Origin: a virus
IMG/VR virus record: IMGVR_UViG_3300029813_000617
Span: 1 to 64,000 of that record
Direction: 5' to 3' (one strand)
Length of the DNA: 64,000 nt
Under the pieces are notes generated by a model, which worked only from the letters and a program-made list of their open reading frames with translations, searched no databases and was not told the DNA's origin. A program made the position numbers and the translations under genes. Of this stretch, positions 1-64,000 are shown piece by piece (the stretch's first letter is position 1; every line of letters starts with the position of its first letter).

Positions 1-585
1 AAAGCCATTGTCAGCTTTTGTCTCACTGGATTGGTGTTGAACCTCTAAGATCTTTTGTGTCGCCAGAGTGAATCTTCCCACTATGATACTACGATTTGCC
101 ACTCTAGCAGTATCGAGTGAGCTGGCAAACTCACTAGTTCCTACCAGAAGTGTCGCAGCATCCGTTATGTTTTGCAGTCTCGTCTGATGCAAGCCAACCT
201 GTCGTGCAGGAGCGGAGATAAGACAGCGATATGTTCCCGCATCCAGAGTGATCTGGTTTGAGCCGATGCTACAAATACTACTAGCGTCTGCAAGCTCCTC
301 GTTGATATCCCTCGTCCGCCAGTCCCCAAGAGTGAAGGTGCCCCCATCAGTATTCTGGTTCTTCTTGTCTCTGACGCAGACATAATCACGCACACTATGG
401 TCGTACATGGAATGATCATGATCTGCTAGGCCAGCCAACCCTCCATGGTCCAGTTGCTTGCCGTGCCCAGCTGCACCCGTATGGTCATGCCCCGTTGCAG
501 TATCGAGTACGTCATCTCTCAAGTCGTTGTACTGATCCTTTAGGACTTTGACATCCCCTGCACCAAGCTCACTACTGTTTGGCAT
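1..585 (-). CDS. Tail fibre with C1q/TNF-like domain (partial, runs off left edge)
   Basis: An open frame of 195 codons starts at ATG 585 with a GGAGAG ribosome site just upstream and has no stop before base 1, so the C-terminus is outside the window. Residues 1-60 (MPNSS..., then QYN.LRDDVLDTA.GHDH and HGK..DHGGLAGL) closely match the N-terminus of the 784-residue fibre at 5738-8092, which suggests a shared virion attachment segment. From about residue 75 the sequence (AGTYRCLISAPA, VGLHQTRLQN, VGRFTL) looks like the C1q/TNF-type jelly roll found in phage fibres and adhesins. Probable role: receptor binding at the tail tip. It is the last gene of the leftward fibre cluster seen here. Confidence 0.75.
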   Translation of the reverse strand, partial: MPNSSELGAGDVKVLKDQYNDLRDDVLDTATGHDHTGAAGHGKQLDHGGLAGLADHDHSMYDHSVRDYVCVRDKKNQNTDGGTFTLGDWRTRDINEELADASSICSIGSNQITLDAGTYRCLISAPARQVGLHQTRLQNITDAATLLVGTSEFASSLDTARVANRSIIVGRFTLATQKILEVQHQSSETKADNGF

Positions 586-606
586 CTTTACTCTCCTAAC
601 TGCCCA

Positions 607-2394
607 CTAGTTGCCAAGAACACGTAATCGCCAGATGATATGGCGAGCCTCATTGAGCCCTTTAGGGCTACCTACCGAGAACTCTCCTCTACAATACATA
701 TCCCCATTCTCCAGGAACAGCCTGATGAAGTCAATTCGATCGAGAAGTGAGGCTAGGAGTGATGTATCATAGTCCAGCACGAAATAGTCAATTAGTTGGT
801 TGAGGGCAGGACTTCCCACCTTAGAGTCATATGCAGATATCCTGAATGAGAGCCACTGCCAACCCTTGGCAACATCACCATGGGCTGTATTGAATTGCCA
901 GTAGTTAGCAGCGTCGTTGCCAATCTTAATCCTAAGATTGCCGTCTAGGGAGTCAGTATCATCCACATAGTAGAAGAGCTGGAGCCAGGCTGAGGTAGTA
1001 ATGACAGGGGTGAGGCTGGTCACATAGTCATCTATGCGGTCAGTGCCTGTATGATCGAGAAGGGCCTTACAGTATAAGTAGATATAGCAGTTGTATGAAC
1101 TTAATGCGTAGGCTTCGGTACAGAGTTGCATATCATCCTCATAGAAATAGATATTGCCGCCTGAGATACGAATTCTGAGTTGACCGGTTGCTGCTGACCA
1201 ACCAGCGTTGTGAAGCTCAGTTGGTGCTCCCCCCACCTGCTTGCTGACATAAATCGTGGAGGTGTCCTTTCGCTTACCGATAAAGTAGAGATCATTCTCG
1301 GTATATGGATCCGAGCTAGTGACCTTGGTCAGAGAGATAATGATAGCCCTATTCTCACAGTTAGCTTGGTCAACTGTGATACAAATTTCTGACGTGGTCA
1401 GATCGTGAGCACTCGCTGTTACAACCCCAGCAAAGTCCCCATTTGCGGGACAGGCACACTCTAACCGACCATTCTGCTCGGTTACTTCTCCTGTTGCAAC
1501 CTCGAGCTTAGACCAGTAAGCTCCTATAGTCCCATCTGTGAAGCGGTCTTCATCACCCGTAGGAGCCCTCAAAGTGGTATTCTGGAAACGGGGTGTCTCA
1601 TCACTCCCCTCTGCTTCTAGAGCAGCAGAGCCCTCCCTATAGTCGGTCAACTCAAGTGACCCATCGTTAGCGCCGTAAGACCAACCTGTTTCAGAATCAC
1701 AACCATTGACCATTCTTGCGATCTCGTCGGCGTTGAACAGGCCAATCTCTGTCCAAGTGCCTGATGCTACGCCCTTGGGAAACTTGGCCCCATATCTAAC
1801 CACGACTCCAAGTTCCCTGACTTGCTTCGTACTAATTTGTACCCGAGCCATCTCAGACCCGAGTGCTGTCGCTGCAGCAGGGGAGCCACTTGCTGGGCCT
1901 GCCCCAGCAGCTACGTAGTCTGGGGTGACTGGATCTGTGTAATCATCAGGTGCATCCTGAGCATCAGGCCCCAGCAACCACGTTGAATGCAAGAGTCGGT
2001 AGCAGTTAGTCACCAGGTCACAGGTGCCCGCAACTCGCCTTTCCCCCAGATGCTCCAGCCATTCCTTGAATCTCTCGGTTAACTTAAGTACTTTGGAGGA
2101 CCGTGCTAGGCTACTCCCGAGGTTGAGGAATGACTTGAGTAACCTGAGTAACCTAATTGTGAAACGGATTCTCTTGGCAACATATTCCATTTCGTCTTCG
2201 TTCTCGAAGAAGGCAAACTCTTTCCCGTCGTCGAAGCACACTATTGCTAAGGACTGGAAGCAGTTTCCCCCAGGGCTGTAGAGTGTAACCGTTCCTATCC
2301 GACCAATAAGATGCGAGAATGGCCCATAGAAGCAGGTGCCTCTTTTGATTCTGACCTGATCCCCGACTGTTATCGCATGATCACTGTTCTCCAC
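607..2394 (-). CDS. Putative tail fibre/adhesin protein
   Basis: 595 residues from a GTG start. The N-terminus (about 8-45, VGDQVRIKRGTC...IGRIGTV) resembles an SH3/KOW-like barrel; residues 75-120 are basic and helical. Around 195-225 the segment KGVASGTWTEIGLFNADE is shared with the neighbouring 132-residue protein (KGVANDTWTEVGLFNAD), so both probably contain the same short structural module. The C-terminal 350 residues are rich in Thr, Asp, Tyr and beta-strand patterns typical of fibres. There is no signal peptide or membrane segment. It lies 21 bp before the partial fibre gene. The specific function is inferred only from position and composition. Confidence 0.5.
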   Translation of the reverse strand: MENSDHAITVGDQVRIKRGTCFYGPFSHLIGRIGTVTLYSPGGNCFQSLAIVCFDDGKEFAFFENEDEMEYVAKRIRFTIRLLRLLKSFLNLGSSLARSSKVLKLTERFKEWLEHLGERRVAGTCDLVTNCYRLLHSTWLLGPDAQDAPDDYTDPVTPDYVAAGAGPASGSPAAATALGSEMARVQISTKQVRELGVVVRYGAKFPKGVASGTWTEIGLFNADEIARMVNGCDSETGWSYGANDGSLELTDYREGSAALEAEGSDETPRFQNTTLRAPTGDEDRFTDGTIGAYWSKLEVATGEVTEQNGRLECACPANGDFAGVVTASAHDLTTSEICITVDQANCENRAIIISLTKVTSSDPYTENDLYFIGKRKDTSTIYVSKQVGGAPTELHNAGWSAATGQLRIRISGGNIYFYEDDMQLCTEAYALSSYNCYIYLYCKALLDHTGTDRIDDYVTSLTPVITTSAWLQLFYYVDDTDSLDGNLRIKIGNDAANYWQFNTAHGDVAKGWQWLSFRISAYDSKVGSPALNQLIDYFVLDYDTSLLASLLDRIDFIRLFLENGDMYCRGEFSVGSPKGLNEARHIIWRLRVLGN

Positions 2395-2419
2395 TTATCT
2401 CTCCCTGTTCCACCCTGTC

Positions 2420-2818
2420 CTATGCAATCCTCAGTTTACCTACCACGACTTTCACTTGATCTGCGGTCTTGGTAGTAAAGCCACTCGTGTTCTCGTCCCT
2501 CACCAGCATGTCTCCATCCGTGTCTGCATTGAACAGGCCGACTTCCGTCCAGGTGTCATTAGCGACACCCTTGGTGAAGATAGCTGAGAAACGAGCGATA
2601 TCGCCTCCAGTCAGCCATCTGGCAGTAATCGGTTCTCGATGGAGCTCGTTGACTAGAGCAGTGAGTTTAGTGTCCTCGCCCTCTGTGAGAATCCCAGTCC
2701 CGACTGCAATGTGAGAGGGTCTAACAAAGACATGATAGTTAGGATCCTCAGGGTCTAACTCCCCATAGCCTGCCATCCGCTCAGCATGGCGCTGCCGATA
2801 TCGATCTACGATGGTCAC
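2420..2818 (-). CDS. Small tail-associated protein
   Basis: 132 residues. The start ATG overlaps the stop of the upstream membrane-anchored gene by 4 bp (ATGA), so translation is probably coupled. The N-terminal 25 residues are charged (DRYRQRHAERMAGYGELDPED); the centre and C-terminus are beta-rich and contain KGVANDTWTEVGLFNAD, also present in the 595-residue adhesin. Phage tail-fibre accessory proteins commonly carry such a segment. The exact role is unknown. Confidence 0.45.
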   Translation of the reverse strand: MTIVDRYRQRHAERMAGYGELDPEDPNYHVFVRPSHIAVGTGILTEGEDTKLTALVNELHREPITARWLTGGDIARFSAIFTKGVANDTWTEVGLFNADTDGDMLVRDENTSGFTTKTADQVKVVVGKLRIA

Positions 2819-3078
2819 TTCTTCAACTCCAGTCGAGTCTCGATAGCCGTCAATCTGTTTGTCATAGCCACCTGGAGCTCCTGGAAGTTATCTGACAAAG
2901 CTCCAATGTGGTTCCCCAACCTGTCAACTTGCTCCTCTATACTCTTCTCACATTTCTGAAGGGCCTTGATGAACTCCTCCCTGGACCTACAGACTGCCTT
3001 GTTTACGTAGACATAGGCTCCAAGGATGGCTAGGAAAAGCGCAACCACGACGGGCACAAAAACAGCGTAGGGAACCAT
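2815..3078 (-). CDS. Small membrane protein with coiled coil (holin-like candidate)
   Basis: 87 residues, with a clear AGGAGG ribosome site before the ATG. Residues 3-26 form one hydrophobic membrane segment (YAVFVPVVVALFLAILGAYV), followed by a charged helix to the C-terminus with coiled-coil spacing. One N-terminal transmembrane helix plus a cytoplasmic coil, about 1 kb from the endolysin gene, would fit a class III-like holin or a lysis accessory. A membrane-anchored structural protein is also possible. Confidence 0.4.
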   Translation of the reverse strand: MVPYAVFVPVVVALFLAILGAYVYVNKAVCRSREEFIKALQKCEKSIEEQVDRLGNHIGALSDNFQELQVAMTNRLTAIETRLELKK

Positions 3079-3127
3079 GTAGCCTCCTATGGATATAAGT
3101 TGTTGCTAGATCACCCTATCCCTATTA

Positions 3128-3205
3128 TGTAAACCCTAATCCGTCTATCCCGTCATGTAAACCTAGGTCTATATGCTAGGAAATCCTTATAGGTCCAGGT
3201 TTACA
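3128..3205. promoter_or_regulatory. Putative operator: three TGTAAACCyTA-type motifs
   Basis: The gap between the leftward membrane-protein gene and the rightward ribbon-helix-helix gene has TGTAAACCCTA at 3128-3138, TGTAAACCTA at 3156-3165 and the inverse AGGTTTACA at 3197-3205. The last two form an inverted repeat around an AT-rich centre. Their place directly upstream of a regulator gene suggests autoregulation and control of the divergent gene. I could not find a convincing -35/-10 pair for either direction here. Confidence 0.4.
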
Positions 3206-3250
3206 CTAGTGACATATCTTGACCTGACAAAGACCGCCTTTAGGTGTACT

Positions 3251-3631
3251 ATGGAAGAAAGATACCCAAAGTTCTCCCATAGGAGGATACACAAAGTGCC
3301 CAAGAGAACCTTCGTCTTTCCGTTTAGGCACAGTCAAGCACTCCGACGAATAGCCAAAGCTGACGAAGAGCAGATGTCCGTTATCCTACGGCAACTCGTT
3401 CGAGAGGAAGCCAAGAAACGCGGCTTCTGGCGAAGGAGTTCGAAGCGGGCCTTAGGAGGCAAGGTGGGAACTCTAGATGAGCGGGTGCTAGTTAGAGTCT
3501 CACTATTCCACAAGCGGGTAGCCCGACAGATGGCTGACGCTGATGGAGAGTCAGTCTCCGCCTTTGTCAGAGGACTTATCCGAGAGGAAGCTTTGAGACG
3601 CAGCCTCTGGCTAGAAGTTGGTCGTCGATAG
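3251..3631 (+). CDS. Double ribbon-helix-helix transcriptional regulator
   Basis: 126 residues when begun at ATG 3251, preceded by AGG; an earlier in-frame ATG at 3173 lacks a ribosome site and overlaps the putative operators. The protein holds two similar units. Unit 1 (about 20-58) has a strand FVFPFRH, helix ALRRIAKADEEQ and helix MSVILRQLVREEAKKRG. Unit 2 (about 79-120) has VLVRVSLFH, RVARQMADADGES and VSAFVRGLIREEALRRS. This is the beta-helix-helix layout of Arc/CopG-type DNA-binding proteins, which normally bind as dimers; here both halves are in one chain. It is the only rightward gene within the leftward late region and converges on the Ig-like gene, their stops being adjacent. Confidence 0.65.
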   Translation: MEERYPKFSHRRIHKVPKRTFVFPFRHSQALRRIAKADEEQMSVILRQLVREEAKKRGFWRRSSKRALGGKVGTLDERVLVRVSLFHKRVARQMADADGESVSAFVRGLIREEALRRSLWLEVGRR

Positions 3632-3937
3632 CTAGATGACCGGAGCGATGCGGGTTGGTCGAACAACAAAGCTGCCCTCCTCAGCGGCTTGACCTGTGCC
3701 AGTGCTTTCCCAACGGTAGTACCAGGTCCCTGACTCGTCGATGCTGATGTTCACATGATAGTGGCCTTTTGAATCCCAGACAAGTTCATCATCTGTTTCG
3801 TAGATATATGAGATGGTATTACCACTGGGATCAGTGAACTTGAAAGTGACAGTCGTTGGATCAATATCCTCATCGTCATCATCTGTGAAAACACCTGCAA
3901 TCTCAATCAACTTGCCTATGTCATATACGTTAGGCAT
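3632..3937 (-). CDS. Ig-like/beta-sandwich virion protein
   Basis: 101 residues. The sequence has the alternating strand pattern of an Ig-like domain (VTFKFTDPSGNTISYIY, HYHVNISIDESGTWYYRW, EEGSFVVRP); phage proteins with this D.SGTWYYRW motif are usually small capsid- or tail-decorating proteins. Its stop directly abuts the stop of the convergent regulator gene. Probably a surface-exposed structural accessory; no binding partner is evident. Confidence 0.5.
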   Translation of the reverse strand: MPNVYDIGKLIEIAGVFTDDDDEDIDPTTVTFKFTDPSGNTISYIYETDDELVWDSKGHYHVNISIDESGTWYYRWESTGTGQAAEEGSFVVRPTRIAPVI

Positions 3938-3942
3938 CCTGT

Positions 3943-4041
3943 TTACCCCTCCACCTCTGTCTCGGTGATGATGATAGTAGTCAGTACGGCTTCACTAACT
4001 GAGACAGAGGTTATCACTGTTTCCGAGACTGTAATGGTCAT
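3943..4041 (-). CDS. Small Thr/Val-rich protein
   Basis: 32 residues, beginning MTITVSETVITSVSVSEA, with AGAGGAAAG upstream of the ATG and situated between the endolysin and the Ig-like gene. The alternating T-V-S pattern implies beta strands. Tiny SETV-rich proteins occur in phage tail regions, but I cannot assign a function. The frame is short, so it could be noise, although the ribosome site and tight fit between neighbours favour a gene. Confidence 0.45.
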   Translation of the reverse strand: MTITVSETVITSVSVSEAVLTTIIITETEVEG

Positions 4042-4056
4042 AGTGATCTTTCCTCT

Positions 4057-5643
4057 CTACCAGGAGATGTGTGTCACCTTGTCCCACTGATCAATAGGGC
4101 ACACGACTATGCCACCCATAAACGGCTGCCATCGGACCCCCTTAGTGTCGTCTGTGTCACGGAGGGGTGTCCCCAGACTCTGCTTCCTGGCATATAGTGG
4201 AAAGGCGTGGCCTGGAGTGTAAGGCACGCCGATGGAATTCCAGGCCAGGTTGCGAATCTCCTCGTCAGTAGGAATCTCTGCTGGCGGAGGAGCAGGCATT
4301 CCGCCTGGTCTATACGCGCCCTTTGCCACAACATGATTCACGATGCGCCTGGACATGCTTCTTACAATCGTGAAGGAAGGCCAATTCCAATCGAGCCAGA
4401 CGAAGGGGGTCACGATTTGGACAGCTGGGTCTGCCGAGTATGCGATGCCACGCATTGCCAACTGACGCATATATTCAACTTCGTCCCCACCCAGTTTAAC
4501 CCGCCAGCCATCTGTCTCTGCGCCACCTCCACGATCTATGCCATGCTCTGTGATCCAAATTGGCGGTACGCGAAAGCCAGCGTCTTGTAATGCCTTCACA
4601 CCGCGCTTGTAGTGGCCTATGTGCCACTCGTTTTCAGGAGTAGAGTTAAGCGTGTCCATGCCATATTCATGCTCAACTAACACAGCAGCCTCATGACAAG
4701 CGGGACCAAAGATCTCCCACTTACGAGTGATCGGAGGCATTGGGTTAGCTTTGGGGCCTGAGGGGTGGCTCGTGCCGAAGACTCCCACTCCAGTGTCTAT
4801 ACCGCGCTGACGATTCAGGCGGACCAACTCAACCGTGAACTCGGTGAGCCACTTCATAGGGTCGAGATCGTTGGGATCCTCGGAATTCCCCGTGGAAGGT
4901 TCGTTAGGAGCCTGCCAGAGCCGAATCCAGGGACAAGCATCCTGCCTAGGAGCACACATGGCGACGTACTGTCGTGCCCCCATAGCACCCTGCTGAATGA
5001 GGGCTAGATCAGGGTCACCAGCAAAGACTAGTCGCCCCATGGCATGTACACCCGGGAATGGGTTGTATGTCCCTAGTACATCAGGGTCAATAAGTACCCC
5101 AGCCCAGACTCCCGCTTCGACTATGTGCTGCACAACCCAGTGGCCTGCCTGTCCTGGCCGCAGCAGATCACATCGCTGGATTGAGAAACTCAACTTGCTC
5201 ATCAGAAACCTCCTTAGGTAGTCTTTGGGATCGAGCCAGTCTTTGAATAGCGGGTTAGGCACCCCATCTTCTTGAATGCCCCAATGTAGATGTGGACCTG
5301 TGCAGGAGGGTGTCCCGTCGTCCTTGACTCCCGTAGCACCTGTTTTGCCTATCACCTGGCCGGCTCGAACCGTTTGGCCATAGGCTCCGATTGTCCGTAC
5401 CAAGTGTGCATGGAATGTGAAAAAGCCTTCCCCATAGACTCGAACAGAATTGCCATATTCGCCCCGCCATCTAGGATCTATCCAACCATTATGGGTGGCA
5501 AAGGTCGGAGTCTCGACTGGACAGGGAAAGTCCCAGCCTTCATGGCCAGCGAGACCATAGGGAATATACCACTCTGGGTGCTCCCCGAACTTCTGGCTGA
5601 CGGTCGTGAATCCAGGTGGCAGGGGCCAAGCTCGTATTATCAT
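4057..5643 (-). CDS. Two-domain endolysin: M23 peptidase plus GH-A-type glycosidase
   Basis: 528 residues. Residues 1-145 are an M23 (LytM-type) zinc endopeptidase: H34 and D38 in GHEGWDF, H78/H80 in FHAHL and H118/H120 in GPHLHWG are the expected zinc and catalytic residues. Residues 150-460 look like a TIM-barrel glycosidase of the GH-A clan: the acid/base candidate E248 lies in WQAPNEPS and the nucleophile candidate E366 in WITEHGID. The expected action is cleavage of both peptide bridges and a glycan of the host envelope. A strong internal ribosome site precedes Met148, exactly at the domain border, so the glycosidase may also be made alone. The alternative role is a tail-borne lysin; the glycan substrate is unknown. 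Confidence 0.75.
   Translation of the reverse strand: MIIRAWPLPPGFTTVSQKFGEHPEWYIPYGLAGHEGWDFPCPVETPTFATHNGWIDPRWRGEYGNSVRVYGEGFFTFHAHLVRTIGAYGQTVRAGQVIGKTGATGVKDDGTPSCTGPHLHWGIQEDGVPNPLFKDWLDPKDYLRRFLMSKLSFSIQRCDLLRPGQAGHWVVQHIVEAGVWAGVLIDPDVLGTYNPFPGVHAMGRLVFAGDPDLALIQQGAMGARQYVAMCAPRQDACPWIRLWQAPNEPSTGNSEDPNDLDPMKWLTEFTVELVRLNRQRGIDTGVGVFGTSHPSGPKANPMPPITRKWEIFGPACHEAAVLVEHEYGMDTLNSTPENEWHIGHYKRGVKALQDAGFRVPPIWITEHGIDRGGGAETDGWRVKLGGDEVEYMRQLAMRGIAYSADPAVQIVTPFVWLDWNWPSFTIVRSMSRRIVNHVVAKGAYRPGGMPAPPPAEIPTDEEIRNLAWNSIGVPYTPGHAFPLYARKQSLGTPLRDTDDTKGVRWQPFMGGIVVCPIDQWDKVTHISW
5200..5215 (-). promoter_or_regulatory. Internal ribosome binding site and start in endolysin gene
   Basis: On the minus strand AAGGAGG (5215-5209) is followed after six bases by ATG at 5202, which is Met148 in frame. 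This is a better ribosome site than the one before the full-length start. It would produce a 381-residue glycosidase-only product. Confidence 0.6.
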
Positions 5644-5737
5644 TGCTTGAGTCTCCGCAGGTGCTCTGCTGCCGCGTCGCTACTCTCCTGGACATGGGGC
5701 TGCTAGTTTTGTCATCGAGCTCCTTGTTGTCTGATCT

Positions 5738-8092
5738 CTAATGCCAAGTTGTAGACATAGACTGCCCAACCCTCGCAGCACCTATAACAGTTACGAGAAC
5801 TGTAACAGTGTCAAATGCTTGTATCCCAGGGTCGATACTCAGCTTAGCTGTGCCGGTATCCATCGTCCAAGCGCAGTTACCAGTGAGGTCTTTACCCATA
5901 AAACTCGTGAAATCCACAATAGGATTAGCTGCGGCATGACCTCGTAGTGAGTAAGCGATGATTCCGCCACCAAGAACAGCCGTGCCGGAGTCTTGAACTG
6001 CTATCTCGAGTTTGACAAGACAACCTGCCCAGCTCGCCGGAAAACCTATGGTTACCACATCAACTGCGGCAGCACCTTCAAGCTGATAGAGAGCGTGTTG
6101 CTCTGCAACCCCCTGGACAACGCCTGACCTGGTAATCATCTTCTTAGCAGTAGGAAGGTCAAGCTCGCCTTCCACTCCCAGGTCGCCCGCAATCGTGTGC
6201 GTCGGAAACTTGGCGTTGGCGTTCATCAGAAGGGGCTTACTTGCTGTGGGAGCTGCTGTAGGTTCAACGTGATGCAAGGCAACGCCTAACCCTGCTGGGT
6301 GTTTGTGCACATGGTCGCGGTGAGAAAACGGCAAAGCTGTTCCTGGTGAAGCTGCGCCGGCAATGTCTGCTGGGTTGGTAGCATCAAGAGCCGTCTTCCA
6401 TGAAGGCCTAGTCTCTGTGTCGTCAATACCCAAGACGTTTCTTACGTTGACTGCAGGAACAGCTCTGGCTAACCTTGACCACTTTGGTGTTGCATTTCCT
6501 ATAATTACATCGCCATCTATAACTGTATCCGCTAAAGTGTCTTGGTGATCTGCGCCTAGAAGATCGTGTCCACGATTGGCCAAGTCTTGATAGTTAGCAG
6601 GGGTTGCAACCAGAAAGGTGGTTTCGAAGGCGGATGCCGCCTCGGTTATTTCCGGTGCATCTTTGAACGCAATGATTCGTGCAACTAGCACTGAGAACCT
6701 ACTACAGATGTCCGGCACAGCGGGAAGTTCTGCTGCCTCTGCCTCATGTAGTTTGTAGCTGGCTCGTCCATACACGACATGCAGATGACTGTCATTGTCG
6801 AGATATACCCAATATACACCGTAACGGTTATTGGCAAGTGCAGCCAAACCTGTGCCTGTATCGTAGTTGGCAGAATCAATGTCGGTTTGATCTGCTGGAT
6901 GGCCAGTACTAGTCCAATTGCCTCCACCATCGTGATACCAAGCTCGAAATCTACCCGCACCCGACGTGTCCACTTCAGATGTTGTGTATCTATTAAACCC
7001 TGCGTAGAGAACGCCAGCAGTCACTTTTATTTTCAGTGTACCTTCATTAGAAATAATTGCGTCAGATGCTCTCTCAAAAGATCTCAATTCTCTGGCTCGC
7101 CCATGCGCCCTTCTTGCTAGATTGTAGATTCGCGTACCACCGGACAAAATATGAACCACCGTACCTTCACGAAAGACAGAACCAATTGTAAACTTGGTCG
7201 TGTGGTCTACAGTAGCATCAGGATCATCAGTGGCTCTGACTGTGGGCGTACCAGCGTTGTAATCAACATATATTGTGTTCCTTTTAGCATCAACCAGCAG
7301 GATGTTATTAGTTGTCGGCCAATCCATGAAGGCTGTAACACCATCAAACTCATCATCAGTCTTTTTGATCATTCCTTTGCCAGCAGCAACATTCACACGA
7401 CCATCAGTGATGTTACCGTCATCTGTTCCATCTGGAACATTGGCAACTGTTATAGTAGTTTCACCTGCTGCATATGTTGCATTACCAATGGTTGTATAGT
7501 CGCCGTCGTTGCCGGTAGACCCAGAGACAGTGAATACAACCCCGTCAGCGAAATACGCCATCATGTCACCAGCGACTTTAAATGTCTCTGCCACCTCGTC
7601 GGCATCTGTGATTGCATATGATGTTGCTGTGATTGCGCCGTCAGCGATTGCCCCAGCAGATTGCATGGTATTGATCCAATCCTGCACATCTTTGTATGCA
7701 GGCGCACCAACCTGCTCAACTACAACATCAACGGCGTGGTTTTGTATTCGTTCCCATCCAGCACCGTCATAGATATAGAGCAGATCTTCATCAGTGCGGT
7801 AGAAAATGCTGCCATCCACAGGTGCACCTGGAAACTCTGTGCCACTTGGCACACGCATGGTTCCTGTGAATGTCCATGCACCTGAGATGGTCTCTGCCTG
7901 AGCATGCCCGGGATATTGGGGATGATCGTCATCTCCTAAACCAGTAGTAGCTCCGTGATGAACTCTTTTCCCATGCTCAGCTACACCCGAGTGATCGTGT
8001 CCTGAAGCCGTATCCAGAACATCATCTCTCAAGGCATTGTACTGTGCAGAGAGCAGATCATCGCCTGGGTTTATTGCAGACGAGTTTGGCAT
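5738..8092 (-). CDS. Large tail fibre protein
   Basis: 784 residues. The N-terminus (MPNSS..., QYNALRDDVLDTASGHDHSG, HGKRVHHGATTGLGDDDH) is paralogous to the partial fibre at the left edge. Residues 60-125 contain a segment typical of phage fibres (AETISGAWTFTG, GSIFYRTDEDLLYIYDGAGWERI). The rest is a long Thr/Asp/Ala-rich beta protein; the C-terminal 130 residues probably form the receptor-binding tip. The ATG overlaps the stop of the upstream homing endonuclease gene (TAATG), so the endonuclease was inserted without breaking this gene. Confidence 0.75.
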   Translation of the reverse strand: MPNSSAINPGDDLLSAQYNALRDDVLDTASGHDHSGVAEHGKRVHHGATTGLGDDDHPQYPGHAQAETISGAWTFTGTMRVPSGTEFPGAPVDGSIFYRTDEDLLYIYDGAGWERIQNHAVDVVVEQVGAPAYKDVQDWINTMQSAGAIADGAITATSYAITDADEVAETFKVAGDMMAYFADGVVFTVSGSTGNDGDYTTIGNATYAAGETTITVANVPDGTDDGNITDGRVNVAAGKGMIKKTDDEFDGVTAFMDWPTTNNILLVDAKRNTIYVDYNAGTPTVRATDDPDATVDHTTKFTIGSVFREGTVVHILSGGTRIYNLARRAHGRARELRSFERASDAIISNEGTLKIKVTAGVLYAGFNRYTTSEVDTSGAGRFRAWYHDGGGNWTSTGHPADQTDIDSANYDTGTGLAALANNRYGVYWVYLDNDSHLHVVYGRASYKLHEAEAAELPAVPDICSRFSVLVARIIAFKDAPEITEAASAFETTFLVATPANYQDLANRGHDLLGADHQDTLADTVIDGDVIIGNATPKWSRLARAVPAVNVRNVLGIDDTETRPSWKTALDATNPADIAGAASPGTALPFSHRDHVHKHPAGLGVALHHVEPTAAPTASKPLLMNANAKFPTHTIAGDLGVEGELDLPTAKKMITRSGVVQGVAEQHALYQLEGAAAVDVVTIGFPASWAGCLVKLEIAVQDSGTAVLGGGIIAYSLRGHAAANPIVDFTSFMGKDLTGNCAWTMDTGTAKLSIDPGIQAFDTVTVLVTVIGAARVGQSMSTTWH

Positions 8093-8931
8093 TAGATTAC
8101 CTCGTAACTTGGAAGGAACCCTGAGAGAAAGGGTTGCGGAAAGGCAAGTAGCTCCTCAGCGCGTGCCTTCTTACGATCCAAGTATACAGTTGCTCCCTCA
8201 TAAAGTAGAAGGGCCACTCTTTGAGGCAGAGAGATACCTGAATACCTTACTGCGAAAATGCTGTCATGGCGGGTTGGTCGGGCTCTCGTCTTTATGTGGC
8301 TAGAGATGAAGTCACTGAAAGCCCAAACCATGCTCTCAGTTCCGACCAAGTTTATCTTAAAGCCTCTGATCTTCCCATTCCGTCTGAAGTAACTGATAGA
8401 CCCATCGCCATCGACCATGCCCCGCCAGTAGTGGGCTAGCAGAGACTCTGAGATAGCACTACAAGGTTCCAGAGTCAGAGATTTCCTCTGTGTAACACCG
8501 AGTCGCTTAAGGCTATCTACCAGTCTCGTGGATCCAATATGCACTCGTGCTTTCTGATAACCACCTTCCCAGTAGACCTTGACAGGATGTCCGGACTCTA
8601 GTGCATCAACGAATTTTCGCAAGTGCCTCTCGTCCTTACCAGATAAAGCCAGCTCCACGAAGTTTTTGCCAATCGTCCCATCTGCTGATAGGAATCCCAG
8701 CCAATACGCCTTAGCTTCAGAATCTATACAGTCGAAGAACTCCTCATTCACAGCATATTTCCTAGAGACCTCCGACCGCGATCTGCGAGGCACACCAGCT
8801 TGCTTGAGAGCAAAGTAACAAGCATTAGGAGAGTATCCAAAAGTGTCCGCTGCCACCTTTGCTGTAGCGCCATTTCTGTAAATCGCAACCATTGTTTCCC
8901 GATGCGTTTGAGGAATTGTCTTATTTGGCAT
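8092..8931 (-). CDS. LAGLIDADG homing endonuclease (two motifs, N-terminal HTH)
   Basis: 279 residues. Two LAGLIDADG helices are visible: AYWLGFLSADGTI (about 88-100) and HYWRGMVDGDGSI (about 175-187), each with the acidic residue that binds the catalytic metal, so it should act as a monomer. Residues 1-55 (RETMVAIYRNG..AKVAADTFGYS..ACYFALKQAGV) look like a helix-turn-helix, as in intron-type endonucleases. It is free-standing between a small tail gene and the 784-residue fibre and overlaps the fibre start. I see no intron or intein around it. Confidence 0.8.
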   Translation of the reverse strand: MPNKTIPQTHRETMVAIYRNGATAKVAADTFGYSPNACYFALKQAGVPRRSRSEVSRKYAVNEEFFDCIDSEAKAYWLGFLSADGTIGKNFVELALSGKDERHLRKFVDALESGHPVKVYWEGGYQKARVHIGSTRLVDSLKRLGVTQRKSLTLEPCSAISESLLAHYWRGMVDGDGSISYFRRNGKIRGFKINLVGTESMVWAFSDFISSHIKTRARPTRHDSIFAVRYSGISLPQRVALLLYEGATVYLDRKKARAEELLAFPQPFLSGFLPSYEVI

Positions 8932-8936
8932 CTCTG

Positions 8937-9146
8937 CTACTCCAGGATCGGGCGGTCCCAGACTGTAACGCCATCAGACCATTTCGCAATCCCATCATCC
9001 CAGTGAGATGTAGCCACTGGTCCACTCAATATCACATCATCATATTCGCCCACGAACGTGGTGAGAATGCGATGTGGACTCTTGGGGGTTCGCCTGTCGA
9101 GCATCTTGTAGATTCTACCCAGGATAGCTGGAAGTCTTTCCATCAT
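8937..9146 (-). CDS. Small tail protein, paralogue of the next gene upstream
   Basis: 69 residues, overlapping the upstream gene by 4 bp. Its N-terminal half (IGRIYKMLDRRTPKSPHR, then LTTFVGEYDDVIL) matches the 83-residue neighbour (IGRIFQKAQRVLPPKSAHR, LTTFTGSYDDVTL), showing tandem duplication. The C-terminal part is Trp/Asp-rich (SHWDDGIAKWSDGVTVWD). No function is known; the tail-tip location suggests a small virion component. Confidence 0.5.
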   Translation of the reverse strand: MMERLPAILGRIYKMLDRRTPKSPHRILTTFVGEYDDVILSGPVATSHWDDGIAKWSDGVTVWDRPILE

Positions 9147-9394
9147 TCATCATATTGTGCCTCATCCCAGAGGACATTGCCATTTTCTTCATCCCATGCA
9201 CCCTCATTGTCCGCCCAATACGGGGGAAACGGCGGTGATCGAACTTCCATGACCCCTGGGGAGTTGGGCTGATCTAGTGTTACATCATCATAGGAACCCG
9301 TAAAGGTTGTTAGTAATCGATGGGCACTCTTGGGAGGGAGCACCCGCTGGGCCTTTTGGAAGATCCGACCAATAAGTGTGTCTAGTCTTTGCAT
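9143..9394 (-). CDS. Small tail protein, duplicated family
   Basis: 83 residues, paired with the 69-residue paralogue that follows at a 4-bp overlap. Shared features are an N-terminal helix with IGRI, a PPKSAHR turn and a YDDV strand. The C-terminus is acidic and aromatic. It lies between a LAGLIDADG endonuclease and its paralogue. Not a recognised family. Confidence 0.5.
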   Translation of the reverse strand: MQRLDTLIGRIFQKAQRVLPPKSAHRLLTTFTGSYDDVTLDQPNSPGVMEVRSPPFPPYWADNEGAWDEENGNVLWDEAQYDE

Positions 9395-9399
9395 GATAC

Positions 9400-9951
9400 C
9401 TAGGCTCCCTGCCAGAAAGTGAGCTGTGTCACAACTTGCTCATCAGCGAAAGCCGCTTCCCACCCACCTTCTCTGTAGGTTCGAGTTAGTTTCAGGCGCT
9501 GAGATAGATAGCGTAGAAGTTCACGATTATATGTGGCATATACCACTATCCCCCGACCGCCTTCACCTTGACCTGCCTTAATCTCCCGAACCGCTCGCTT
9601 CCAAATTTCGAAATCCCTTTGTTTCTTCGCTCTTAAGGGATATCTCTCAAAAACTTCGACTAGGCGAATGTTGTCATCAATACGGCACACGGTGAACTGG
9701 GCACAAGGATTACTTCCTCCAGATACTGCTTTCCGAGTAATCGTTCCCATTCTCAGCTTCTCCTGTATCTCTAACAGGATTTCCAAGTCATCATCTCGCA
9801 ATGAAATGGCAAACTGAGCGCGCCAGTTCCCCCCTCTCGCTCCTCCATACGTCTGCTTAACAATCGTAAAGCTCCCCTCGCCTGCCGCGAATCCCGCAAA
9901 CCAGTCAAGGAAGCCGTCTTTGTTGAGTTCGTCTAGTTCAGACTTGGTCAT
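9400..9951 (-). CDS. LAGLIDADG homing endonuclease (single motif)
   Basis: 183 residues. The motif WFAGFAAGEGSF (about 17-28) is a LAGLIDADG helix, followed by strands and basic residues (FAISLRDDDLEILLEIQEKL, GSNPCAQFTVCRI) usual for the LAGLIDADG_1 fold. With one motif it should work as a homodimer. It stands alone between the tail-hub gene and a pair of small tail genes, without signs of an intron. It is unrelated in sequence to the second LAGLIDADG gene 470 bp downstream, so the two arrived separately. Confidence 0.8.
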   Translation of the reverse strand: MTKSELDELNKDGFLDWFAGFAAGEGSFTIVKQTYGGARGGNWRAQFAISLRDDDLEILLEIQEKLRMGTITRKAVSGGSNPCAQFTVCRIDDNIRLVEVFERYPLRAKKQRDFEIWKRAVREIKAGQGEGGRGIVVYATYNRELLRYLSQRLKLTRTYREGGWEAAFADEQVVTQLTFWQGA

Positions 9952-9983
9952 TGTGAAACCCTTCTACTTTCCCAATCTAGGAT

Positions 9984-11672
9984 TTAAAGAGGATACGGTT
10001 GATTGGCGAACTCTACAGTCTCTCTGACTAGATCAGTAACTCCACCTACTCCATCGCTGACCTCAAAGAAATGCTTGGTCACATGGAGAACGTACATAAT
10101 TATCGGGTTCTTCTCGGTCTTACCACTCTTCCAAAAATCCTGATAGTCGTAGAGGTCTTTGGCATCACTGATCAGCAGAAAGTATTGGCCTGGCTTCCAG
10201 CCAGTAAGGGTATAGGTCGCAAAGGAACCTGAGCGGAAAGGCCAAGCGTAACGCTGCAAGAGATACTCCCCCATAGCTTCAATCGGGTCAATGGAGGATA
10301 CCCGGAGACTCGGAACCGAGATCATGAATTCATGAACTCCTGAAGAGTTCTCGCGGTCAGCCATGAACTCAATGCTGTAGATATCCTCATACATTGAGAT
10401 CTGGTCAGGCATAGCAGGATAGTACCAAGCTGTGACATCTCCCGCAGGCAAGTCGGTAGTCGGAAAACGCATACCCATGTTGAACAGGCAAACGAAAGCC
10501 TCTGGTGGATAGTCTGGAGGACCTTTGCCAACTAATGTCTCGGTTGCTCCATCAAGTGGATCCAATCTCACAATGCGAGTACCATGATCTAGTCCATTAA
10601 TTGGATCCTCGCCAACAACTTCGACTTCAGTATTTTCCCAATCCCAAGGTTCCTGGTAGAGTTTGTAGAAACTCTGGTTTGCCACGTTGGGATAAGGGCC
10701 ATCCTGATAGAGGATGTCACCCTTCTCTGAATAACCTTTGACATAGACCCTGTTCTTGATTTGGGTTGCATCCTCAGTTACCACTACGTTACCGATATCC
10801 AGGTTACCTACATCGTCCAAGTCGAGTTCATTTCCATAGCTGACATTCAGCGGCGAGGGATTCTCCTCGAGGGCAAAGAAATGGATCTCCTTATCAAAAT
10901 CCACATACCACTGATAATGACAGGCTTCTGAGACTTCATCCAGAACTGAGCTGAGAGGCACATAGTCGTAAGTCTCTGCAGCCACTGTAAAGCCGTTCTC
11001 GACGTGAGTGGTCCCAAAAGGAAAGGAAGGTAAATCTATTTGGATCCAGGCTATCAGAGCCTTAATTCGATCTCCTGCAAGCTCCGCGCCGCGCTCTACC
11101 GTTATGAGTTTGCGATCAAGCCAGCGAGTAAAATCTGTGCATTCACAGTGGTAGCGGGTCACATCAGGATTGAACGGGTCTTCTGTAGCAATGCCAATGA
11201 TGCCCTTGAAGTGAATAGTCCCACCAATCCTTACCAGGACAGGATTGCCACTCTTTGGCCTGTCAATAGTGTCAGGGACGAGGACATTCGGTATCTCGAC
11301 TAGAAAGTTGCAGGTATCACCGTGGGGTTCTAGCCCCTCAGTGATCTCGAGGCTGGAGAGATCCAGATAGGTTCGGTATTCAACTCCGTCTATTTCAAAC
11401 ATATTGGCTGGCTCCTCTTCGAAGTCTACCTCGAGGAGCAACTGAGTTGCGCGACGCTCCTCAGTCGCGTCCTGATCGACTTCGACCAGGATTTGCGTAA
11501 TGCGTCGGTCTGTGTCCTGGACCTGATCTACTTCTGCTAGAAGCTGAGTGACATGGCGATCTGTATCTTGCTCTTGGTCAACCTCGACCAGAACTTGAGT
11601 AATGCGACGACCTGTATCTTGTTCCTGGTCGATTTCTGCCAAGAGCTGTGTGATACGTCGTTCATCGCCCAC
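9984..11672 (-). CDS. Tail hub/distal tail protein with N-terminal repeats
   Basis: 562 residues from a GTG placed just after the upstream stop. Residues 5-89 are five copies of a 17-residue unit (RRITQLLAEIDQEQDTG type). Residues 90-400 read like a phage tail-hub or distal-tail protein: a barrel (YLDLSSLEITEGLEP, VLVRIGGTIHFKGIIG, YHCECTDFTRWLDRK), then strands with VVTEDATQIKNRVYVKGY, a phrase seen in baseplate hub proteins. The C-terminus (VRETVEFANQPYPL) is also typical. Likely role: closing the tail tube and carrying fibres. The family assignment rests on pattern, not a search. Confidence 0.6.
   Translation of the reverse strand: MGDERRITQLLAEIDQEQDTGRRITQVLVEVDQEQDTDRHVTQLLAEVDQVQDTDRRITQILVEVDQDATEERRATQLLLEVDFEEEPANMFEIDGVEYRTYLDLSSLEITEGLEPHGDTCNFLVEIPNVLVPDTIDRPKSGNPVLVRIGGTIHFKGIIGIATEDPFNPDVTRYHCECTDFTRWLDRKLITVERGAELAGDRIKALIAWIQIDLPSFPFGTTHVENGFTVAAETYDYVPLSSVLDEVSEACHYQWYVDFDKEIHFFALEENPSPLNVSYGNELDLDDVGNLDIGNVVVTEDATQIKNRVYVKGYSEKGDILYQDGPYPNVANQSFYKLYQEPWDWENTEVEVVGEDPINGLDHGTRIVRLDPLDGATETLVGKGPPDYPPEAFVCLFNMGMRFPTTDLPAGDVTAWYYPAMPDQISMYEDIYSIEFMADRENSSGVHEFMISVPSLRVSSIDPIEAMGEYLLQRYAWPFRSGSFATYTLTGWKPGQYFLLISDAKDLYDYQDFWKSGKTEKNPIIMYVLHVTKHFFEVSDGVGGVTDLVRETVEFANQPYPL
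11406..11660 (-). repeat. Five tandem 51-bp coding repeats
   Basis: These encode residues 5-89 of the tail-hub protein. Each unit has R-R/H-x-T-Q-x-L-x-E-x-D followed by an acidic QDT linker. The last two copies are more diverged, so the array has grown from the amino-terminal side or is decaying at its end. Confidence 0.75.
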
Positions 11673-11673
11673 A

Positions 11674-12699
11674 CTATCTTACCACCATCCCAACTTCGAG
11701 GTTGTTGATCTCGCTCTCTGTCCAAGCCGCTCCAGTAGCAGGACTGGTCTCCACGATTTCTGGATGGTAACTATAGTCCCGATCGTATCCAATGTCATCG
11801 CTTTGATAATCTACGCCAGCGATACGCAGTAGCCGAGCAAAGTTTCCATTTCCCGAGACCGTGTTAAGTGCCCGACAGAGCCACTGTACCGCCGTGACAC
11901 TAGCCATGAATCCAGATGCCACAGGCAAATCTTGCATCTTGTACGTATCTTTCCGATTTACAGTGGCCTCCTCAACATATGTGCCACCGTCATCAGGTGG
12001 TACTTCATCTACTGCTGCCCAGTTAGCACCTGCACTCGGAGTCAGCTGTGTGTAGTTGCCCGCCCCTGTTGGTACAAGACCTATGATGCCACCCTGACCG
12101 AGCCAGCTATTGTTTACATTGCCAGATGGATCATTAATGGCCAAGTCATCGTAATACCCAGTGCAGGGAGCATAGTAAAGGGAATAAGAAGTATCACCCA
12201 AAAGCACTGCCAATACTTCGTTGCTGTCTTTCTGCGTATCTCCCGAGAAGTCAATGACCAGTGTACCATCTATCTTGACCTGAACTATACCCCCAGTATT
12301 GTCTATGAATGCATGTATCTCAATACAGCACCAACTATTAGTGGGCACTATGCCACCACTGGCTATTTCTGTGTCGTTGTAATCTCCCCTCAGAACCAGG
12401 ATAACTTTGTCGGTGTATCGTACCTTGAAGGTAAGTACGTCATGCCCCATTTGATCAGTCAAGATACAGAATATACGATCCCTAGTACCATATCCTCCTG
12501 TCATATACAAGCCGATTCGCAAAAAGAGCTCCGTATAGCTATCCCCGAGGCCTATGCATGCCACATCATGAGTATAGTCTACATACAAAGAGTAGTTACC
12601 TGTTCTAGCCTGTGCAGCAGATATAGCAACAGAACTATAAGTGCGAGAGAAGACATCGAGGGAGCCTGCTTCGAGTCCTGACATCCATATCCTAGTCAT
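11674..12699 (-). CDS. Lectin-like (concanavalin-type) tail protein, paralogue 3
   Basis: 341 residues; the ATG overlaps the upstream stop by 4 bp. It is the third and most diverged of three tandem paralogues beginning M(A/T)RIWMSG.EAG. Residues 1-180 carry the jelly-roll landmarks shared by the set (TGNYSLYVDYTHD, WCCIEIHAFIDNTGGIVQVKIDGTL, YDDLAINDPSG), typical of LamG/concanavalin-like glycan-binding domains. The C-terminal half (VPPDDGGTYVEEATVNRKDTY, VQWLCRAL) is a second conserved domain. Probably a virion adhesin or tail-decorating protein. Confidence 0.6.
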   Translation of the reverse strand: MTRIWMSGLEAGSLDVFSRTYSSVAISAAQARTGNYSLYVDYTHDVACIGLGDSYTELFLRIGLYMTGGYGTRDRIFCILTDQMGHDVLTFKVRYTDKVILVLRGDYNDTEIASGGIVPTNSWCCIEIHAFIDNTGGIVQVKIDGTLVIDFSGDTQKDSNEVLAVLLGDTSYSLYYAPCTGYYDDLAINDPSGNVNNSWLGQGGIIGLVPTGAGNYTQLTPSAGANWAAVDEVPPDDGGTYVEEATVNRKDTYKMQDLPVASGFMASVTAVQWLCRALNTVSGNGNFARLLRIAGVDYQSDDIGYDRDYSYHPEIVETSPATGAAWTESEINNLEVGMVVR

Positions 12700-13712
12700 C
12701 GGACCTTTACACCTATCTCCATGCCATCAACAGCAGCTTTTGTCCATGCACCCGGGCCAGCGTCTGGGTCTTTGTCAATGATCTCAGAATGGAAGTCATA
12801 GCTGACATCAATACCCATATCCGTTCCCTGATAGTCTGTGCCTCCAATGCGTAGGATGCGGGCAATTTTTGGATCGCCAGCAAGAACTGATCTTGCTCTC
12901 GCAATCCACTGTACAGCAGAAATAGTCCCTATGGTAGGCAAGCCTTCAGCTGTATAGCTGTCATGCTCATCGACAATTGAGCTAAAGATATAAGATGTGT
13001 CGTCATCTGGTGGCTTCTCATCTACGTCTTCCCAGTTGTCCTCTCCTGAGTCAGGTTCTAGATCTAGATCAGTACTGGCACCTGCGCCAGTAGGGAAGAT
13101 CGCCGGGATTCCCCCTCGGCCAATCCAGGAGTCATTGACACCACCCGAGACATCATTGAAAGCTATATCGTCGTAATATCCCCGAACCTCTCCAAGGAAC
13201 TCACGTCCCAGCATGAAAGAGCGAACATTAGCATTAGCTGTCCTCTGTGTATCACCTGAGAAGTCAATGACCAGTTTGCCATCAACCTTAAGCTGAAAGA
13301 TTCCAGCTGTATTGTCAACGACTAGTCGGAACTCTACGCAATGCCAGTGATTCTCATAGATTCTTCCACCTGTGCCAATAAGTGTGTCATTATAATCCCC
13401 GCGTCTGACCTGCATGAGTCCAATATCTTGCTGTAGTTGTATTAGGATTTGCTTACCACCAGCACTATCATATAACTGTATTAGTTCATTCCCATACGCT
13501 TCGGTAGTCATGTAGTAAGGTCGAAAGCAAACCCGACCAAAAACTTCTGAAATATTTGCGGGGAATGACGCATATACCTCAGCGTAACCATCAATTTTTA
13601 GTGAATAAGTACCCGTGCGGACCTGTACATCCGAGATCTCTGGTGCATAGGCCCAGCTGTCGAAGACCTCTATGTGTCCAGCCTCAAACCCTGACATCCA
13701 TATCCTTGCCAT
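12696..13712 (-). CDS. Lectin-like tail protein, paralogue 2
   Basis: 338 residues from ATG 13712, which overlaps the preceding stop (TGATG); an upstream in-frame extension lacks support because its paralogues start at the same MARIWMSG. The sequence matches paralogue 1 closely in the C-terminal half (IPAIFPTGAGASTDLDLEPDSGE, PPDDDTSYIF, TISAVQWIARARS) and less in the N-terminal lectin-like half, where target contacts would be expected. It is therefore a duplicated adhesin with a diversified face. Confidence 0.6.
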   Translation of the reverse strand: MARIWMSGFEAGHIEVFDSWAYAPEISDVQVRTGTYSLKIDGYAEVYASFPANISEVFGRVCFRPYYMTTEAYGNELIQLYDSAGGKQILIQLQQDIGLMQVRRGDYNDTLIGTGGRIYENHWHCVEFRLVVDNTAGIFQLKVDGKLVIDFSGDTQRTANANVRSFMLGREFLGEVRGYYDDIAFNDVSGGVNDSWIGRGGIPAIFPTGAGASTDLDLEPDSGEDNWEDVDEKPPDDDTSYIFSSIVDEHDSYTAEGLPTIGTISAVQWIARARSVLAGDPKIARILRIGGTDYQGTDMGIDVSYDFHSEIIDKDPDAGPGAWTKAAVDGMEIGVKVR

Positions 13713-14725
13713 CAGCGCACTTTTACCCCTACCTCCATGCCATTGACAGCAGCAACAAGCCATGCACCAGCAGCTTCGGGATCCTCATCGAGGACGTCAG
13801 TATAGTAGTCGTAGCTGACATCAATACTCTTGTCTGCCCCCTGATGATCCACGCCACCAACACGCAAGATGCGTGCAATCTTCGGGTCACCAGCAAGATC
13901 TGATCTCGCTCTGGCAACCCACTGCACAGCCAGGATAGTCCCTGTGGCCGGTAGATCTCCGGCTGTGTAACTGTCATGCTCGTCAATAACGGCGTCAAAG
14001 ACATACGATGTGTCGTCATCTGGAGGCACCTCATCCACATCTTCCCAGTTGGCTTCCCCTTCATCAGGGACCAAACCTAGATCAGTGCTAGCACCTGCAC
14101 CAGTAGGGAAAATAGTTGGTATGCCACCCCGACCAATCCAGGAATCATTCACACCATCTGCGACGTTGTTGAAGGCAATGTCATCGTAGTAACAGTGCAA
14201 AGAGGCTGATCCCCCATGTGGAGAGTCACCAAAACTGAAACTCTTAACATTTGCATTAGCAGAAGCTTGCGTATCGCCCGAGAAATCAATCACGAGCGTG
14301 CCATCTACCTTGAGCTGGAGAACGCCTGTGGTGTTATCAACTTTCAACCGAAACTCTATACAGTGCCAGCGATTCTGATGAATTTCACCATCTCTTCCAA
14401 GGATAGTATCATTATAGTCTCCACGTCTCACATCAATGGTATGGGTATTGCGATTCAGTGCGAGATAGCACTGGGCATTTCCTGCATCATCTTGTAGAGA
14501 TAGAATCGTATCTCCACCCCCAAAGGTACTACGAAATCCAAACCTAACAAAGATCTCGGCAACAGCAGCAGGCAATGCTGCACGTGCATAAGCATCGTAA
14601 TATGTACCTACACGAAGGGAATAGGAGCCAGTGCGTGCTTGGGCAGCGCTTACCTCGGCCTCATAGCAGCTGTCAAAGATGTCCAGATGCCCTGCTTCGA
14701 GACCTGACATCCAAATTCTTGCCAT
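13712..14725 (-). CDS. Lectin-like tail protein, paralogue 1
   Basis: 337 residues from ATG 14725, just after the tape-measure stop. Residues 1-190 form a concanavalin/LamG-like jelly roll (SYSLRVGTYYD, WHCIEFRLKVDNTTGVLQLKV, YYDDIAFNNV); residues 200-337 form a domain shared with paralogues 2 and 3. All three genes overlap by 1-4 bp and so are translated as a set. The position immediately after the tape measure is where distal tail proteins are normally encoded. Confidence 0.6.
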   Translation of the reverse strand: MARIWMSGLEAGHLDIFDSCYEAEVSAAQARTGSYSLRVGTYYDAYARAALPAAVAEIFVRFGFRSTFGGGDTILSLQDDAGNAQCYLALNRNTHTIDVRRGDYNDTILGRDGEIHQNRWHCIEFRLKVDNTTGVLQLKVDGTLVIDFSGDTQASANANVKSFSFGDSPHGGSASLHCYYDDIAFNNVADGVNDSWIGRGGIPTIFPTGAGASTDLGLVPDEGEANWEDVDEVPPDDDTSYVFDAVIDEHDSYTAGDLPATGTILAVQWVARARSDLAGDPKIARILRVGGVDHQGADKSIDVSYDYYTDVLDEDPEAAGAWLVAAVNGMEVGVKVR

Positions 14726-14726
14726 A

Positions 14727-17700
14727 TTAGCCAATCCCTACAAAGCCAACTTGGAAACGTCTGTTGAGCTTACGAACAATTGCCTGGCCAACCTTGTCCG
14801 CGAGACGGTTTGCCATAGCGTCATCCAGGATATTGTTGTCAGTGACATACACATTGACGTTGATTGGTCTCTCCCCACCCATTCTATTAAGCGGAATCAC
14901 TGCTTCTCCTGCGTGCAAAAGCGCCAAGGTTGGCTTGCGGACTATACCACCGTGCTGCAAGCCCGTGATTCCGCCCCCAGCCCCAGTGACAGTAGGCGGA
15001 GTGAGGCTCGGCCAGACCACTCTGGGGCGAATCACGATATCGCCAATGCCCTCTTCGATGGAAGACCTAATCTTCTTACCTACTTCTTTGAGATAGTCCA
15101 GGAGGGTACTCAGTCTGGACTTGATGCCAGACTGGAAACGCTCGAGCAGACTAGTCCCCCACTCCTCGGCTAAAAGGTCAACTGTAAGGAGGCCAGTAAT
15201 CCCTGCAACAACAGTCTCTTCAAGGTACGGACGCAGAAAATCAATCCAACCTATTTCGACGCCACCCAAGAATCCAGGAGAGCCTCCACCTAAGGTGCGT
15301 TTCCCTGCACCTTCTGCCTCCCTTTCGAGATCTACAGTCTTGCTGGGTGCGAACAAGTCTTTAATCTGCCCTATCAACTGGCCGATTTTGAAAACTGCAA
15401 CGACTGGAGCTAGCGCGGGTGCCAACCAGGGAAATGCTATTGCTATCGGGAAAGCCCGACCAACTGCCTTTTCGACACCTTTAGCTGTCGCGATAACTGT
15501 GGGATCAAAGGCTGTCATAGCTGCCTTGAATCCTGTGAACATCGCTCCACCCAACGCCTTGCCAAGGCCAATGATGCGAGGTTCTTCTCCCTTTTCTGCC
15601 TCAAAAAGTATATCAATAGCAGACTGGAGAGCAGCTCCGAACAACCCACCAAGAGCAGCAGACAATCTGCCACCAGTCTCTGGGGTCTCGATGAATTTTA
15701 CGAACTCATCTATGATTGTGGCGACAAGGCTCACAAGAGCACCCGAGTCTATCAGAGACTCTCTCACTATCTCGAACACTGTAGCAAAGAACTTTGCAAG
15801 TGAACCAGCGATCCCCGAGAGATCAACTTTCTCAGGCAGAACAGGCATATATGGAACCGCCCAAAGATCGATAGGGACTTCTGGGGCACCTGTGATCGCA
15901 TCTGTAATTGCATTCAGAATGTCTGCGACAAACCCGACGATCTTCGGCTTATTCTTCTCTAACAGTTGAGTCAGGAAATCTAGACCTCCGACGATGATGC
16001 TACCAAAGATATCTATGATAGTCCCAATGATGCTTTGTCCCTCAGGAGATCCAAGTGCCTCCTTGAGCTTTATTCCAATTGCTCTGACAAGTTCCAATGC
16101 GAACGTTGCAAGTCTTTCCAAAAGGGGCGGCCTTACTTCGATTTCCATATCGCCTGGAAATATATCCCACCATTCTGGCACAGAGACTTTTTGAGGGCTT
16201 ATAAGTGCCTCTAGCGCATCAGCAAGCGCAGGCCCAAAGAAGTCCCTGGTCCACTTGAATACCTCTGTCTTGATAGCTGCTGAGCTTGGCAAGAGGAATG
16301 CGGCGAGCCCAGCCACAACGATGCCCAGAGCGGGACTGCCGAAGGCAGTAGCCACAGCGGCAATAAGCCCTATCACAAGGACACGGAGCCACTCCTCAGA
16401 GATGGCGTCTTTGAGTAATCCACCTAGTTGCTTTACTCCTCCCAGGACATCGCCAGCTGTGATGGCCTCCATTGCCTCATTAAGTCCATCGGTAACCTCG
16501 TCGGTGAGCTTTCTTTTCTCCCCAGGAGGATAGATTGCCATTAGGAGCCCTGTCGTTATCCCTGTTAGCAGGGCACCACCTATCTTTGCAAGAGCTTCCA
16601 GATATCTTCCAGACACGAGGTCTTCCCTGATTGCGTCAAGCAGTCCGAACCAAGCCTTCTGTAATCTTGGATCTGTGGAGAGTTTCCAGATGCCTGCTAC
16701 GAGTGCGATGGCTAGTCCTGCGAAGAGAGCGTTAACCGCTGTTCCCCACTCCTGCCCAAGGAGACTCGTAGCAATCGCACTAGCCAGCTTCGCACCAAAG
16801 AAGAGGGCAATTAGCCCAATAGCTGCAAGGAGAGCAGCGTAGAGCTGAGGGGGCAAGTTGGCAATAAAGTCCTTGGCTCCCTGGAGAAAGGCTGCCCAAT
16901 CCATTTCCTTGAGAGCCTGAGCCATCCTTCGTATAGAGTCCCAGAGAGGTTTGTTAACCTGAAGCCACTTCTTGAACCAGGCCCAAAGCCCCGCTACCGC
17001 CTTTAGAACCCGTCCAACAATCCAACCAAGTACTTTGAAAGCAGCAACGGCTAGGAAGATAGCTCCCACGAGGACTATCTTGATGCCGATCCACATCTCC
17101 CTTAAGGTCGGCATGAATTCGTCAAGTGCATCCTTCCAAGTCTGTAGGGCTGATGCCCAGAGGCCAGATGCCTTTACGAAATCTATGACCGACTTCGTGA
17201 GGTAGTAGATCTCCTGGCCTAACTTGACAATGAACTTTAGAATAGGAACAATAAAGTCCTTGATGAACGGAGTTGCAATTAGACTCAGGATTGACTTGCG
17301 AAGAATGCCTATTCGTGCTACCAGACTCTCATAGGTTCCAGCTTGCTCTTTCAGAGATCCTGTAAACCTGGTCTCGATTTGAGTGAGAAGGCCAGTTAGG
17401 GCTGCCTGCCTGCCCAAGAGGGTTAGACGCTTATCCTCAGCTTTGGTAACACGGATACCCCAACTCCATAGACTTGCAAGATTCGACTTCTCTTTTCCAA
17501 TCGCTGCAGACATAGCTGCTGCTGTCTCAGTAGCCTGCTTGGCATTCGCTGCAGCAAGATTCAAAGCTGCCTTCCAAAGCCTGGGGGTGACCTCAAAGTT
17601 CTCTGCAAGCTCCATCCAAGCCTCGGCGAGATCTTCCACTGTATAGCCAGTGCGAGCAGCCTCCTCACGGAAAAAGTCCATGCCACGTGCGGCCTCAGCC

Positions 17701-19448
17701 TGAGTGCCCACGAACCTTCTTATTCTGGCTGTGAGTTTGTCAATCTCCATTCCTTCTTCGAGAGCCGCTTTGGCCATCGCCTTTAGACTAGCAGCAACCT
17801 TTTTTACAGCTTGAGTTACTAACTGAGCAATGGCGTTCATTGTCTTATCGAAGAGCTGAAAAGCTTCATCTAGGATCCCGCTAACTACCTTGAAAGCCCC
17901 CTTCAGGATATTAGTTAGAAGGCGTACACCTCCCTTAGCAGCCTTCACCACAAGGGAGATGAGACCTTTGACAGCCTTCGCAACGAGGGAGACGAGGCTT
18001 TTGACGGCTCCAATTATGAGAGAGAAGAACCCTTTGACGAGTCCCACTCCGAGAGAGATCAATGTCCCCGCAGCCTTGGCTAGGAGACCAAAGGCGACTG
18101 TGAGAGCAGCTGTTGCAAAGACGAGCTTCGTCATCGAGAATCTGAGAAAGACGACATTGAATGCGAGTGATCGGAGATTGAGCGAGAGGATCGAGGAACC
18201 CATCATGAGGCCATGGGCAGCAGACTGAGCCAATCTTAGGGTGTCGATCTGCTCTTTAGTGCGAGGGATACCTGCGGCGATAGACCTATTGACCTGTCTC
18301 TGGGCTCCCTCCTGCTCTACCAAAGTTCTGTGAAGTTTCTCCAGTTCTGGGACCGCTGCACGAACTTGGTCAGCCATAGGCTTGAGTCCAAGTTTCCCTA
18401 GTTCTTCTGCAGTCACTGTAACCTGATTAAGAACTTGGAGCACTTTTATGGCCGTTGCTCTACCACCTTCTAGGCCAAGTAGAGCCTGCTGAAACTCCTT
18501 CAGGATTCCAGGTGCTACCCCCATTCGGTCAAGAGTTTCCTGTAGCGACCTAGCCATCGGCTTTATAGCATTTGAGACTATAGTTCGAGCAGTGGCCTCG
18601 GTGTCACTGAGGGCGCGGCGCATGCGAGCTAGTCTAGCAACTAGAGGCCTGGCCCATTCCTCAGTATACCCAAAGCCTCTACCTAGATTGCGAACTGTGC
18701 TCATCAACTCTTCAACTGTCCTGGAGGTGACCTTGCCTCCTGAGGCAAGTTTCTGCATGGCAGAGACAATACGATTGTAGGGATTCTCGATTGCCTTAAG
18801 TTCCGCCTTAAGCCCTGTAAGTTCATCTTTGAGATCCTTAACTCTACCCAAAGCTAGTACATCGAGGCCAGCCGCTTTGGCTCCTATCTGTGCAGCTGTA
18901 AGCTTCGCAGGAGGTGCTAAGGCCAGCTTCGCCAGAGCTTGCTGGATCTTAAGTTCAGCTCCTACTCTCGCAATGCTATCCTTGAGCATATTCATTCGGG
19001 TCACGATCACAGGATCAGCAGCTGCCCTGAATGCAACAAGGAATCGCTTGGCACCCATCTCTGCAGCCTGTTGACGAGAGGTCAAGACCAGGAGAGTTCC
19101 GCTCATCTTGCGCAAGACTTTGTCAAAATCTCGCATAGTCGCCGAGAGAGGCCCACTGACTTGCTTTGTAGTCTTGAGGGTAGCACGAAGAGCATCGAGG
19201 GCACTGACACTTACTCTTGCAGGATCGGAGAGTCTGAGCAGAGCTTTGGAGACATTGGCTATCGGCTGCGGGATCTTGGCAAGCGAGCCAACTATCTGGT
19301 TGATGGATTTCACCATCGGTGCGATGGCTCGCCGAGCTGACACTTGGGCTGCAGCGTTTATCTTGACCAGACCGTCTGCAATCTGGTCGAGGTTTCCTTC
19401 GCCTCTTGACGAGACGTCAAATTTGAGTCCAAAGATGCTGACTGGCAT
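14727..19448 (-). CDS. Tail tape measure protein
   Basis: 1573 residues, the longest gene in the window, placed right after the tail-tube and chaperone genes. The N-terminal 400 residues are helical with heptad spacing; residues about 410-540 are strongly hydrophobic with repeated A-V-K-x-L-x-S-L-V units, a usual tape-measure feature linked to membrane passage; further hydrophobic helices follow at about 760-1000. The C-terminus contains GLQHGGIVRKPTLALLHAGEAVIPL, a sequence common at tape-measure ends. At about 1.5 A per residue the tail would be near 235 nm, a long flexible tail. No lysozyme or peptidase domain is apparent. Confidence 0.9.
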   Translation of the reverse strand: MPVSIFGLKFDVSSRGEGNLDQIADGLVKINAAAQVSARRAIAPMVKSINQIVGSLAKIPQPIANVSKALLRLSDPARVSVSALDALRATLKTTKQVSGPLSATMRDFDKVLRKMSGTLLVLTSRQQAAEMGAKRFLVAFRAAADPVIVTRMNMLKDSIARVGAELKIQQALAKLALAPPAKLTAAQIGAKAAGLDVLALGRVKDLKDELTGLKAELKAIENPYNRIVSAMQKLASGGKVTSRTVEELMSTVRNLGRGFGYTEEWARPLVARLARMRRALSDTEATARTIVSNAIKPMARSLQETLDRMGVAPGILKEFQQALLGLEGGRATAIKVLQVLNQVTVTAEELGKLGLKPMADQVRAAVPELEKLHRTLVEQEGAQRQVNRSIAAGIPRTKEQIDTLRLAQSAAHGLMMGSSILSLNLRSLAFNVVFLRFSMTKLVFATAALTVAFGLLAKAAGTLISLGVGLVKGFFSLIIGAVKSLVSLVAKAVKGLISLVVKAAKGGVRLLTNILKGAFKVVSGILDEAFQLFDKTMNAIAQLVTQAVKKVAASLKAMAKAALEEGMEIDKLTARIRRFVGTQAEAARGMDFFREEAARTGYTVEDLAEAWMELAENFEVTPRLWKAALNLAAANAKQATETAAAMSAAIGKEKSNLASLWSWGIRVTKAEDKRLTLLGRQAALTGLLTQIETRFTGSLKEQAGTYESLVARIGILRKSILSLIATPFIKDFIVPILKFIVKLGQEIYYLTKSVIDFVKASGLWASALQTWKDALDEFMPTLREMWIGIKIVLVGAIFLAVAAFKVLGWIVGRVLKAVAGLWAWFKKWLQVNKPLWDSIRRMAQALKEMDWAAFLQGAKDFIANLPPQLYAALLAAIGLIALFFGAKLASAIATSLLGQEWGTAVNALFAGLAIALVAGIWKLSTDPRLQKAWFGLLDAIREDLVSGRYLEALAKIGGALLTGITTGLLMAIYPPGEKRKLTDEVTDGLNEAMEAITAGDVLGGVKQLGGLLKDAISEEWLRVLVIGLIAAVATAFGSPALGIVVAGLAAFLLPSSAAIKTEVFKWTRDFFGPALADALEALISPQKVSVPEWWDIFPGDMEIEVRPPLLERLATFALELVRAIGIKLKEALGSPEGQSIIGTIIDIFGSIIVGGLDFLTQLLEKNKPKIVGFVADILNAITDAITGAPEVPIDLWAVPYMPVLPEKVDLSGIAGSLAKFFATVFEIVRESLIDSGALVSLVATIIDEFVKFIETPETGGRLSAALGGLFGAALQSAIDILFEAEKGEEPRIIGLGKALGGAMFTGFKAAMTAFDPTVIATAKGVEKAVGRAFPIAIAFPWLAPALAPVVAVFKIGQLIGQIKDLFAPSKTVDLEREAEGAGKRTLGGGSPGFLGGVEIGWIDFLRPYLEETVVAGITGLLTVDLLAEEWGTSLLERFQSGIKSRLSTLLDYLKEVGKKIRSSIEEGIGDIVIRPRVVWPSLTPPTVTGAGGGITGLQHGGIVRKPTLALLHAGEAVIPLNRMGGERPINVNVYVTDNNILDDAMANRLADKVGQAIVRKLNRRFQVGFVGIG

Positions 19449-19450
19449 AG

Positions 19451-20143
19451 TTAGCTACCCGCAAGAGCCCTTTCGCATTTGTAGGCGACTCTCTCAATGG
19501 TCCTATCATACTCTCGTATGAATTCAGGATCTTCCTCAACTCTTGCAAAGAGCTGCCGAGCCACAGTGCCTCGCTCCAGGAGTTTCTTGTATAGCAACCA
19601 AGCGAAGTCGTGATGTTGACGAGTCCCCCTTGGTACTCCAGCCTTTCGCTCCACCCAGAGGGAGACGCGCTCGAACATTTGTCTACCAGGTCCAGTCCAG
19701 GGCTTGCGATCTGCCCTGGTCTTACGTGGATACGTGGTCCAACCTCTTGCCCTAGTCCCCTCTTCTATAGAGGGAATGTAGATCATCGGGTTTCGGGATT
19801 GGGAAGTATCGGGTCCAGGCTGTGGATACAGACCGACATAGGCCCAGGGCCAAACCCCCGCCCCAGCGGCTGTGTACCTCCGCAGGACGCTATCGCCATA
19901 TCCCCCCAGAAACTCGGTAGCCATGCTCGTACCAGGCACATACCCAGGCTGCCGATATGCCCTAAGGACTAATTCCTTGACTGCTGCAGTGAGTTCCCCA
20001 AGTTCCTCTCTCAGAACTGGACCAATCCGCTCAATTAGCCAATCGCGAGCAGCCTGTCCAGACTTGTGCTTCTGAATCAAGTCATCTATCAGCTTTGGGT
20101 TGGTCTTCCAGACTGTGATTCGAACTTGAAAGTACTCAGGCAC
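19451..20143 (-). CDS. Tail-associated protein between chaperone and tape measure
   Basis: 230 residues from a GTG start, ending 2 bp before the tape-measure ATG. The protein is basic, with an N-terminal helical third (REELGELTAAVKELVLRAYRQPGY) and a central Trp/Pro/Gly-rich part (GAGVWPWAYVGLYPQPG). It somewhat resembles HK97 gp10-type minor tail proteins but I cannot confirm that. In most siphophages chaperone GT directly precedes the tape measure, so an interposed gene is slightly unusual. Confidence 0.45.
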   Translation of the reverse strand: MPEYFQVRITVWKTNPKLIDDLIQKHKSGQAARDWLIERIGPVLREELGELTAAVKELVLRAYRQPGYVPGTSMATEFLGGYGDSVLRRYTAAGAGVWPWAYVGLYPQPGPDTSQSRNPMIYIPSIEEGTRARGWTTYPRKTRADRKPWTGPGRQMFERVSLWVERKAGVPRGTRQHHDFAWLLYKKLLERGTVARQLFARVEEDPEFIREYDRTIERVAYKCERALAGS

Positions 20144-20144
20144 G

Positions 20145-20752
20145 TCAGTGTCTCCTCATCCCACGCTGTTGTCTGGCTCGCTCTTGTCTAGCCTTAGTTT
20201 TCTCTTTCTGGGCCTTCAACTTCTCAGCCTGACCTCTCAGGTTCATCTCTTCGATGACCTGATTGTAAAAGTCTGTAGTGTATTCCTCATAGAATTGCTT
20301 CTCAGTACAACCGAAGCGATCCATGAACGCAATTTTGGCTATCCACTCGGGTGCTTTTGCTCCTCGAAGACCTTGGAAGTAGCTTCGAGCGGCATCTCTA
20401 TCCCTTTTTTTACAGCTCCCTCCACAGTGTATTCCTCAGTCTGGGCATTGATCGCTTCCTGAAGGTAGCGAAGGAAGGAAGTAGGAAGACGGAGAATAGA
20501 GCTTGAGTCCTTTTCCGTTGGGATATCGAGTGGCACATCCGTCTCAGGATCAGTCAAATTCCAGTCCATTATCATCTTGCACAGAACTTCGGCAATGTTT
20601 TCTGCCGAGACATCGTCACCCTCTAGAGGCTCAGTGATTTCATCAGCCTCCCCGAGCAGGAATGAGCCTGGCTCCTTGACATCGATCCAGAATTGGGGGT
20701 AACCCAACTCCTCAAAGTCAACCCGAAACGTCTTAGGCTTGAACCAACCCAT
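20145..20752 (-). CDS. Tail assembly chaperone GT (product of -1 frameshift)
   Basis: Reading the G frame to the A7 run at 20411-20405 and then slipping back one base opens a second frame of 86 codons that ends at TGA 20147-20145. The extension (ARSYFQGLRGAK, EWIAKIAFMDRFGCTEKQFY, then EEYTTDFYNQVIEEM and a basic tail) has no independent start and no stop before its end. Total length is about 202 residues. By analogy with lambda G/GT, the T domain binds tail-tube protein and assists assembly around the tape measure. The extension overlaps no other gene and would otherwise be a 190-bp gap. Confidence 0.8.
20339..20752 (-). CDS. Tail assembly chaperone G
   Basis: 137 residues ending EEQKHPSG. 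It lies between the tube gene and the tape measure, is acidic and helical, and carries a slippery run near its 3' end, as expected for lambda G-type chaperones. Without frameshifting the ribosome stops at TAG 20341-20339; with it the GT product is made. It overlaps the preceding zinc-binding gene by 20 bp. Confidence 0.75.
   Translation of the reverse strand: MGWFKPKTFRVDFEELGYPQFWIDVKEPGSFLLGEADEITEPLEGDDVSAENIAEVLCKMIMDWNLTDPETDVPLDIPTEKDSSSILRLPTSFLRYLQEAINAQTEEYTVEGAVKKGIEMPLEATSKVFEEQKHPSG
20405..20411 (-). promoter_or_regulatory. Programmed -1 frameshift slippery site A AAA AAA
   Basis: In the G frame the codons read GTA AAA AAA GGG. Both lysine tRNAs can re-pair fully after slipping back one base, and the following frame is open for 86 codons. 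The purine-rich GGG after it is also usual. Slip efficiency cannot be judged from sequence. Confidence 0.8.
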
Positions 20753-21344
20753 CTTCGACCCCTTTCTTCTTAGACCTGATTAGGATGTCACCATTTAGCA
20801 ATCTCTGGCACAAGTACAATCGGCCATCCATACTGGCTGCAGGGAACTCTTCTATGATAGTTAGAACCTCGGGGTAGCCCGTGGCCAAGTTTGTGAGGAG
20901 CAGAGTGCGAACTTGCTGCCCAGACAACAGCTCAGATAGCTTCTTGTGAGGCAGCAAGCGGTTGTGGTAGAGCAGAGCCACCTTGGTCAGTAGCGACCTA
21001 GGGAGAAAGCCCAGGTGAGATCCTGTTATGAGCCCCATCTGTACCCACTGTTGCAACTGAGGCCTCGAGAGAAGAATCCCAGACTGCCAAGCCAGTTTTT
21101 GGAAAGCTGTCACACTAAGCACAGGTTCCCCAAAGTGCTCTGAAGCTAGGCATTCTAGACAGACTACCTTGCCCTGGAGAATGAGCTTCTCCGAAGGGCT
21201 CTCTGCCCTTAACAGGCGAGCAGGCTGACGCCTGCCACAAACCTCACAGACGAAGCCAGCCTGCTTCTTTAGCTTCCAGGCCCAGTAGGCCCTGTCCTTG
21301 TAGCCTGTCTTTTCCTGCTCGCGAACGTATACTCCTCTTGGCAT
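20733..21344 (-). CDS. Zinc-binding protein of unknown function in tail operon
   Basis: 203 residues with a strong ribosome site (GAGAGGAGGG) and its own promoter at 21363-21391. Residues 34-86 hold two CxxC knuckles (CEVCG and CLEC) that should bind zinc; the remainder is helical (QKLAWQSGILLSRPQLQQWV, ALLYHNRLLPHKKLSELL). It begins MPRGVYVREQ. It could be a DNA-binding regulator or a structural zinc protein; I do not recognise a family. Having its own promoter inside the tail operon suggests expression at a different time from its neighbours. Confidence 0.5.
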   Translation of the reverse strand: MPRGVYVREQEKTGYKDRAYWAWKLKKQAGFVCEVCGRRQPARLLRAESPSEKLILQGKVVCLECLASEHFGEPVLSVTAFQKLAWQSGILLSRPQLQQWVQMGLITGSHLGFLPRSLLTKVALLYHNRLLPHKKLSELLSGQQVRTLLLTNLATGYPEVLTIIEEFPAASMDGRLYLCQRLLNGDILIRSKKKGVEDGLVQA

Positions 21345-21362
21345 CTTGCCCTCCTCTCTCTT

Positions 21363-21391
21363 ATTCTACCAGATAGAGAGCTAGATGTCAA
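21363..21391 (-). promoter_or_regulatory. Leftward sigma70-type promoter
   Basis: TTGACA at 21391-21386 and TAGAAT at 21368-21363 with a 17-bp spacer. The start site would be near 21356, giving a very short leader before the ATG at 21344. Confidence 0.75.
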
Positions 21392-21406
21392 GTGATTGAA
21401 GAAGAA

Positions 21407-22357
21407 CTATGGTGAGATGTAGCTATCCTCAGAGTTCTTGAGCACGATCTTGATAGGGCCAGCGTCAGTCGTATTATAGAGTGCCCGCCCACTGACTCCC
21501 AGAGTGATAAAGATCCCACTCTTGTCCAACTCGGCAGGAGCGTCCCCCCAGTTGAGCTGGCTCATTGTGAATTGGATGCTCTTCTCGCTTGCCCCTGTCC
21601 CATAGGACAGGCTTATCACAACTGCGTTCGTGGCGTGAGTTAGTACATAGTTCAATTCTGCATTGTCAATTGCATCGAAGGTCATAGAGCACGTAACGGC
21701 CAGGCCTCCTGAATAGACTGCTGCTGGGAACTGACTTCCGTCTAGGCCGTGACGGGTTGCAGCCTCGCGCTCGAGTGTGAGTTCACAGTCGATGAGTCTT
21801 GCATTGGCTCCCCCGATATCCAGAGCAGCGTGCCACCCAAGCAGAGGAGCACTCGTATCCTCACCTGGGATATCCCCTGAGCCTGGTGCTGTGCCCAGCT
21901 TTCCTGTCAGGTCTGATGACCAGGTAAGCAAACCCTCCGATGAGCTAAAGGTGAATGTCAAACTCGAAGGTAGCATTCCTATGAATCGGCGAGAACTACC
22001 AGATTCATAGACCCCACCCTCTTCCTGGACAGCGAGACTCTTTGGCTGGGAGTCCATAGTGAACGTGTGCTCGTAAGGAGCACTAGTGCCACTAGTTGGG
22101 TCGCCCAATATCGCCAGGATCAAGAACCCCATCTCCTCAGGGAAGAAGAGTCCCCCAAGACTCATCTCTACAAAACCTGCACCTTGGTATGCGCCAAAGT
22201 CCATAGCGTTGATGCCCCGAAGCAAGTTATCCAGGATCTGCTCGTAGGGTTCTGTGATGCCAGGCGGCTCAATGGGAAGCATTCGATGGGGAGCTTCCGC
22301 CGAACCCCATGAGCTTTCCCTTGCGATCCCAATCTTTATGTCTCTTGATATAGTCAT
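21407..22357 (-). CDS. Tail tube (major tail) protein
   Basis: 316 residues; the ATG overlaps the stop of the upstream glycosyltransferase by 4 bp and has GGAGG before it. The all-beta sequence with MTISRDIKIGIARESSWGSA at the start, AYQGAGFVEMSLGG and repeated Thr/Ser strands fits the Phage_tube family, and it precedes the chaperones G and GT. It polymerises into the non-contractile tube. No sheath gene is present, consistent with a siphovirus. Confidence 0.75.
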   Translation of the reverse strand: MTISRDIKIGIARESSWGSAEAPHRMLPIEPPGITEPYEQILDNLLRGINAMDFGAYQGAGFVEMSLGGLFFPEEMGFLILAILGDPTSGTSAPYEHTFTMDSQPKSLAVQEEGGVYESGSSRRFIGMLPSSLTFTFSSSEGLLTWSSDLTGKLGTAPGSGDIPGEDTSAPLLGWHAALDIGGANARLIDCELTLEREAATRHGLDGSQFPAAVYSGGLAVTCSMTFDAIDNAELNYVLTHATNAVVISLSYGTGASEKSIQFTMSQLNWGDAPAELDKSGIFITLGVSGRALYNTTDAGPIKIVLKNSEDSYISP

Positions 22358-23505
22358 GTCCTGACCTCCTTAAGTTTCCTCCGCCGAACAGCAAGTGCCT
22401 CTCTGAAAGCAGTAGCCCAGCGATGAGCGTGCAGGTGAATGGCTCGATGGCCTTCCACGTAAGCCTTTGCACTGAGACCTAGTGAATTGCGCAGGTTCTG
22501 GCGAGTGACAAGGGCTTCGATACCCTTGACCCATTCACCAGTTGTATTTCGAACCAGGAGCCCTCTTTTTCGGTGAACAGAACCCTGATATGCGGGTACA
22601 TTGCTAACCACAGACGGGAGCCCAAACATCGAGTACTCGAGGTACTTGAGATCGGACTTCCCTATTCTGTTAAAGTCGTTGCCGATTAGGGGAATAAGCC
22701 CAATGTCAAAATCCACAAAGTGCGATGGATACTCTGCTAGATTAGTATAGCCCGAGTCAGCGATGACTTGTGCTTGAGGAAGCTCGTCAAGCCATCCCGG
22801 TTCCATCCCAACACACTTGAAGCATGTGTTAGGGAATCGGTTCAAGATGATTCTCAGCGGCTCCCGTACAAGTTCTAGGTCATCTCTGTGAGTAGGACCC
22901 CCCATCCAGCCTATGATTAGCTGGCCGTTAGTTTCTGGCTTTTCGATCCTCCAGCGAGGGTGATGTGTGTCAACATAGTTCGATATACAAACTGCCACAC
23001 TACCAGGTTCCATATATTGTCGATAGGTGGCAGCGAGACGAGTTGTAGTAGCAATCAACAAATCGATCTTTCCCAGCACCCTGAGAAAGTCAGGAACCTT
23101 CTCCTTCCAAAAAGTGGCAACAGCCTCAAAGGGAATATCAGGGAAAGAGACTACATGGTCGTCAATATCCATGACGATAGCCTTCCCTAGTCGCTTTGCT
23201 TTTTCTATGATTGGGATAAGGGTATCTGCCCGCTCCTCTCGCTCCAGAAAGAAGACGTTGGCCCAATTCAAGAGTTTCGCCATGAAGGCTTTGGTTTTCT
23301 CGTCAGTCCTGATCTTTCCCTCAGAGTCATGGGGAAGCATCTCTCTCCAAACTGCCTGAATAGCCCCTTGGTCAACAAGAATCTTGAGAGGAAGCAGGAC
23401 CCTGTAGTAGCCACTTGCAAGAGTCTCATAGCAAGGGGCTATGACCTTCAGGGAAGGGATGATTCGCCCTATTCGCCTTCGCGCTCTCTTAGCCATCAAT
23501 CTCAC
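22354..23505 (-). CDS. Glycosyltransferase (GT4/GT-B type) in the tail operon
   Basis: 383 residues, overlapping both neighbours by 4 bp. The basic N-terminus is followed by a GT-B fold: N-domain with DIDDHVVSFPDIPF and LLIATTTRLA, and a C-domain with GQLIIGWMGGPTHRDDLE and a late donor-site pattern KSDLKYLEYSMFGLPSVVSN, as in family 1/4 transferases. It is placed between the tail-completion and tube genes, far from the main glycan island, so it may modify the tail tube or another tail protein. The donor sugar is unknown. Confidence 0.75.
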   Translation of the reverse strand: MRLMAKRARRRIGRIIPSLKVIAPCYETLASGYYRVLLPLKILVDQGAIQAVWREMLPHDSEGKIRTDEKTKAFMAKLLNWANVFFLEREERADTLIPIIEKAKRLGKAIVMDIDDHVVSFPDIPFEAVATFWKEKVPDFLRVLGKIDLLIATTTRLAATYRQYMEPGSVAVCISNYVDTHHPRWRIEKPETNGQLIIGWMGGPTHRDDLELVREPLRIILNRFPNTCFKCVGMEPGWLDELPQAQVIADSGYTNLAEYPSHFVDFDIGLIPLIGNDFNRIGKSDLKYLEYSMFGLPSVVSNVPAYQGSVHRKRGLLVRNTTGEWVKGIEALVTRQNLRNSLGLSAKAYVEGHRAIHLHAHRWATAFREALAVRRRKLKEVRT

Positions 23506-23993
23506 GCCACATAAACTATACTCCTGCGCTCCAGAACCCGGAGGTGGATTTCACAGTGATGGCAAAGCACAGTTCTTCCAAGCCAAGCATGATCGATCAC
23601 TGGAACCTGAGGTGGCCTGACATGGATGTCAGTTGTCTCAAGCCCAAGTCGCTTCCTGGATTCTAGCGCATTTATGATCTCGTCAACCAAGTCTTGAAAG
23701 ATCTCCTCGCTAGCATCAGAGTCCTTGAGGCCGACGTAACCGCTGATTACGAACAGGTGTTCGCGCATCTCTTGAGGAATCGGTACGCCATCAGCAGTCT
23801 GAGTAAACCCATCTCGGGTGATAAGCCAGACATTGGCTATACGCATGTATTGGTCCACAAGCTTGGTGAAGTACTCCCTAAAACCCTCGGGAGTCCTAGT
23901 ATAGCGGCAATACTCCTGAACGACACCAACACCCGAGATATCCTCCAGGATACCTTTGATGGCAGTTGTGACCTGCTTCCTGAGAGTGGGCAT
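23502..23993 (-). CDS. Tail completion/terminator protein
   Basis: 163 residues. It follows the head-tail adaptor and precedes the tube gene, the normal place of the tail terminator. The mixed alpha/beta pattern (HLFVISGYVGLKDSDASEE, DLVDEIINALESRKRLGL) fits tail-terminator proteins that cap the tube and join it to the head. Assignment rests mainly on position. Confidence 0.55.
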   Translation of the reverse strand: MPTLRKQVTTAIKGILEDISGVGVVQEYCRYTRTPEGFREYFTKLVDQYMRIANVWLITRDGFTQTADGVPIPQEMREHLFVISGYVGLKDSDASEEIFQDLVDEIINALESRKRLGLETTDIHVRPPQVPVIDHAWLGRTVLCHHCEIHLRVLERRSIVYVA

Positions 23994-23999
23994 CAGACA

Positions 24000-24698
24000 T
24001 TACCTGTAGCCTGGCTTATGGACTAGCAAGGACCGATCCCAAGAGTACCGAGTATCCCAGTCCCCGTAGTGAAAGGCGGGTACCGCTGCACCCTCCGCAG
24101 GGAGACCAAGATGCAATCGCCAGACCTCCTCGCATTCGCGAGCCAAGGCCAGGTACTCCCCTGCCTTATCACGAAAGTTCATCACGTCAACATCTAGGGT
24201 TGGACCCCAGACTCGGGTGTACCTGGCAGCAAGGACTCTAGCTGCCATTGCAGATGCCAGGCTTGCCACAGCCCAAAAGTCAGCATCCTCGACAGTTGTT
24301 GCGGCGACGGCGACTGAGTGGGTATGAGTGAAGGTCAGACGGAGCGTCTTTTCAACCGCAGGAGTGACATTGAGGAGCCTGAGCACAGGATTCCCACTAG
24401 TGCCTTGATATAGGAGCATATCCTTAGGTTCGATGTAGGCAGGAGTCCTGTTACCCTGAGGATACTCGACTTCTAGAACGACCGAGAAATCTTTCTCCCA
24501 AGAATCAGGCAAGATGACATCGTACTCATCAGCACCATCGATGTCCTCAACCTTCTCTAGTGGCTTGTATTTGGAGTGGTGTCGCACAGCCAGCTCAATG
24601 GAATCAGTGATATCAACTGTGCTGATCTCCTCACTCTTTTCCACTTCCTGGAGTCGGCTGCGTATAGCCTCTATATAGTCGCTCAGGTACTTTGCCAC
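24000..24698 (-). CDS. Head-tail adaptor (neck) protein
   Basis: 232 residues from GTG with GGGAGCAGG upstream. The N-terminal helices (DYIEAIRSRLQEV, ITDSIELAVRHHSKY) followed by a beta-rich middle and a helical stretch (FWAVASLASAMAARVLAARYTR) resemble adaptor proteins of the gp6/gp15 group that sit under the portal. It is the first gene after the capsid polyprotein. Position supports a connector role. Confidence 0.55.
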   Translation of the reverse strand: MAKYLSDYIEAIRSRLQEVEKSEEISTVDITDSIELAVRHHSKYKPLEKVEDIDGADEYDVILPDSWEKDFSVVLEVEYPQGNRTPAYIEPKDMLLYQGTSGNPVLRLLNVTPAVEKTLRLTFTHTHSVAVAATTVEDADFWAVASLASAMAARVLAARYTRVWGPTLDVDVMNFRDKAGEYLALARECEEVWRLHLGLPAEGAAVPAFHYGDWDTRYSWDRSLLVHKPGYR

Positions 24699-24734
24699 AT
24701 CCTGCTCCCTGATACCCTCTCACCCTGGACACAA

Positions 24735-24770
24735 GGGGAGCCATCCTGGGCCATGACAGGTTAGCTCCCC
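24735..24770 (-). terminator. Hairpin after the capsid gene (weak terminator candidate)
   Basis: The arms GGGGAGC (24770-24764) and GCTCCCC (24741-24735) pair, with an inner CCTG/CAGG stem. Only a short TTGTGT follows, so termination would be partial. It sits directly after the capsid polyprotein, where partial termination or mRNA 3'-end protection would raise capsid output over the neck genes. Confidence 0.4.
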
Positions 24771-24805
24771 CTCAGCCAAGAAAGAAGAGTTTCTCTGGGC
24801 TATGA

Positions 24806-27547
24806 CTAGGCCACGACCGCTGCATACACCCCACGGTGTTCTAGCGGTGCTACCCCGTAGATATGGCGTATTTTGTACCGAACGCTGTCGGCGGTGAACT
24901 GCTTGCCAGTGTTCGCCAGCTCGGTGAAGATCTGAGGCTCTCTAGCTCCATAGAACCCAACCTCGATAGTTGGGATAAGAGCTGGGTCACCCACTATGTA
25001 CCAGTCATTCGGATCAGTCCAATGCCTCACCACGACGGTCTCGAGAACCTTGTAGTGGATATTTGGCACTGTGGCATTCATGCCAGTAATGATCTTAACC
25101 GGTGACATGATCAGATCCCAAGCTGTACCCCGCAACTCGAGAGGAACTAGCAGGTACTTAGGCTCAACATCGATGTAGGTGAGTGCAGTCTCACCAGCAC
25201 CTACGGGTTCCATCTGCTCCAGCATAGCATTTAGAGCTGCTGTGAGTGAAGTGGCACTGAGAGCTGAACTGCCCAGGTTCCCGTGGGAAGTGTCAAACAA
25301 GGCTACTCCTGTATCCCACTCTACATCTTCGTTATCAGGAAAGATGTCGAAGATCGCCTTGTAGAGACCAACTCTTGCAGCAAAACCCATGGAACGAGGG
25401 ACCCGCCTGATAGCATTCAGGTCATCATTTGCAATGGCCCTCAGAGTGATGCTCTCCAGCTTGCCCCGGACAGTGGGAGTATATACTGCCTTTTCGTCAC
25501 CAGGGGAATAAAGGTAGGCATCATAGTCGTCACCTTCATCGACTTCTGCTAGAGCCCCGTACCCCCCAGTTCTCACCCGCTCCTGTTCCTTCATGTTGTC
25601 GAGAGTTTCGATGTTCGAGACAACCTTCTTCCAGTCATCATATCCAGGCTTCCGATACTCCTTCAGAAGCTGACGGGTGATACTGGTGCCAAAGACGTTT
25701 TCCCAAGTCCCGGTTTCGATTGCCTCTCGAAGGAACCCAGTAGCCGAGTCGAAGGGCCTGCCCGAGGCAGATAGGATTTCCTGAGCCCTCACCTCGAAGA
25801 ACGGTCTTCGAGTAACAACTGAGTATGCCTCACGAAGATTGCGGAAGCGCTTTACTCCCTCGATATCCACACCCTCGAACATACCGTCCATGGCTTTGTC
25901 GATCTTGTCCCGAGGGCTATCGCCAAAGCGGACTTGGGGATAAGTAGGTGATACGGCGGGCAGGATTTGTGCCAAGACCTCTTTCTCCTCTCGGATTGCC
26001 TCCTTGAGTTCCTCACCTGTGAACTCGAGGGTTGAGAAGCGACGTCCGAGCTTGTCCTGGACGGGCTGTGGAAGATCGCTCGACCGCAGGCTGGAATCGA
26101 GTTCCACCTGCAGGGCTACCTTCCTGCCAGAGTCCCTCATCTCTGTGAGTTCGTCCTGCAAGCGCCTGATCTCAGTCATCGCCTCGGTGATAGGCGTGAA
26201 GTCTGGCTCAGGCTCAGGCTCAGGCTCTGGCTCTGGCTCCGGTTCCGGTTCTGGCTCAGGCTCTGGCTCTGGCTCAGATTCCAAGAACAGGTCTGGTCGA
26301 AGCTCCTCGAGCTCCTCCTTCGAGATGGAGCCCAAGATATCAAGTTGTCCCACTTCATCCTCCTCTGATTCTAGTATTCTCACGAACCTACCACCTGCAG
26401 CTGGCTCAGTGACAGCATCCACAGACTTTATCCCGTCGATGGAGAGCACTTCTTTGATGAACCGTTCACCCTCGCGGACCAGCTTGTGTCTGCCGATGCC
26501 ACTGATGGAAAAGCCGACTAGATCATGCTTGCCCCGCTCCCAAGCCTCCACGACCTTGTCCCTGAACCAGGCTTCTGACTCGAGTAGATTGAGCGTTGCC
26601 CCAATACCCTTCGAGTTGAGCATTCGGACATTCTCGAACCAGCCAATCAGGTCACGGACACTGCGCTCAGGGCGGTCCCTCCGCTCGGAGGCCGTCTGAT
26701 GGTCAGCATAGCACTTGGCACCCTCGAAGAGAGGTAGTGCCTTCTCGAGGATAGGTAGCGAATATCGGCGGCGTGTAGCTGAAAGCCCAGCCTCGACGAG
26801 AACCACTTCCCATTGTTTTCCATCAGTGTCTTCTACAGCCTCAAGAATCCGACCACTGCGAGCGACGAAGGATTCCTCACGCCTTTCGCCTATCTCCTTG
26901 GCTCGCATCTGAGCGCCACATTTAGGGCACTTCTTGTCACGAGCCTTCACTCCAGCCTCTACTGTCTCCTCGTGGCCGCATTCAGGACAATAGATGACAT
27001 GCTTTCCGTGAGGATGTGGTTCGGCTTTGGAGACTTTGCCATATTCGCCCTTCATCTCAGTCCCACACTTGGGGCACTTCTTGTCCTTGAGATACTCATC
27101 TGCCTTAGCCTTATAGCCACACTTAGGGCAGACAAGAGCAGCCTTGGAGACTTTGCCGTATTCGGCTTTCATCTTAGTCCCACACTTGGGGCAGTTGCCC
27201 TTCGCGTCAGGAGTACCAGTGAAGCCACACTTGGGGCAGCGGTAGGTGCAACCCTTCTCGACTTTGCCGTAGTCTTTGCCGAAATACTGAGTCAGATTGT
27301 CCACAGTCTTCTTTGCGATGGCTTCAAGCTTGGTTTTGCCTTTGACCTTCTCCAGAAAGACTTTGAGCTTCTCTAGAGCCTCAGCATTACGGCTAGCTTT
27401 GGCATCCTCTGTCGCGGTCTGGCCTGCAAGGAGCTTCAGGCGCATGAAAGCGCCTTTGGCTGCCTTAGGGACCTCTTCGCCAGAGCCATCTACTGCTTTG
27501 ACGAAAGCGGAGATCCACGCCTTCACCTTGGATGTGAATCCAGCCAT
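24806..27547 (-). CDS. Capsid polyprotein: zinc ribbons, prohead protease, scaffold, major capsid protein
   Basis: 913 residues with a strong ribosome site (AGGAGG). Order: an alanine/lysine-rich helix (1-90); three zinc ribbons made from repeated CPKCG/CPECG pairs separated by YGKVSK (100-214); a serine prohead-protease domain (about 245-392) with H283 in CYADHQ and S347 in LVGFSIS; twelve Glu-Pro repeats (425-448); a scaffold-like coiled coil (450-530); and a major capsid domain of the Mu gpT/HK97 kind (about 545-913). Fusion of protease, scaffold and capsid in one chain implies release by self-cleavage. An in-frame GTG with a ribosome site at Val399 could give scaffold plus capsid without protease. 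The zinc ribbons are not usual for this family. Confidence 0.8.
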   Translation of the reverse strand: MAGFTSKVKAWISAFVKAVDGSGEEVPKAAKGAFMRLKLLAGQTATEDAKASRNAEALEKLKVFLEKVKGKTKLEAIAKKTVDNLTQYFGKDYGKVEKGCTYRCPKCGFTGTPDAKGNCPKCGTKMKAEYGKVSKAALVCPKCGYKAKADEYLKDKKCPKCGTEMKGEYGKVSKAEPHPHGKHVIYCPECGHEETVEAGVKARDKKCPKCGAQMRAKEIGERREESFVARSGRILEAVEDTDGKQWEVVLVEAGLSATRRRYSLPILEKALPLFEGAKCYADHQTASERRDRPERSVRDLIGWFENVRMLNSKGIGATLNLLESEAWFRDKVVEAWERGKHDLVGFSISGIGRHKLVREGERFIKEVLSIDGIKSVDAVTEPAAGGRFVRILESEEDEVGQLDILGSISKEELEELRPDLFLESEPEPEPEPEPEPEPEPEPEPEPEPDFTPITEAMTEIRRLQDELTEMRDSGRKVALQVELDSSLRSSDLPQPVQDKLGRRFSTLEFTGEELKEAIREEKEVLAQILPAVSPTYPQVRFGDSPRDKIDKAMDGMFEGVDIEGVKRFRNLREAYSVVTRRPFFEVRAQEILSASGRPFDSATGFLREAIETGTWENVFGTSITRQLLKEYRKPGYDDWKKVVSNIETLDNMKEQERVRTGGYGALAEVDEGDDYDAYLYSPGDEKAVYTPTVRGKLESITLRAIANDDLNAIRRVPRSMGFAARVGLYKAIFDIFPDNEDVEWDTGVALFDTSHGNLGSSALSATSLTAALNAMLEQMEPVGAGETALTYIDVEPKYLLVPLELRGTAWDLIMSPVKIITGMNATVPNIHYKVLETVVVRHWTDPNDWYIVGDPALIPTIEVGFYGAREPQIFTELANTGKQFTADSVRYKIRHIYGVAPLEHRGVYAAVVA
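26204..26275 (-). repeat. Low-complexity EP-encoding tract
   Basis: Twelve Glu-Pro codon pairs encode a stiff linker between the protease and the scaffold parts of the capsid polyprotein. At DNA level it is an imperfect 6-bp repeat (GGCTCA/GGCTCT/GGTTCC), liable to change in length. Confidence 0.8.
26351..26366 (-). promoter_or_regulatory. Possible internal start for scaffold-capsid product
   Basis: AGAGGAGG (26366-26359) precedes in-frame GTG 26353 (Val399) by five bases. It falls just after the protease domain, the same arrangement as lambda C/Nu3. The site lies in a run of GAG/GAT codons, so the ribosome site may be a chance result of acidic coding. Confidence 0.35.
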
Positions 27548-27573
27548 TGTTATCTACCTCCTGTTGAGAAAAG

Positions 27574-27602
27574 AGAAAAAGCAGCCACATGAGCAGCTGC
27601 TT
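27574..27602 (-). terminator. Hairpin with T-run upstream of capsid gene
   Basis: AAGCAGC (27602-27596) pairs with GCTGCTT (27585-27579) and is followed by TTTTCTCTT. It resembles a rho-independent terminator located between a leftward promoter (27809-27837) and the capsid ATG. It could stop upstream transcription partly or act as an attenuator or 5' stabilising hairpin. Confidence 0.45.
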
Positions 27603-27637
27603 CTTTCTACTCCACATTCGCTCCACCAAAGTGAGCT

Positions 27638-27847
27638 TTATTCAGCCTTCCGAAGCGCTATCTTTGGTTTCAGAACCGCCTTTCCATTAGAGGCTGAAAG
27701 AGTCACGTCAATCTTGTGGTGTTCATATTCCCTGAGAATTGAGGCAAGCTCCCTGGACTCTAGAAGCTGCCCAATCCAGGCACGGACGATCGGGTGAGCC
27801 TCAGCCCTATTATGACAGATGTTTGAGAAGTTGTCAAGTCCGCCCAC
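27638..27847 (-). CDS. Small frame over a promoter, doubtful gene
   Basis: 69 codons from a GTG that has no ribosome site and directly follows the stop of the 1507-residue fusion. A good promoter lies within its first dozen codons. The protein would be basic and helical then beta (IGQLLESRELASILREYEHH, KIDVTLSASNGKAVLKPKI). It may be a real read-through gene or simply the leader of the capsid transcript. Confidence 0.3.
   Translation of the reverse strand: MGGLDNFSNICHNRAEAHPIVRAWIGQLLESRELASILREYEHHKIDVTLSASNGKAVLKPKIALRKAE
27809..27837 (-). promoter_or_regulatory. Leftward sigma70-type promoter for capsid gene
   Basis: TTGACA (27837-27832), 17-bp spacer, CATAAT (27814-27809). The start near 27802 would give a roughly 255-base leader containing the hairpin at 27574-27602 before the capsid polyprotein ATG. 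Confidence 0.65.
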
Positions 27848-27849
27848 TG

Positions 27850-30800
27850 TTATTCGACCTGAATCAGAAACTCTTCCTTGATCGCAGGAGCGCTGACCAG
27901 GGAAATCTTGTCAATCCTGATATCGTAGAGGCCATCAGAACTATCCATACGGCCTTTCCCTAAGATGGAGAAACCCGTGAGTTCTCCCGTAAGGATGCGT
28001 TGTCGAACCTGTGGTGAGAGCACAGCAATCTCGATAACGGCTGTGCCCTTCCTGAACAGTCGCTTCCCAACACGAAAGCTCGCAGGGGCTTGAAAAATCT
28101 GGGTGAGCTTAACAGAACCCTTGGGAACCTTCTCACTATGCTCGATATCAATCTCATAGCCATCGATGGAGCGAAGGGCCTTGGTGATTTCCTCAGCAGT
28201 AACATGGTGCTCCTGGGCATCAGTTTTGCCAGGAATCAGAAGTGGCCCATAGAGGAACATACCCTTCTCGCTAGGAGGTGAGTGGAAGAGCCTAGAACTG
28301 AAGGAGAGAGACTTCGCTAAACGAAATTCCCCATCGCCAGCTGCAAACTCTTTCCATTTCTCTTCTAGCTTTTCATCAGTAATGGGGCCAAGCCATCTAC
28401 GACCTAACGAGTCAGCCTTGAGGACTTTGAGCAAGTCAGCATTCCAGACGATGTGCTTGAGTCGCTCCTTCTGTGCCTGGCGTTCTTTGGACTCACGGGA
28501 ATACTGGAGGATGTAGGGCCGAGGGTTTACAGTAACTCTGTTTATCATCCACCAGTCACCCTCTGCACCGATTTTCGTATACTCAGGTCTGGCTGCCAGG
28601 ATCTGAGCACCCCAGCGACCAGAGAGCTTTTTGGTTCGATCGAACCAGAAGAAGCCTTCGTGATAATCACTCTTGCGGACACCATAAGCGCATCTGCCAA
28701 AGTCTGCAAAAATGAAACGAGCTCCAGTTTTGACTGTAGCCCCAACAGCACCTGGCGGAGCCCAATAGATGAGCCGCTTCGGATTCACGATTGTGAGCCA
28801 AATGAGAGGTTGGACTGCTTCGTCGAGTCCCCTCTCAGCCTCAATAAGCACTCTGAGTGAAATAGGATCTGTGTCTAAAAGCTCAAATGCAAGTATCGTT
28901 CCCTCAGGTAGAACTGCATCCCCGATCTGTACGATCTCGAATTGCTTGTATGCCTCTAGCAACTCGGAGCTATTCTCAACGAGATGGAGATACCGCTCCT
29001 CATCGCAGAGGGGGTTTGGGCATTTCCTATGTGCTACGATCTTATCATCGGGCTGATTCTCGAGAAACTTGTCACGGATGGGGTAGATATACTTGTGCCC
29101 ACTCGCAAACTGTAAGACGATGGATGGAGCATCAACTGTATACCCGATGAGATGTTCTCCCTCAGGTGACCTCATACGCCAGTCGCCGTGAACGTTCCCA
29201 ACGTTCAGGATTTGGTCAAGAGACGGAAGAGATTTAGGAACTTTCTCATCAAGGAATCCATGGACAGCAGCTGAGACGTCTCCTCGCTTGTCAGCAGCAG
29301 CCTGAGCACGGCGCTTGAGAGTATCTAGGGAGCCTGTCAGAATAACTGGTTTATACTTGCGCCAAATGTCAGGAATGAGGCTCGAGTCGCTCCTGGCCTT
29401 AGTAAACTCAGCTCGGAGACTCTTGAGTTCATCTGGTGTCCAGATACCTCGTTCGTGGTGCATATAGACGAAGGGAAAGGTCTTATCAGGAGGCTGGTGA
29501 ACGAGATAGGGATCACCAAACTTACGCTCAGCCTCAGCCCGTTGCTTCTTGTGAGCGGGCTCATCGCCCTCACCAGAAGGCATACTAGACTCAAAGGCAT
29601 AAACTTGGATGCTAGTGTTTGCCAGATCGTAGTAACCCAACTGGAGTCCTTCACGAGGAGAGAGAAAGTCCTGGAACTCAATGGCTACCTTTTTAGTTGT
29701 GAAGCAAGCCAGATGGTTTTTGTCCCACCTGACACACCAAGCACTATGTGCTCCTGCTTCCTCGGGTCCATCCTGACGGAAGGATTTAGGGATAATCTGA
29801 GGAGGCTTCTGAGCTGCTTCGTTAAACTTTCGAATCTTAGTTTCAGCTTCTCTGACCCCTTCTTTGCCATAAGGCTTGATACCTGTCCCAGAAAGATCGC
29901 AGTAGCCAAATTGCCCTATCTCACTAGAGGGCTGCTTATCACGAAACTTCTCTGCATCATTTTTCTGTCGATAACATGCGATAGCTCTACCCTCTGCCCA
30001 AATCACGCACCAACCATGACCTGGCTCAGCGGTAAGAGGCCCCTCAGAAAGAAAGCGAGAAGGCTTGGTGGCCTCGCGAAGCTTTTGAGCTTCGGCGAAA
30101 TCATAGTTCCCAATCAAGAGTTCCTTCCGTGTACCAGGAGCCTGGCCTGTCCGAGTTTTTCGAGAATAGGTCGCATAGCGCATTCCAAGACTGACACCTT
30201 TGATGCTGGAGCCCTTGAAGGCTGCTCTGGTCCGCTTGCTATCGTACATAGAGAGCAGCCACTTACCACGAAGCCCCTTGAGGAACTTGGCCAGCCTTTC
30301 TGGCTCGGGGGCTGTAGATCCATAAGGTTGGAGATCACCACTGCCAAAGTGAGGGGGGTCAATATAGTGAAAGGTGGAAACTGAGTCATACTGCCGCATA
30401 GTCTTGAAAGCATCCTGTAGGGTGACAGTGACATCCCCCTTGAGCTTTTGGCTAGCAGCCTGAAGCTTAGCTACTACTCCAGCCCAGGAGCGAGTTTGAC
30501 CAGTCGAAGCAAAGCCCTTGGCAGGAGAGTCAGCCCAGGAGTTGAAGTTAAGGTAGAGGAACCGATAGAATCGCTCCCGCTTGCGGACAGGTTTCTGGTC
30601 TTTGAGAAACTGCCAGCGACTCTTGGACGGACGCCAGTTCTGTTTCTTGAGCCACTCAATGTCTGACGAGGAGATATTCCTGATGAACCTGAGAGCTGCT
30701 ATGATCTCAGGGTCCATATCGCCTAGGACAGATTTGGATGCTTTGTCCTTGGCAAAGAAAATCGTAGCCGAGCCACAGTAAGGCTCCACGTAAGCCTGGT

Positions 30801-32373
30801 GCTTAGGGATAAGTGGCAGGATGTGCTTGACCAGGAGTGTCTTGCCTCCTGGATGACCAAAGGGCCTGATAGATTTTTGGAGAGTCTTGGGTGACCGTTG
30901 TACGATCTTCTCAACGTCGGCCACAGTATCAGGCTTCTTTCGAGTTGGGTCATACTCGCGAACCCTAGGGAAGGTCCACGAATAGTGTTCCTTGCCCTCG
31001 TCATCCTTCCAGACTCGCATAAGGATCGGAGCGACAGTGATAATATCACCCAACTTGGGACCAGGATCGAGCTTGATCGCATAGGTATTCCCATAGGCCC
31101 AGTCACCACGCTCTCGATGCTCGAAGCCCTTAGCCATCTCCCAGATTTGGGGATCGTCAGTGCCCTTCCAGACTCCGCCCTCATGCTCGGCGTCGAACTT
31201 GAGAGTGAGATCTCCAGGGGCCAGTTTATGCTGAGAGTCAATAGGGATTAGCTTAGAGTCATCGCGAACTGCACACCTATAGTAGAAAGTTTGGGAGTCT
31301 TTCTGGAGCTTACGAAAAGCTTTGAGGGCCTCTTCGCCTTCGAGGTTACGCTTGGAGCGATCAGGCCAAGGGTTAGGTTTGCGAGTTCGACCTATAACTT
31401 GGACATGCAGTTCAGAGACCATCTTGAGCTTTCCCCAATCGGCAGTCTCTTCTCGAGTGCGACCCCGAAGAGGATAATCAGAGTCCAGAGTCTTGACCAT
31501 TGCACCCTCGCTGCCAGGATAAGCGATGGCCTTGTCAAGGGCAGCCATAAAGTCAGCCTTGGATTTGGCAGTCCAAGTCACAGCTTTTCTAAGATGCTTC
31601 TTATCCTTGGGGAGCATCCTGGAAAGAGATGCAAGGCGTTCAGAGTAGGACTTGGTATTGAGTGCCTGACCATCCAGATAGAGAACGTCGTGGATGTTGA
31701 TCCGAATATCCTCTCCCTTGACAGGAGTTTTGCCTACGATGACCCTGACCATCTCTCTGCGAGGGATAGGCTGCTCTTTCTGCCAGAGCACTAGTTCGAC
31801 ATCTACAATCCCCGACTTGATCGGAAGGCCGCGAACCTCGGAGACGACATCAGGAAGAATTGAGGCACGGTCACGCTTCTTGTCTTCAGTATAGATGGCT
31901 ACTCGCTCTCCTTCCCAGTGGATAAGTAGTCTCAGGCCATCATACTTGGGCTGAATAGCGATAGGGCGATTAGCCTCCAGGCGTTCCTTAGCCCAAAGCT
32001 CATACAGGTCACCCTTGTTATTGAATTCGAACTGACCATAGCCAGTACGAGCTTTCAGGGGCGTGAAGGGCTTGAAGAGAGTCACCTGCTGCTCAGCGAG
32101 AACGAGAGTCTGTGCATCATCCTCGGGCAGACTGGATACGAATAATGCGACTCGCTCCTCATGAGAGAGCTCAGCTAGGCTCTCCCCAGATAGCTCTAGG
32201 CAGTCAGTAGGATAGAGGTTTCCTTCATGACCAAGGGTGGGTAGTGAAAATGAGGACAGACCCAGTTCTCGATATCGACTCAGGCTATCGGCGTAGTCAC
32301 CCGAGACATCGTTACCATCTGCATCCAGGACGAAGCAGATATTTTTGATTTTTCGAATCAGGAGTTCAGCCAT
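27850..32373 (-). CDS. Fusion of DNA ligase, Dam-like methylase, repeats and XkdF-type protease
   Basis: 1507 residues with its own promoter. An ATP-dependent ligase core spans about 135-320: motif I PKYDGLR (lysine 143), VDVELV (189-195, normally DGE), EGAMVK (289-294) and DWGKLK (312-317), then a probable OB fold to about 485. A Dam-type adenine methylase follows (about 503-755): RPFGHPGGK, YVEPYCGSATIFF, GDMDPE and IDPPH (671-675, where DPPY is usual). Two related 47-residue units occur at 788-836 and 879-926. The stretch 950-1350 is unassigned; HGDWRMRSPEGEHLIGYTV (1062-1080) faintly recalls the LigD phosphoesterase. Residues about 1372-1505 match the XkdF prohead protease (LYGPLLIPGK, H1412, S1469 in TGFSI). 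It directly precedes the capsid gene. Confidence 0.7.
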   Translation of the reverse strand: MAELLIRKIKNICFVLDADGNDVSGDYADSLSRYRELGLSSFSLPTLGHEGNLYPTDCLELSGESLAELSHEERVALFVSSLPEDDAQTLVLAEQQVTLFKPFTPLKARTGYGQFEFNNKGDLYELWAKERLEANRPIAIQPKYDGLRLLIHWEGERVAIYTEDKKRDRASILPDVVSEVRGLPIKSGIVDVELVLWQKEQPIPRREMVRVIVGKTPVKGEDIRINIHDVLYLDGQALNTKSYSERLASLSRMLPKDKKHLRKAVTWTAKSKADFMAALDKAIAYPGSEGAMVKTLDSDYPLRGRTREETADWGKLKMVSELHVQVIGRTRKPNPWPDRSKRNLEGEEALKAFRKLQKDSQTFYYRCAVRDDSKLIPIDSQHKLAPGDLTLKFDAEHEGGVWKGTDDPQIWEMAKGFEHRERGDWAYGNTYAIKLDPGPKLGDIITVAPILMRVWKDDEGKEHYSWTFPRVREYDPTRKKPDTVADVEKIVQRSPKTLQKSIRPFGHPGGKTLLVKHILPLIPKHQAYVEPYCGSATIFFAKDKASKSVLGDMDPEIIAALRFIRNISSSDIEWLKKQNWRPSKSRWQFLKDQKPVRKRERFYRFLYLNFNSWADSPAKGFASTGQTRSWAGVVAKLQAASQKLKGDVTVTLQDAFKTMRQYDSVSTFHYIDPPHFGSGDLQPYGSTAPEPERLAKFLKGLRGKWLLSMYDSKRTRAAFKGSSIKGVSLGMRYATYSRKTRTGQAPGTRKELLIGNYDFAEAQKLREATKPSRFLSEGPLTAEPGHGWCVIWAEGRAIACYRQKNDAEKFRDKQPSSEIGQFGYCDLSGTGIKPYGKEGVREAETKIRKFNEAAQKPPQIIPKSFRQDGPEEAGAHSAWCVRWDKNHLACFTTKKVAIEFQDFLSPREGLQLGYYDLANTSIQVYAFESSMPSGEGDEPAHKKQRAEAERKFGDPYLVHQPPDKTFPFVYMHHERGIWTPDELKSLRAEFTKARSDSSLIPDIWRKYKPVILTGSLDTLKRRAQAAADKRGDVSAAVHGFLDEKVPKSLPSLDQILNVGNVHGDWRMRSPEGEHLIGYTVDAPSIVLQFASGHKYIYPIRDKFLENQPDDKIVAHRKCPNPLCDEERYLHLVENSSELLEAYKQFEIVQIGDAVLPEGTILAFELLDTDPISLRVLIEAERGLDEAVQPLIWLTIVNPKRLIYWAPPGAVGATVKTGARFIFADFGRCAYGVRKSDYHEGFFWFDRTKKLSGRWGAQILAARPEYTKIGAEGDWWMINRVTVNPRPYILQYSRESKERQAQKERLKHIVWNADLLKVLKADSLGRRWLGPITDEKLEEKWKEFAAGDGEFRLAKSLSFSSRLFHSPPSEKGMFLYGPLLIPGKTDAQEHHVTAEEITKALRSIDGYEIDIEHSEKVPKGSVKLTQIFQAPASFRVGKRLFRKGTAVIEIAVLSPQVRQRILTGELTGFSILGKGRMDSSDGLYDIRIDKISLVSAPAIKEEFLIQVE

Positions 32374-32392
32374 TACTGTTCACCTCAGGACC

Positions 32393-32420
32393 ATTCTACA
32401 CCAAACTGGAAGTTAGTCAA
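32393..32420 (-). promoter_or_regulatory. Leftward promoter for the ligase/methylase/protease fusion
   Basis: TTGACT (32420-32415), 16-bp spacer, TAGAAT (32398-32393). It sits after the glycan island and gives a short leader before ATG 32373. The 145-bp gap between the island and the fusion gene holds nothing else I can support. Confidence 0.65.
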
Positions 32421-32518
32421 GCCCGCTCCAGACAAACCTGAAAATGCCAGTGATCAGTGAAAGAATGTTGGTCTGCATCAGTTTTTATTCTCGCTCTCTA
32501 GATAAGGCCGATCACAAC

Positions 32519-32986
32519 CTATTTTTCAAGCCTTAAGATCCAAGTCGTGGATTCATCGCTAAGTCCAAACCCGCACTTCTCAAAGAGCTTTATCGATCGA
32601 GTATTATGACTGGAGATGGACGCCCGGAGCTCATGTAGCCCCAGCTCCCAAGCTTTTGCTATTGTCGCTCTCAACAACTTCTCTCCTAAACCCTTACCCT
32701 GCGAAATGGGAGAGATACAAACTCCTATCTCTGCTCCGCTCACTCCAGCAGACTGTCGTAGCTGGCTATAACCGAAGAACCAACCCGGACGGCAACCTAT
32801 GTAGATGCGCCACTCGGACTGTTCTAAGTACTTGCTAAACCAAGCCTTCTGCTCTTCCACGGTGATAGGTCTAGGATCTCGTAGCCACCTGTACACTTCA
32901 GGGTTGCTACGTGTCAATCGCACAAACTCGAGTGTTCCCTCGCTCAGGGGTTCTAAGATGATATCACCAGCCAGTATTGATAACAT
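32519..32986 (-). CDS. GNAT N-acetyltransferase (amino-sugar type)
   Basis: 155 residues from ATG 32986, with AAGGTG upstream and a short overlap with the aminotransferase before it. The GNAT core is clear: IGVCISPISQGKGLGEKLL is the acetyl-CoA loop (Q/R-x-x-G-x-G/A) and LRASISSHNTRSIKLFEKCGF is the C-terminal motif of RimJ/RimL and PseH-like enzymes. Behind a DegT aminotransferase it probably N-acetylates a 4-amino-4,6-dideoxy sugar nucleotide. It is the last gene of the glycan island. Confidence 0.7.
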   Translation of the reverse strand: MLSILAGDIILEPLSEGTLEFVRLTRSNPEVYRWLRDPRPITVEEQKAWFSKYLEQSEWRIYIGCRPGWFFGYSQLRQSAGVSGAEIGVCISPISQGKGLGEKLLRATIAKAWELGLHELRASISSHNTRSIKLFEKCGFGLSDESTTWILRLEK

Positions 32987-34073
32987 CAATCACCTTTTCG
33001 ATATCCTCATCTGATAGACCCAGGTGCAACGGAAGAGAAATCAACCTCTCAGAACAAAGTTGTGCCACGGGAGTCTCACTTATAAGACCACCATAGATAG
33101 AGTAGGAGTTGTTCGGTATATAATGGACTCCTGGCTCGATACCGTTCCCTTTCAGCTTTTTTATGAGGCCATTTCGGTTTCTTGCTTGGATCCAAAAAAG
33201 ATGCTGAGCACAGGTTCTAGTAGGATCTGATAGGGGCATCTTAATCACAATGTCTCTATGAATCAAACCCTCGCTGTACATCACTGCGATCTGCCTGCGT
33301 CGCTCGTTTCCTGCTTCCAGTACCTTGAGCTGGGCTAAGCCAATAGCAGCGATTACGTCATTCATATGATACTTGTAGCCTATCTCAGTAACATCATACT
33401 GCCACGCGTAGGCTCCAGTATCCTCCTCAGTACGTCTCCAAGTATCCTTGTCTATGCCTAGCCATCGTAGTCGCTTGGCCCTTTCTGCATATTTGCGACT
33501 CGAGGTAGTTAGCATTCCGCCATCAGCCGTAGGGAGATTTTTGACAGCGTGGAAGCTGAAACAGGTCAAGCCAGAACCCCCGATAAGGCGATTTATGTAG
33601 GTGCTCCCACAGGCATGAGCGGCGTCTTCGATAACAGTAATACCCAAGTGTCTGGCAGGCTCTTGCAACATAGCAAGGTCACAAGGCCAGCCCCCAAAGT
33701 GGACACACATAATAGCCTTAGTCTTCGGAGTGATTAGCTTCACTACAGACGCCGGATCAATGTTACACGTCCTAGCCCTAACATCAGCCCAGATAGGGGT
33801 TGCCCCACAGTATCGAATCGCATGATTAGTAGACACAAAAGTAAGTGGGGTCGTTATTACCTCATCACCAGGTCCCACTCCAACTAGCAAGAGAGCTAGG
33901 TGCAAAGCAGCTGTACCTGAGTTGAGAGCAACTGCATACTTCGCTCCTACGTATTCAGCAAATGCTTTCTCAAACCCGGCGGTCTTGGGTCCCAGGCCAA
34001 TCCAGCCCGACCTGAGAACTTCCTCGACCGCTTTAATAGCCTCTTCTGTAATGTATGGCTTAAACAACTGCAC
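32964..34073 (-). CDS. DegT/DnrJ/EryC1 sugar aminotransferase (second copy)
   Basis: 369 residues from GTG with GGGAGGAC upstream. PLP-fold signatures: ALNSGTAALHLAL phosphate-binding segment, VIEDAAHACGS with the PLP-ring aspartate, and SFHAVKNLPTADGGML with the internal-aldimine lysine. These enzymes transfer an amino group from glutamate to a keto-sugar nucleotide. The next gene is an N-acetyltransferase, suggesting a two-step amino-sugar pathway. No dehydratase is present, so the keto substrate would come from the host. Sequence differs clearly from the other DegT copy. Confidence 0.85.
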   Translation of the reverse strand: MQLFKPYITEEAIKAVEEVLRSGWIGLGPKTAGFEKAFAEYVGAKYAVALNSGTAALHLALLLVGVGPGDEVITTPLTFVSTNHAIRYCGATPIWADVRARTCNIDPASVVKLITPKTKAIMCVHFGGWPCDLAMLQEPARHLGITVIEDAAHACGSTYINRLIGGSGLTCFSFHAVKNLPTADGGMLTTSSRKYAERAKRLRWLGIDKDTWRRTEEDTGAYAWQYDVTEIGYKYHMNDVIAAIGLAQLKVLEAGNERRRQIAVMYSEGLIHRDIVIKMPLSDPTRTCAQHLFWIQARNRNGLIKKLKGNGIEPGVHYIPNNSYSIYGGLISETPVAQLCSERLISLPLHLGLSDEDIEKVIDVINTGW

Positions 34074-34076
34074 CTC

Positions 34077-34772
34077 TCAGTCCTCCCACGGAGTAAAGTC
34101 TTTGTTCCAATAGTTGTCACTGGATTTATGGATCTTATCTGCCAGAGTGATTGGGACATGCTCTATCTTGAAATGTTGTGCAATTCTGAACCAATAGTCC
34201 CAATCTGCCGTCGCGGAATAGGAAGCACCTGGGTGAGAATATCTCCCGTGCTTATTTCTGAAATATCCCACTTTATCAATGACCTCTCTGCGATGCATTA
34301 CTGCCAAGACTGCTATGAGATTTGTGCGTTTCATCATCTCCATATCAAAATCGCGAGATAGATCACGCCTGGCAATCTCTCCCTGCCCATATAGGTTTCT
34401 GTGCCAAACATAGTCACAAAAGGCTAGTCCGACGCCTGGATGTGCGTCTAAGTAAGCACTCATAATCTCTAAGAACTTGAGTTTGTAAGTGTCATCATGG
34501 TCAAGATAGCAAAAGTACTTCCCACGAGCAATCCTCATACCGTCATTCCTAACACACTCGCCCTGCCTTAGATATGGCCCCGCCTTTTTGATATAGATGA
34601 TTCTGGAATCATCAAACTGCTTGATTACTTGTTCAGTGTTGTCAGGAGAGACGTCATCAATGATAATAAGCTCGAAGTTGGGCATGGTTTGGAGTAACAC
34701 GCTTCTAATAGATCTCTCGATGAAGCGTGCTCCTTTGTAGGTAGGCATTATGACAGATACTAAGGGGTTCAT
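34077..34772 (-). CDS. GT2 family glycosyltransferase
   Basis: 231 residues from ATG 34772 (an 11-codon upstream extension would overlap the previous gene). GT-A fold: PLVSVIMPTYKGARFIERSI, IIIDDVSPDNTEQVI and a YLDHDD metal motif. It lies between the two DegT aminotransferases, so it may transfer one of their products onto a growing glycan. Confidence 0.85.
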   Translation of the reverse strand: MNPLVSVIMPTYKGARFIERSIRSVLLQTMPNFELIIIDDVSPDNTEQVIKQFDDSRIIYIKKAGPYLRQGECVRNDGMRIARGKYFCYLDHDDTYKLKFLEIMSAYLDAHPGVGLAFCDYVWHRNLYGQGEIARRDLSRDFDMEMMKRTNLIAVLAVMHRREVIDKVGYFRNKHGRYSHPGASYSATADWDYWFRIAQHFKIEHVPITLADKIHKSSDNYWNKDFTPWED

Positions 34773-34774
34773 TA

Positions 34775-35887
34775 TTACTCTCTTGCTATTCTGATGATTT
34801 GGCAAACCCTACTGATCTCTCTCTGACTCACAGAGGTGCCAGTAGGCAGACAGAGCACTTGCTGAGTTAGGAGATCAGTCTCTGGCAACAACAGGCCCTC
34901 GTAAAAAGGGGAAGAGTGATACGGCTCCATGCGATGGCAGCCTGGATAGAAGTAACGTCGAGCAAGTACATTCTCGGCATGCAGAACCTCAACTAGGTGA
35001 TCCCGACTGATACCAGAAATCGCCTCATTGATCTCTAAAACGATGTACTGATAATTACACTTCTCGGTTTCGTCATAGGCTAGGAGCTGAATTCCAGGTA
35101 TGCCCTCCAACTCCTCTCGATATCGCTTATAGTTGCGGTAGTTGACAGCAACAAACTCACTAAAACTCTCCAGTCCCGTCAGCCCCATTGCTGCCGATAT
35201 CTCACTCATCTTGCCATTAGTGCCAACGCTAACAACGTTATCATAGCCTGCAAAACCAAAGTTCTTCATCAAGCGAACCCTGGCAGCTAAGTCATCATCG
35301 TTGGTAGTTATCGCCCCACCCTCGAAAGTATTGAGAATTTTTGTCGCATGGAAACTAAACATCTCAGCATTGCCAAAACTACCAACCATTTGCCCTTTGT
35401 GCGAACATCCAAAGGCATGGGCAGCATCAAACAGGAGCTTTAGACCTTGTCGCTGTGCAAGCTTAGTTAACACTTCTATATTACAGGGCCGTCCCCATAC
35501 ATGAACGCCGATAATGCCAGTAGTACGTAATGTGATCAGTCGCCTCACTTGATCTGGATCTATGTTACAAGTGTAAGGATCAATATCGCAGAAGACAGGC
35601 GTAATTCCCAGCCACTGCAAAGCATGAGCTGTAGCAATAAAGGTAAATGAAGGCACAATGACTTCGCCAGACAGCCCCAATGCTCGGATAGCGACCTCCA
35701 GCGCAACAGTACCATTACAAGCAGCAACACAATGCTTGACTCCTAAAAGGTCAGCAACGCGCTGCTCGAATTCCTGCACATAGCGACCCCTGTTAGTCAA
35801 CCAGTGTCTATCCAGGAGATCGTTGATACGCTCTAGTAGACATTCACGACTGCCGATATTAGGACGACCGACGTGTAGTGGACTCAT
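34775..35887 (-). CDS. DegT/DnrJ/EryC1 sugar aminotransferase (first copy)
   Basis: 370 residues from ATG 35887 (a TTG three codons earlier is possible). Signatures: ACNGTVALEVAIRALGL, LLFDAAHAFGCS and SFHATKILNTFEGGAI with the PLP lysine. The C-terminal ARRYFYPGCHRMEPY resembles aminotransferases making 3- or 4-amino-6-deoxy sugars. Immediately upstream is a PglD/NeuD-type acetyltransferase; together they fit synthesis of an acetylated amino-deoxy sugar. Confidence 0.85.
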   Translation of the reverse strand: MSPLHVGRPNIGSRECLLERINDLLDRHWLTNRGRYVQEFEQRVADLLGVKHCVAACNGTVALEVAIRALGLSGEVIVPSFTFIATAHALQWLGITPVFCDIDPYTCNIDPDQVRRLITLRTTGIIGVHVWGRPCNIEVLTKLAQRQGLKLLFDAAHAFGCSHKGQMVGSFGNAEMFSFHATKILNTFEGGAITTNDDDLAARVRLMKNFGFAGYDNVVSVGTNGKMSEISAAMGLTGLESFSEFVAVNYRNYKRYREELEGIPGIQLLAYDETEKCNYQYIVLEINEAISGISRDHLVEVLHAENVLARRYFYPGCHRMEPYHSSPFYEGLLLPETDLLTQQVLCLPTGTSVSQREISRVCQIIRIARE

Positions 35888-35892
35888 AATAG

Positions 35893-36543
35893 TCAAACGG
35901 CATCAACCTTTCGTATAACCCTGGCAGGAACCCCATAGGCCACCATATTATCGGGGACATATCTTAGCACAACAGCGCCAGCCCCCACCAGGGAACCCCT
36001 ACCGATAGTTACATGCTCTATAACTATTGCTCCGATGCCAACCCACGCAGCTGAACATACCCTTACTCCGCCAGCCAGACAAACTCCTGGGCAAATGTGA
36101 ACTCCATCACCTATGATGCAGTGGTGACCAATACTAGTGCAAGAATTGATTATTGCGTTCTCTCCGATCGTTGCCCCAGGTTTTATCACTGCCCCAGCCC
36201 CAATCACAGTACCTGAGCCGACAGGCACGTCAGCTGCGATGACAGCACTGGGATGAATGGCGGTAGCCAATCTAAAGCCACTATCACGAACCAGTTTGGA
36301 CAACCTTAGTCGTGCTCTGCAGTTCCCGAACGCAAGAATACAGTACTCGACACCCATTTCCTTGAGATTGTCTAATTGTTCCTTTCCACCAAGAATAAAG
36401 GCTTCACAGAACTCTATACCACGACGCTCGGGATTCACATCGTCGAGAAATCCTACAATCTCGTACTCGCCCTGCAAGCGTACAATGTCGGCAACCACTA
36501 AAGCGTGTCCTGAAGCACCCCAGACCACCAACTTGCGTTTCAC
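35893..36543 (-). CDS. PglD/NeuD-type sugar O/N-acetyltransferase
   Basis: 216 residues from GTG with AAGGAGA nine bases upstream. An N-terminal Rossmann-like domain (KRKLVVWGASGHALVVADIV, GFLDD) precedes a left-handed beta helix of hexapeptide repeats (about 95-190: AADVPVGSGTVIGAGAVI, NSCTSIGHHCIIGDG). This is the architecture of PglD and NeuD, which acetylate bacillosamine precursors or sialic acid. Pairing with the following aminotransferase supports an acetamido-sugar product. Confidence 0.85.
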   Translation of the reverse strand: MKRKLVVWGASGHALVVADIVRLQGEYEIVGFLDDVNPERRGIEFCEAFILGGKEQLDNLKEMGVEYCILAFGNCRARLRLSKLVRDSGFRLATAIHPSAVIAADVPVGSGTVIGAGAVIKPGATIGENAIINSCTSIGHHCIIGDGVHICPGVCLAGGVRVCSAAWVGIGAIVIEHVTIGRGSLVGAGAVVLRYVPDNMVAYGVPARVIRKVDAV

Positions 36544-36549
36544 GAGGTA

Positions 36550-36678
36550 CTATCTCCTTTTCGATACGTCGCTATCAACCGAATACAGATGAACATCTTT
36601 GCACCAACGAAGCACTTTACAGATTTCGAGACCGACTTCTGTGCCTCCTGGAAACACCAAAACTCTGTAGGGTCTCAC
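36550..36678 (-). pseudogene. Truncated ATP-grasp (CarB-like) protein, N-terminus only
   Basis: A GTG at 36678 overlaps the upstream methyltransferase stop (GTGA) and has GGCAGGAGT as ribosome site. The 42 codons read RVLVFPGGTEVGLEICKVL, the typical first strand and turn of ATP-grasp carbamoyl-phosphate-synthase-like proteins of glycan clusters, then stop after VDSDVSKRR. The remaining 280 or so residues are gone, replaced by the PglD gene seven bases later. It is a deletion scar with intact translation signals. Confidence 0.55.
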
Positions 36679-37268
36679 ACTCCTGCCTCTGAAGGTAGGA
36701 TGCGCTGGCAAATAAGCATATTGGGAACCTCCTGAACTCTCTCCCATTCAGGATTATTAGTTAGCACCTGGTTTACGGCCTTTGCAACGCTTTTCCACTC
36801 AATGTCATGGAAGGCAACATGACCACCCACAACAACCCATTTTAGGAATCCGCAGTCACTAAGAACTGTTGCGGTGTCATGACCACCGTCTATGAAAAGT
36901 AAACCTACTGGCTCCCAATCTAACTTAACAGCATCCAGGGAGTTCATCTCGTGAACTTCAATCTTATGTCTCCAAGGCTTCACATTCCGCTCAAAAATGT
37001 CGCGAGTATCGGGTTTTTTTGAGGGTACAATTCCCCGCCCTGTTTTATCTCTGGGAACTCTACCACCCCTCGGAGCTTTCACAAGAAAGTAATCAATGCA
37101 GATCACTTTTCTCGCCACAGGAGCCATTGCAACGGTTGATTTGCCGAAATAGCTACCAACCTCCAGCACAACTTGATCCCGCGCAAGGCGCTCTAACACC
37201 TCAGCCTGTGCCAAGGATAACCAGCCGAAAACTTTAGCTATTCGCTGAGATAACGATATCTCCGCCAT
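36675..37268 (-). CDS. Class I SAM-dependent methyltransferase
   Basis: 197 residues from ATG 37268 with GGGGAGT upstream (a GTG three codons earlier overlaps the previous stop). Motif I is VVLEVGSYFGKSTVAMA, followed by VICIDYF; LLFIDGGHDTATVL is the Methyltransf_24 type acidic pair. Such enzymes methylate sugars in polysaccharide clusters. The gene ends overlapping the truncated ATP-grasp remnant. Confidence 0.75.
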   Translation of the reverse strand: MAEISLSQRIAKVFGWLSLAQAEVLERLARDQVVLEVGSYFGKSTVAMAPVARKVICIDYFLVKAPRGGRVPRDKTGRGIVPSKKPDTRDIFERNVKPWRHKIEVHEMNSLDAVKLDWEPVGLLFIDGGHDTATVLSDCGFLKWVVVGGHVAFHDIEWKSVAKAVNQVLTNNPEWERVQEVPNMLICQRILPSEAGV

Positions 37269-37273
37269 AGTAC

Positions 37274-38152
37274 TCACTCCCCAAAAATCTCTAGTTCCTT
37301 AATGACGTATTTGCACCACTTACCAAATGCTAGATCTTGATACCACACTACCTGAGCAAGTTCTCCCATTTGCAATAGCTTCTCCACCGAGGAGGAGAAA
37401 GAGTTCAAGATATCCTCAGCTTCCTCAGCCGAACTCGCATAGAAACTCATTTGATCCCAGTCCAGGAACGCTTTGAAAGGGCGAGTATCTATGTCACTGA
37501 TAAGTAAAGGCACTATCCCTAACTGCATTGCCTCATAGAACCTAAAGGAAGTTGGCCCATAGCCTCGCGGGCTGAGGGCGATATAGGACTGGAGCATCTG
37601 GTTGACAAAGAAACCAAGACTTTTGACGCTGCCGCGTATGTCAGTATCATCTCTCTTGCCTAGAAGGCACTGCATCTCGAATCGGATCGTTGGGTATGTC
37701 CCCAACCTCCCAACAAAAGAGGCTAGCCACTTTTTTCTCGGCTTAGGAGAAGGAGTCTTGTATGGATAAACCAACAAGGGCACATCGAAACTTTTTCCTC
37801 TGCGGGACGAGAAAAACTTGGTGATTCTACCAAGATCAACTAGAGGGCCTGCAGAGTCCTGGCAGATTGTAAAGGTCCTATCCTCATTGAGAGTTCGTTC
37901 TAACACTTGCTGCTGAAGGAATTCCAGTCCCGTCTTTCCATGACTGTGATTCCAGTGATACCAGGTCCAGTATATGGGAAGATAATGCCAATCAGCAACA
38001 CCAGGTCGATTCGTGACAAATCCTGGGTTCTGCTCGAGAAATCTAAGGAAATCTTGCTCAATGCCATAGCTTCCTTTGTTATGTGCAGGATAGGCAAATA
38101 CGGTAGATTGTGGTTGGAGCTCAGGAGGTACTGGCAGAACGAATATCTTCAC
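37274..38152 (-). CDS. Exostosin-family (GT47-like) glycosyltransferase
   Basis: 292 residues from a GTG. The exostosin signature is visible near the C-terminus: SPRGYGPTSFRFYEAMQLGIVPLLISD; the N-terminal part has ADWHYLPIYWTWYHW and FTICQDSAGPLVD, also seen in bacterial exostosin-like enzymes. This inverting transferase family adds uronic acid, xylose or arabinose-type residues in other systems; the donor here is unknown. Overlaps the next methyltransferase by a few bases. Confidence 0.75.
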   Translation of the reverse strand: MKIFVLPVPPELQPQSTVFAYPAHNKGSYGIEQDFLRFLEQNPGFVTNRPGVADWHYLPIYWTWYHWNHSHGKTGLEFLQQQVLERTLNEDRTFTICQDSAGPLVDLGRITKFFSSRRGKSFDVPLLVYPYKTPSPKPRKKWLASFVGRLGTYPTIRFEMQCLLGKRDDTDIRGSVKSLGFFVNQMLQSYIALSPRGYGPTSFRFYEAMQLGIVPLLISDIDTRPFKAFLDWDQMSFYASSAEEAEDILNSFSSSVEKLLQMGELAQVVWYQDLAFGKWCKYVIKELEIFGE

Positions 38153-38241
38153 TTCAACGACTCCATCCGCATCTTTTACACAGGGGTAAGAAGCGTTCTC
38201 CCCTGCTTAGTCTTTCGTATACCTCTTTGTATGGCTAAACA

Positions 38242-38928
38242 TCAATTCCCCTTAATCAGGTCAGCACACCAGAGGCAGAACAGAGAGCCTTTTAGTCTGG
38301 TCAGTACCTGTTCCGTACCAGGATTTGGATAAAAAAAAGCCTCTTCTACCACAGAGAATTCTGGTAGTGCAGCTAAGACTTGAGATTTGGTGAAAATCCT
38401 GTGAGCATTGAAGCAGAGCATGGATGTATGGCTTATAGGTACACTTATTATGAAGTGTCCTCCTGGCTCAACTACTCGGGAAACCTCTTTGAATGCTTTG
38501 ATGCTGCCATACGGGTCTAACTTGTCGCCATACCGACCTAACCCAACATGCTCTATTACGCACAAGCTACACAAGAGTTCCACGGAGCCATCGGCAACAG
38601 GAAGATTGGTGATTGAAGCTCGCCTGCAAGTCAAGTTAGGTAAAGAGACTGGAAGGGGCCTTATATCAAAACTAGTAGTTGGGAACAACCGAGAGATGAT
38701 CCCTACGAGAAGTGCAGTTGAACCCACGTCAACTACACTCTTTGGATGAATCTCAACGATTCTCTTAAAAGCCCACGTATCCTGACGGAAGCAAAATCCA
38801 TCCACATGAGTCACAGCGGTTTTCTGGCCGAGACACGGGTATCGAATTCCTCCCTTCTCTGCACCAGGAAGTTTCATGTAGGCTATGTACTCTCTGCGAT
38901 ACTCCTCCATCATCTCTTCCCGATTCAC
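38242..38928 (-). CDS. SAM methyltransferase, DUF268-like
   Basis: 228 residues from GTG overlapping the upstream stop. SAM site: KSVVDVGSTALLVGIIS; ASITNLPVADGSVELLCSLCVIEHVGLGRYGD is the phrase of a group of glycan-cluster methyltransferases; then EPGGHFIISVP. The gap of 89 bp to the next gene is short on signals. Probable sugar O-methylation. Confidence 0.7.
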   Translation of the reverse strand: MNREEMMEEYRREYIAYMKLPGAEKGGIRYPCLGQKTAVTHVDGFCFRQDTWAFKRIVEIHPKSVVDVGSTALLVGIISRLFPTTSFDIRPLPVSLPNLTCRRASITNLPVADGSVELLCSLCVIEHVGLGRYGDKLDPYGSIKAFKEVSRVVEPGGHFIISVPISHTSMLCFNAHRIFTKSQVLAALPEFSVVEEAFFYPNPGTEQVLTRLKGSLFCLWCADLIKGN

Positions 38929-39521
38929 TATTCTGTCTCCACTTGATACGAAAACACCAGAACTCCTCGATGTATCTTCTGGAAAGATCCCTTTCCCGTG
39001 TAATCCAAACAGACAAAACTCGAACTAATTCTGTATACAGCAAAGTCCACCTCAGCTCTTGTAGGCCAGTTATAGCCACACACCTCGGGATCTCTCTTTC
39101 CAAAATCATCTACATCGTCGATTGCGATAACAAGTGAAGAGCTAGGACAATATTGACGAATAGTTTCTAGCTCATCTAACAAAGGGCACGGAAAATCTGC
39201 ACCGCCAGTGCCACTGCCACTAAAGTGCCCATCTAGCCAGAAGAAGATTCGATCTTCGGAAGAACACAATGGAAAGGTCTGCTTACGAAAGATCTCGTAG
39301 CTTTTACCCAGGAAGACCTGCTGATTCGCCCCTGTTGGATACTGAGACACCGCTAACCTATAAAGCCCTAGTGCAACTTCAACAGTATAACAGCGCTCAA
39401 ATATACCTGACTCAAGAGCCCTTCGGAAAGAGTACCCCAGATGTGTCCCTGACTCGATGAATACATTGCACTGAGCATCCCTAGCAATCTTCAAGATTTG
39501 AGATGTGATAGTGGACATCAT
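38928..39521 (-). CDS. Methyltransferase-fold protein of glycan island
   Basis: 197 residues. NVFIESGTHLGYSFRRALESG takes the place of motif I, CYTVEVALGLYRLA of the acidic ribose contact and FFWLDGHFSGSGTGGADFPC of the catalytic loop, a pattern of small FkbM/TylF-like proteins found in LPS clusters. The second half (VIAIDDVDDF) has acidic residues that may bind metal. Likely a sugar methyltransferase, less certain than its neighbours. Confidence 0.6.
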   Translation of the reverse strand: MMSTITSQILKIARDAQCNVFIESGTHLGYSFRRALESGIFERCYTVEVALGLYRLAVSQYPTGANQQVFLGKSYEIFRKQTFPLCSSEDRIFFWLDGHFSGSGTGGADFPCPLLDELETIRQYCPSSSLVIAIDDVDDFGKRDPEVCGYNWPTRAEVDFAVYRISSSFVCLDYTGKGSFQKIHRGVLVFSYQVETE

Positions 39522-39525
39522 CTAC

Positions 39526-40164
39526 TTACTTAGGGTCTCGGCAGATCGCAACAACTGGCGATGCTTTTGTGTCAGTATCCAAGGAAGGACCGAGAGTGTG
39601 ATTAGAGAGCCTAACGTCACCGAAATATGAGAGAAGGACATCTCGAAACTCTCCAGCAGTCCATTCTCGAACATGCCGTATGTTTCCTGGGGGGCCCTCG
39701 CTCTGTGCTCCTCCTCTAGAGTTTCTGTTCGGCGACGAGATGTAAAGAGTTCCTGGGTCTTTGAGAATGCGGCGTAGCTGACTCAGCACCTTCTGATAAT
39801 CCTTGACATGCTCAATGATCTCAATGGCAGCGATGATATCAAAGCCAGCGTCGGGCAGAGAAGAATCCTTTATATCCCCACACAGAAAGCGAACGTTCTT
39901 CAAGGGGAAACACTTCCTAGCAAACTCATAGCCACGAGGGACTATTTCGACTCCAGTCACCGACCGAGCCTCTTGGGCCAGAATGGCTGTACCTAAACCT
40001 GAACCCGATCCGACATCACAAACTACCCTATCTACAGACTCACGTGCAACAGCCTCGTAGATTTCTCGCTGGGGGTAAGAGAATAACACCCTACTTTTCC
40101 CCCAACGATCGAACATAGTCTCTACAGGATTACATTCCATCTCGGGATTTTCTTTGTACATCAT
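39526..40164 (-). CDS. Class I SAM-dependent methyltransferase
   Basis: 212 residues from ATG 40164, preceded by GTGAGG (a GTG at 40173 overlaps the upstream stop). Motif I VVCDVGSGSGLGTAILA, motif II VTGVEIV, motif post-I GDIKDSSLPDAGFDIIAAIEIIEHV and ILKDPGTLYISSPN identify a Methyltransf_11/23-type enzyme. Glycan methylation is inferred from the context. Confidence 0.8.
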   Translation of the reverse strand: MMYKENPEMECNPVETMFDRWGKSRVLFSYPQREIYEAVARESVDRVVCDVGSGSGLGTAILAQEARSVTGVEIVPRGYEFARKCFPLKNVRFLCGDIKDSSLPDAGFDIIAAIEIIEHVKDYQKVLSQLRRILKDPGTLYISSPNRNSRGGAQSEGPPGNIRHVREWTAGEFRDVLLSYFGDVRLSNHTLGPSLDTDTKASPVVAICRDPK

Positions 40165-40169
40165 GGTCC

Positions 40170-40964
40170 TCACTTTACAGGAGTATTTGGGAGACTGACT
40201 ATCTCCCGCCAGTTCTTGTTGCGGTGTATCTCAAGACCACCAAACTGCATATTTACGAAACCTAGCTTTTTGGAGAGTTGCTGCTCACCCCAGTTATTTT
40301 CGTTCCTATAATACAGTTCTACCAGACCTAGGGCGATGTTGCTGCGAGCAAGCAGTTCTTCCAGGAACTTGGCACGATATACTGATAGCCAAAGAACAAC
40401 TGGCCAGCACCTGCTCTTCAACACTCCATCTTGGAAGCGTGTCCACCATAACGTATAGTCCTGTTGTCGAGTAGGTGTAAGGTGTACTCCTCTGAAAGAA
40501 ACCTGACCAGGGTCAACGCTTATATGGGTAAGGTTGCCTAGTTGGAAGTTGTGAGCTCTTCCGATTAGCGGATAGCCAACCAGGCGTATCTGCACTAACT
40601 CTTTGTCTCTTTCAAAAGCATCGCAACTATGCTTAAGGAGTTGCTCCAACTCAGAAACATACACATTGTCATCTAAGTGAATGAAACTAAGATCGGAGCC
40701 TTGTTCATGAGCCTTGCGTACAGCAGAGAGAAGAGCCGCAGTGCCACCAAGACGCTTCAGACGCTGAATGTAGGTAATGTTCGGCTTGTTATAAATCTCC
40801 TTGCCTACTCCATACCAAGTGGATCCAGGCTTTGGTAAATCGTCAACAACAATGTGAGGATAAGTCTCGCCAACAACCTTCCTTAGTGAGGCTAGGGAGT
40901 ACCGAGCAAACTGAGCACGCTGCTGACTGTGAATGTAGCTCGGCGTCACAATTGTAAGCTGCAC
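40170..40964 (-). CDS. Glycosyltransferase, GT2-like
   Basis: 264 residues from GTG 40964, chosen because AGGGGAG lies eight bases upstream and the longer ATG form would overlap the previous gene by 38 bp. VQLTIVTPSYIHSQQRAQFA starts a GT-A fold and DLSFIHLDDNVYVSE gives the DxD-like metal site. Family membership is looser than for the other GT2 genes of the island. Confidence 0.65.
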   Translation of the reverse strand: MQLTIVTPSYIHSQQRAQFARYSLASLRKVVGETYPHIVVDDLPKPGSTWYGVGKEIYNKPNITYIQRLKRLGGTAALLSAVRKAHEQGSDLSFIHLDDNVYVSELEQLLKHSCDAFERDKELVQIRLVGYPLIGRAHNFQLGNLTHISVDPGQVSFRGVHLTPTRQQDYTLWWTRFQDGVLKSRCWPVVLWLSVYRAKFLEELLARSNIALGLVELYYRNENNWGEQQLSKKLGFVNMQFGGLEIHRNKNWREIVSLPNTPVK

Positions 40965-40968
40965 CTTG

Positions 40969-41469
40969 CTATTCTCCCCTTGAGGCTTCGCACAAAAGAT
41001 CCCCATCTATAATGGATCCATTGCGCGAGGGAACTACTCTGCAGCTTATGATGCTGAATCCCGCCTGCTCTACAAAATGTCTTAGGCTCTCCACGTCAAA
41101 TAGGTTGTGGTTTAGATACCCAGGTCCTCTATTCTGCATACCCAGAATGCTGTGAAGTCCCGTGCTCGCTCGGAAAGCCAAGTCTCCTGCAAGCCAACGC
41201 CTCATATGTGTAGTGATGTTAGGGCATCGAATTTTCAACCGCCCTCCAATCTTCAATACTCTGAGCCACTCTCTAAGCGTCGCAGGAAAATCTGAGGCAG
41301 GTATATGCTCAACCAAGTGCGATGAGTAAACCTCGTCTACACTCTCGTCAGGATAATCCAGATGTCTTACATCCATTCTCTGATCAGCTTTAGAGTAATA
41401 CTTATCTATGTTCACGTAGCCCTTGAGAAGAGCTCCGCCACAACCCAGGTTCAGTTTTAGAGTACACAC
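40969..41469 (-). CDS. Class I SAM-dependent methyltransferase
   Basis: 166 residues from GTG. LKLNLGCGGALLKGYVNIDKY is a classic motif I; LDYPDESVDEVYSSHLVEHIP and WLRVLKIGGRLKIRCPN follow. These compact methyltransferases recur beside glycosyltransferases in polysaccharide loci. Overlaps the upstream stop (TAGTG). Confidence 0.8.
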   Translation of the reverse strand: MCTLKLNLGCGGALLKGYVNIDKYYSKADQRMDVRHLDYPDESVDEVYSSHLVEHIPASDFPATLREWLRVLKIGGRLKIRCPNITTHMRRWLAGDLAFRASTGLHSILGMQNRGPGYLNHNLFDVESLRHFVEQAGFSIISCRVVPSRNGSIIDGDLLCEASRGE

Positions 41470-42452
41470 TATGAAACCCTCCTAATCATCTGAGCTATAC
41501 GCATGTCCCAAGTGTGACGAGCAAGTACTTCCCTTCGCCCTGCAGTAGCAATTTCCTCACGTTCCTCCTCGTGGGCAAGATAGTACTTGGCTAACTCTAT
41601 AGCTTCAGGTACTGAGTTGAACCACACTAGGTGTTTCCTGTTCTCAAAGAATGTCTCTATGCCAGGTACATAGTGAGTTAAGTGAAAAGCCCCACTAGCC
41701 ATCGAGTTCATGGCACGTCTCCACGATGCGTACATATGAATATCGTTCACACCATTGACACCCAGGGTAACTTTTGTGCGAGAGCAAACTTTAGAGAATG
41801 TGCCACCAAAGACAAATGGGTGCAGGTACACATCTCCCCTCTCTCTCAGATACACCCAACTCCCGATAGTTCCAAAGATATGTAAACAGAATCCCTCACC
41901 AAGAATAGTTTCTAGCAACTGGCGGCGAACCTTGTAGCCTGTATTCTGAGGAAGAGGGATATTAGATCCCATAAAGACTAGATCCCAGGTCTTCTCTTCC
42001 TTTTTTGGGTAGAATACTTCAGGATCGACACCGCAACCCCACCAATCTCCAACATACTTCACACCCGCTGCTTCATATATGTTGCGACACCTCGCGTCAT
42101 CATTGTTGAACAAGGTGCAATCTGCGTACTGACCTATATCAACTACCCATGGTTGCAAGTTCCACCGAAAGTCTCCATAGAAATGAATGACATAGGTATC
42201 CAAGCTCTCCTTGATTGCTTCGACAGTAGCTCCAGAAACGTTTCCGCACTTCCCAAGGTGAATCAGGCGAGGCTGAAACCGCAGAGCAGCCTCGACTAGC
42301 ATCTCATTCATTCGAATGACACCGTGTTTGGCAGCGAGAGATCCATTATCGAAAGTTTCTAGGGTAGCGATTTTGCGATACGCCTTTATTATACCATTCA
42401 CGTTGTCTGCTGAGTAGGCAGACGAGATAGTATCAACGTATAGAACTTTCAT
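41469..42452 (-). CDS. CgeB/Glyco_trans_1_2-type glycosyltransferase
   Basis: 327 residues from ATG 42452 (ATGA overlap with the upstream gene); a longer frame exists but would overlap by 100 bp. MKVLYVDTISS begins a GT-B N-domain; the C-domain has DLVFMGSNIPLP, TKVTLGVNG, RRAMNSMASGAFHLTHYVPGIE, the CgeB/Glyco_trans_1_2 motif. Similar in layout to the preceding 299-residue gene, so both come from one family. Confidence 0.75.
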   Translation of the reverse strand: MKVLYVDTISSAYSADNVNGIIKAYRKIATLETFDNGSLAAKHGVIRMNEMLVEAALRFQPRLIHLGKCGNVSGATVEAIKESLDTYVIHFYGDFRWNLQPWVVDIGQYADCTLFNNDDARCRNIYEAAGVKYVGDWWGCGVDPEVFYPKKEEKTWDLVFMGSNIPLPQNTGYKVRRQLLETILGEGFCLHIFGTIGSWVYLRERGDVYLHPFVFGGTFSKVCSRTKVTLGVNGVNDIHMYASWRRAMNSMASGAFHLTHYVPGIETFFENRKHLVWFNSVPEAIELAKYYLAHEEEREEIATAGRREVLARHTWDMRIAQMIRRVS

Positions 42453-43348
42453 ACAGATGCCTTTCCCGCAACTACTGCGTCGATTATGCGCTCCCCTACT
42501 CGTTTCCAAGTATGTTCCTGGACTTTCTCCAGGCCAAGCTTGCAAAGGCACTCTCTTTCTACATCATGGGACAGATAGTAGTCAATAAGATCAAGTTCCT
42601 CTGTAGGACTCCTGAACTGAGGTACGGCATCTCCGAACAAATCCTCTATTCCGGCGTTCCAGGCCGAGATACAGAATCCACCGCTCGCCAATATGTCGAA
42701 TACTCGGACTGGAACAAAACCCTGGTCTGACATTTCGTGATACTGGTCATTCAGACTTATCTTGACTGAGCCATACAAATCAGCCAAGTCGTCATAAGGG
42801 AAAAACGCACCCCCATAGTATTTCTCAGGTAGAAGACTTTTCCATTGGCCACTCCACGCCTTTATCCTGTAATCTCCAGATAGCAAGGGGGTCAGAGCTC
42901 GTCGCCCCCAAGTTCCCTTGGGTCCCTGTCCTGGCCTGGGATTAGCTACAAGAGCTATGTCGCAGCCGAAATCCTTACGCTCTATGGGGGGAGTCTTGGA
43001 GCTAGCCCCAACCATCGTCTCAACATTTTGGCAACCCATATCACGGAGGACTTGAGTGAATGGTGAAGAGAGACAGAACACTTTGCCAAAGCGTTGCAGA
43101 TAACTAGGGTTCCTCCCAGCAGAATTTGGGTGATCATAGAGCCAGGCGATAGTATAGATGTCGGGTAACCTTTGAAAATCATAACCCAATTGAAAGAAGC
43201 AAGCATCTGGATCCTTGTCTGAGACTTCGACTCCTAGTGACTGTAGAGCCCTAGTGATCTCCTGTCTTACCCAATAGTCACCCCATAACAGAGCGGTGGA
43301 TGGTGGTTTGGCATACTGCATATCACTCGAGAGGACATATATCCTCAT
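42449..43348 (-). CDS. CgeB/Glyco_trans_1_2-type glycosyltransferase
   Basis: 299 residues. GT-B pattern with ACFFQLGYDFQRLPDIYTIAW in the N-domain and the acceptor/donor motif VPVRVFDILASGGFCISAWNAGIEDLF near residue 220, typical of CgeB-like glycosyltransferases that maturate spore or virion surfaces. Genes of this family are common in large phages. Confidence 0.75.
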   Translation of the reverse strand: MRIYVLSSDMQYAKPPSTALLWGDYWVRQEITRALQSLGVEVSDKDPDACFFQLGYDFQRLPDIYTIAWLYDHPNSAGRNPSYLQRFGKVFCLSSPFTQVLRDMGCQNVETMVGASSKTPPIERKDFGCDIALVANPRPGQGPKGTWGRRALTPLLSGDYRIKAWSGQWKSLLPEKYYGGAFFPYDDLADLYGSVKISLNDQYHEMSDQGFVPVRVFDILASGGFCISAWNAGIEDLFGDAVPQFRSPTEELDLIDYYLSHDVERECLCKLGLEKVQEHTWKRVGERIIDAVVAGKASV

Positions 43349-43349
43349 C

Positions 43350-44210
43350 TTACACGCCCCCTGGCATCTTTCCGCTATCAGGGCACCAAGTGTACTGCCC
43401 TATATCTCGAACTGTCACCTTGGTTTCATAGTGGCCGGGGTTTCCTAGTTTACCTTGCTCAGTTAGTTCTCTAACTCTCAATACGGCAGCATTATGAGCA
43501 GACGTTTTGAAGTCTCTATACATTGCCCCATCTTGCATCTCAAAGTTTTCGTCAGGCAACTCTCTGCAGTTAGCATTTCTCACATAGGCACTTCTGAGTC
43601 CATGATGCTGCTGCCTCGTATGGAGCTCGCTATCCTCTAGGCCATATATACTGTGTTCACAGAAATACCCCAGCCTCACGAGTGTGGCAGCACTCATAAC
43701 ATAGAGTCCCCCAGGATTAGGGCAATTATCCAGGAAAACTCCCTCAACCTCTTTCCAAAGAGTCGGGGTAAACCACGTGTGTCCCCAGGGCTGACCAAAC
43801 CCCTGCACGTTGTTGCCAACTATCCCGAGACCAGGGAGCTCCGAAGCATAGCAAAGATAACTAAGCCAGTACGGGCTAACCTCTATGTCATTATCTATAC
43901 AACAGTACCAAGCAGCTTCGCCTTCCGAGACCTTTAGCCCAAAGTTCTTCCCTACTGCGATTCCTCTATTCTCGGGCAACAAAATCAATCTATCGATCAA
44001 GTCTGCTCGCCTGAGCTTCTTCAAGTTCGCAACGGTTTCATCCCAACTACCATTATCAACAACTGTTAAGACGTGAGGTAGGAAAGTATTCGCGAAGACC
44101 GAGATCAGGCTCTGGCCAGTACATTTCCATCTGTTAAAAGTGACCATCGTAACGGAAGCCCTCTGTTCAGACTTCTTAGCATCCGCTACGAACTGTTCAG
44201 GGCTAAACAC
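43350..44210 (-). CDS. GT2 family glycosyltransferase
   Basis: 286 residues from a GTG. VTMVTFNRWKCTGQSLISVF, VVDNGSWDETVANL and CCIDNDIEVSP (DxD-like) define a GT-A fold; GLYVMSAATLVRLGYFCE is the common late acceptor segment. Lies in line with the two-domain transferase upstream, gap 5 bp. Confidence 0.85.
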   Translation of the reverse strand: MFSPEQFVADAKKSEQRASVTMVTFNRWKCTGQSLISVFANTFLPHVLTVVDNGSWDETVANLKKLRRADLIDRLILLPENRGIAVGKNFGLKVSEGEAAWYCCIDNDIEVSPYWLSYLCYASELPGLGIVGNNVQGFGQPWGHTWFTPTLWKEVEGVFLDNCPNPGGLYVMSAATLVRLGYFCEHSIYGLEDSELHTRQQHHGLRSAYVRNANCRELPDENFEMQDGAMYRDFKTSAHNAAVLRVRELTEQGKLGNPGHYETKVTVRDIGQYTWCPDSGKMPGGV

Positions 44211-44215
44211 CTAGT

Positions 44216-46045
44216 TTATCCTTCTTCCTTGGATTGTGCGAGTATCCCTGTCCACCCAGAAGCCGCTTCTTTTTTCCTCATTTTTGATATGTGACTACCA
44301 GGCCCAGACGTCCTGACATCTCGCGCTGCATCAGGCCACCTGAAATCCATATCAACCTTCTTGCTCAGAGCAGGAAGTTTCTCGGTCCACAGCTGTCTAT
44401 ACCGAGCAAGACTTTCAGGCGGAATCCACTTGCCAGTCTTCCGTTGAGTATAAGCCCACAAATGAGTCAACACAGCTGTCGGGCAGTAAATGTTTTTCAG
44501 GCCCGCCTCGAGACACCTTAAGCCGTAGTCTACATCTCCATAGCCAAGCTTGTACCCTTCATCTATTAGACCTACTAGTTCTATAGCAGATTTCTTGATA
44601 AGCAGACATGCACCTGTGTTAAAGGGAACCTCTCTCACTTCTAGTGATTCTGGGGTATCTGCAGAAGCTCCGTCAAAGGGATGGAAAGGATTCGTGCGAT
44701 GAATGCTCCCTCCTATGTGCTGAATTCTCCCATCAGCATACAATAACTTGGCCCCAACTGTTGCCACGTCATCAGGTTGAGCTAATCGAATCATTTCCCT
44801 GAGCCAACCTCTAGTTCTCACAATGGTGTCACTGTTCAGAAGTAGACAGTATTCTCCTCTAGAGTGCCAGATCCCCTGGTTGTTTGCAGCAGCCCATCCG
44901 AGGTTTTCCTCATTGGCTATCAGTGTCAGACAGTTCTGTTTTTCAAGCCATTCCACACTTCCATCCTTACTTCCATTGTCAACCACGATCAATTCGAAGG
45001 AGCGGATAGTTTTATCCAGAACACTTCTGACGCAATCGGCTGTAATCTCGAGAGTATTGTAAGTGACAACTATTACGGAAGTTAGTCTCGATACTATCTT
45101 GGGAGGCCACCGCTCCAGACCCTCCCGTATCAGAAGCTGACTCCGAGGCAACCGAAGATGTTTAGATGTCCCGAGATCTTTGGGTATTTCGAATGTACTA
45201 GAAGAAAGCCCTTCGGAACTTTTGGGACTCTTTGGAGCTGAGTTCTTCCCCTGGAACAGATCCTCGTCACTACGCAACTCTGGCCACTGGGATACCAATC
45301 TTTGAAGGTTATAATCTCCCCGACCTGCTGACTCTGGTCCTAAACCATTCTCGAAGTGACACAATATGGCTTTGGGTTGATACACAACCTTCCAGCCTGC
45401 TTTGCGAGCACGCCAACAAAAATCAGTATCCTCGAATTGGCCACCCTCGAAGCCCTCATCGAAGCCTTTAAGGTCTTCCCACACTTTACGACGGATCAGA
45501 ATACATGCTCCTGTCACAGCGTTTAACTCACGTCGCACGTTAGCTTCTTCACAAGAGAGGCTCTTTCCTCGAAAGGGATGATAGGGATGTTTTTGACTGG
45601 TACGAGCTACTCCTGCATGTTGAATTGTGCCTCCCAGTGGCTTCCCTTTTGTCTCGGGATAGACTAGTAAGGCACCTACAAGACCAATCCTGGGATCAGC
45701 CTGTAATTCCTGCTGCATGTGAGTAAGCCACTGCTGCATTGGCTCCGTATCAGCATCCAGCAAACAGATATCACCAGGAACTTGCTTGACCGCCCAGTTA
45801 ATGATGTCAGGGAAGTTCCTGCGAACCTTGGATCTGAGGATTACAGCTTGTCCTGAACGCTTGAGTTCACTCAAGTACTTTCGAAGCTCAGTACTAGGGG
45901 AGCAGTCATCGGCGATATAAAGCCGATAGGTTGCCTTGGTATGCTCGCGAAGAGCGTGGATGCAGCGACGCAAATACTCTACCCCATTGTACGTTGGGAT
46001 CACAATGGAGATTACATCAGTAGTAGCATCGGAAGAGGGGCTCAT
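44216..46045 (-). CDS. Bifunctional glycosyltransferase with two GT2 domains
   Basis: 609 residues with GGTGGAG before the ATG. Domain 1 (about 10-260): VISIVIPTYNGVEYLRRCIH, IADDCSPS, LLDADTEP and GFEGGQFEDTDFCWRARKAGW. A linker (265-300) leads to domain 2 (about 310-570): TSVIVVTYNTLEITADCVRS, VVDNGSKDGSVEW, LLNSDTIV and GYGDVDYGLRCLEAGL. The tandem fold resembles rhamnan-forming or chain-extending enzymes. First gene of the island; it overlaps the head gene before it by 28 bp, so the island is joined to the head operon without a gap. Confidence 0.85.
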   Translation of the reverse strand: MSPSSDATTDVISIVIPTYNGVEYLRRCIHALREHTKATYRLYIADDCSPSTELRKYLSELKRSGQAVILRSKVRRNFPDIINWAVKQVPGDICLLDADTEPMQQWLTHMQQELQADPRIGLVGALLVYPETKGKPLGGTIQHAGVARTSQKHPYHPFRGKSLSCEEANVRRELNAVTGACILIRRKVWEDLKGFDEGFEGGQFEDTDFCWRARKAGWKVVYQPKAILCHFENGLGPESAGRGDYNLQRLVSQWPELRSDEDLFQGKNSAPKSPKSSEGLSSSTFEIPKDLGTSKHLRLPRSQLLIREGLERWPPKIVSRLTSVIVVTYNTLEITADCVRSVLDKTIRSFELIVVDNGSKDGSVEWLEKQNCLTLIANEENLGWAAANNQGIWHSRGEYCLLLNSDTIVRTRGWLREMIRLAQPDDVATVGAKLLYADGRIQHIGGSIHRTNPFHPFDGASADTPESLEVREVPFNTGACLLIKKSAIELVGLIDEGYKLGYGDVDYGLRCLEAGLKNIYCPTAVLTHLWAYTQRKTGKWIPPESLARYRQLWTEKLPALSKKVDMDFRWPDAARDVRTSGPGSHISKMRKKEAASGWTGILAQSKEEG

Positions 46046-47513
46046 TGATCTCCACCTTTGTGAGTGGGATGTGGGGGACTAGATAGGACTTGAAGATAGG
46101 CTTGCCTTGCATGGCCTTCTTGGGTCCACACCAGTTGAAAGTTAGGGTTACAGCGTCAGGCAGAAGACGTCTCAGTTTGAGTTCGATACCCGAGTTACGC
46201 TCAGCCTCTCTAACTGAGATGATATCATCAGCCAAGGTAGCATAGGGATCTTCCACAAGTGCAGCTGGAGGGAGACCTCGATAGAGTTCCCAAGAACGCT
46301 CTGATATCCCCTCATGTCGAGTCTCTCGTTGAGACCAAGGACCTCTCCAGTTCACAGGTACAGCTACCAAGTCAAGCAGAGGCACATAGTCGAAGGCAGG
46401 GCCACGCTTATCATAGACTCGGTGGATCTTGTCAGAAGGGAGCTTGATGACGCGCAGGAGAGCCTGAGTGACCTTTGGATTCTCCTCATCGTCTCGGATA
46501 ACCAGGTCACAATCGTGAGGTTTGCGAAGCTCGTAGACTGCGGATCCTGTGTGGCTAATATAGGAATCAACGATGACGAAGGGGACAAGGCGAAGTTTGG
46601 CCTTGCGCAGTTCTCGGTCCAAGTCATCAACCATCTCATGTGGCAGGCCGCGCCGCTTCATTTCCTGCAAGGCGAAAAAGTGCGCATTCACGACATCTTC
46701 CCTGCTGGCCCCTTCGCCTTTAGCATAGAGCTGGTGAAGAGAGTCATGATAAGTTACTAGTGCCTCGTCATCCTTGATCTCTCGAGCCCTGGCATAGAGG
46801 CTCTTCTTAATCGGAATCTCAATGCCCTCGCCCTCCAGGGATCGCCTAGCTCTATCAAAGAGTTCCCTCGCATGCCGCTTGTAGCCGCTAGGGTGAAACC
46901 TTGCAGCCTCGCGCTCTATGAGTTCTTTGAGGATTGCACGATACTTCTGCTCAATGAGCTCGAGGGAATAGGCAGGCCCTTTGCCTTGCTGCTTAGTAGA
47001 CCACCAGGCCAGCAAGATTCGCATGTCATCACGTAGAATGGCATTGCCCCGCTTGGTCTTGGGAACTTTCGTGGGATCGTAAGAGGTTAGATCTCTGATC
47101 TTCTCCAAATGGAGTTCTTTGGGTGCTGGGTCAAGCCACTTCCAAGACCTGAGCCAAGTCTGAACTTTGGTATCAGGGGGAACTTGAGTTCGCTTAGGAG
47201 GATCATAGGTTTCCAGAACCTGGACTTCATAGGCATAAAAGTTCAGGCTGCCTGGCCACCATTCATCCCTTTCCCTCTCAGTGATGCGATGCTTGCTACG
47301 GAGACCCCTGAATTCGCCCAGAGTTATCGTCTTAGGGCTGCCCAGAACGATCTTGCCATAACACTTTAGCTCCTGGTCTTGCTGGTCAGCGAATAGATAG
47401 ATAGGGATACGGACATATTTGTAAAACCGCTTCGCCCTGATGATCATGGTCTTGTTGACGGTCATAATCATCTCGGCGTGATGCTTAGGACTTAGATTGA
47501 GACCTATTTGCAT
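46017..47513 (-). CDS. Nucleotidyltransferase-like protein in head module
   Basis: 498 residues from ATG 47513 with TTGAGGAAG upstream. The N-terminal 120 residues are beta-rich with FYAYEVQVLETYDPP; the middle (about 155-310) is charged and helical. The C-terminal half contains HTGSAVYELRKPHDCDLVIRD, matching the pol-beta superfamily signature G-S-x9-D-x-D, and a later acidic DYVPLLDL as a possible third carboxylate. It stands between the portal and, across the glycan island, the ligase-containing fusion, which hints at a joint nucleic-acid role during packaging or virion entry. Substrate unknown. Confidence 0.5.
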   Translation of the reverse strand: MQIGLNLSPKHHAEMIMTVNKTMIIRAKRFYKYVRIPIYLFADQQDQELKCYGKIVLGSPKTITLGEFRGLRSKHRITERERDEWWPGSLNFYAYEVQVLETYDPPKRTQVPPDTKVQTWLRSWKWLDPAPKELHLEKIRDLTSYDPTKVPKTKRGNAILRDDMRILLAWWSTKQQGKGPAYSLELIEQKYRAILKELIEREAARFHPSGYKRHARELFDRARRSLEGEGIEIPIKKSLYARAREIKDDEALVTYHDSLHQLYAKGEGASREDVVNAHFFALQEMKRRGLPHEMVDDLDRELRKAKLRLVPFVIVDSYISHTGSAVYELRKPHDCDLVIRDDEENPKVTQALLRVIKLPSDKIHRVYDKRGPAFDYVPLLDLVAVPVNWRGPWSQRETRHEGISERSWELYRGLPPAALVEDPYATLADDIISVREAERNSGIELKLRRLLPDAVTLTFNWCGPKKAMQGKPIFKSYLVPHIPLTKVEINEPLFRCYY

Positions 47514-47700
47514 GAACTTCCTCAACTTGTGTTATAAAAGAATCGAGTTCAGCATTGGTCAAATAGATGCTACATATTCCCTTAGGGCTTATGCAGCGAA
47601 TCATGTACTCACCACAGTCAAAACCAGGCCCCTGGTTCTGAAAAAGTTGCAAGGTCGTCCTATCCTGGAAACCTTCGTAAAACGCCATCTTCAGCCTCAT
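47485..47700 (-). CDS. Small protein after portal
   Basis: 71 residues with a strong GGAGAGGGG ribosome site, 12 bp after the portal gene. Sequence has CGEYMIRCIS and a C-terminal helix (LTNAELDSFITQVEEVH). It overlaps the next start by about 29 bp. No family recognised. Confidence 0.5.
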   Translation of the reverse strand: MRLKMAFYEGFQDRTTLQLFQNQGPGFDCGEYMIRCISPKGICSIYLTNAELDSFITQVEEVHANRSQSKS

Positions 47701-47712
47701 TTTGCCCCTCTC

Positions 47713-49038
47713 CTATCCTCGCTTCAAACTGACTCCGAGACCTAGCTGCTCGAGTAGAGCTCCAAAGACACGTTTGCCCAAGTCTGCGTCTATCCATTCG
47801 TTCTTTTGAGCAGTATCCAGGGCCTGAGTAATGCGACTCATCGCGCCACCAGTTCGCTGGAGATCCCTGAGAGAAATCTTGGGCATGATGATGTCAAGTG
47901 CTGTGTCTACATCCTTATCAATTATCCCGTGGATGATCTTCTGGTCAATCACAAAGTTCAGAATCTCCCGTAAAAATCCTTCGATTTCAGACTGGCGTGC
48001 ACTGAGAGATTGATAAGCTGGTGCAGCCATAGACTCAGCAATTGCTCTGCCTGCAGTGGCGGGTTCGCTGAAGAAGTGGACGGGGATACCCATGCCTCCT
48101 AGCGCATAGTTGCGGATGAGCATAGCTTCATCAGTGATGTTCTCAGCCTTTAGACCTATCTCCATAGGCTCCCATTTGACCCACTCATTATGGACGAGGA
48201 AGGCCCCTGGTTTGGGTGGATTGGCTTCCAGCTGAGCGACTTGCCTCTTAATTTTGGCATCATCAGCACCCCTCATCTCGACATCCCATATCCAGCCAGC
48301 CTCATGAGTCATTCGCTCTAGAGAGTTGAAGATAAGCTGGTCTAGACAGTCGATGAAGTCAGCTGCGGCAAGAAGGTCGCTAAGGCCCCGGCTTGCATCC
48401 CCTACACGGTTGACCGAAAAGTAGAAACAATCACCGACTCGCCTTTGGTAGACGGAGGGTGAGTCGAGATCTTCGGATCTTAGTCTCGCCTCTACACCTC
48501 GCTCTACATGGATGACTTTGAGTTCCTTGTTCACACCGGGCTGATCCGTCGATCTGAGCACGACCCTATCATGACGCAACAAGTTCGTGATATCTAGATG
48601 GACATCCTCGACTTGGAAGGGGGAGATATAGGCAAGCTCCACATCCCCGTTGTGCCTGTTCACAGTTGCTGGAACGGTCACTTCGCCATAGAGACTGAGT
48701 TCGAAGGCTAACAGAGGCAGGAACCTATCCAGGTTATGAGTAGGGTTTCCCCAGAACTTCTCGATGCAGGACTGAACAACTGGAGATTTGGCCTTTACAC
48801 GAACCCCACCGCCAACTACATAGTCTCGCATGAGTTCAACGCTTCTATGTGCCAGGGGGTTAAAGCGATAGAGATAGAGGGAAACCTGGAGCATCCGCTC
48901 GTGGTCATAGTCGGGCAGATTGCGAGGAGCTGTATCTGTGAGACGACGCCACTTCCAGGCATCTGTGTCCACTTCTGGTAGTGATGTGTCTACTGCCTCT
49001 AAGAGCCGTTTTCTCTGAACTTTTCCCAAAACTGGCAT
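47713..49038 (-). CDS. Portal protein
   Basis: 441 residues. Portal hallmarks: early helices with LYLYRFNPLAHRSVELMRDYVVGGG, the wing region (LAFELSLYGEVTVPA, PFQVEDV), the stem/helix region (GLSDLLAAADFIDCLDQLIFNSLERM) and GIPVHFFSEPATAGRAIAESM. It forms the dodecameric channel for DNA. Located downstream of the terminase genes and upstream of the capsid genes as in most tailed phages; a homing endonuclease gene intervenes on the upstream side. Confidence 0.85.
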   Translation of the reverse strand: MPVLGKVQRKRLLEAVDTSLPEVDTDAWKWRRLTDTAPRNLPDYDHERMLQVSLYLYRFNPLAHRSVELMRDYVVGGGVRVKAKSPVVQSCIEKFWGNPTHNLDRFLPLLAFELSLYGEVTVPATVNRHNGDVELAYISPFQVEDVHLDITNLLRHDRVVLRSTDQPGVNKELKVIHVERGVEARLRSEDLDSPSVYQRRVGDCFYFSVNRVGDASRGLSDLLAAADFIDCLDQLIFNSLERMTHEAGWIWDVEMRGADDAKIKRQVAQLEANPPKPGAFLVHNEWVKWEPMEIGLKAENITDEAMLIRNYALGGMGIPVHFFSEPATAGRAIAESMAAPAYQSLSARQSEIEGFLREILNFVIDQKIIHGIIDKDVDTALDIIMPKISLRDLQRTGGAMSRITQALDTAQKNEWIDADLGKRVFGALLEQLGLGVSLKRG

Positions 49039-49052
49039 TTCTATACCCTTTC

Positions 49053-49670
49053 TTATCTTGCACTCAGGAACCTTCCACTTGAGTCTCGTTCTCTAATCTC
49101 AGGCCTTTGGGTAAGCACAGTTAAGACTTTCTTATCCGCCCATCCTGCAGCAACACGCTTGTAAAGTGTCCAGACATTCAAATCCAACTCTTCAGCCCAT
49201 TCAGCTACACACTTCGTTTGACCTCTTACCGTCAGAAGAACGTTGTTCAGCTTGTTCCGATTTTGCTCCGAACGCGGAACCCAGCGGCAGTTCTCTTTCG
49301 AATAACCTTTAGCGGAGTCAATTCTGTCGAGAGTCATCCCCTCAATATAGCTAGGCCCCATATCTTCCCAAAACCCCATAAAGGAAACCCATCTTTCCGC
49401 ATACTTGATTCCGCACCCACCATACCACCTATAACTCTTGTTCCTCGGATTTGAACATCTGTCTTTCATAGACTGCCAAGAGATATACGGCGGCGTATGA
49501 CTCATCCCGTGCTCTTCGCCACGGCCTCGGATAGGGATTCTACACTCATTCAGATTCCGCCTAACTATCTCACAGGAAGTATGCAAGATGTGAGCTACTT
49601 CCTTTTGTGTTCTCCGCTCAACGACGTAGAGTCGGAGCAAGTCCTCTCTGCGTAGTACTATCTTTCTCAT
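49053..49670 (-). CDS. HNH homing endonuclease
   Basis: 205 residues. N-terminal helix-turn-helix-like part (LLRLYVVERRTQKEVAHILH) followed by the phage HNH type: ISWQSMKDRCSNPRNKSY, YGGCGIKYAERW, GMTLDRIDSAKGYSKENCRW, and a C-terminal NUMOD-like module (TVRGQTKCVAEWAEELDL). It has its own promoter. It is free-standing between the coiled-coil gene and the portal gene; such genes spread by cutting uninfected or related genomes. Confidence 0.85.
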   Translation of the reverse strand: MRKIVLRREDLLRLYVVERRTQKEVAHILHTSCEIVRRNLNECRIPIRGRGEEHGMSHTPPYISWQSMKDRCSNPRNKSYRWYGGCGIKYAERWVSFMGFWEDMGPSYIEGMTLDRIDSAKGYSKENCRWVPRSEQNRNKLNNVLLTVRGQTKCVAEWAEELDLNVWTLYKRVAAGWADKKVLTVLTQRPEIRERDSSGRFLSAR

Positions 49671-49703
49671 ATCTAACTTTTCCCTTCCATAATTGCTATG
49701 CTA

Positions 49704-49732
49704 ATTGTATATGGGAAGGGAGAATTTGTCAA
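49704..49732 (-). promoter_or_regulatory. Leftward sigma70-type promoter for HNH gene
   Basis: TTGACA (49732-49727), 17-bp spacer, TACAAT (49709-49704), start near 49697. It lies in the 67-bp gap before the endonuclease and may have travelled with it. Confidence 0.75.
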
Positions 49733-49737
49733 CTTCC

Positions 49738-50304
49738 TCACCACCGGTAGAAACAATACGTGAGAGATCGTGAGTGACCCTGAAGTGCTCTAAAGATGAG
49801 TTTGGCTCCACTAGTGACAACGAGTGGCTCAAGTACGAAGTAAGGATCATCTAGGGGGCCACGCAAGGTCTGCCCAAAGAGCTTGGCTGAGTTACCCTTA
49901 TGGTCTGTGCAGACGAGGGCGATATCCACCACATCTCCTGATGCCAAGTTGACCAGGTTCATATTGCCACCTAGCATGATGGGTGAGCCATCTTTCGAGT
50001 TGAGCTCCAGCAGTGTATAGGAGGTACCGATTTCGGGCAAGAGCTCGTCCTGAATGATGATATCAGGAGTACGAATCTGCTTCTCGAGCCAGTAGCGGAG
50101 CTGGGCGCGTAGGCGCTTCTGGATACGGGACTCGCCTTCCTTTAGAGACCTTTGGGTTCGAGACTCTACAGCCTGGAGATCTGAGACGAGTTTAGCTATA
50201 CGACTCTCTGTATGAGCCTCCAGGATGTTCAGTGCTGCCTTCAGGGCAGCCAAGTCCGCTTCCACAGCATCAACCCTTGTGGCCAGTTTCCTTCGTTTCA
50301 TCAC
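49738..50304 (-). CDS. Coiled-coil protein with beta-rich C-terminus
   Basis: 188 residues; the start overlaps the terminase nuclease stop (ATGA). Residues 5-80 are a long coiled coil (VDAVEADLAALKAALNILEA, QRSLKEGESRIQKRL), and 85-188 form a beta domain (IGTSYTLLELNSKDG, GDVVDIALVCTDHKG). It may be a head decoration, a spike or a scaffold-like factor. No family is recognised. Confidence 0.45.
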   Translation of the reverse strand: MMKRRKLATRVDAVEADLAALKAALNILEAHTESRIAKLVSDLQAVESRTQRSLKEGESRIQKRLRAQLRYWLEKQIRTPDIIIQDELLPEIGTSYTLLELNSKDGSPIMLGGNMNLVNLASGDVVDIALVCTDHKGNSAKLFGQTLRGPLDDPYFVLEPLVVTSGAKLIFRALQGHSRSLTYCFYRW

Positions 50305-51179
50305 CGCCTCAGCCTCCTGCTATGACTAGTACGAGATCCCCGTCTACCAAAAGGTGAGCGAGAGCCTCGAAGAAGTCTGCCACCACTGTGCAAAGCGGGA
50401 CCAACCATGCGATTCCCAGGAACGTTGTCAGGATGTGCAGATATGAAGATAGGGTCGCCACTGGCGAGTCTTGCGCCCTCAATCGCTTTCTGGACTGCGT
50501 CCAAAGTATCATTCCGTGAAGTCTTTCCAGTGAAGCTGACCCACTCATCAACAAAGTCTGATACAGAGTCAGCAGGCTCTATTTGCGTGAGACCTGCCTC
50601 GTCAGTAACAAGCTGGCCTCGAACCTTGATCTTGCCACTTTCGAATAGAGGAGCCATAGCAACATAGCGAAGCTCAGGAGGAAAGCGGGTTGTGCTCTCG
50701 ACTATGGGTAAACGCTGTTCAGGGTTGGGAAGTATGTATCGAGTAAAGAGAGCTTGGGCTGCTACAGCTTCGACGGTAATTTGGGCTGGTCGCCAGACAC
50801 TCGCCTCAAGATGAATGCGTTGGGCCTGCTCCAGTGGATCTATTTGTAGATGGTAGGCTGAATTAAGATAGCCATTATGTTGAGAGTCTATACCCAGAAC
50901 TGCTAGGGCGAAATAGTCCGTGCCTGCCCTGCCCGATGGAGAGGGGTCAACTCCGATATAGTAGACGAGTGGTGGCAAGTCCTTGTCCAGGTAGAATTGC
51001 AACCACTCCTTCTTCAGGAAGGCGGATCCAAGGTCAATTGGATCGAGCATGTATTGGGAGCTGAAGGGGATAGAAGTGATCTCCATCTTTTTTGCCTGGA
51101 GACGCTCGATAGACCAGCGCTCAGGCCAGTTTGATCGACCATCTTCAGTGATAGCAGGAACTACTAAGATTCCAGCCAT
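50301..51179 (-). CDS. terL: Terminase large subunit, nuclease part
   Basis: 292 residues. The first residues (VVPAITEDGRSNWPERWSIE) are the phrase that follows the ATPase domain in intact terminases, after which the RNase H-like nuclease starts: D78 in IGVDPS, E137 in TVEAVA and D224/D227 in NDTLDA are the metal ligands. The tail is basic and Arg/Ser-rich. It lacks an ATPase domain; that is in the gene at 51940-52866. Cuts concatemeric DNA during packaging, presumably after assembling with the ATPase polypeptide. Confidence 0.8.
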   Translation of the reverse strand: MAGILVVPAITEDGRSNWPERWSIERLQAKKMEITSIPFSSQYMLDPIDLGSAFLKKEWLQFYLDKDLPPLVYYIGVDPSPSGRAGTDYFALAVLGIDSQHNGYLNSAYHLQIDPLEQAQRIHLEASVWRPAQITVEAVAAQALFTRYILPNPEQRLPIVESTTRFPPELRYVAMAPLFESGKIKVRGQLVTDEAGLTQIEPADSVSDFVDEWVSFTGKTSRNDTLDAVQKAIEGARLASGDPIFISAHPDNVPGNRMVGPALHSGGRLLRGSRSPFGRRGSRTSHSRRLRR

Positions 51180-51499
51180 CGACCTTGTCCCAATGCGTTC
51201 TCAATCAGATAAATCACCCCATGAGGAACATACCTGCTATATCGAATTGTCAGTTTTCCAAAGACACCTTCTGAAGCCCAGGGTCCAAATGGGACCCCTA
51301 CTTGCTTCGCCACCAGATGCCAATCTATCAAGAGCAGATATTCCCTCTCGGGATCAATCTCGGTGTCAGGGAACAAACATTCCAGGAATCGGCAGGCATC
51401 TTTCTGAGCTGCCTCTACAGCAAGATCATGTACTCTTGAAAGATCCTCAAGTGTTAGAGGTGTCATTCTCTCATTGTTGGTAGCAGTACATGTTTGCAT
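51164..51499 (-). CDS. Small gene within split terminase
   Basis: 111 residues with a strong AGGAGATAG ribosome site. LTLEDLSRVHDLAVEAAQKD is helical; the rest mixed (YLLLIDWHLVAKQVGVPF, YSRYVPHGVIYLIENALGQG). It overlaps the nuclease gene start by 16 bp and is separated from the preceding small gene by 4 bp. No known motif of a nuclease or intein. Function unknown. Confidence 0.5.
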   Translation of the reverse strand: MQTCTATNNERMTPLTLEDLSRVHDLAVEAAQKDACRFLECLFPDTEIDPEREYLLLIDWHLVAKQVGVPFGPWASEGVFGKLTIRYSRYVPHGVIYLIENALGQGRWLES

Positions 51500-51503
51500 C
51501 AGT

Positions 51504-51926
51504 CTATCTCCTCAGCCACTCTTGCTCCCATTGATGCCAAGAACCAACAGTGCCCAACTGGATCCTCCCTCTCCGATAGCCAAAGAACTCTCTCAGGAAA
51601 TTCTTTAGCCGCTCCCAGACATAATCAACGCGACTGGTGGTGACAATCATGGTAAGCCTCACGTACCGCCAGGGGCCTGGTCCCTCTCCCCACGCAGGCA
51701 GGGGTGGCTCTGGGCAACAGGCCTCAATAGCCTCATCACAAGTGACTGGATGCCAGTTCTTAACATCCCTGCCCTCCATTTCCTTCGTGTCGCTAATCTC
51801 CCAAGCAGTACAGAGAGGAAACTGACCTCGATGACCTCGACCGTGGAAGTCCTTTAGGATCCACTCAATCCTGCGTTTTTCCCGACTTGGCCGTGTGGAA
51901 AGAACTCCATATCTAAGCCTTGTCAC
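51504..51926 (-). CDS. Small gene within split terminase
   Basis: 140 residues from GTG with a very good AAGGAGG ribosome site. Basic N-terminus (TRLRYGVLSTRPSREKRRIEW), Trp-rich throughout, with CDEAIEACCPEPPLPAWGEG in the middle. It sits 13 bp after the ATPase gene. No recognised family; not an endonuclease by any motif I can see. Confidence 0.5.
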   Translation of the reverse strand: MTRLRYGVLSTRPSREKRRIEWILKDFHGRGHRGQFPLCTAWEISDTKEMEGRDVKNWHPVTCDEAIEACCPEPPLPAWGEGPGPWRYVRLTMIVTTSRVDYVWERLKNFLREFFGYRRGRIQLGTVGSWHQWEQEWLRR

Positions 51927-51939
51927 CTTCCAATCCTCC

Positions 51940-52866
51940 TTAATCTGTTCTCCTAGCCTCGGCTATTGCCTGCTCATGAAGCTCTTGTCCAGCTAAGGGA
52001 TCTAGCCCACCTTCCCGCTCCATCTTGTAGAGCTCACTATCGCGAGGATACTTCCCTGGCAAGACAAAAGCACCTTTCTGCCAGACTGCCATCTCACTAG
52101 GAAGATTCTTCCAACGCTCCATTATCTCCGCATAGATGTCATCCTGACTCCAACGTGAGCCGCTAACTACGACTTGTCCGTCGGGTTCCAGGGTATTGAG
52201 GAGAGTCGTCCAGAGCCAATCAGAGGCATGCTTACGCAGAGCAGGAGAGACAGCCTCCTTTTCCCCTACGATGTCGTCCACGATGATGATGTCTGCTCTA
52301 GCTCCTAGGAGAGCAGAACCAATCCCCGTTGCCAGGAGGGATGAGTGCATAGCGTAGTGGGAGCGGCCTACGACCCGCTTCTCAACGTCAGTCCAGCGGA
52401 GCGTCCTTGGTCTGGGGACCAGGAAGCCAAAGACCTCCTGATATTTCTCGTTTCTGTACATGACATTTTCGATCTCAGACAACCACCACTTGGCCTGAGT
52501 TATAGTATTCGATGCTACTATGATTCTGAGATCCCTGTTTACCCCTAGTCTCCAGCAAGGATAGGCCACTGAGCCCAAAACGCTTTTTCCCCACGATCGT
52601 GGCAGCAGGGTGAGAACCCGCTTCTCAAACAGGAGATTCTTGATCATTTCCTTGTGGAACCACTGGAGCTTCAGGGGCACGCCCTTTTGGTCAACAAAGA
52701 CATACTCGATGAAGAAGGCAAGGTCTGCGCGAGCTCTTCGAGGGGCTGTATCGCGGACCGCGAATCCCTCAATTAGTGAGTCAGCGAAGGCAGAACGGGG
52801 GTTCGTGGTCTTCCAGATAGGTTCCCCCTCAGGTGGTTTTGCTATGTCGATCGCTGGCTTTGGCAT
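51940..52866 (-). CDS. terL: Terminase large subunit, ATPase part
   Basis: 308 residues. Motor motifs: Walker A LLPRSWGKS (88-95), Walker B IIIVDD (193-198) with the catalytic carboxylate nearby (E202/E204), and the coupling motif VVVSGSRWSQDD (232-243). The chain ends after GLDPLAGQELHEQAIAEARRTD, before the nuclease domain, which is a separate gene 760 bp downstream. It should power DNA translocation through the portal. Starts 9-10 bases after the predicted transcription start. Confidence 0.85.
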   Translation of the reverse strand: MPKPAIDIAKPPEGEPIWKTTNPRSAFADSLIEGFAVRDTAPRRARADLAFFIEYVFVDQKGVPLKLQWFHKEMIKNLLFEKRVLTLLPRSWGKSVLGSVAYPCWRLGVNRDLRIIVASNTITQAKWWLSEIENVMYRNEKYQEVFGFLVPRPRTLRWTDVEKRVVGRSHYAMHSSLLATGIGSALLGARADIIIVDDIVGEKEAVSPALRKHASDWLWTTLLNTLEPDGQVVVSGSRWSQDDIYAEIMERWKNLPSEMAVWQKGAFVLPGKYPRDSELYKMEREGGLDPLAGQELHEQAIAEARRTD

Positions 52867-52881
52867 AGTAACCTCTGATCT

Positions 52882-52910
52882 ATTCTAGCAGGAATAGGAG
52901 CACATGTCAA
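52882..52910 (-). promoter_or_regulatory. Leftward sigma70-type promoter of the structural operon
   Basis: TTGACA (52910-52905), 17-bp spacer, TAGAAT (52887-52882). It faces left into terL and all downstream head and tail genes. With the rightward promoter at 52969-52997 it forms a compact divergent pair. Confidence 0.8.
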
Positions 52911-52968
52911 GCCCAGTAGCAGACTACTATCGAGAAATAAGCTCCCAATTGTAGACTGTTGCTAAGAC

Positions 52969-52997
52969 TTGACCTGGGAGCATAGATAGTATAGAAT
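52969..52997 (+). promoter_or_regulatory. Rightward sigma70-type promoter
   Basis: TTGACC (52969-52974), 17-bp spacer, TAGAAT (52992-52997). Start near 53004, about 29 bases before the terS-like ATG, with AGGAGAGG between. Confidence 0.75.
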
Positions 52998-53032
52998 GGA
53001 CTGTGAGGGTTGTATTCATCAGGAGAGGTCCA

Positions 53033-53635
53033 ATGGCTGGAACAATCACTGACGAAATGCGACGCAAGTCCATCGAGGCTAGGAATGACCCTAGTAGGAT
53101 ATGTGGTGCGCCCGCACCGAAAAGTCGGACTGGGATCTGTCGTAACTGGGCTGGGCAGAGGACCAACCACAAGGGTACGGGATATTGCTGGCTCCATGAT
53201 ACGAAACTACCTGGGACAGAGGTAGTAGACTTGGTGGTTTTGTCCGATCAGGAAGCTCAAGATCCCGAGATACTGGAACTTCGTCGAGAGATCCAGATGG
53301 CGAGAAACAAGCTCCGCCTCTATGCTGAGGATAGTGAGGATGATAGTGAGCCTGCTGGGGACCTGAAGACTATGGCCCTACTTCTAGACACCATTCGCAA
53401 GCTGGTCATGACCAAGAACAAGATCGAGCAGGATCGTCGCTACCTGATTCCTGTTAGTGTAGCTGTCAATATGGCGAAGCGTTTGACAGAGCTCATCAGT
53501 GAATACTTGCCTGAGGAGCAACGATTCGCCCTGAGAGATGAGGTCATCGAGTTACTCAGGACTGAGTTGGCCCTGGATAACAAGGGGGCTTGGGTGGATC
53601 CAGCAGCTAGGTGGTCAGGGCAAAGAAGAGGCTAG
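53033..53635 (+). CDS. Putative terminase small subunit
   Basis: 200 residues from ATG 53033 (AGGAGAGG upstream); an earlier in-frame ATG has no ribosome site. Residues 20-52 hold a Cys/His cluster (RICGAPAPKSRTGICRNWAG, then GTGYCWLH), a motif frequent in phage proteins next to terL, probably a zinc finger. The rest is helical: LELRREIQMARNKLRLYAED and LLLDTIRKLVMTKNKIEQD could form oligomer contacts, as in small terminases. It is transcribed away from terL. Recognition of viral DNA ends is inferred. Confidence 0.45.
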   Translation: MAGTITDEMRRKSIEARNDPSRICGAPAPKSRTGICRNWAGQRTNHKGTGYCWLHDTKLPGTEVVDLVVLSDQEAQDPEILELRREIQMARNKLRLYAEDSEDDSEPAGDLKTMALLLDTIRKLVMTKNKIEQDRRYLIPVSVAVNMAKRLTELISEYLPEEQRFALRDEVIELLRTELALDNKGAWVDPAARWSGQRRG

Positions 53636-53655
53636 GCCATAAGGGAGGAGAAGGC

Positions 53656-53850
53656 ATGAGTGCTTGGCAACAGTTCTTTGTGGATCATCTTATTCTGGAA
53701 GACAAGAAGATTATGGAGTTCCTCTCCTGGCTGCTCATAGCTGGAGACATGATTGGACTCAACCGACACAAGCTCACATATGAACAGCTCCAAGCATTGT
53801 ATGAGGAAGAACCATGGCAGATACTATACCAATGCAGGGAAGGGGCATGA
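53656..53850 (+). CDS. Small protein of terS operon
   Basis: 64 residues from ATG 53656, preceded by GGGAGGAG. Helical sequence (FFVDHLILEDKKIMEFLSWL, KLTYEQLQALYEEEPW). The stop overlaps the next ATG. No family recognised. Confidence 0.5.
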   Translation: MSAWQQFFVDHLILEDKKIMEFLSWLLIAGDMIGLNRHKLTYEQLQALYEEEPWQILYQCREGA

Positions 53851-54017
53851 CCAAAATCTATTGCAGTGGATGTGGTGCGTTCATAGGAGAAGTTGATCTG
53901 GAATATGAAGATGACGATGCTGTGAGTGGGATATGCACAATTTGTGCTGGTGTGTCATCGACTGCTGAGGCAGATCCTGGCGATAATGGGCATGGGCCAC
54001 AAGGAGAGATCAGATGA
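53847..54017 (+). CDS. Small zinc-ribbon protein
   Basis: 56 residues; ATGA overlap with the gene before and after it. A zinc ribbon is formed by CSGCG near the start and CTIC about 25 residues later, with an acidic segment between (DLEYEDDDA). Probably an adaptor or regulator; unknown. Confidence 0.5.
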   Translation: MTKIYCSGCGAFIGEVDLEYEDDDAVSGICTICAGVSSTAEADPGDNGHGPQGEIR

Positions 54018-54403
54018 GGAAATGCTCGCGCTGCTACTTAAGGGGTACGTCGCGACTAGGGCTGTTCAACACTATCATCGGTTGTCTGTTCAACCGCGTT
54101 CTGGTGAAGCGGGTAGACAGTGATACCAAGAAGACTGTTGGCTGGTTTTGGGATAAAGCAACGAATTGGCCCAAGGTAAAGAGGGAGAGAAAGAGAAAGT
54201 GTCTTTTGTTCCATCACTTCAAAACTATCCGCGATACTGGAGCCACCCTCTACCAGGAGTGTCTGAGATGCGGTATGCGCATCGCACGACAGAACGCTTG
54301 TGGAGGATATCAGCCGGTAGACCAGCAGTGGGTTGACACTGGAGAGTGGACAAAGATTGGGAAGCCTCCAAATGTCGATTCCAGCGTCTCGAGATATAGT
54401 TAA
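54014..54403 (+). CDS. Small Cys/Arg-rich protein
   Basis: 129 residues, last gene of the terS-like operon. CSRC near the start and CLRCGMRIARQNACGG near 83-98 are likely zinc ligands; the rest is basic (KVKRERKRKCLLFHHFKT). DNA or RNA binding is plausible. The operon ends at the hairpin at 54464. Confidence 0.45.
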   Translation: MRKCSRCYLRGTSRLGLFNTIIGCLFNRVLVKRVDSDTKKTVGWFWDKATNWPKVKRERKRKCLLFHHFKTIRDTGATLYQECLRCGMRIARQNACGGYQPVDQQWVDTGEWTKIGKPPNVDSSVSRYS

Positions 54404-54463
54404 CAGCACTTTTAGACCTGGCCTTTCTGCGACCAAGTCTAATTGATAACTCTTGGGGGTTTA

Positions 54464-54484
54464 GGGGCTAGGAAGCCCCTTTAT
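54464..54484. terminator. Rho-independent terminator between convergent operons
   Basis: GGGGCT (54464-54469) and AGCCCC (54474-54479) pair around a 4-base loop, followed by TTTAT on the plus strand. It lies between two converging stops (54403 and 54491), so it may serve both strands, though the T-run favours the plus strand. Confidence 0.7.
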
Positions 54485-54490
54485 GTGAAG

Positions 54491-55324
54491 CTACGCCATC
54501 ACAGCGTAGCTCGAGGTGACCAACATCGGGTCACATCCCCTGGCTGGAGTAAGTCTAGGGCTATAAGAGAGCCAATCTATTAGGTCTAGATTTACTCTAA
54601 CCTTCACCATCCAGGAGGCGACAATTCTGCCTCCAAGCTCAGCAAGCTCTTCCTCAAAGAATCCTATTAGCTCAGATGTCATCGCCTCGAGTTCCTCAGC
54701 AGTCTTCCTAATAGGAATAAGGCTAAGGGTCCTTGACATAGCTAACCTTTGAGCTTCTACCTGGACTCCAGGGAGAGCCTTCACTTGGACTTGCTTCTGC
54801 CAGATGGTCACATACCCTTTTTTGTCCTCTTTGGAAGCCTGTACAGTGCGCAGGGGACCTCGGAAGCTCGAACCCTCAGGCATCCTATCCATGATGGTAT
54901 TCCAGTCAATATCCTGGACTTTGATTTGCTGGAGACCTGGGATGCCTGGATGGGGACTCTCTACTAGCATAAAGCGGGTCCCGTCACTCTGATGACACCA
55001 TCGATAGCGGATACCATGTCTGCGCATCCACATGCGGTCTGCCTTCCACTTCAGAGAGTCAGGTGAGTAAGAATAGTAGGCCCAGTAGAGCCAACTACCA
55101 GCTTCAGAGGCATTGGCAGTCTCACGAATGACTGCGGCTTGCCTGCACTCTGGGCAGGCATTAGGACCTTGATAGAGACCACAGTAGATCTGGAAGTTGA
55201 TGAAGCCCTTAAAGTATGCGGCTACTTTAGTGAACCAGCCCCCGCATTTTGCCTTTCGAGCTTCCCGCTTAGTAATAGCTGGCTTTCCGAAGTCAAACAC
55301 TAGCATCCTCCTTAACTTTCTCAT
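54491..55324 (-). CDS. Hypothetical protein with CxxC knuckle
   Basis: 277 residues. CGGWFTKVAAYFKGFINF is followed by CPEC (about 57-60); the central part is Trp/Tyr-rich (WLYWAYYSYSPDSLKWKADR, HGIRYRWCHQSDGTRFMLVE); the C-terminal third is helical then beta (KTAEELEAMTSELIGFFEEE). I do not recognise a family. It is the last gene of the 56.7-kb operon and overlaps the previous gene by 32 bp. Confidence 0.45.
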   Translation of the reverse strand: MRKLRRMLVFDFGKPAITKREARKAKCGGWFTKVAAYFKGFINFQIYCGLYQGPNACPECRQAAVIRETANASEAGSWLYWAYYSYSPDSLKWKADRMWMRRHGIRYRWCHQSDGTRFMLVESPHPGIPGLQQIKVQDIDWNTIMDRMPEGSSFRGPLRTVQASKEDKKGYVTIWQKQVQVKALPGVQVEAQRLAMSRTLSLIPIRKTAEELEAMTSELIGFFEEELAELGGRIVASWMVKVRVNLDLIDWLSYSPRLTPARGCDPMLVTSSYAVMA

Positions 55325-55538
55325 TGTGGGGCTTCCAGTCTACAAGATAGTCGCGTAACTCTCCGCTCCTCTTGATTTTGACTATAAGCGCCTCCCTGGA
55401 GTTTGCCTCAAGGAATTTCCCTGTGTAGGGATCAACTGTGACATATCTAGTACGCCTGCCAGGGCTGTCTATCGCGAAAAAAGTGGGCACTAAAACAGTC
55501 GCTTCCTCTCCGCTCTGCATCCTTACTGGTACTCTCAT
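55293..55538 (-). CDS. Small hypothetical protein
   Basis: 81 residues, beginning MRVPVRMQSGEEATVLVPTF, beta-rich (TRYVTVDPYTGKFLEA) with a helical C-terminus. Starts at the stop of the preceding gene and overlaps the next by 32 bp. Unknown function. Confidence 0.45.
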   Translation of the reverse strand: MRVPVRMQSGEEATVLVPTFFAIDSPGRRTRYVTVDPYTGKFLEANSREALIVKIKRSGELRDYLVDWKPHNEKVKEDASV

Positions 55539-55864
55539 TATTCACTCTCCTCTGGTCTAAAAGCGTTATAGACTACAAGCCCAAGTTCAGCCTGGGAAAC
55601 TATATGTACTGGACAGGAATACGGCTCCCCAGGTTTAGGACGCCAGATCATGCCCCAGTTTGGCTCAAAGAATATGCCACCTGGAAGACCTATGGGATCC
55701 CATTCAGTCACTGTTCCACCTAGCATGACATGTCCCCCTTCTCGATAGAAGGTATCATGCACGGTCCTAGCCCAAAGCTCATCTCGCTCGGATACTGCCT
55801 GCTGAACTGCATTCTGGATCTCTTTCCCAAAAAGCCATATTGCCAGTCGTTGCCTCAATGCCAT
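55538..55864 (-). CDS. Small hypothetical protein
   Basis: 108 residues from ATG 55864, which has AGGGAGAAAGG upstream; a longer frame overlapping the previous gene is less likely. N-terminal helix (MALRQRLAIWLFGKEIQNAV) then a beta part (GGHVMLGGTVTEWDPIGLPG, GIFFEPNWGMIWRPKPGEP). Perhaps virion- or envelope-related; no family. Confidence 0.45.
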   Translation of the reverse strand: MALRQRLAIWLFGKEIQNAVQQAVSERDELWARTVHDTFYREGGHVMLGGTVTEWDPIGLPGGIFFEPNWGMIWRPKPGEPYSCPVHIVSQAELGLVVYNAFRPEESE

Positions 55865-55907
55865 GTCCTTTCTCCCTGACAAAGCTACGTGTTTGTCAGT
55901 CAGGGAT

Positions 55908-56102
55908 TCATACAAGTTTTGGATGTGGCTGACCTCTGTCCCCAATCTGTTTGACTTGCCAGCCTGCTGGCGCATTCTCGTTTAGCCTGTGGCATTGTGC
56001 CTCAGCTACTCCCACGAATGGAGTGTGGAAAACCACCCTGTTGGTTAGCCACCACTCCGAACTCTTTCCCGAATACTTCCAGATACCATACACTCTAGTC
56101 AT
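55908..56102 (-). CDS. Small hypothetical protein
   Basis: 64 residues from ATG 56102, overlapping the upstream stop by 8 bp, with AGAGGAGAGG upstream. Sequence MTRVYGIWKYSGKSSEWWL suggests a small mixed fold with a later helix (VGVAEAQCHRLNENAPAGW). Likely a phage accessory protein. Confidence 0.45.
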   Translation of the reverse strand: MTRVYGIWKYSGKSSEWWLTNRVVFHTPFVGVAEAQCHRLNENAPAGWQVKQIGDRGQPHPKLV

Positions 56103-56505
56103 CTCGATTCCTCTCCTCTGCATCATTGAGATACTTGGCACATTCCTCTAGCGTACTAAGTGCCTGCCCGCCATTGGCCTCAACCAGCCTCGCCACTGCG
56201 TCAAAAGACCGCAGCTGACCAGGGGTAAACCTCAAACCTCCGTCCTCTGCCAGCACACAAAAAACCGTTGCCTTTGGGCGTTTGTTGCTATCATCGACTA
56301 CCTCAGCGATAGCATATACACCTGTCATCAACGGTGTGACGGTGTAGAGACAAAAATCGCATATTTCGCGCTGCCGTATCTCTTCTGCCTGGCAGGCTGG
56401 TGTCCAGTCTGCTACTACAGGATTATAGTACTCGATCTGCAGCATAGGAATCAGCTTGTCTCTCCAGGTCGATTCGTTGCGCGTTCCACCTAGAAATACC
56501 TTCAC
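56095..56505 (-). CDS. Nucleoside 2-deoxyribosyltransferase-like protein
   Basis: 136 residues from GTG 56505, four bases after GGAGG. VKVFLGGTRNESTWRDKLIP, EYYNPVVADWTPACQAEEIR, REICDFCLYTVTPLMTGVYA and KATVFCVL are the landmarks of the Nuc_deoxyrib_tr_2 group (Rossmann-like; GGT base/ribose pocket, Glu as nucleophile region), which exchange bases on deoxynucleosides or cleave modified nucleotides. First gene of an operon that starts at 56.69 kb and has a folded leader, so its expression may respond to a small molecule or protein. Confidence 0.7.
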   Translation of the reverse strand: MKVFLGGTRNESTWRDKLIPMLQIEYYNPVVADWTPACQAEEIRQREICDFCLYTVTPLMTGVYAIAEVVDDSNKRPKATVFCVLAEDGGLRFTPGQLRSFDAVARLVEANGGQALSTLEECAKYLNDAEERNRDD

Positions 56506-56526
56506 ATGCCCTCCAAACAAAAAAGT

Positions 56527-56688
56527 CTCCCGCGCTTCTCTCAGGCGGCCAGTTCGGTGGTGAGAGACACTTCATCCCTGAGTGAGACAAATGAAGCTTC
56601 TCTCGCTGACCACCTGAGAGAAAAACGGGAGGTTCGCATGGACATGAAAAAACCTCATTCGTTTCACCCTAATCGGCCTCTCACCACC
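56527..56688 (-). ncRNA. Structured leader RNA (attenuator or riboswitch candidate)
   Basis: Read leftward, the roughly 185-base leader has these pairings: GGTGGTGAGAG (56688-56678) with CTCTCACCACC (56566-56556), 11 perfect pairs; alternatively GAGAGAAGCTTCAT (56604-56591) with ATGAAGTGTCTCTC (56575-56562); CTCTCAGG (56620-56613) with CCTGAGAG (56545-56538); and CTCCCG (56631-56626) with CGGGAG (56532-56527), directly followed by a T-rich tract with T6 (56524-56519) and the ribosome site. The first two exclude one another, the hallmark of terminator/antiterminator switching. It does not match a riboswitch class that I know. Confidence 0.55.
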
Positions 56689-56697
56689 AGCACGCCT

Positions 56698-56726
56698 ATC
56701 GTACCACATTCGGCCTTCGTTGTCAA
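56698..56726 (-). promoter_or_regulatory. Leftward sigma70-type promoter of the structured-leader operon
   Basis: TTGACA (56726-56721), 17-bp spacer, TACGAT (56703-56698). Start near 56691, so the 11-base pairing arm of the leader is at the extreme 5' end of the transcript. Confidence 0.7.
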
Positions 56727-57018
56727 GTCCCAATATCTTGCTGCGTAGGGCTTTGTCAAATCCCCGAATCGCCTAACTACCTATTATGTAAAGACGAAGC
56801 CCCCCGCCTTGGGAAAAATGGGCTGAGGGGCTATCCAACCTGGCCCCCCTCCCTCCTCCCAGGGTTCCCCTTATAGTCAAGCCGTCTTTACGCAGAATTT
56901 ACGTATGGCTTGACCATAACATCGTTGGGACGCTTGACCAGACTGTTGTCCACATGGTAAAATGCCGATACTATAGTGTAGGTTACACAAGCGAAAGCGG
57001 AAGGGAGAAAGGTGGACA
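56727..57018. promoter_or_regulatory. Divergent intergenic region with inverted repeat and rightward promoter
   Basis: No gene is supported in these 290 bases. They contain GTAAAGACG at 56788-56796 and its exact inverse CGTCTTTAC at 56883-56891, a C/G-rich stretch with AGCCCC and GGGGCT, two direct copies of CTTGACCA (56909 and 56933), and a promoter TTGACC (56934-56939), 18-bp spacer, TAAAAT (56958-56963). CCTATTATGTAAA at 56780-56792 also occurs at 3121-3133 beside the regulator gene. Confidence 0.5.
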
Positions 57019-57189
57019 ATGGCAGGGCAAGCGAGAGTCCGATTAAGTAGAGATACGTGGGCAATGATTCGCCTTTACATGGCGATCAACCCAATGGGCA
57101 GTGTACGGGTGTTGGCCAACATTATCCACGTGGGCAGCCGGTTTGACGTGGCGCAGGCGCGAGTACTATTAGCCAGGCTCGCATCATAG
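57019..57189 (+). CDS. Small DNA-binding-like protein
   Basis: 56 residues, ATG with GGGAGAAAGG upstream. Sequence MAGQARVRLSRDTWAMIRLY and ANIIHVGSRFDVAQARVLLA is helical and basic and might be a compact helix-turn-helix. It is the first gene of the rightward series. No family recognised. Confidence 0.5.
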   Translation: MAGQARVRLSRDTWAMIRLYMAINPMGSVRVLANIIHVGSRFDVAQARVLLARLAS

Positions 57190-57311
57190 GCCACTACCGC
57201 TAGCACCTTAACATATACGGAAGGCCATAGGCGCGGGCCAAAGCCGACCGTCATAGAATCTCCAGACCCCGACCGGTGGCCGGTGCTATCCCGATAGGGG
57301 GAGTGAACATA

Positions 57312-57809
57312 ATGGCGAAAGCCACAGCATCACCGGCAACCCAAACCGACAACCCGCCGGAAGAGGAAGCCCCGGCGGAAGCCCCGATGTCCGCAGTTGC
57401 GACCCTGACTGCCAAGCGCGCCATCTATGCCGACCACGCCGACCTGTTCGCCAATGAGCTCGCCGCCATCGACGCCGCCATCAACGCCGAGGTGTTCAAC
57501 GCCAGTGTAGGCGTGGAGCTCGACAAGCTCGACATAACGGCAATCACCGGCTCCAAGAGTGACGGCGAATGGTCATTCAGTAGAATGCGCCGAGTATCGG
57601 CCTCCACCACAACCGACACTGACAAGGCCGACAACCCGACGACCACGAAAGTGGACCGGCGCGCCCGGCTCCACAATGGCACGATCTACAGATCGGCCAA
57701 GGCGCTTTGCGTCGCACTCGGCCACCCGACGAACGGCGATTCCGCCGTCCGAGTGTTGGCAAAGCACAGCATCACCTGGTACGATCTGCCTGTCCAGGTG
57801 ACCGCGTAG
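57312..57809 (+). CDS. GC-rich gene of unknown function
   Basis: 165 residues from ATG 57312 with GGGGGAG upstream. N-terminal 30 residues are Ala/Pro/Glu-rich and disordered; then helices (AIYADHADLFANELAAIDAA), a loop of Thr/Asp and a C-terminal folded part (GTIYRSAKALCVALGHPTNG). Codon third positions are mostly G/C, unlike nearly all other genes here, so it was probably acquired recently. A role in DNA binding is possible but not shown. Confidence 0.5.
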   Translation: MAKATASPATQTDNPPEEEAPAEAPMSAVATLTAKRAIYADHADLFANELAAIDAAINAEVFNASVGVELDKLDITAITGSKSDGEWSFSRMRRVSASTTTDTDKADNPTTTKVDRRARLHNGTIYRSAKALCVALGHPTNGDSAVRVLAKHSITWYDLPVQVTA

Positions 57810-57812
57810 ACT

Positions 57813-57839
57813 CGATAGTGTGACGACCCGATAGTGTGA
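57813..57839 (+). repeat. Two direct CGATAGTGTGA repeats
   Basis: CGATAGTGTGA occurs at 57813-57823 and 57829-57839, 16 bp apart, immediately after the GC-rich gene's stop and at the head of the first repeat-bearing leader. Confidence 0.5.
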
Positions 57840-57937
57840 TCCGCCGCACCGGCCACCGGTCGAGGTTTGGAGAAGCCCACAGGCAGGTATCGGGCCAGTG
57901 ACATCGCGGCATCACCACAGTAGGCATCCGCAGTATA

Positions 57938-58016
57938 CCCAGGAACTGAACTGCTAGCAACCCAAGGAACTGGCAACCCCAGGAACTGACGACCCAAGGA
58001 ACTGACCCGAGAACTG
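57938..58016 (+). repeat. Leader repeat cluster A (five CCC-AAGGAACTG units)
   Basis: Units CCCAGGAACTG (57938, 57978), CCCAAGGAACTG (57961, 57993) and CCCGAGAACTG (58006) lie at 13-23 bp intervals before a small gene. The last unit merges with the ribosome site (ACTGGAGG). Units resemble iterons or repeated protein/ribosome binding sites. Confidence 0.7.
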
Positions 58017-58025
58017 GAGGACATT

Positions 58026-58211
58026 GTGAGGAAACCCTGGACCGACGAGAAAAAGATCGAGATGCTCCATCACGTTTTGACCACACCCACGAAGCGAGTA
58101 AGGGTGACCATCGAGGTGAGTATCCTCGCTAACCTAGACCCGACAGGTGTGGAAGGCGAGAAGGCCATCCGAGATCTGATCGCAAACGAGTTTTACACAC
58201 TGATCTTCTGA
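58026..58211 (+). CDS. Small protein after repeat cluster A
   Basis: 61 residues from GTG with GGAGG six to eight bases before. Basic N-terminal helix (MRKPWTDEKKIEMLHHVLT) followed by VRVTIEVSILANLDP and a C-terminal helix; could be a small helix-turn-helix. Lies between the two repeat clusters. Confidence 0.5.
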   Translation: MRKPWTDEKKIEMLHHVLTTPTKRVRVTIEVSILANLDPTGVEGEKAIRDLIANEFYTLIF

Positions 58212-58310
58212 TTCTGACCCGATACCCCGCCACGGCATACTAGACCGCACGCCACCCAGGGGCAGCTAGTGTATGCACCCACAGTGTACCCAGGCGCATC
58301 CAGTGGGTTA

Positions 58311-58418
58311 CCCAAGGAACTGAAGGAACTGGACACTGTCTGGGAACTGGCCAGCCCAAGGATTGGGCTAGGAACTGGACTGGGTAGGAACTGGGTAGAT
58401 TAACCCGAGGAACTGGAG
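58311..58418 (+). repeat. Leader repeat cluster B (seven GGAACTGG-type units)
   Basis: Units at 58311, 58323, 58341, 58355 (variant GGATTGG), 58369, 58385 and 58404. The first is identical to units of cluster A (CCCAAGGAACTG) and the last, CCCGAGGAACTGGAG, provides the ribosome site of the following gene. A shared upstream phrase (CAGTGTACCCAGG versus CAGTATACCCAGG) shows that both leaders derive from one ancestor. Confidence 0.7.
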
Positions 58419-58425
58419 ACAGAGA

Positions 58426-58620
58426 ATGGACAAGCTAGTATCCCACTCAGAGTGGTATCGCCTATGGGCTATGGCGCGAGGATGCTATGGGATACGGCAG
58501 CAGCGCAAGGCGAGGCGCAGGCTGACAGTTATGATGTTGGACTTGCGTCAGGCGAGTTACCATAACCTGGCTGACCAGATCGCCACAGTCATTCAGGAGT
58601 CATTTAGAAGAGAGCATTGA
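58426..58620 (+). CDS. Small basic protein after repeat cluster B
   Basis: 64 residues, ATG with GAGGAACTGGAG upstream. Arg-rich (GIRQQRKARRRLTVMMLDLR) with a terminal helix (LADQIATVIQESFRREH). Nucleic-acid binding is likely from charge; no family. Confidence 0.5.
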   Translation: MDKLVSHSEWYRLWAMARGCYGIRQQRKARRRLTVMMLDLRQASYHNLADQIATVIQESFRREH

Positions 58621-58642
58621 GTCAATGCTAGGAGAGGGGAGA

Positions 58643-58963
58643 ATGAACGTCAAGGGAATACCAGTGGCACCAGAGGCAAGGTATCCATCTTGCCCCAGAC
58701 CTGATCAGGCAAAGGTAGAGCCTGGTCACACTCCGCAGGGAGATGTCGCAGACTATATCTCCCTCACCATACTGATCGAGAAGTCGAAGGCCGACAATCT
58801 TGACCGCACTTTCTGGGCTACCCCAATCGGTACTCTCGTCCGCATGGAGTACGCTCGTTTCGAAGCTCTCAATAGGCTCATGCAGACCACGCTTGGGGAG
58901 AAGCTCATTGACAGGATGAAAGAGATGGGTCTCAGCTACAACCTACCAGACTCGGCTCGCTGA
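58643..58963 (+). CDS. Hypothetical protein
   Basis: 106 residues from ATG 58643 with GGGGAGA upstream. The N-terminal 35 residues are Pro-rich (GIPVAPEARYPSCPRPDQAK); the remainder is helical (YISLTILIEKSKADNLDRTF, EALNRLMQTTLGEKLIDRMK). No family recognised. Confidence 0.5.
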   Translation: MNVKGIPVAPEARYPSCPRPDQAKVEPGHTPQGDVADYISLTILIEKSKADNLDRTFWATPIGTLVRMEYARFEALNRLMQTTLGEKLIDRMKEMGLSYNLPDSAR

Positions 58964-58973
58964 AACGATAACC

Positions 58974-59035
58974 GAATAGGGGGGGGTTAGCCCTCTCCCC
59001 CTACTCTCCTTACTGAAGGGGAGTAGGTGGAGCGG
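58974..59035 (+). repeat. Twin-hairpin extragenic repeat, copy 1
   Basis: TAGCCCTCTCCCCCTACTCT and CCTTACTGAAGGGGAGTAGG form a stem (ACTCTCCTT...AAGGGGAGT). The element recurs at 60561-60632. It fills the gap between two small genes and could end or stabilise transcripts. Confidence 0.6.
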
Positions 59036-59071
59036 ACAAGCCAGGTCAACAGACCGAAGGGAAGAGGGAGG

Positions 59072-59320
59072 ATGGACGTACAAGAGAAGGCACTGGACAT
59101 CATCGAGAAAGCCGTAGAAAAGCGGAGTGCCGAAGCTACACTGGCGATCATGGCGGGAGTGACAGACAAGGGAATGGCCACAGCCTTGGTAGTCGTGAAG
59201 CAAGGGGTCACTGACGCCGTAGCCGAGGGCTACGATGAGCGAGAGCTATGGCAGATGATCTACGATCTCACCACCAGTGCCTGCAAGGCCTTTGAGAGCT
59301 TACCCAGTTACATGGGATAG
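59072..59320 (+). CDS. Hypothetical helical protein
   Basis: 82 residues from ATG 59072 with AGAGGGAGG directly upstream. Entirely helical and acidic (VQEKALDIIEKAVEKRSAEA, DERELWQMIYDLTTSACKAF). No family recognised. Confidence 0.5.
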   Translation: MDVQEKALDIIEKAVEKRSAEATLAIMAGVTDKGMATALVVVKQGVTDAVAEGYDERELWQMIYDLTTSACKAFESLPSYMG

Positions 59321-59348
59321 CGCAAGGAATAGGAAGGGAGACAGAGGG

Positions 59349-59693
59349 ATGGAAGTAAAGATACACCAGGCATTCTTGGTGGTGAAGAGTCGAGAGACCC
59401 GACTGACCAAGGACAAGGCGCGGCAGTTTCCGATTCGGCACTGGAGAGACTACAACTGCGATCTCCGACCCGAGCGGATGCTGATCGGCCAACCAGTACC
59501 AAAGCCGATCTGCAAGGTGAGGGCACGGACACTTGACCGAGACCTGTCTGGCTGGATGATCCTCGTGCCAGATAAAGAGGCAGGGCTGATCTGGGTACGC
59601 CCAGTGTTGGTCCCTCTCCGCAACCAGGAGAAGATCCGGGAAGAGGGCGGTCGCTGGGATGTACTGTCGGCGATCCCGACGGTGATCCTCTAG
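59349..59693 (+). CDS. Hypothetical beta-rich protein
   Basis: 114 residues from ATG 59349 with AGGAAGGGAGA upstream. Mixed basic and beta (VKIHQAFLVVKSRETRLTKD, GWMILVPDKEAGLIWVRPVL). It ends five to twenty bases before the next ribosome site. Not recognised. Confidence 0.45.
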   Translation: MEVKIHQAFLVVKSRETRLTKDKARQFPIRHWRDYNCDLRPERMLIGQPVPKPICKVRARTLDRDLSGWMILVPDKEAGLIWVRPVLVPLRNQEKIREEGGRWDVLSAIPTVIL

Positions 59694-59714
59694 GGCAAGT
59701 GAAAGGAGAGAGAG

Positions 59715-59945
59715 ATGGAGAAGAGAGCAGAAGGGATGGCACATGCCATCACCACAGTGGGGAGCTATCTGGCAGAGAAGGTTAAGCATCTGAGAGGTGT
59801 GCAGGCTGATTGCTGCCCTTCTGTGCTATCAGAGGAGGACCGTCGCCGCGACGCCCAGTTACAGATTGACGCCCTGAAGGATGTGCAAGTCCGGCTGGTG
59901 GGTGTCTTAACTGCATACCACCTGGATGACCTGGCAATCCTCTAG
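59715..59945 (+). CDS. Hypothetical helical protein
   Basis: 76 residues, ATG after AAAGGAGAGAGAG. Helical, with two Cys (QADCCPSVLSEED) in the middle and a coiled C-terminus (DAQLQIDALKDVQVRLVGVL). Not recognised. Confidence 0.5.
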   Translation: MEKRAEGMAHAITTVGSYLAEKVKHLRGVQADCCPSVLSEEDRRRDAQLQIDALKDVQVRLVGVLTAYHLDDLAIL

Positions 59946-59970
59946 GACAAGCGAAAGGAGAAGCGGCAGT

Positions 59971-60477
59971 ATGTTCTGGGTATGCTACGGGGAGTTCAAG
60001 GGCAGTAGGAGATTCCGTCGGACTTGGATCGTTGAGGCAGACTCCTCACCCGACGAGCCAGACGAGAACGGCGAGCGCGCCTATCCCTTCAATGGGATGG
60101 GAGGCTACGTCTGGCACGGTTACGGTACTCGTGAGCACGGTTACAATACTCGCGAGGAAGCTCTCCAAGCTGAGTCTGATCTCGTGGGTGGGGGTATGAT
60201 GCCAAAGTCCCAGGTGGAGTCTGAGGCTGAGATGGTGGGTAGCAGTGTAGTGGGTGGTCAGGTAAAGGTCTTGTTCCCCGACGGCACAGAGCGGATGTGC
60301 CGAGTGGGACCGACCAACGCGGCTGGCAACACCCTCGTCTGGGTTCCAGTCTATGGCACCTGGCTCAAGATGTGGAAGAGCCAGGAGCTACTCAAGGAGA
60401 TTGTGCCAAAGGGCGAGGTACTCCTGGCAGAATCCTCCTTTGATCCCAGGTTGCACAGGAGGTGCAAGGTGGACTGA
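59971..60477 (+). CDS. Hypothetical protein with SH3-like C-terminal part
   Basis: 168 residues from ATG 59971 after AAAGGAGAAG. N-terminal half is Tyr/Gly-rich (MFWVCYGEFKGSRRFRRTWI, GGYVWHGYGTREHGYNT); the C-terminal half (GGQVKVLFPDGTERMCRVGP, VWVPVYGTWLKMWKSQELL) looks like a small barrel. Function unknown. Confidence 0.5.
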   Translation: MFWVCYGEFKGSRRFRRTWIVEADSSPDEPDENGERAYPFNGMGGYVWHGYGTREHGYNTREEALQAESDLVGGGMMPKSQVESEAEMVGSSVVGGQVKVLFPDGTERMCRVGPTNAAGNTLVWVPVYGTWLKMWKSQELLKEIVPKGEVLLAESSFDPRLHRRCKVD

Positions 60478-60560
60478 GGGCAGCGAAGGCTGTACTACCG
60501 ATTTGTATGATGAGTGACAACCAGGAGGGCGGGATGATCTAGTACAGCAGAATGACAGCC

Positions 60561-60632
60561 AAATAGGGAGAGGGGCTGCTAACCCTCTCCCCTGACTCTC
60601 CTTACTAAAGGGGAGTGAGGGAAGTGGATTAG
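60561..60632 (+). repeat. Twin-hairpin extragenic repeat, copy 2
   Basis: GGGAGAGGG and CCCTCTCCC pair perfectly, followed by ACTCTCCTT/AAGGGGAGT, the same second stem as copy 1 at 58974. The 165-bp gap in which it lies carries no gene. Confidence 0.6.
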
Positions 60633-60648
60633 CTGAAAGGAGATGAGA

Positions 60649-60942
60649 GTGAGTGAAGTAAAGCCGAGAAGTGGGATGGTAGTATCCATCTTCTGTAACG
60701 CTCCCGAAGGGGCTATGCTACCTGAGTGGAGTGACATCTCCGCAGAACTCCGAGAGGAGATTGACCGAATAGGTGGTTTGCCCTGTTGTGAGTTTACTCC
60801 AGAGAACGTCGGGGTCATGGGTGTGTACTGCATCCGTTGCGAGTACTGCCTCTGGCAGGAGACTGCGATGGTGACGACGAAGGGAGATAGGAGTTATGCC
60901 AAAGGGCACAATTTACCTGATCCACTTCAGTCGCCCCTATAA
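60649..60942 (+). CDS. Small Cys-containing protein
   Basis: 97 residues from GTG 60649, six bases after AAGGAG; an ATG at 60643 abuts the ribosome site and is less suitable. Contains LPCCEF and VYCIRCEYCLW (likely zinc ligands near 65-75). Overlaps the GIY-YIG gene by 47 bp. Not recognised. Confidence 0.45.
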   Translation: MSEVKPRSGMVVSIFCNAPEGAMLPEWSDISAELREEIDRIGGLPCCEFTPENVGVMGVYCIRCEYCLWQETAMVTTKGDRSYAKGHNLPDPLQSPL

Positions 60943-61387
60943 GCATGCTCGCCACTACCTGGGCTACACTACCAATCTTGAGGAGCGCCTTAAGTGCCAC
61001 CGATCTGGTGACAACCACAGTGCTCGCCTCATGCAGGTGATTACGGAAGCAGGCATTCCCTGGGAGCTAGTGCGTACCTGGCAGGGAAGTCGCAAGGATG
61101 AGAGGCGGCTGAAGAAGCAGAAGAATAGCCCAAGACTCTGCCCAATATGTAGAAGGGAGAGAGGGATGACAAAGCCAGCTAGGATTATCAAGGCGCGAGT
61201 AGGAAAGCATACCCATTACCTGGAGCTCCGAGGTGGAGCCAAGGGCAAAGGCAGAAGGCTGACTAGGGTACGCTATGATGCCAACAGTCCTATCGCCTTC
61301 TGGAGAGCAGTGGACAGCCTAATCCAGAAAGCACAAGAGCTTGGGTACGCAGTGGACGAGGAGCAATTGCCCCTCAGTCCAGTGTAA
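60896..61387 (+). CDS. GIY-YIG endonuclease with C-terminal extension
   Basis: 163 residues. GIY-YIG core: GTIYLIHFSRPYKHARHYLG, YTTNLEERLKCHRSGDN, with the catalytic Arg/Glu, ending in KNSPRLCPICRRERG. Residues 91-163 (MTKPARIIKARVGKHTHYLE, VRYDANSPIAFWRAVDSLIQ) are an additional domain preceded by its own ribosome site (AGGGAGAGAGGG) and ATG 61166, so a separate 73-residue product is possible. Either a mobile nuclease or a phage repair/defence enzyme. Confidence 0.75.
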   Translation: MPKGTIYLIHFSRPYKHARHYLGYTTNLEERLKCHRSGDNHSARLMQVITEAGIPWELVRTWQGSRKDERRLKKQKNSPRLCPICRRERGMTKPARIIKARVGKHTHYLELRGGAKGKGRRLTRVRYDANSPIAFWRAVDSLIQKAQELGYAVDEEQLPLSPV

Positions 61388-61420
61388 GGATAGGCGGGTA
61401 AGCCAAGCAAGGAGACACTT

Positions 61421-61627
61421 ATGTGCCAGCAGGAGAATGAGGGCCATACGATCTGCATCTGTACCATGTGTGGAGCACAGAAGACCGAGGAACTGGCTGA
61501 TGGCAACACCGAATGTCTGTCTTGCGGATTCATCTTCAATCCAAAGAATCCTGGGGTGACGCGCGTGGGTGTTGCCTGGGAGATTGAGTGGATGTTGCCT
61601 TGGAGGCTGGGCGGTTCGTGGGCCTGA
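61421..61627 (+). CDS. Small zinc-ribbon protein
   Basis: 68 residues, ATG after AAGGAGACACTT. TICICTMCGAQK and ECLSCGF form a two-knuckle zinc ribbon. The end overlaps a short second frame. Function unknown. Confidence 0.5.
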   Translation: MCQQENEGHTICICTMCGAQKTEELADGNTECLSCGFIFNPKNPGVTRVGVAWEIEWMLPWRLGGSWA

Positions 61628-61704
61628 TCTCTGAGGCCTGGGATAAGCAGATCGAGGATATAGAGCAAGTCCTGCAGCAGCAGATGGCGGTAGTCTCAGC
61701 ATAG
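61588..61704 (+). CDS. Very small helical protein overlapping the zinc ribbon gene
   Basis: 38 residues from GTG with GGGAG upstream, directly after a stop in the same frame. Sequence VDVALEAGRFVGLISEAWDK then DIEQVLQQQM is an amphipathic helix. The overlap of 40 bp with the previous gene and length make it uncertain. Confidence 0.35.
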   Translation: MDVALEAGRFVGLISEAWDKQIEDIEQVLQQQMAVVSA

Positions 61705-61742
61705 GCTACCATCGTACAGAAGGGAGAATGGAGGGAATTGGT

Positions 61743-61928
61743 ATGGGTGCGGAGCGGGAGGAACTGGTCGCCGAGCTCGAAACTTTGAGGAAGAGTGAGA
61801 TCGTCCGAGTTCTCGCTCGCAAGCACGTTGCGAAGGTGGCGGTACTCAAGCAGAGATCGAAGGCTGAGTTAGTCCAGACCCTGGCAGACGCGATCGATGA
61901 GGGTACAGTCAAGTTTTCCGATCTCTAG
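61743..61928 (+). CDS. Small helical protein, SAP-like
   Basis: 61 residues from ATG 61743 (GGAGGGAATT upstream; an ATG at 61728 is also possible). Two helix pairs (EELVAELETLRKSEIVRVLA, KAELVQTLADAI) recall the SAP/LEM fold for nucleic-acid binding. Unconfirmed. Confidence 0.45.
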   Translation: MGAEREELVAELETLRKSEIVRVLARKHVAKVAVLKQRSKAELVQTLADAIDEGTVKFSDL

Positions 61929-61971
61929 TACCCACCTGCTTTTATCAAGAACGGAGAGAGGCAAAATACCA

Positions 61972-62343
61972 ATGCGACTAGAGAGCACAGTCAAGATCAG
62001 CATCCCAGACATCCGAGAGGAACTCAAGAAGATTCCCCTCTGGGCAAACGGAAAGGATCAGTGCCGTAACCAGTTCCTCGGCTGCTACTATGGGGAACTG
62101 AGTCGGTGCATTAGCGAGGCGATGCGTGCAGCCCAGGGCGAGGTATTCTTCTCGGACCTAGAGACCCCCAAGGACCGCAGTGGCGAGGATGATCCTAAGA
62201 GACAGTACATCATGGAGTTCGAGGTGTTCGACCGAGCCAAACCACGCGGCAACTCCTGCAACTGGCACGGGCAGAATACCTCACAGTGGGTGTATGCCGG
62301 TGCTATAGTCTACCAGGACGGTCGGGTATCGACGCACCACTGA
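61972..62343 (+). CDS. Hypothetical protein
   Basis: 123 residues from ATG 61972, GGAGAGAGG upstream. Begins MRLESTVKISIPDIREELKK; central WANGKDQCRNQFLGCYYGEL; C-terminal CNWHGQNTSQWVYAGAIVYQ. Mixed alpha/beta; no family recognised. Confidence 0.45.
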   Translation: MRLESTVKISIPDIREELKKIPLWANGKDQCRNQFLGCYYGELSRCISEAMRAAQGEVFFSDLETPKDRSGEDDPKRQYIMEFEVFDRAKPRGNSCNWHGQNTSQWVYAGAIVYQDGRVSTHH

Positions 62344-62384
62344 CAATCGCCTTTGAGTCAAACACACAAAAGGAGAGAGGGGCT

Positions 62385-62588
62385 ATGAATAGGGGTGTCA
62401 GAGTTAGGCCACCATATAGCCTCGCTGGCGAACTGGGGATGGTTGCCGAGATAACCCCCAGACCTGGATCTGGTGTCTGGGTGCGAATCGACAACGATGG
62501 TGGCGCGTGGCTCCTCTACGAAGAAGAGATAGAGGTCCTGGAAGAGGGATGCAATGGAACAGGCAGAACGGGAGAAGCTCTTTGCTGA
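62385..62588 (+). CDS. Small KOW/SH3-like protein
   Basis: 67 residues from ATG 62385 after AGGAGAGAGGGG. GVRVRPPYSLAGELGMVAEI and VWVRIDNDGGAWLLYEEEIE resemble the compact barrels that bind nucleic acid or protein. Overlaps the next gene by 35 bp. Confidence 0.45.
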   Translation: MNRGVRVRPPYSLAGELGMVAEITPRPGSGVWVRIDNDGGAWLLYEEEIEVLEEGCNGTGRTGEALC

Positions 62589-62745
62589 GTTTGGTGCTAT
62601 GGAGAGGACGGAGCTAGCTGAACTTCTCTCTGGCTGCTTCGAGGGAGAGAAGTCTAGGGCAGTACTTGAGGGAATGACAAAGGCTGCACTGATCTGGCTT
62701 CTAGTAGGTGCAGCAATGCCAATGGTGCGAAAGGAGAGAGACTGA
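62554..62745 (+). CDS. Small helical protein
   Basis: 63 residues with GAAGAGGGA upstream. Acidic N-terminus (AEREKLFAEFGAMERTELAE) and a more hydrophobic C-terminal helix (AALIWLLVGAAMPM). Stop overlaps the next ATG. Not recognised. Confidence 0.45.
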   Translation: MEQAEREKLFAEFGAMERTELAELLSGCFEGEKSRAVLEGMTKAALIWLLVGAAMPMVRKERD

Positions 62746-62963
62746 TGGGCAAGACAGAGAAAGCAGCTTTCATGTTTCTAGTGGCACTTACTGTCTGTGT
62801 ATTAGTCGCCGTCGCCTCCTGGATAGCAAGTGAGCGCTACATCCTCGGTGGCCTGCTCAAAGATGGGTACAGTGTGACCTTCGATGAGTCAGTCTCTCCT
62901 GGTGAGGGCTTCTATATTGTGCGGATCTGGCGCGATGGCTCCTGGGTAGCAGTGGAGAGATAA
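62745..62963 (+). CDS. Small single-pass membrane protein
   Basis: 72 residues; one N-terminal membrane helix (AAFMFLVALTVCVLVAVASW) followed by a soluble beta part (YSVTFDESVSPGEGFYIVRI). Start shares its A with the previous stop. Could be a superinfection or host-membrane factor; unknown. Confidence 0.5.
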   Translation: MGKTEKAAFMFLVALTVCVLVAVASWIASERYILGGLLKDGYSVTFDESVSPGEGFYIVRIWRDGSWVAVER

Positions 62964-62989
62964 GTCAACAAGAGGAGACAAGGGGCAAC

Positions 62990-63448
62990 ATGAGTGACAA
63001 AGAAGCAAGCACTGAGAAACAAGCTCTGGATTACGCCCTGAAGTTGACGGACTTCCTTTATGACTCTCACTATCTTGCGCACCTTCCTACCAGGATGACG
63101 GCGAGCAGAAGCACCTATCACCAGGGCGGAAGGGGAGGCTACCCGCACAGGATTACCTACGGTGTGCAGACTCTGCTCAACTTCTATCAGCAAGGCTACT
63201 GGTGCACCCAGAGAGAGCTACGGTATGTCTGGGTAGAGGAGACACAAAGGGAGGCAAAGGGTTTTGAGGCAGTATGGCGGCTCGTGCTTCACGAATTTGC
63301 TCATGTAATACAGGTGAATAGGAAGCAGAGGTTCAAAGGAGGTCTCCATAACTGGTACTATATGGGGATACTACGAGACCTTGTTCGGGGCTTTCCTTTC
63401 TGGCAGTATGGACCCGAGAGATTCACCGAACAGAAAGGAGATGCATGA
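62990..63448 (+). CDS. Putative zinc metallopeptidase (HExxH)
   Basis: 152 residues. LVLHEFAHVIQ (about 102-112) is an HExxH zinc site, with a possible third ligand in KGGLHNWYYMGILRDL about 13 residues on, a layout like SprT-type or minimal peptidases. N-terminal helices carry many charged residues. Not a known capsid protease; perhaps acts on host proteins. Catalysis unproved. Confidence 0.5.
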   Translation: MSDKEASTEKQALDYALKLTDFLYDSHYLAHLPTRMTASRSTYHQGGRGGYPHRITYGVQTLLNFYQQGYWCTQRELRYVWVEETQREAKGFEAVWRLVLHEFAHVIQVNRKQRFKGGLHNWYYMGILRDLVRGFPFWQYGPERFTEQKGDA

Positions 63449-63636
63449 CACTGACTATCGGCGAGATCCTCAAAGCAAAGGGGGTCATTCTTTCCCAGGC
63501 AGCATTGAGGAGAGTCCCGCTTGGCAAAGAATGTCCTAAGTGTGGTGAGGACAGGCGGCAGTATATCCACAACAAGAGGCAGGCACGAGCCTGTCTGACG
63601 TGTGGGTATGAGTGGAGAGAAGGGGAAGTAAGATGA
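63445..63636 (+). CDS. Small zinc-ribbon protein
   Basis: 63 residues, ATGA overlap with the gene before and after. CPKCGEDRRQYIHNKRQARA and CLTCGYEW form a zinc ribbon at residues 30-57. Possibly binds nucleic acid. Confidence 0.5.
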   Translation: MTLTIGEILKAKGVILSQAALRRVPLGKECPKCGEDRRQYIHNKRQARACLTCGYEWREGEVR

Positions 63637-63899
63637 AGCTTTGCCCCAGTTGTGAGCGGCAACTATTCGACGAGATAGCCAAGGCGATAGAGGGCTGCAG
63701 TGATCTCTGGCCAGAGGAGCTCCTTGCTCCCCTGGTGGACTATGGCCCAGAAATTGACGAGGATGTATTTCTGACTGCCATGGCTGAGCGTGGCTGGCTA
63801 AACTGCAAGGGATGCCAGCTATGGGTACACAGCACAGATGAAGAGGGCTTATGTGTGGACTGTGAGGAAGGAGAGATGCCATGCCATGCTGGAGAGTAA
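63633..63899 (+). CDS. Small zinc-binding protein
   Basis: 88 residues from ATG 63633, overlapping the previous stop. CPSCERQLFDEIAKAIEGCS near the start and NCKGCQLW, then CVDCEEGEMPC near the end, are potential zinc ligands. Acidic overall. No family. Confidence 0.45.
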   Translation: MKLCPSCERQLFDEIAKAIEGCSDLWPEELLAPLVDYGPEIDEDVFLTAMAERGWLNCKGCQLWVHSTDEEGLCVDCEEGEMPCHAGE

Positions 63900-64000
63900 C
63901 CCTAATCGACTTGCGGACAGACGAGACCTTCCACCAGGACGTGGAGGCTGAGACTCGCGCCAAGGCTATGCGCCAGGCAGAAAGCCACATGCGGAGAGCA
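63881..64000 (+). CDS. Small protein, runs off right edge (partial)
   Basis: An ATG at 63881 follows AGGAAGGAGAG and opens a frame of 40 codons without a stop before the window ends (MPCWRVTLIDLRTDETFHQD, VEAETRAKAMRQAESHMRRA). It overlaps the end of the previous gene by 19 bp. The product is unknown. Confidence 0.45.
   Translation, partial: MPCWRVTLIDLRTDETFHQDVEAETRAKAMRQAESHMRRA

Follow-up and report, generated by a model that had tools for sequence, protein, structure and literature searches.

Does a single reading frame for a phage lysin provide one product or two? The question is raised by a gene with a ribosome site at the border between its two halves, located in a 64,000-nucleotide stretch of viral DNA (referred to here as the window; positions 1 to 64,000 of IMG/VR virus record IMGVR_UViG_3300029813_000617). 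The gene (4057..5643) is on the minus strand of the window, where it is read from 5643 to 4057 over 528 codons, and it has homologous fused ORFs in related phages. We consider it likely that two products are made from the one frame, and that the shorter is a complete second enzyme with its C-terminal module. Two products are probable because a second ribosome site, strong in the window, recurs at the seam between the halves in six diverged lineages.

Organization of the lysin gene and its genome context

The full-length product of 528 amino acids is organized into an N-terminal M23 peptidase, an unannotated glycosidase-like domain, and a C-terminal module. The gene's own start codon, ATG (5643..5641, minus strand), is preceded by the weak Shine-Dalgarno sequence GGAG (5653..5656, minus strand). 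The M23 domain comprises residues 33-129 (5257..5547, minus strand) and matches Pfam PF01551 above the cut-off, with an E-value of 4e-15. The zinc-binding and catalytic motifs HxxxD and HxH are present, and residues H34, D38, H118, and H120 are invariant in an alignment of nine sequences. The C-terminal module (AWNSIGVPYTPGHAFPLYAR..., 4060..4281, minus strand) is homologous to the C-termini of glycosidases encoded as separate genes in the relatives L026 and L065, and is possibly a wall-binding part. It can be exchanged, since other modules occupy its place in L001, L007, L025, and L034.

The complete record of 91,230 bases is a viral contig of a tailed phage, as indicated by matches to terminase, portal, and tape-measure proteins. 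The lysin gene is positioned at the end of the tail module, at the boundary between the tail and lysis genes, and nearby matches to holins and spanins are weak. An 87-residue ORF downstream of the lysin gene (2815..3078, minus strand), in which one transmembrane segment and a coiled coil are discernible by eye, weakly matches PHROG profiles of an Rz-like spanin (E=0.026) and a holin (E=0.098). It is possible that this ORF encodes a lysis partner.

Elsewhere in the window, Pfam identifies two LAGLIDADG endonuclease ORFs flanked by tail genes, as well as a more distant GIY-YIG ORF (8092-8931, 9400-9951, and 60896-61387), while the ORF at 49053-49670 appears HNH-like by eye and has no Pfam match. 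A single ORF of 1507 amino acids (27850-32373) contains the domains of an ATP-dependent DNA ligase and a D12 adenine methyltransferase together with an XkdF-like phage protease. In another, of 913 amino acids (24806-27547), a major capsid domain is fused downstream of zinc ribbons and an extended (EP)n repeat. Between the capsid and portal genes, about 15 kb (32519-47525) are filled by apparent genes of sugar biosynthesis and transfer, among them a DegT aminotransferase and a PglD/hexapeptide acetyltransferase identified by Pfam, and glycosyltransferases and methyltransferases recognized by eye. In L001, ORFs resembling glycosyltransferases are found after the lysin gene as well.

The glycosidase-like half

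The second half of the lysin contains a glycosidase-like (beta/alpha)8 domain (4309..5202, minus strand). The AlphaFold model of the 381-residue product that would begin at the internal start has a pLDDT of 71, with values below 50 in the C-terminal module. Foldseek matches the model, with modest TM-scores (0.36-0.49 of the query), to PslG, which scores best, and to barrels of families GH1, GH5, and GH39; viral glycosyl hydrolases are matched as well. A (beta/alpha)8 barrel, as in clan GH-A, is found in both the model and its structural matches. A profile built from eight sequences aligns with GH5 mannanases at the motif NEP and with GH1 enzymes at TE.G, with marginal E-values. The putative acid/base E248 (NEP; 4902..4900, minus strand) and the putative nucleophile E366 (TEHG; 4548..4546, minus strand) are invariant in nine sequences.

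The domain resembles members of clan GH-A such as PslG, GH39, and GH5 enzymes in its predicted fold and in its putative NEP acid/base and TE nucleophile motifs, whose glutamates are expected on strands 4 and 7 in that clan, but differs from the families of the clan in having no family-level sequence match in Pfam, NCBIfam, or PHROG, and the comparison involves a model of moderate confidence. Because of the missing family match, we describe the second half as clan-GH-A-like only, and propose that it is a glycosidase. An earlier note on this DNA had placed the ribosome site at the border between an M23 peptidase and a glycosidase. The peptidase side of that border is borne out by Pfam, whereas the term glycosidase is derived from fold and motifs and has no family match behind it.

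A ribosome site within the linker

Since the Pfam domain ends at residue 129, Met148 is just beyond the M23 part. On the minus strand the seam reads GAC TAC, then codons 143-148 (CTA AGG AGG TTT CTG ATG), and then AGC AAG. AAGGAGG occupies positions 5215..5209 and is followed by six bases (TTTCTG) and by the ATG of Met148 (5200..5202, minus strand), the predicted start of the 381-residue product, for which an ATG or GTG is present at the equivalent seam in the other lineages. The earlier note had described this arrangement correctly throughout, without giving the strand. The Shine-Dalgarno sequence is longer than the seven bases named there: UAAGGAGGU (5208..5216, minus strand) lies within the five-residue linker LRRFL, and in the seam sequence TAAGGAGGT-TTCTG-ATG the stretch TAAGGAGGT is a nine-base perfect complement to the tail of 16S rRNA. 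Pairing was scored against the canonical anti-Shine-Dalgarno sequence, which is assumed here for the host. The duplex energy of the internal site is -12.7 kcal/mol, compared with -6.6 kcal/mol for the gene's own start. The complete record has 101 ORFs with 897 in-frame internal ATG, GTG, and TTG codons, and of all these the internal site has the strongest Shine-Dalgarno sequence.

When the residues DYLRRFL were fixed and their codons redrawn according to genome usage, 2.5% of draws reached the strength of the window site (p=0.025), through AGG AGG. In an initiation model, which is a simplified re-implementation of a thermodynamic model, the seam start ranks first among the 25 internal starts of the gene. 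Its predicted rate equals that of the gene's own start and does not exceed it, because the Shine-Dalgarno sequence is partly folded into an ACCU/AGGU stem. A large excess of the short product over the long one in the window was considered and rejected in view of this folding and of the equal modelled rates. Local RNA structure was also considered as a switch, and no claim is made for it, as the folds are no more stable than those of shuffled sequences.

Recurrence of the site in diverged relatives

Relatives were collected by protein scans and by a scan of IMG/VR with an M23 profile. Besides the window, M23-glycosidase proteins are encoded in L001-L003, L008, L007, L025, L033, L034, and L039. 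In all six lineages the equivalent seam contains an ATG or GTG start codon, directly before the residues SKLS, SKLG, SKIS, or TKTT, and a Shine-Dalgarno-like stretch upstream of it. In five of the six the stretch is near-perfect and the start is the top-ranked internal start, whereas the sixth lineage has a weak stretch and a second-ranked start. Ranks refer to the in-frame internal starts of each gene in the simplified initiation model.

The seam of the window, AAGGAGG-TTTCTG-ATG (rank 1/25), encodes the linker RRFL-M. The corresponding sequences are AAGGAGG-ATGTT-ATG in L025 (rank 1/30, linker EKEDV-M), AAGGAGG-CATTC-GTG in L033 (rank 1/33, GKEAF-V), GAGGAGG-AATAC-GTG in L034 and L039 (ranks 1/25 and 1/26, EEEY-V), and GAGGAGGAGG-GGCGT-GTG in L007 (rank 1/34, EEEGR-V). 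In the group of L001, L003, and L008 the seam is AAAGGAAGATCTCATT-ATG, with ranks of 2/27, 2/29, and 2/23, respectively; the border Shine-Dalgarno sequence of this group is weak (-5.6), and the best internal start is located elsewhere in the gene. The residues of the linker vary by lineage, and the Shine-Dalgarno sequence of the window is read in a different codon register. Identities among the more distant lineages are 36-55% in the M23 part and 24-65% in the glycosidase part.

Fisher combination of the ranks over the six lineages gives a p of about 1e-4, to be read loosely as the lineages are related. With the amino acids fixed and synonymous codons redrawn, the joint p is 0.07-0.21 in four lineages and 0.57 in the L001 group, and the combined p is 0.022. 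This synonymous test is moderate only, because linkers rich in K and E give strong Shine-Dalgarno sequences fairly often. That the seam site is more than chance is indicated by its recurrence across the lineages. For comparison, 13 proteins that combine M23 with a different partner, such as SH3 or a coiled coil, were examined; no border start among them pairs more strongly than -6.3 kcal/mol, with the border unplaceable in two. A border ribosome site was likewise not found in the protein of L036 and L061, which has a different architecture. This protein of 1033 amino acids (L036:2177-5278; L061 is the same contig) has its M23 domain between two glycosidase-like parts. Contig scans and tblastn searches of phage and plasmid records with the glycosidase found no relative, and the motif SKLSWH[IV]Q, sought at the DNA level, matched two contigs, both already known.

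A second internal start is predicted at the border between the glycosidase and the C-terminal module in some relatives. It is positioned at codon 446 of L001 (L001:7327-7338), and similarly in L003 and L008, with the sequence GGAGGAAGC-ATG, and at codon 443 of L025 with GAGGAGTCCTCA-GTG. Among the internal starts of each gene, it takes first place in the L001 group and second place in L025. It is possible that the L001 group and L025 produce three nested products from these predicted starts, namely the entire enzyme, the glycosidase with its C-terminal module, and that module by itself.

Standalone glycosidases and exchange of modules

The glycosidase is also found as a separate gene. L026 encodes a standalone protein of 384 amino acids (L026:2842-3996) and L065 one of 383 amino acids with a TTG start (L065:4001-5152), both with a C-terminal module as in the window protein. 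They begin with (M)STKLSLHW, at the residue homologous to the internal start of the window. The L026 protein is 26.9% identical to the 381-residue half (E=1e-16). The predicted internal product (4057..5202, minus strand) would therefore have the extent, start, and architecture of a natural protein. In both L026 and L065 a separate M23 gene is located just downstream of the glycosidase and ends shortly after DPV.F, the point at which the linker of the fused proteins begins. Because the gene order there is glycosidase and then M23, L026 and L065 do not represent the arrangement from which the fused gene directly arose, and no split form with the M23 gene ahead of the glycosidase gene was found among the relatives examined.

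The similarities of the two enzymes disagree between lineages. The M23 part of the window is 53% identical to that of L025 and 43% to that of L007, whereas the glycosidase is 26% identical to that of L025 and 63% to that of L007. The lysin of L008 is a mosaic of an L001-like M23 part and C-terminus and a window-like glycosidase. A first switch in its nucleotide similarity falls near nt 400-460, around the border start (nt 430), and a second near nt 1240-1320, just ahead of the predicted start within GGAGGAAGCATG at nt 1333. The switch regions (L008:1491-1551 and L008:2331-2411) are thus close to both predicted internal starts. The switch points and the discordant similarities indicate that the ribosome-site seam is also a recombination seam.

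Alternative explanations

Recombination at the seam feeds the chief rival to the two-product reading, according to which the Shine-Dalgarno sequence and start codon are left over from a once-separate glycosidase gene, may still initiate, and are kept by repeated recent exchange at the seam and not by selection for two products. The existence of standalone glycosidase and M23 genes agrees with such a history, as do the closeness of the window to L025 in one module and to L007 in the other, and the L008 switch near the internal start. However, a site that is not selected should have decayed in most lineages, given the high divergence between them, yet five of the six sites are near-perfect at glycosidase identities of 24-65%, and we judge this explanation improbable. 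Even less probable, in our estimate, is that the codons of a hinge rich in K, E, and R happen to spell a Shine-Dalgarno sequence and that the full-length enzyme is the sole product. The synonymous test shows that strong sites are not rare given the amino acids in four lineages, and that the L001 group is near codon expectation; as this test is moderate when taken by itself, coincidence is retained as a rival. It is nevertheless set aside on the basis of rank and recurrence, and the window and combined values of the synonymous test also speak against it. Furthermore, every lineage has a start codon at a suitable spacing, the seam start is homologous to the starts of the standalone genes, and it was not seen in the other M23 fusions compared.

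Independently of translation, the lysin might be a virion-associated tail-tip protein that acts at entry, with the internal product as an additional structural or depolymerase subunit. In the window, L001, and L008 the gene comes immediately after genes that resemble those of tails or fibres, and PslG, to which the fold is matched best, is encoded in an exopolysaccharide locus. Against this, small membrane or coiled-coil ORFs are located nearby in the window, L007, and L033, as in lysis modules, the lysin is the sole M23 match in the 91-kb record, and two enzymes followed by a C-terminal module are the layout of an endolysin. We regard a role in the virion as unlikely, and the product as a probable endolysin.

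Proposed expression and origin of the two products

In the two-product reading, initiation at the weak upstream site would yield the 528-residue M23-glycosidase enzyme, and initiation at the strong site UAAGGAGGU within the linker would yield the 381-residue glycosidase with its C-terminal module. The linker would be the ribosome site itself: the M23 part stops where standalone M23 genes stop (DPxxY/F), and five residues follow. The internal start codon would correspond to the native start that the glycosidase has where other phages encode it by itself, and the most likely origin of the arrangement is the in-frame joining of an M23 gene and a glycosidase gene. It was probably kept because a surplus of the second enzyme alongside the full-length protein speeds or tunes lysis, as in other Type I lysins. 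The earlier suggestion of dual translation gains from the recurrence in six lineages and from standalone homologues of equal length.

If this reading is true, the known range of two-product lysins would grow to include uncultivated phages as well as a glycosidase without a described family. It would also point to an evolutionary route in which a fusion retains the ribosome site of the downstream gene, providing a joined enzyme and an extra half in a ratio that evolution could tune. As the two genes occur both separately and fused, such a route is open to testing. A broader proposal is tentative and, taken as a whole, somewhat doubtful: that these proteins form a lysin family with an undescribed glycosidase, in which the ribosome site serves both as the linker and as the place where modules are exchanged, the joined genes kept their own starts, and L025 and the L001 group make three nested products.

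Comparison with known two-product lysins

About half of the endolysins from phages infecting Gram-positive bacteria are predicted to have an internal start (PMC9430671). In Type I the internal start is between two catalytic domains, as in the lysins of Ms6, Pollywog, 2638A, and Javan488 (PMC12203907, PMC9430671). The window gene has an in-frame start with a ribosome site between the M23 domain and the glycosidase-like domain, the activity of the latter being presumed, and this site exceeds the background and is conserved in position (rank 1 of 897 in the record; rank 1 in five of six lineages). It is probably a Type I iTSS lysin in which the five-residue linker itself is the ribosome site. In Type II iTSS lysins (CTP1L, Lys170, LysIME-EF1) the internal in-frame start is similarly at a domain border, but the short product consists of a binding subunit alone, whereas that of the window would be catalytic. 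The initiation model places no strong start at the glycosidase/C-terminal border of the window; a Type II-like site is predicted in L001, L003, L008, and L025.

A short product with a catalytic domain, which the earlier note had considered less usual, is not new, because Type I is an established class represented by Ms6 LysA and Ply2638A. The lysin Ply2638A of Staphylococcus phage 2638A likewise has an N-terminal M23 domain followed by an in-frame start, so that the M23 domain is omitted from the short product, which contains the second catalytic domain and the C-terminal domain, as predicted for the window (PMC12203907). In Ply2638A these are an amidase and an SH3b binding domain and both products were demonstrated, whereas the window protein has an unannotated glycosidase-like domain, a different C-terminal module, and predicted products. 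Phages making one form of Ply2638A only release their progeny later (PMC12203907). LysA of mycobacteriophage Ms6 similarly contains an embedded in-frame gene, Lysin241, with its own consensus ribosome site and a catalytic short product; mutants with one form of LysA lyse abnormally, and both forms are needed for the normal timing of lysis (PMC3111421). LysA differs from the window lysin in its amidase domain, overall architecture, and host. Compared with the known Type I lysins, the window protein would be distinguished by a glycosidase-like enzyme that belongs to no described family, a linker pared down to the ribosome site, the recurrence of the arrangement in deeply diverged uncultivated phages, and a predicted short product that is a separate gene elsewhere.
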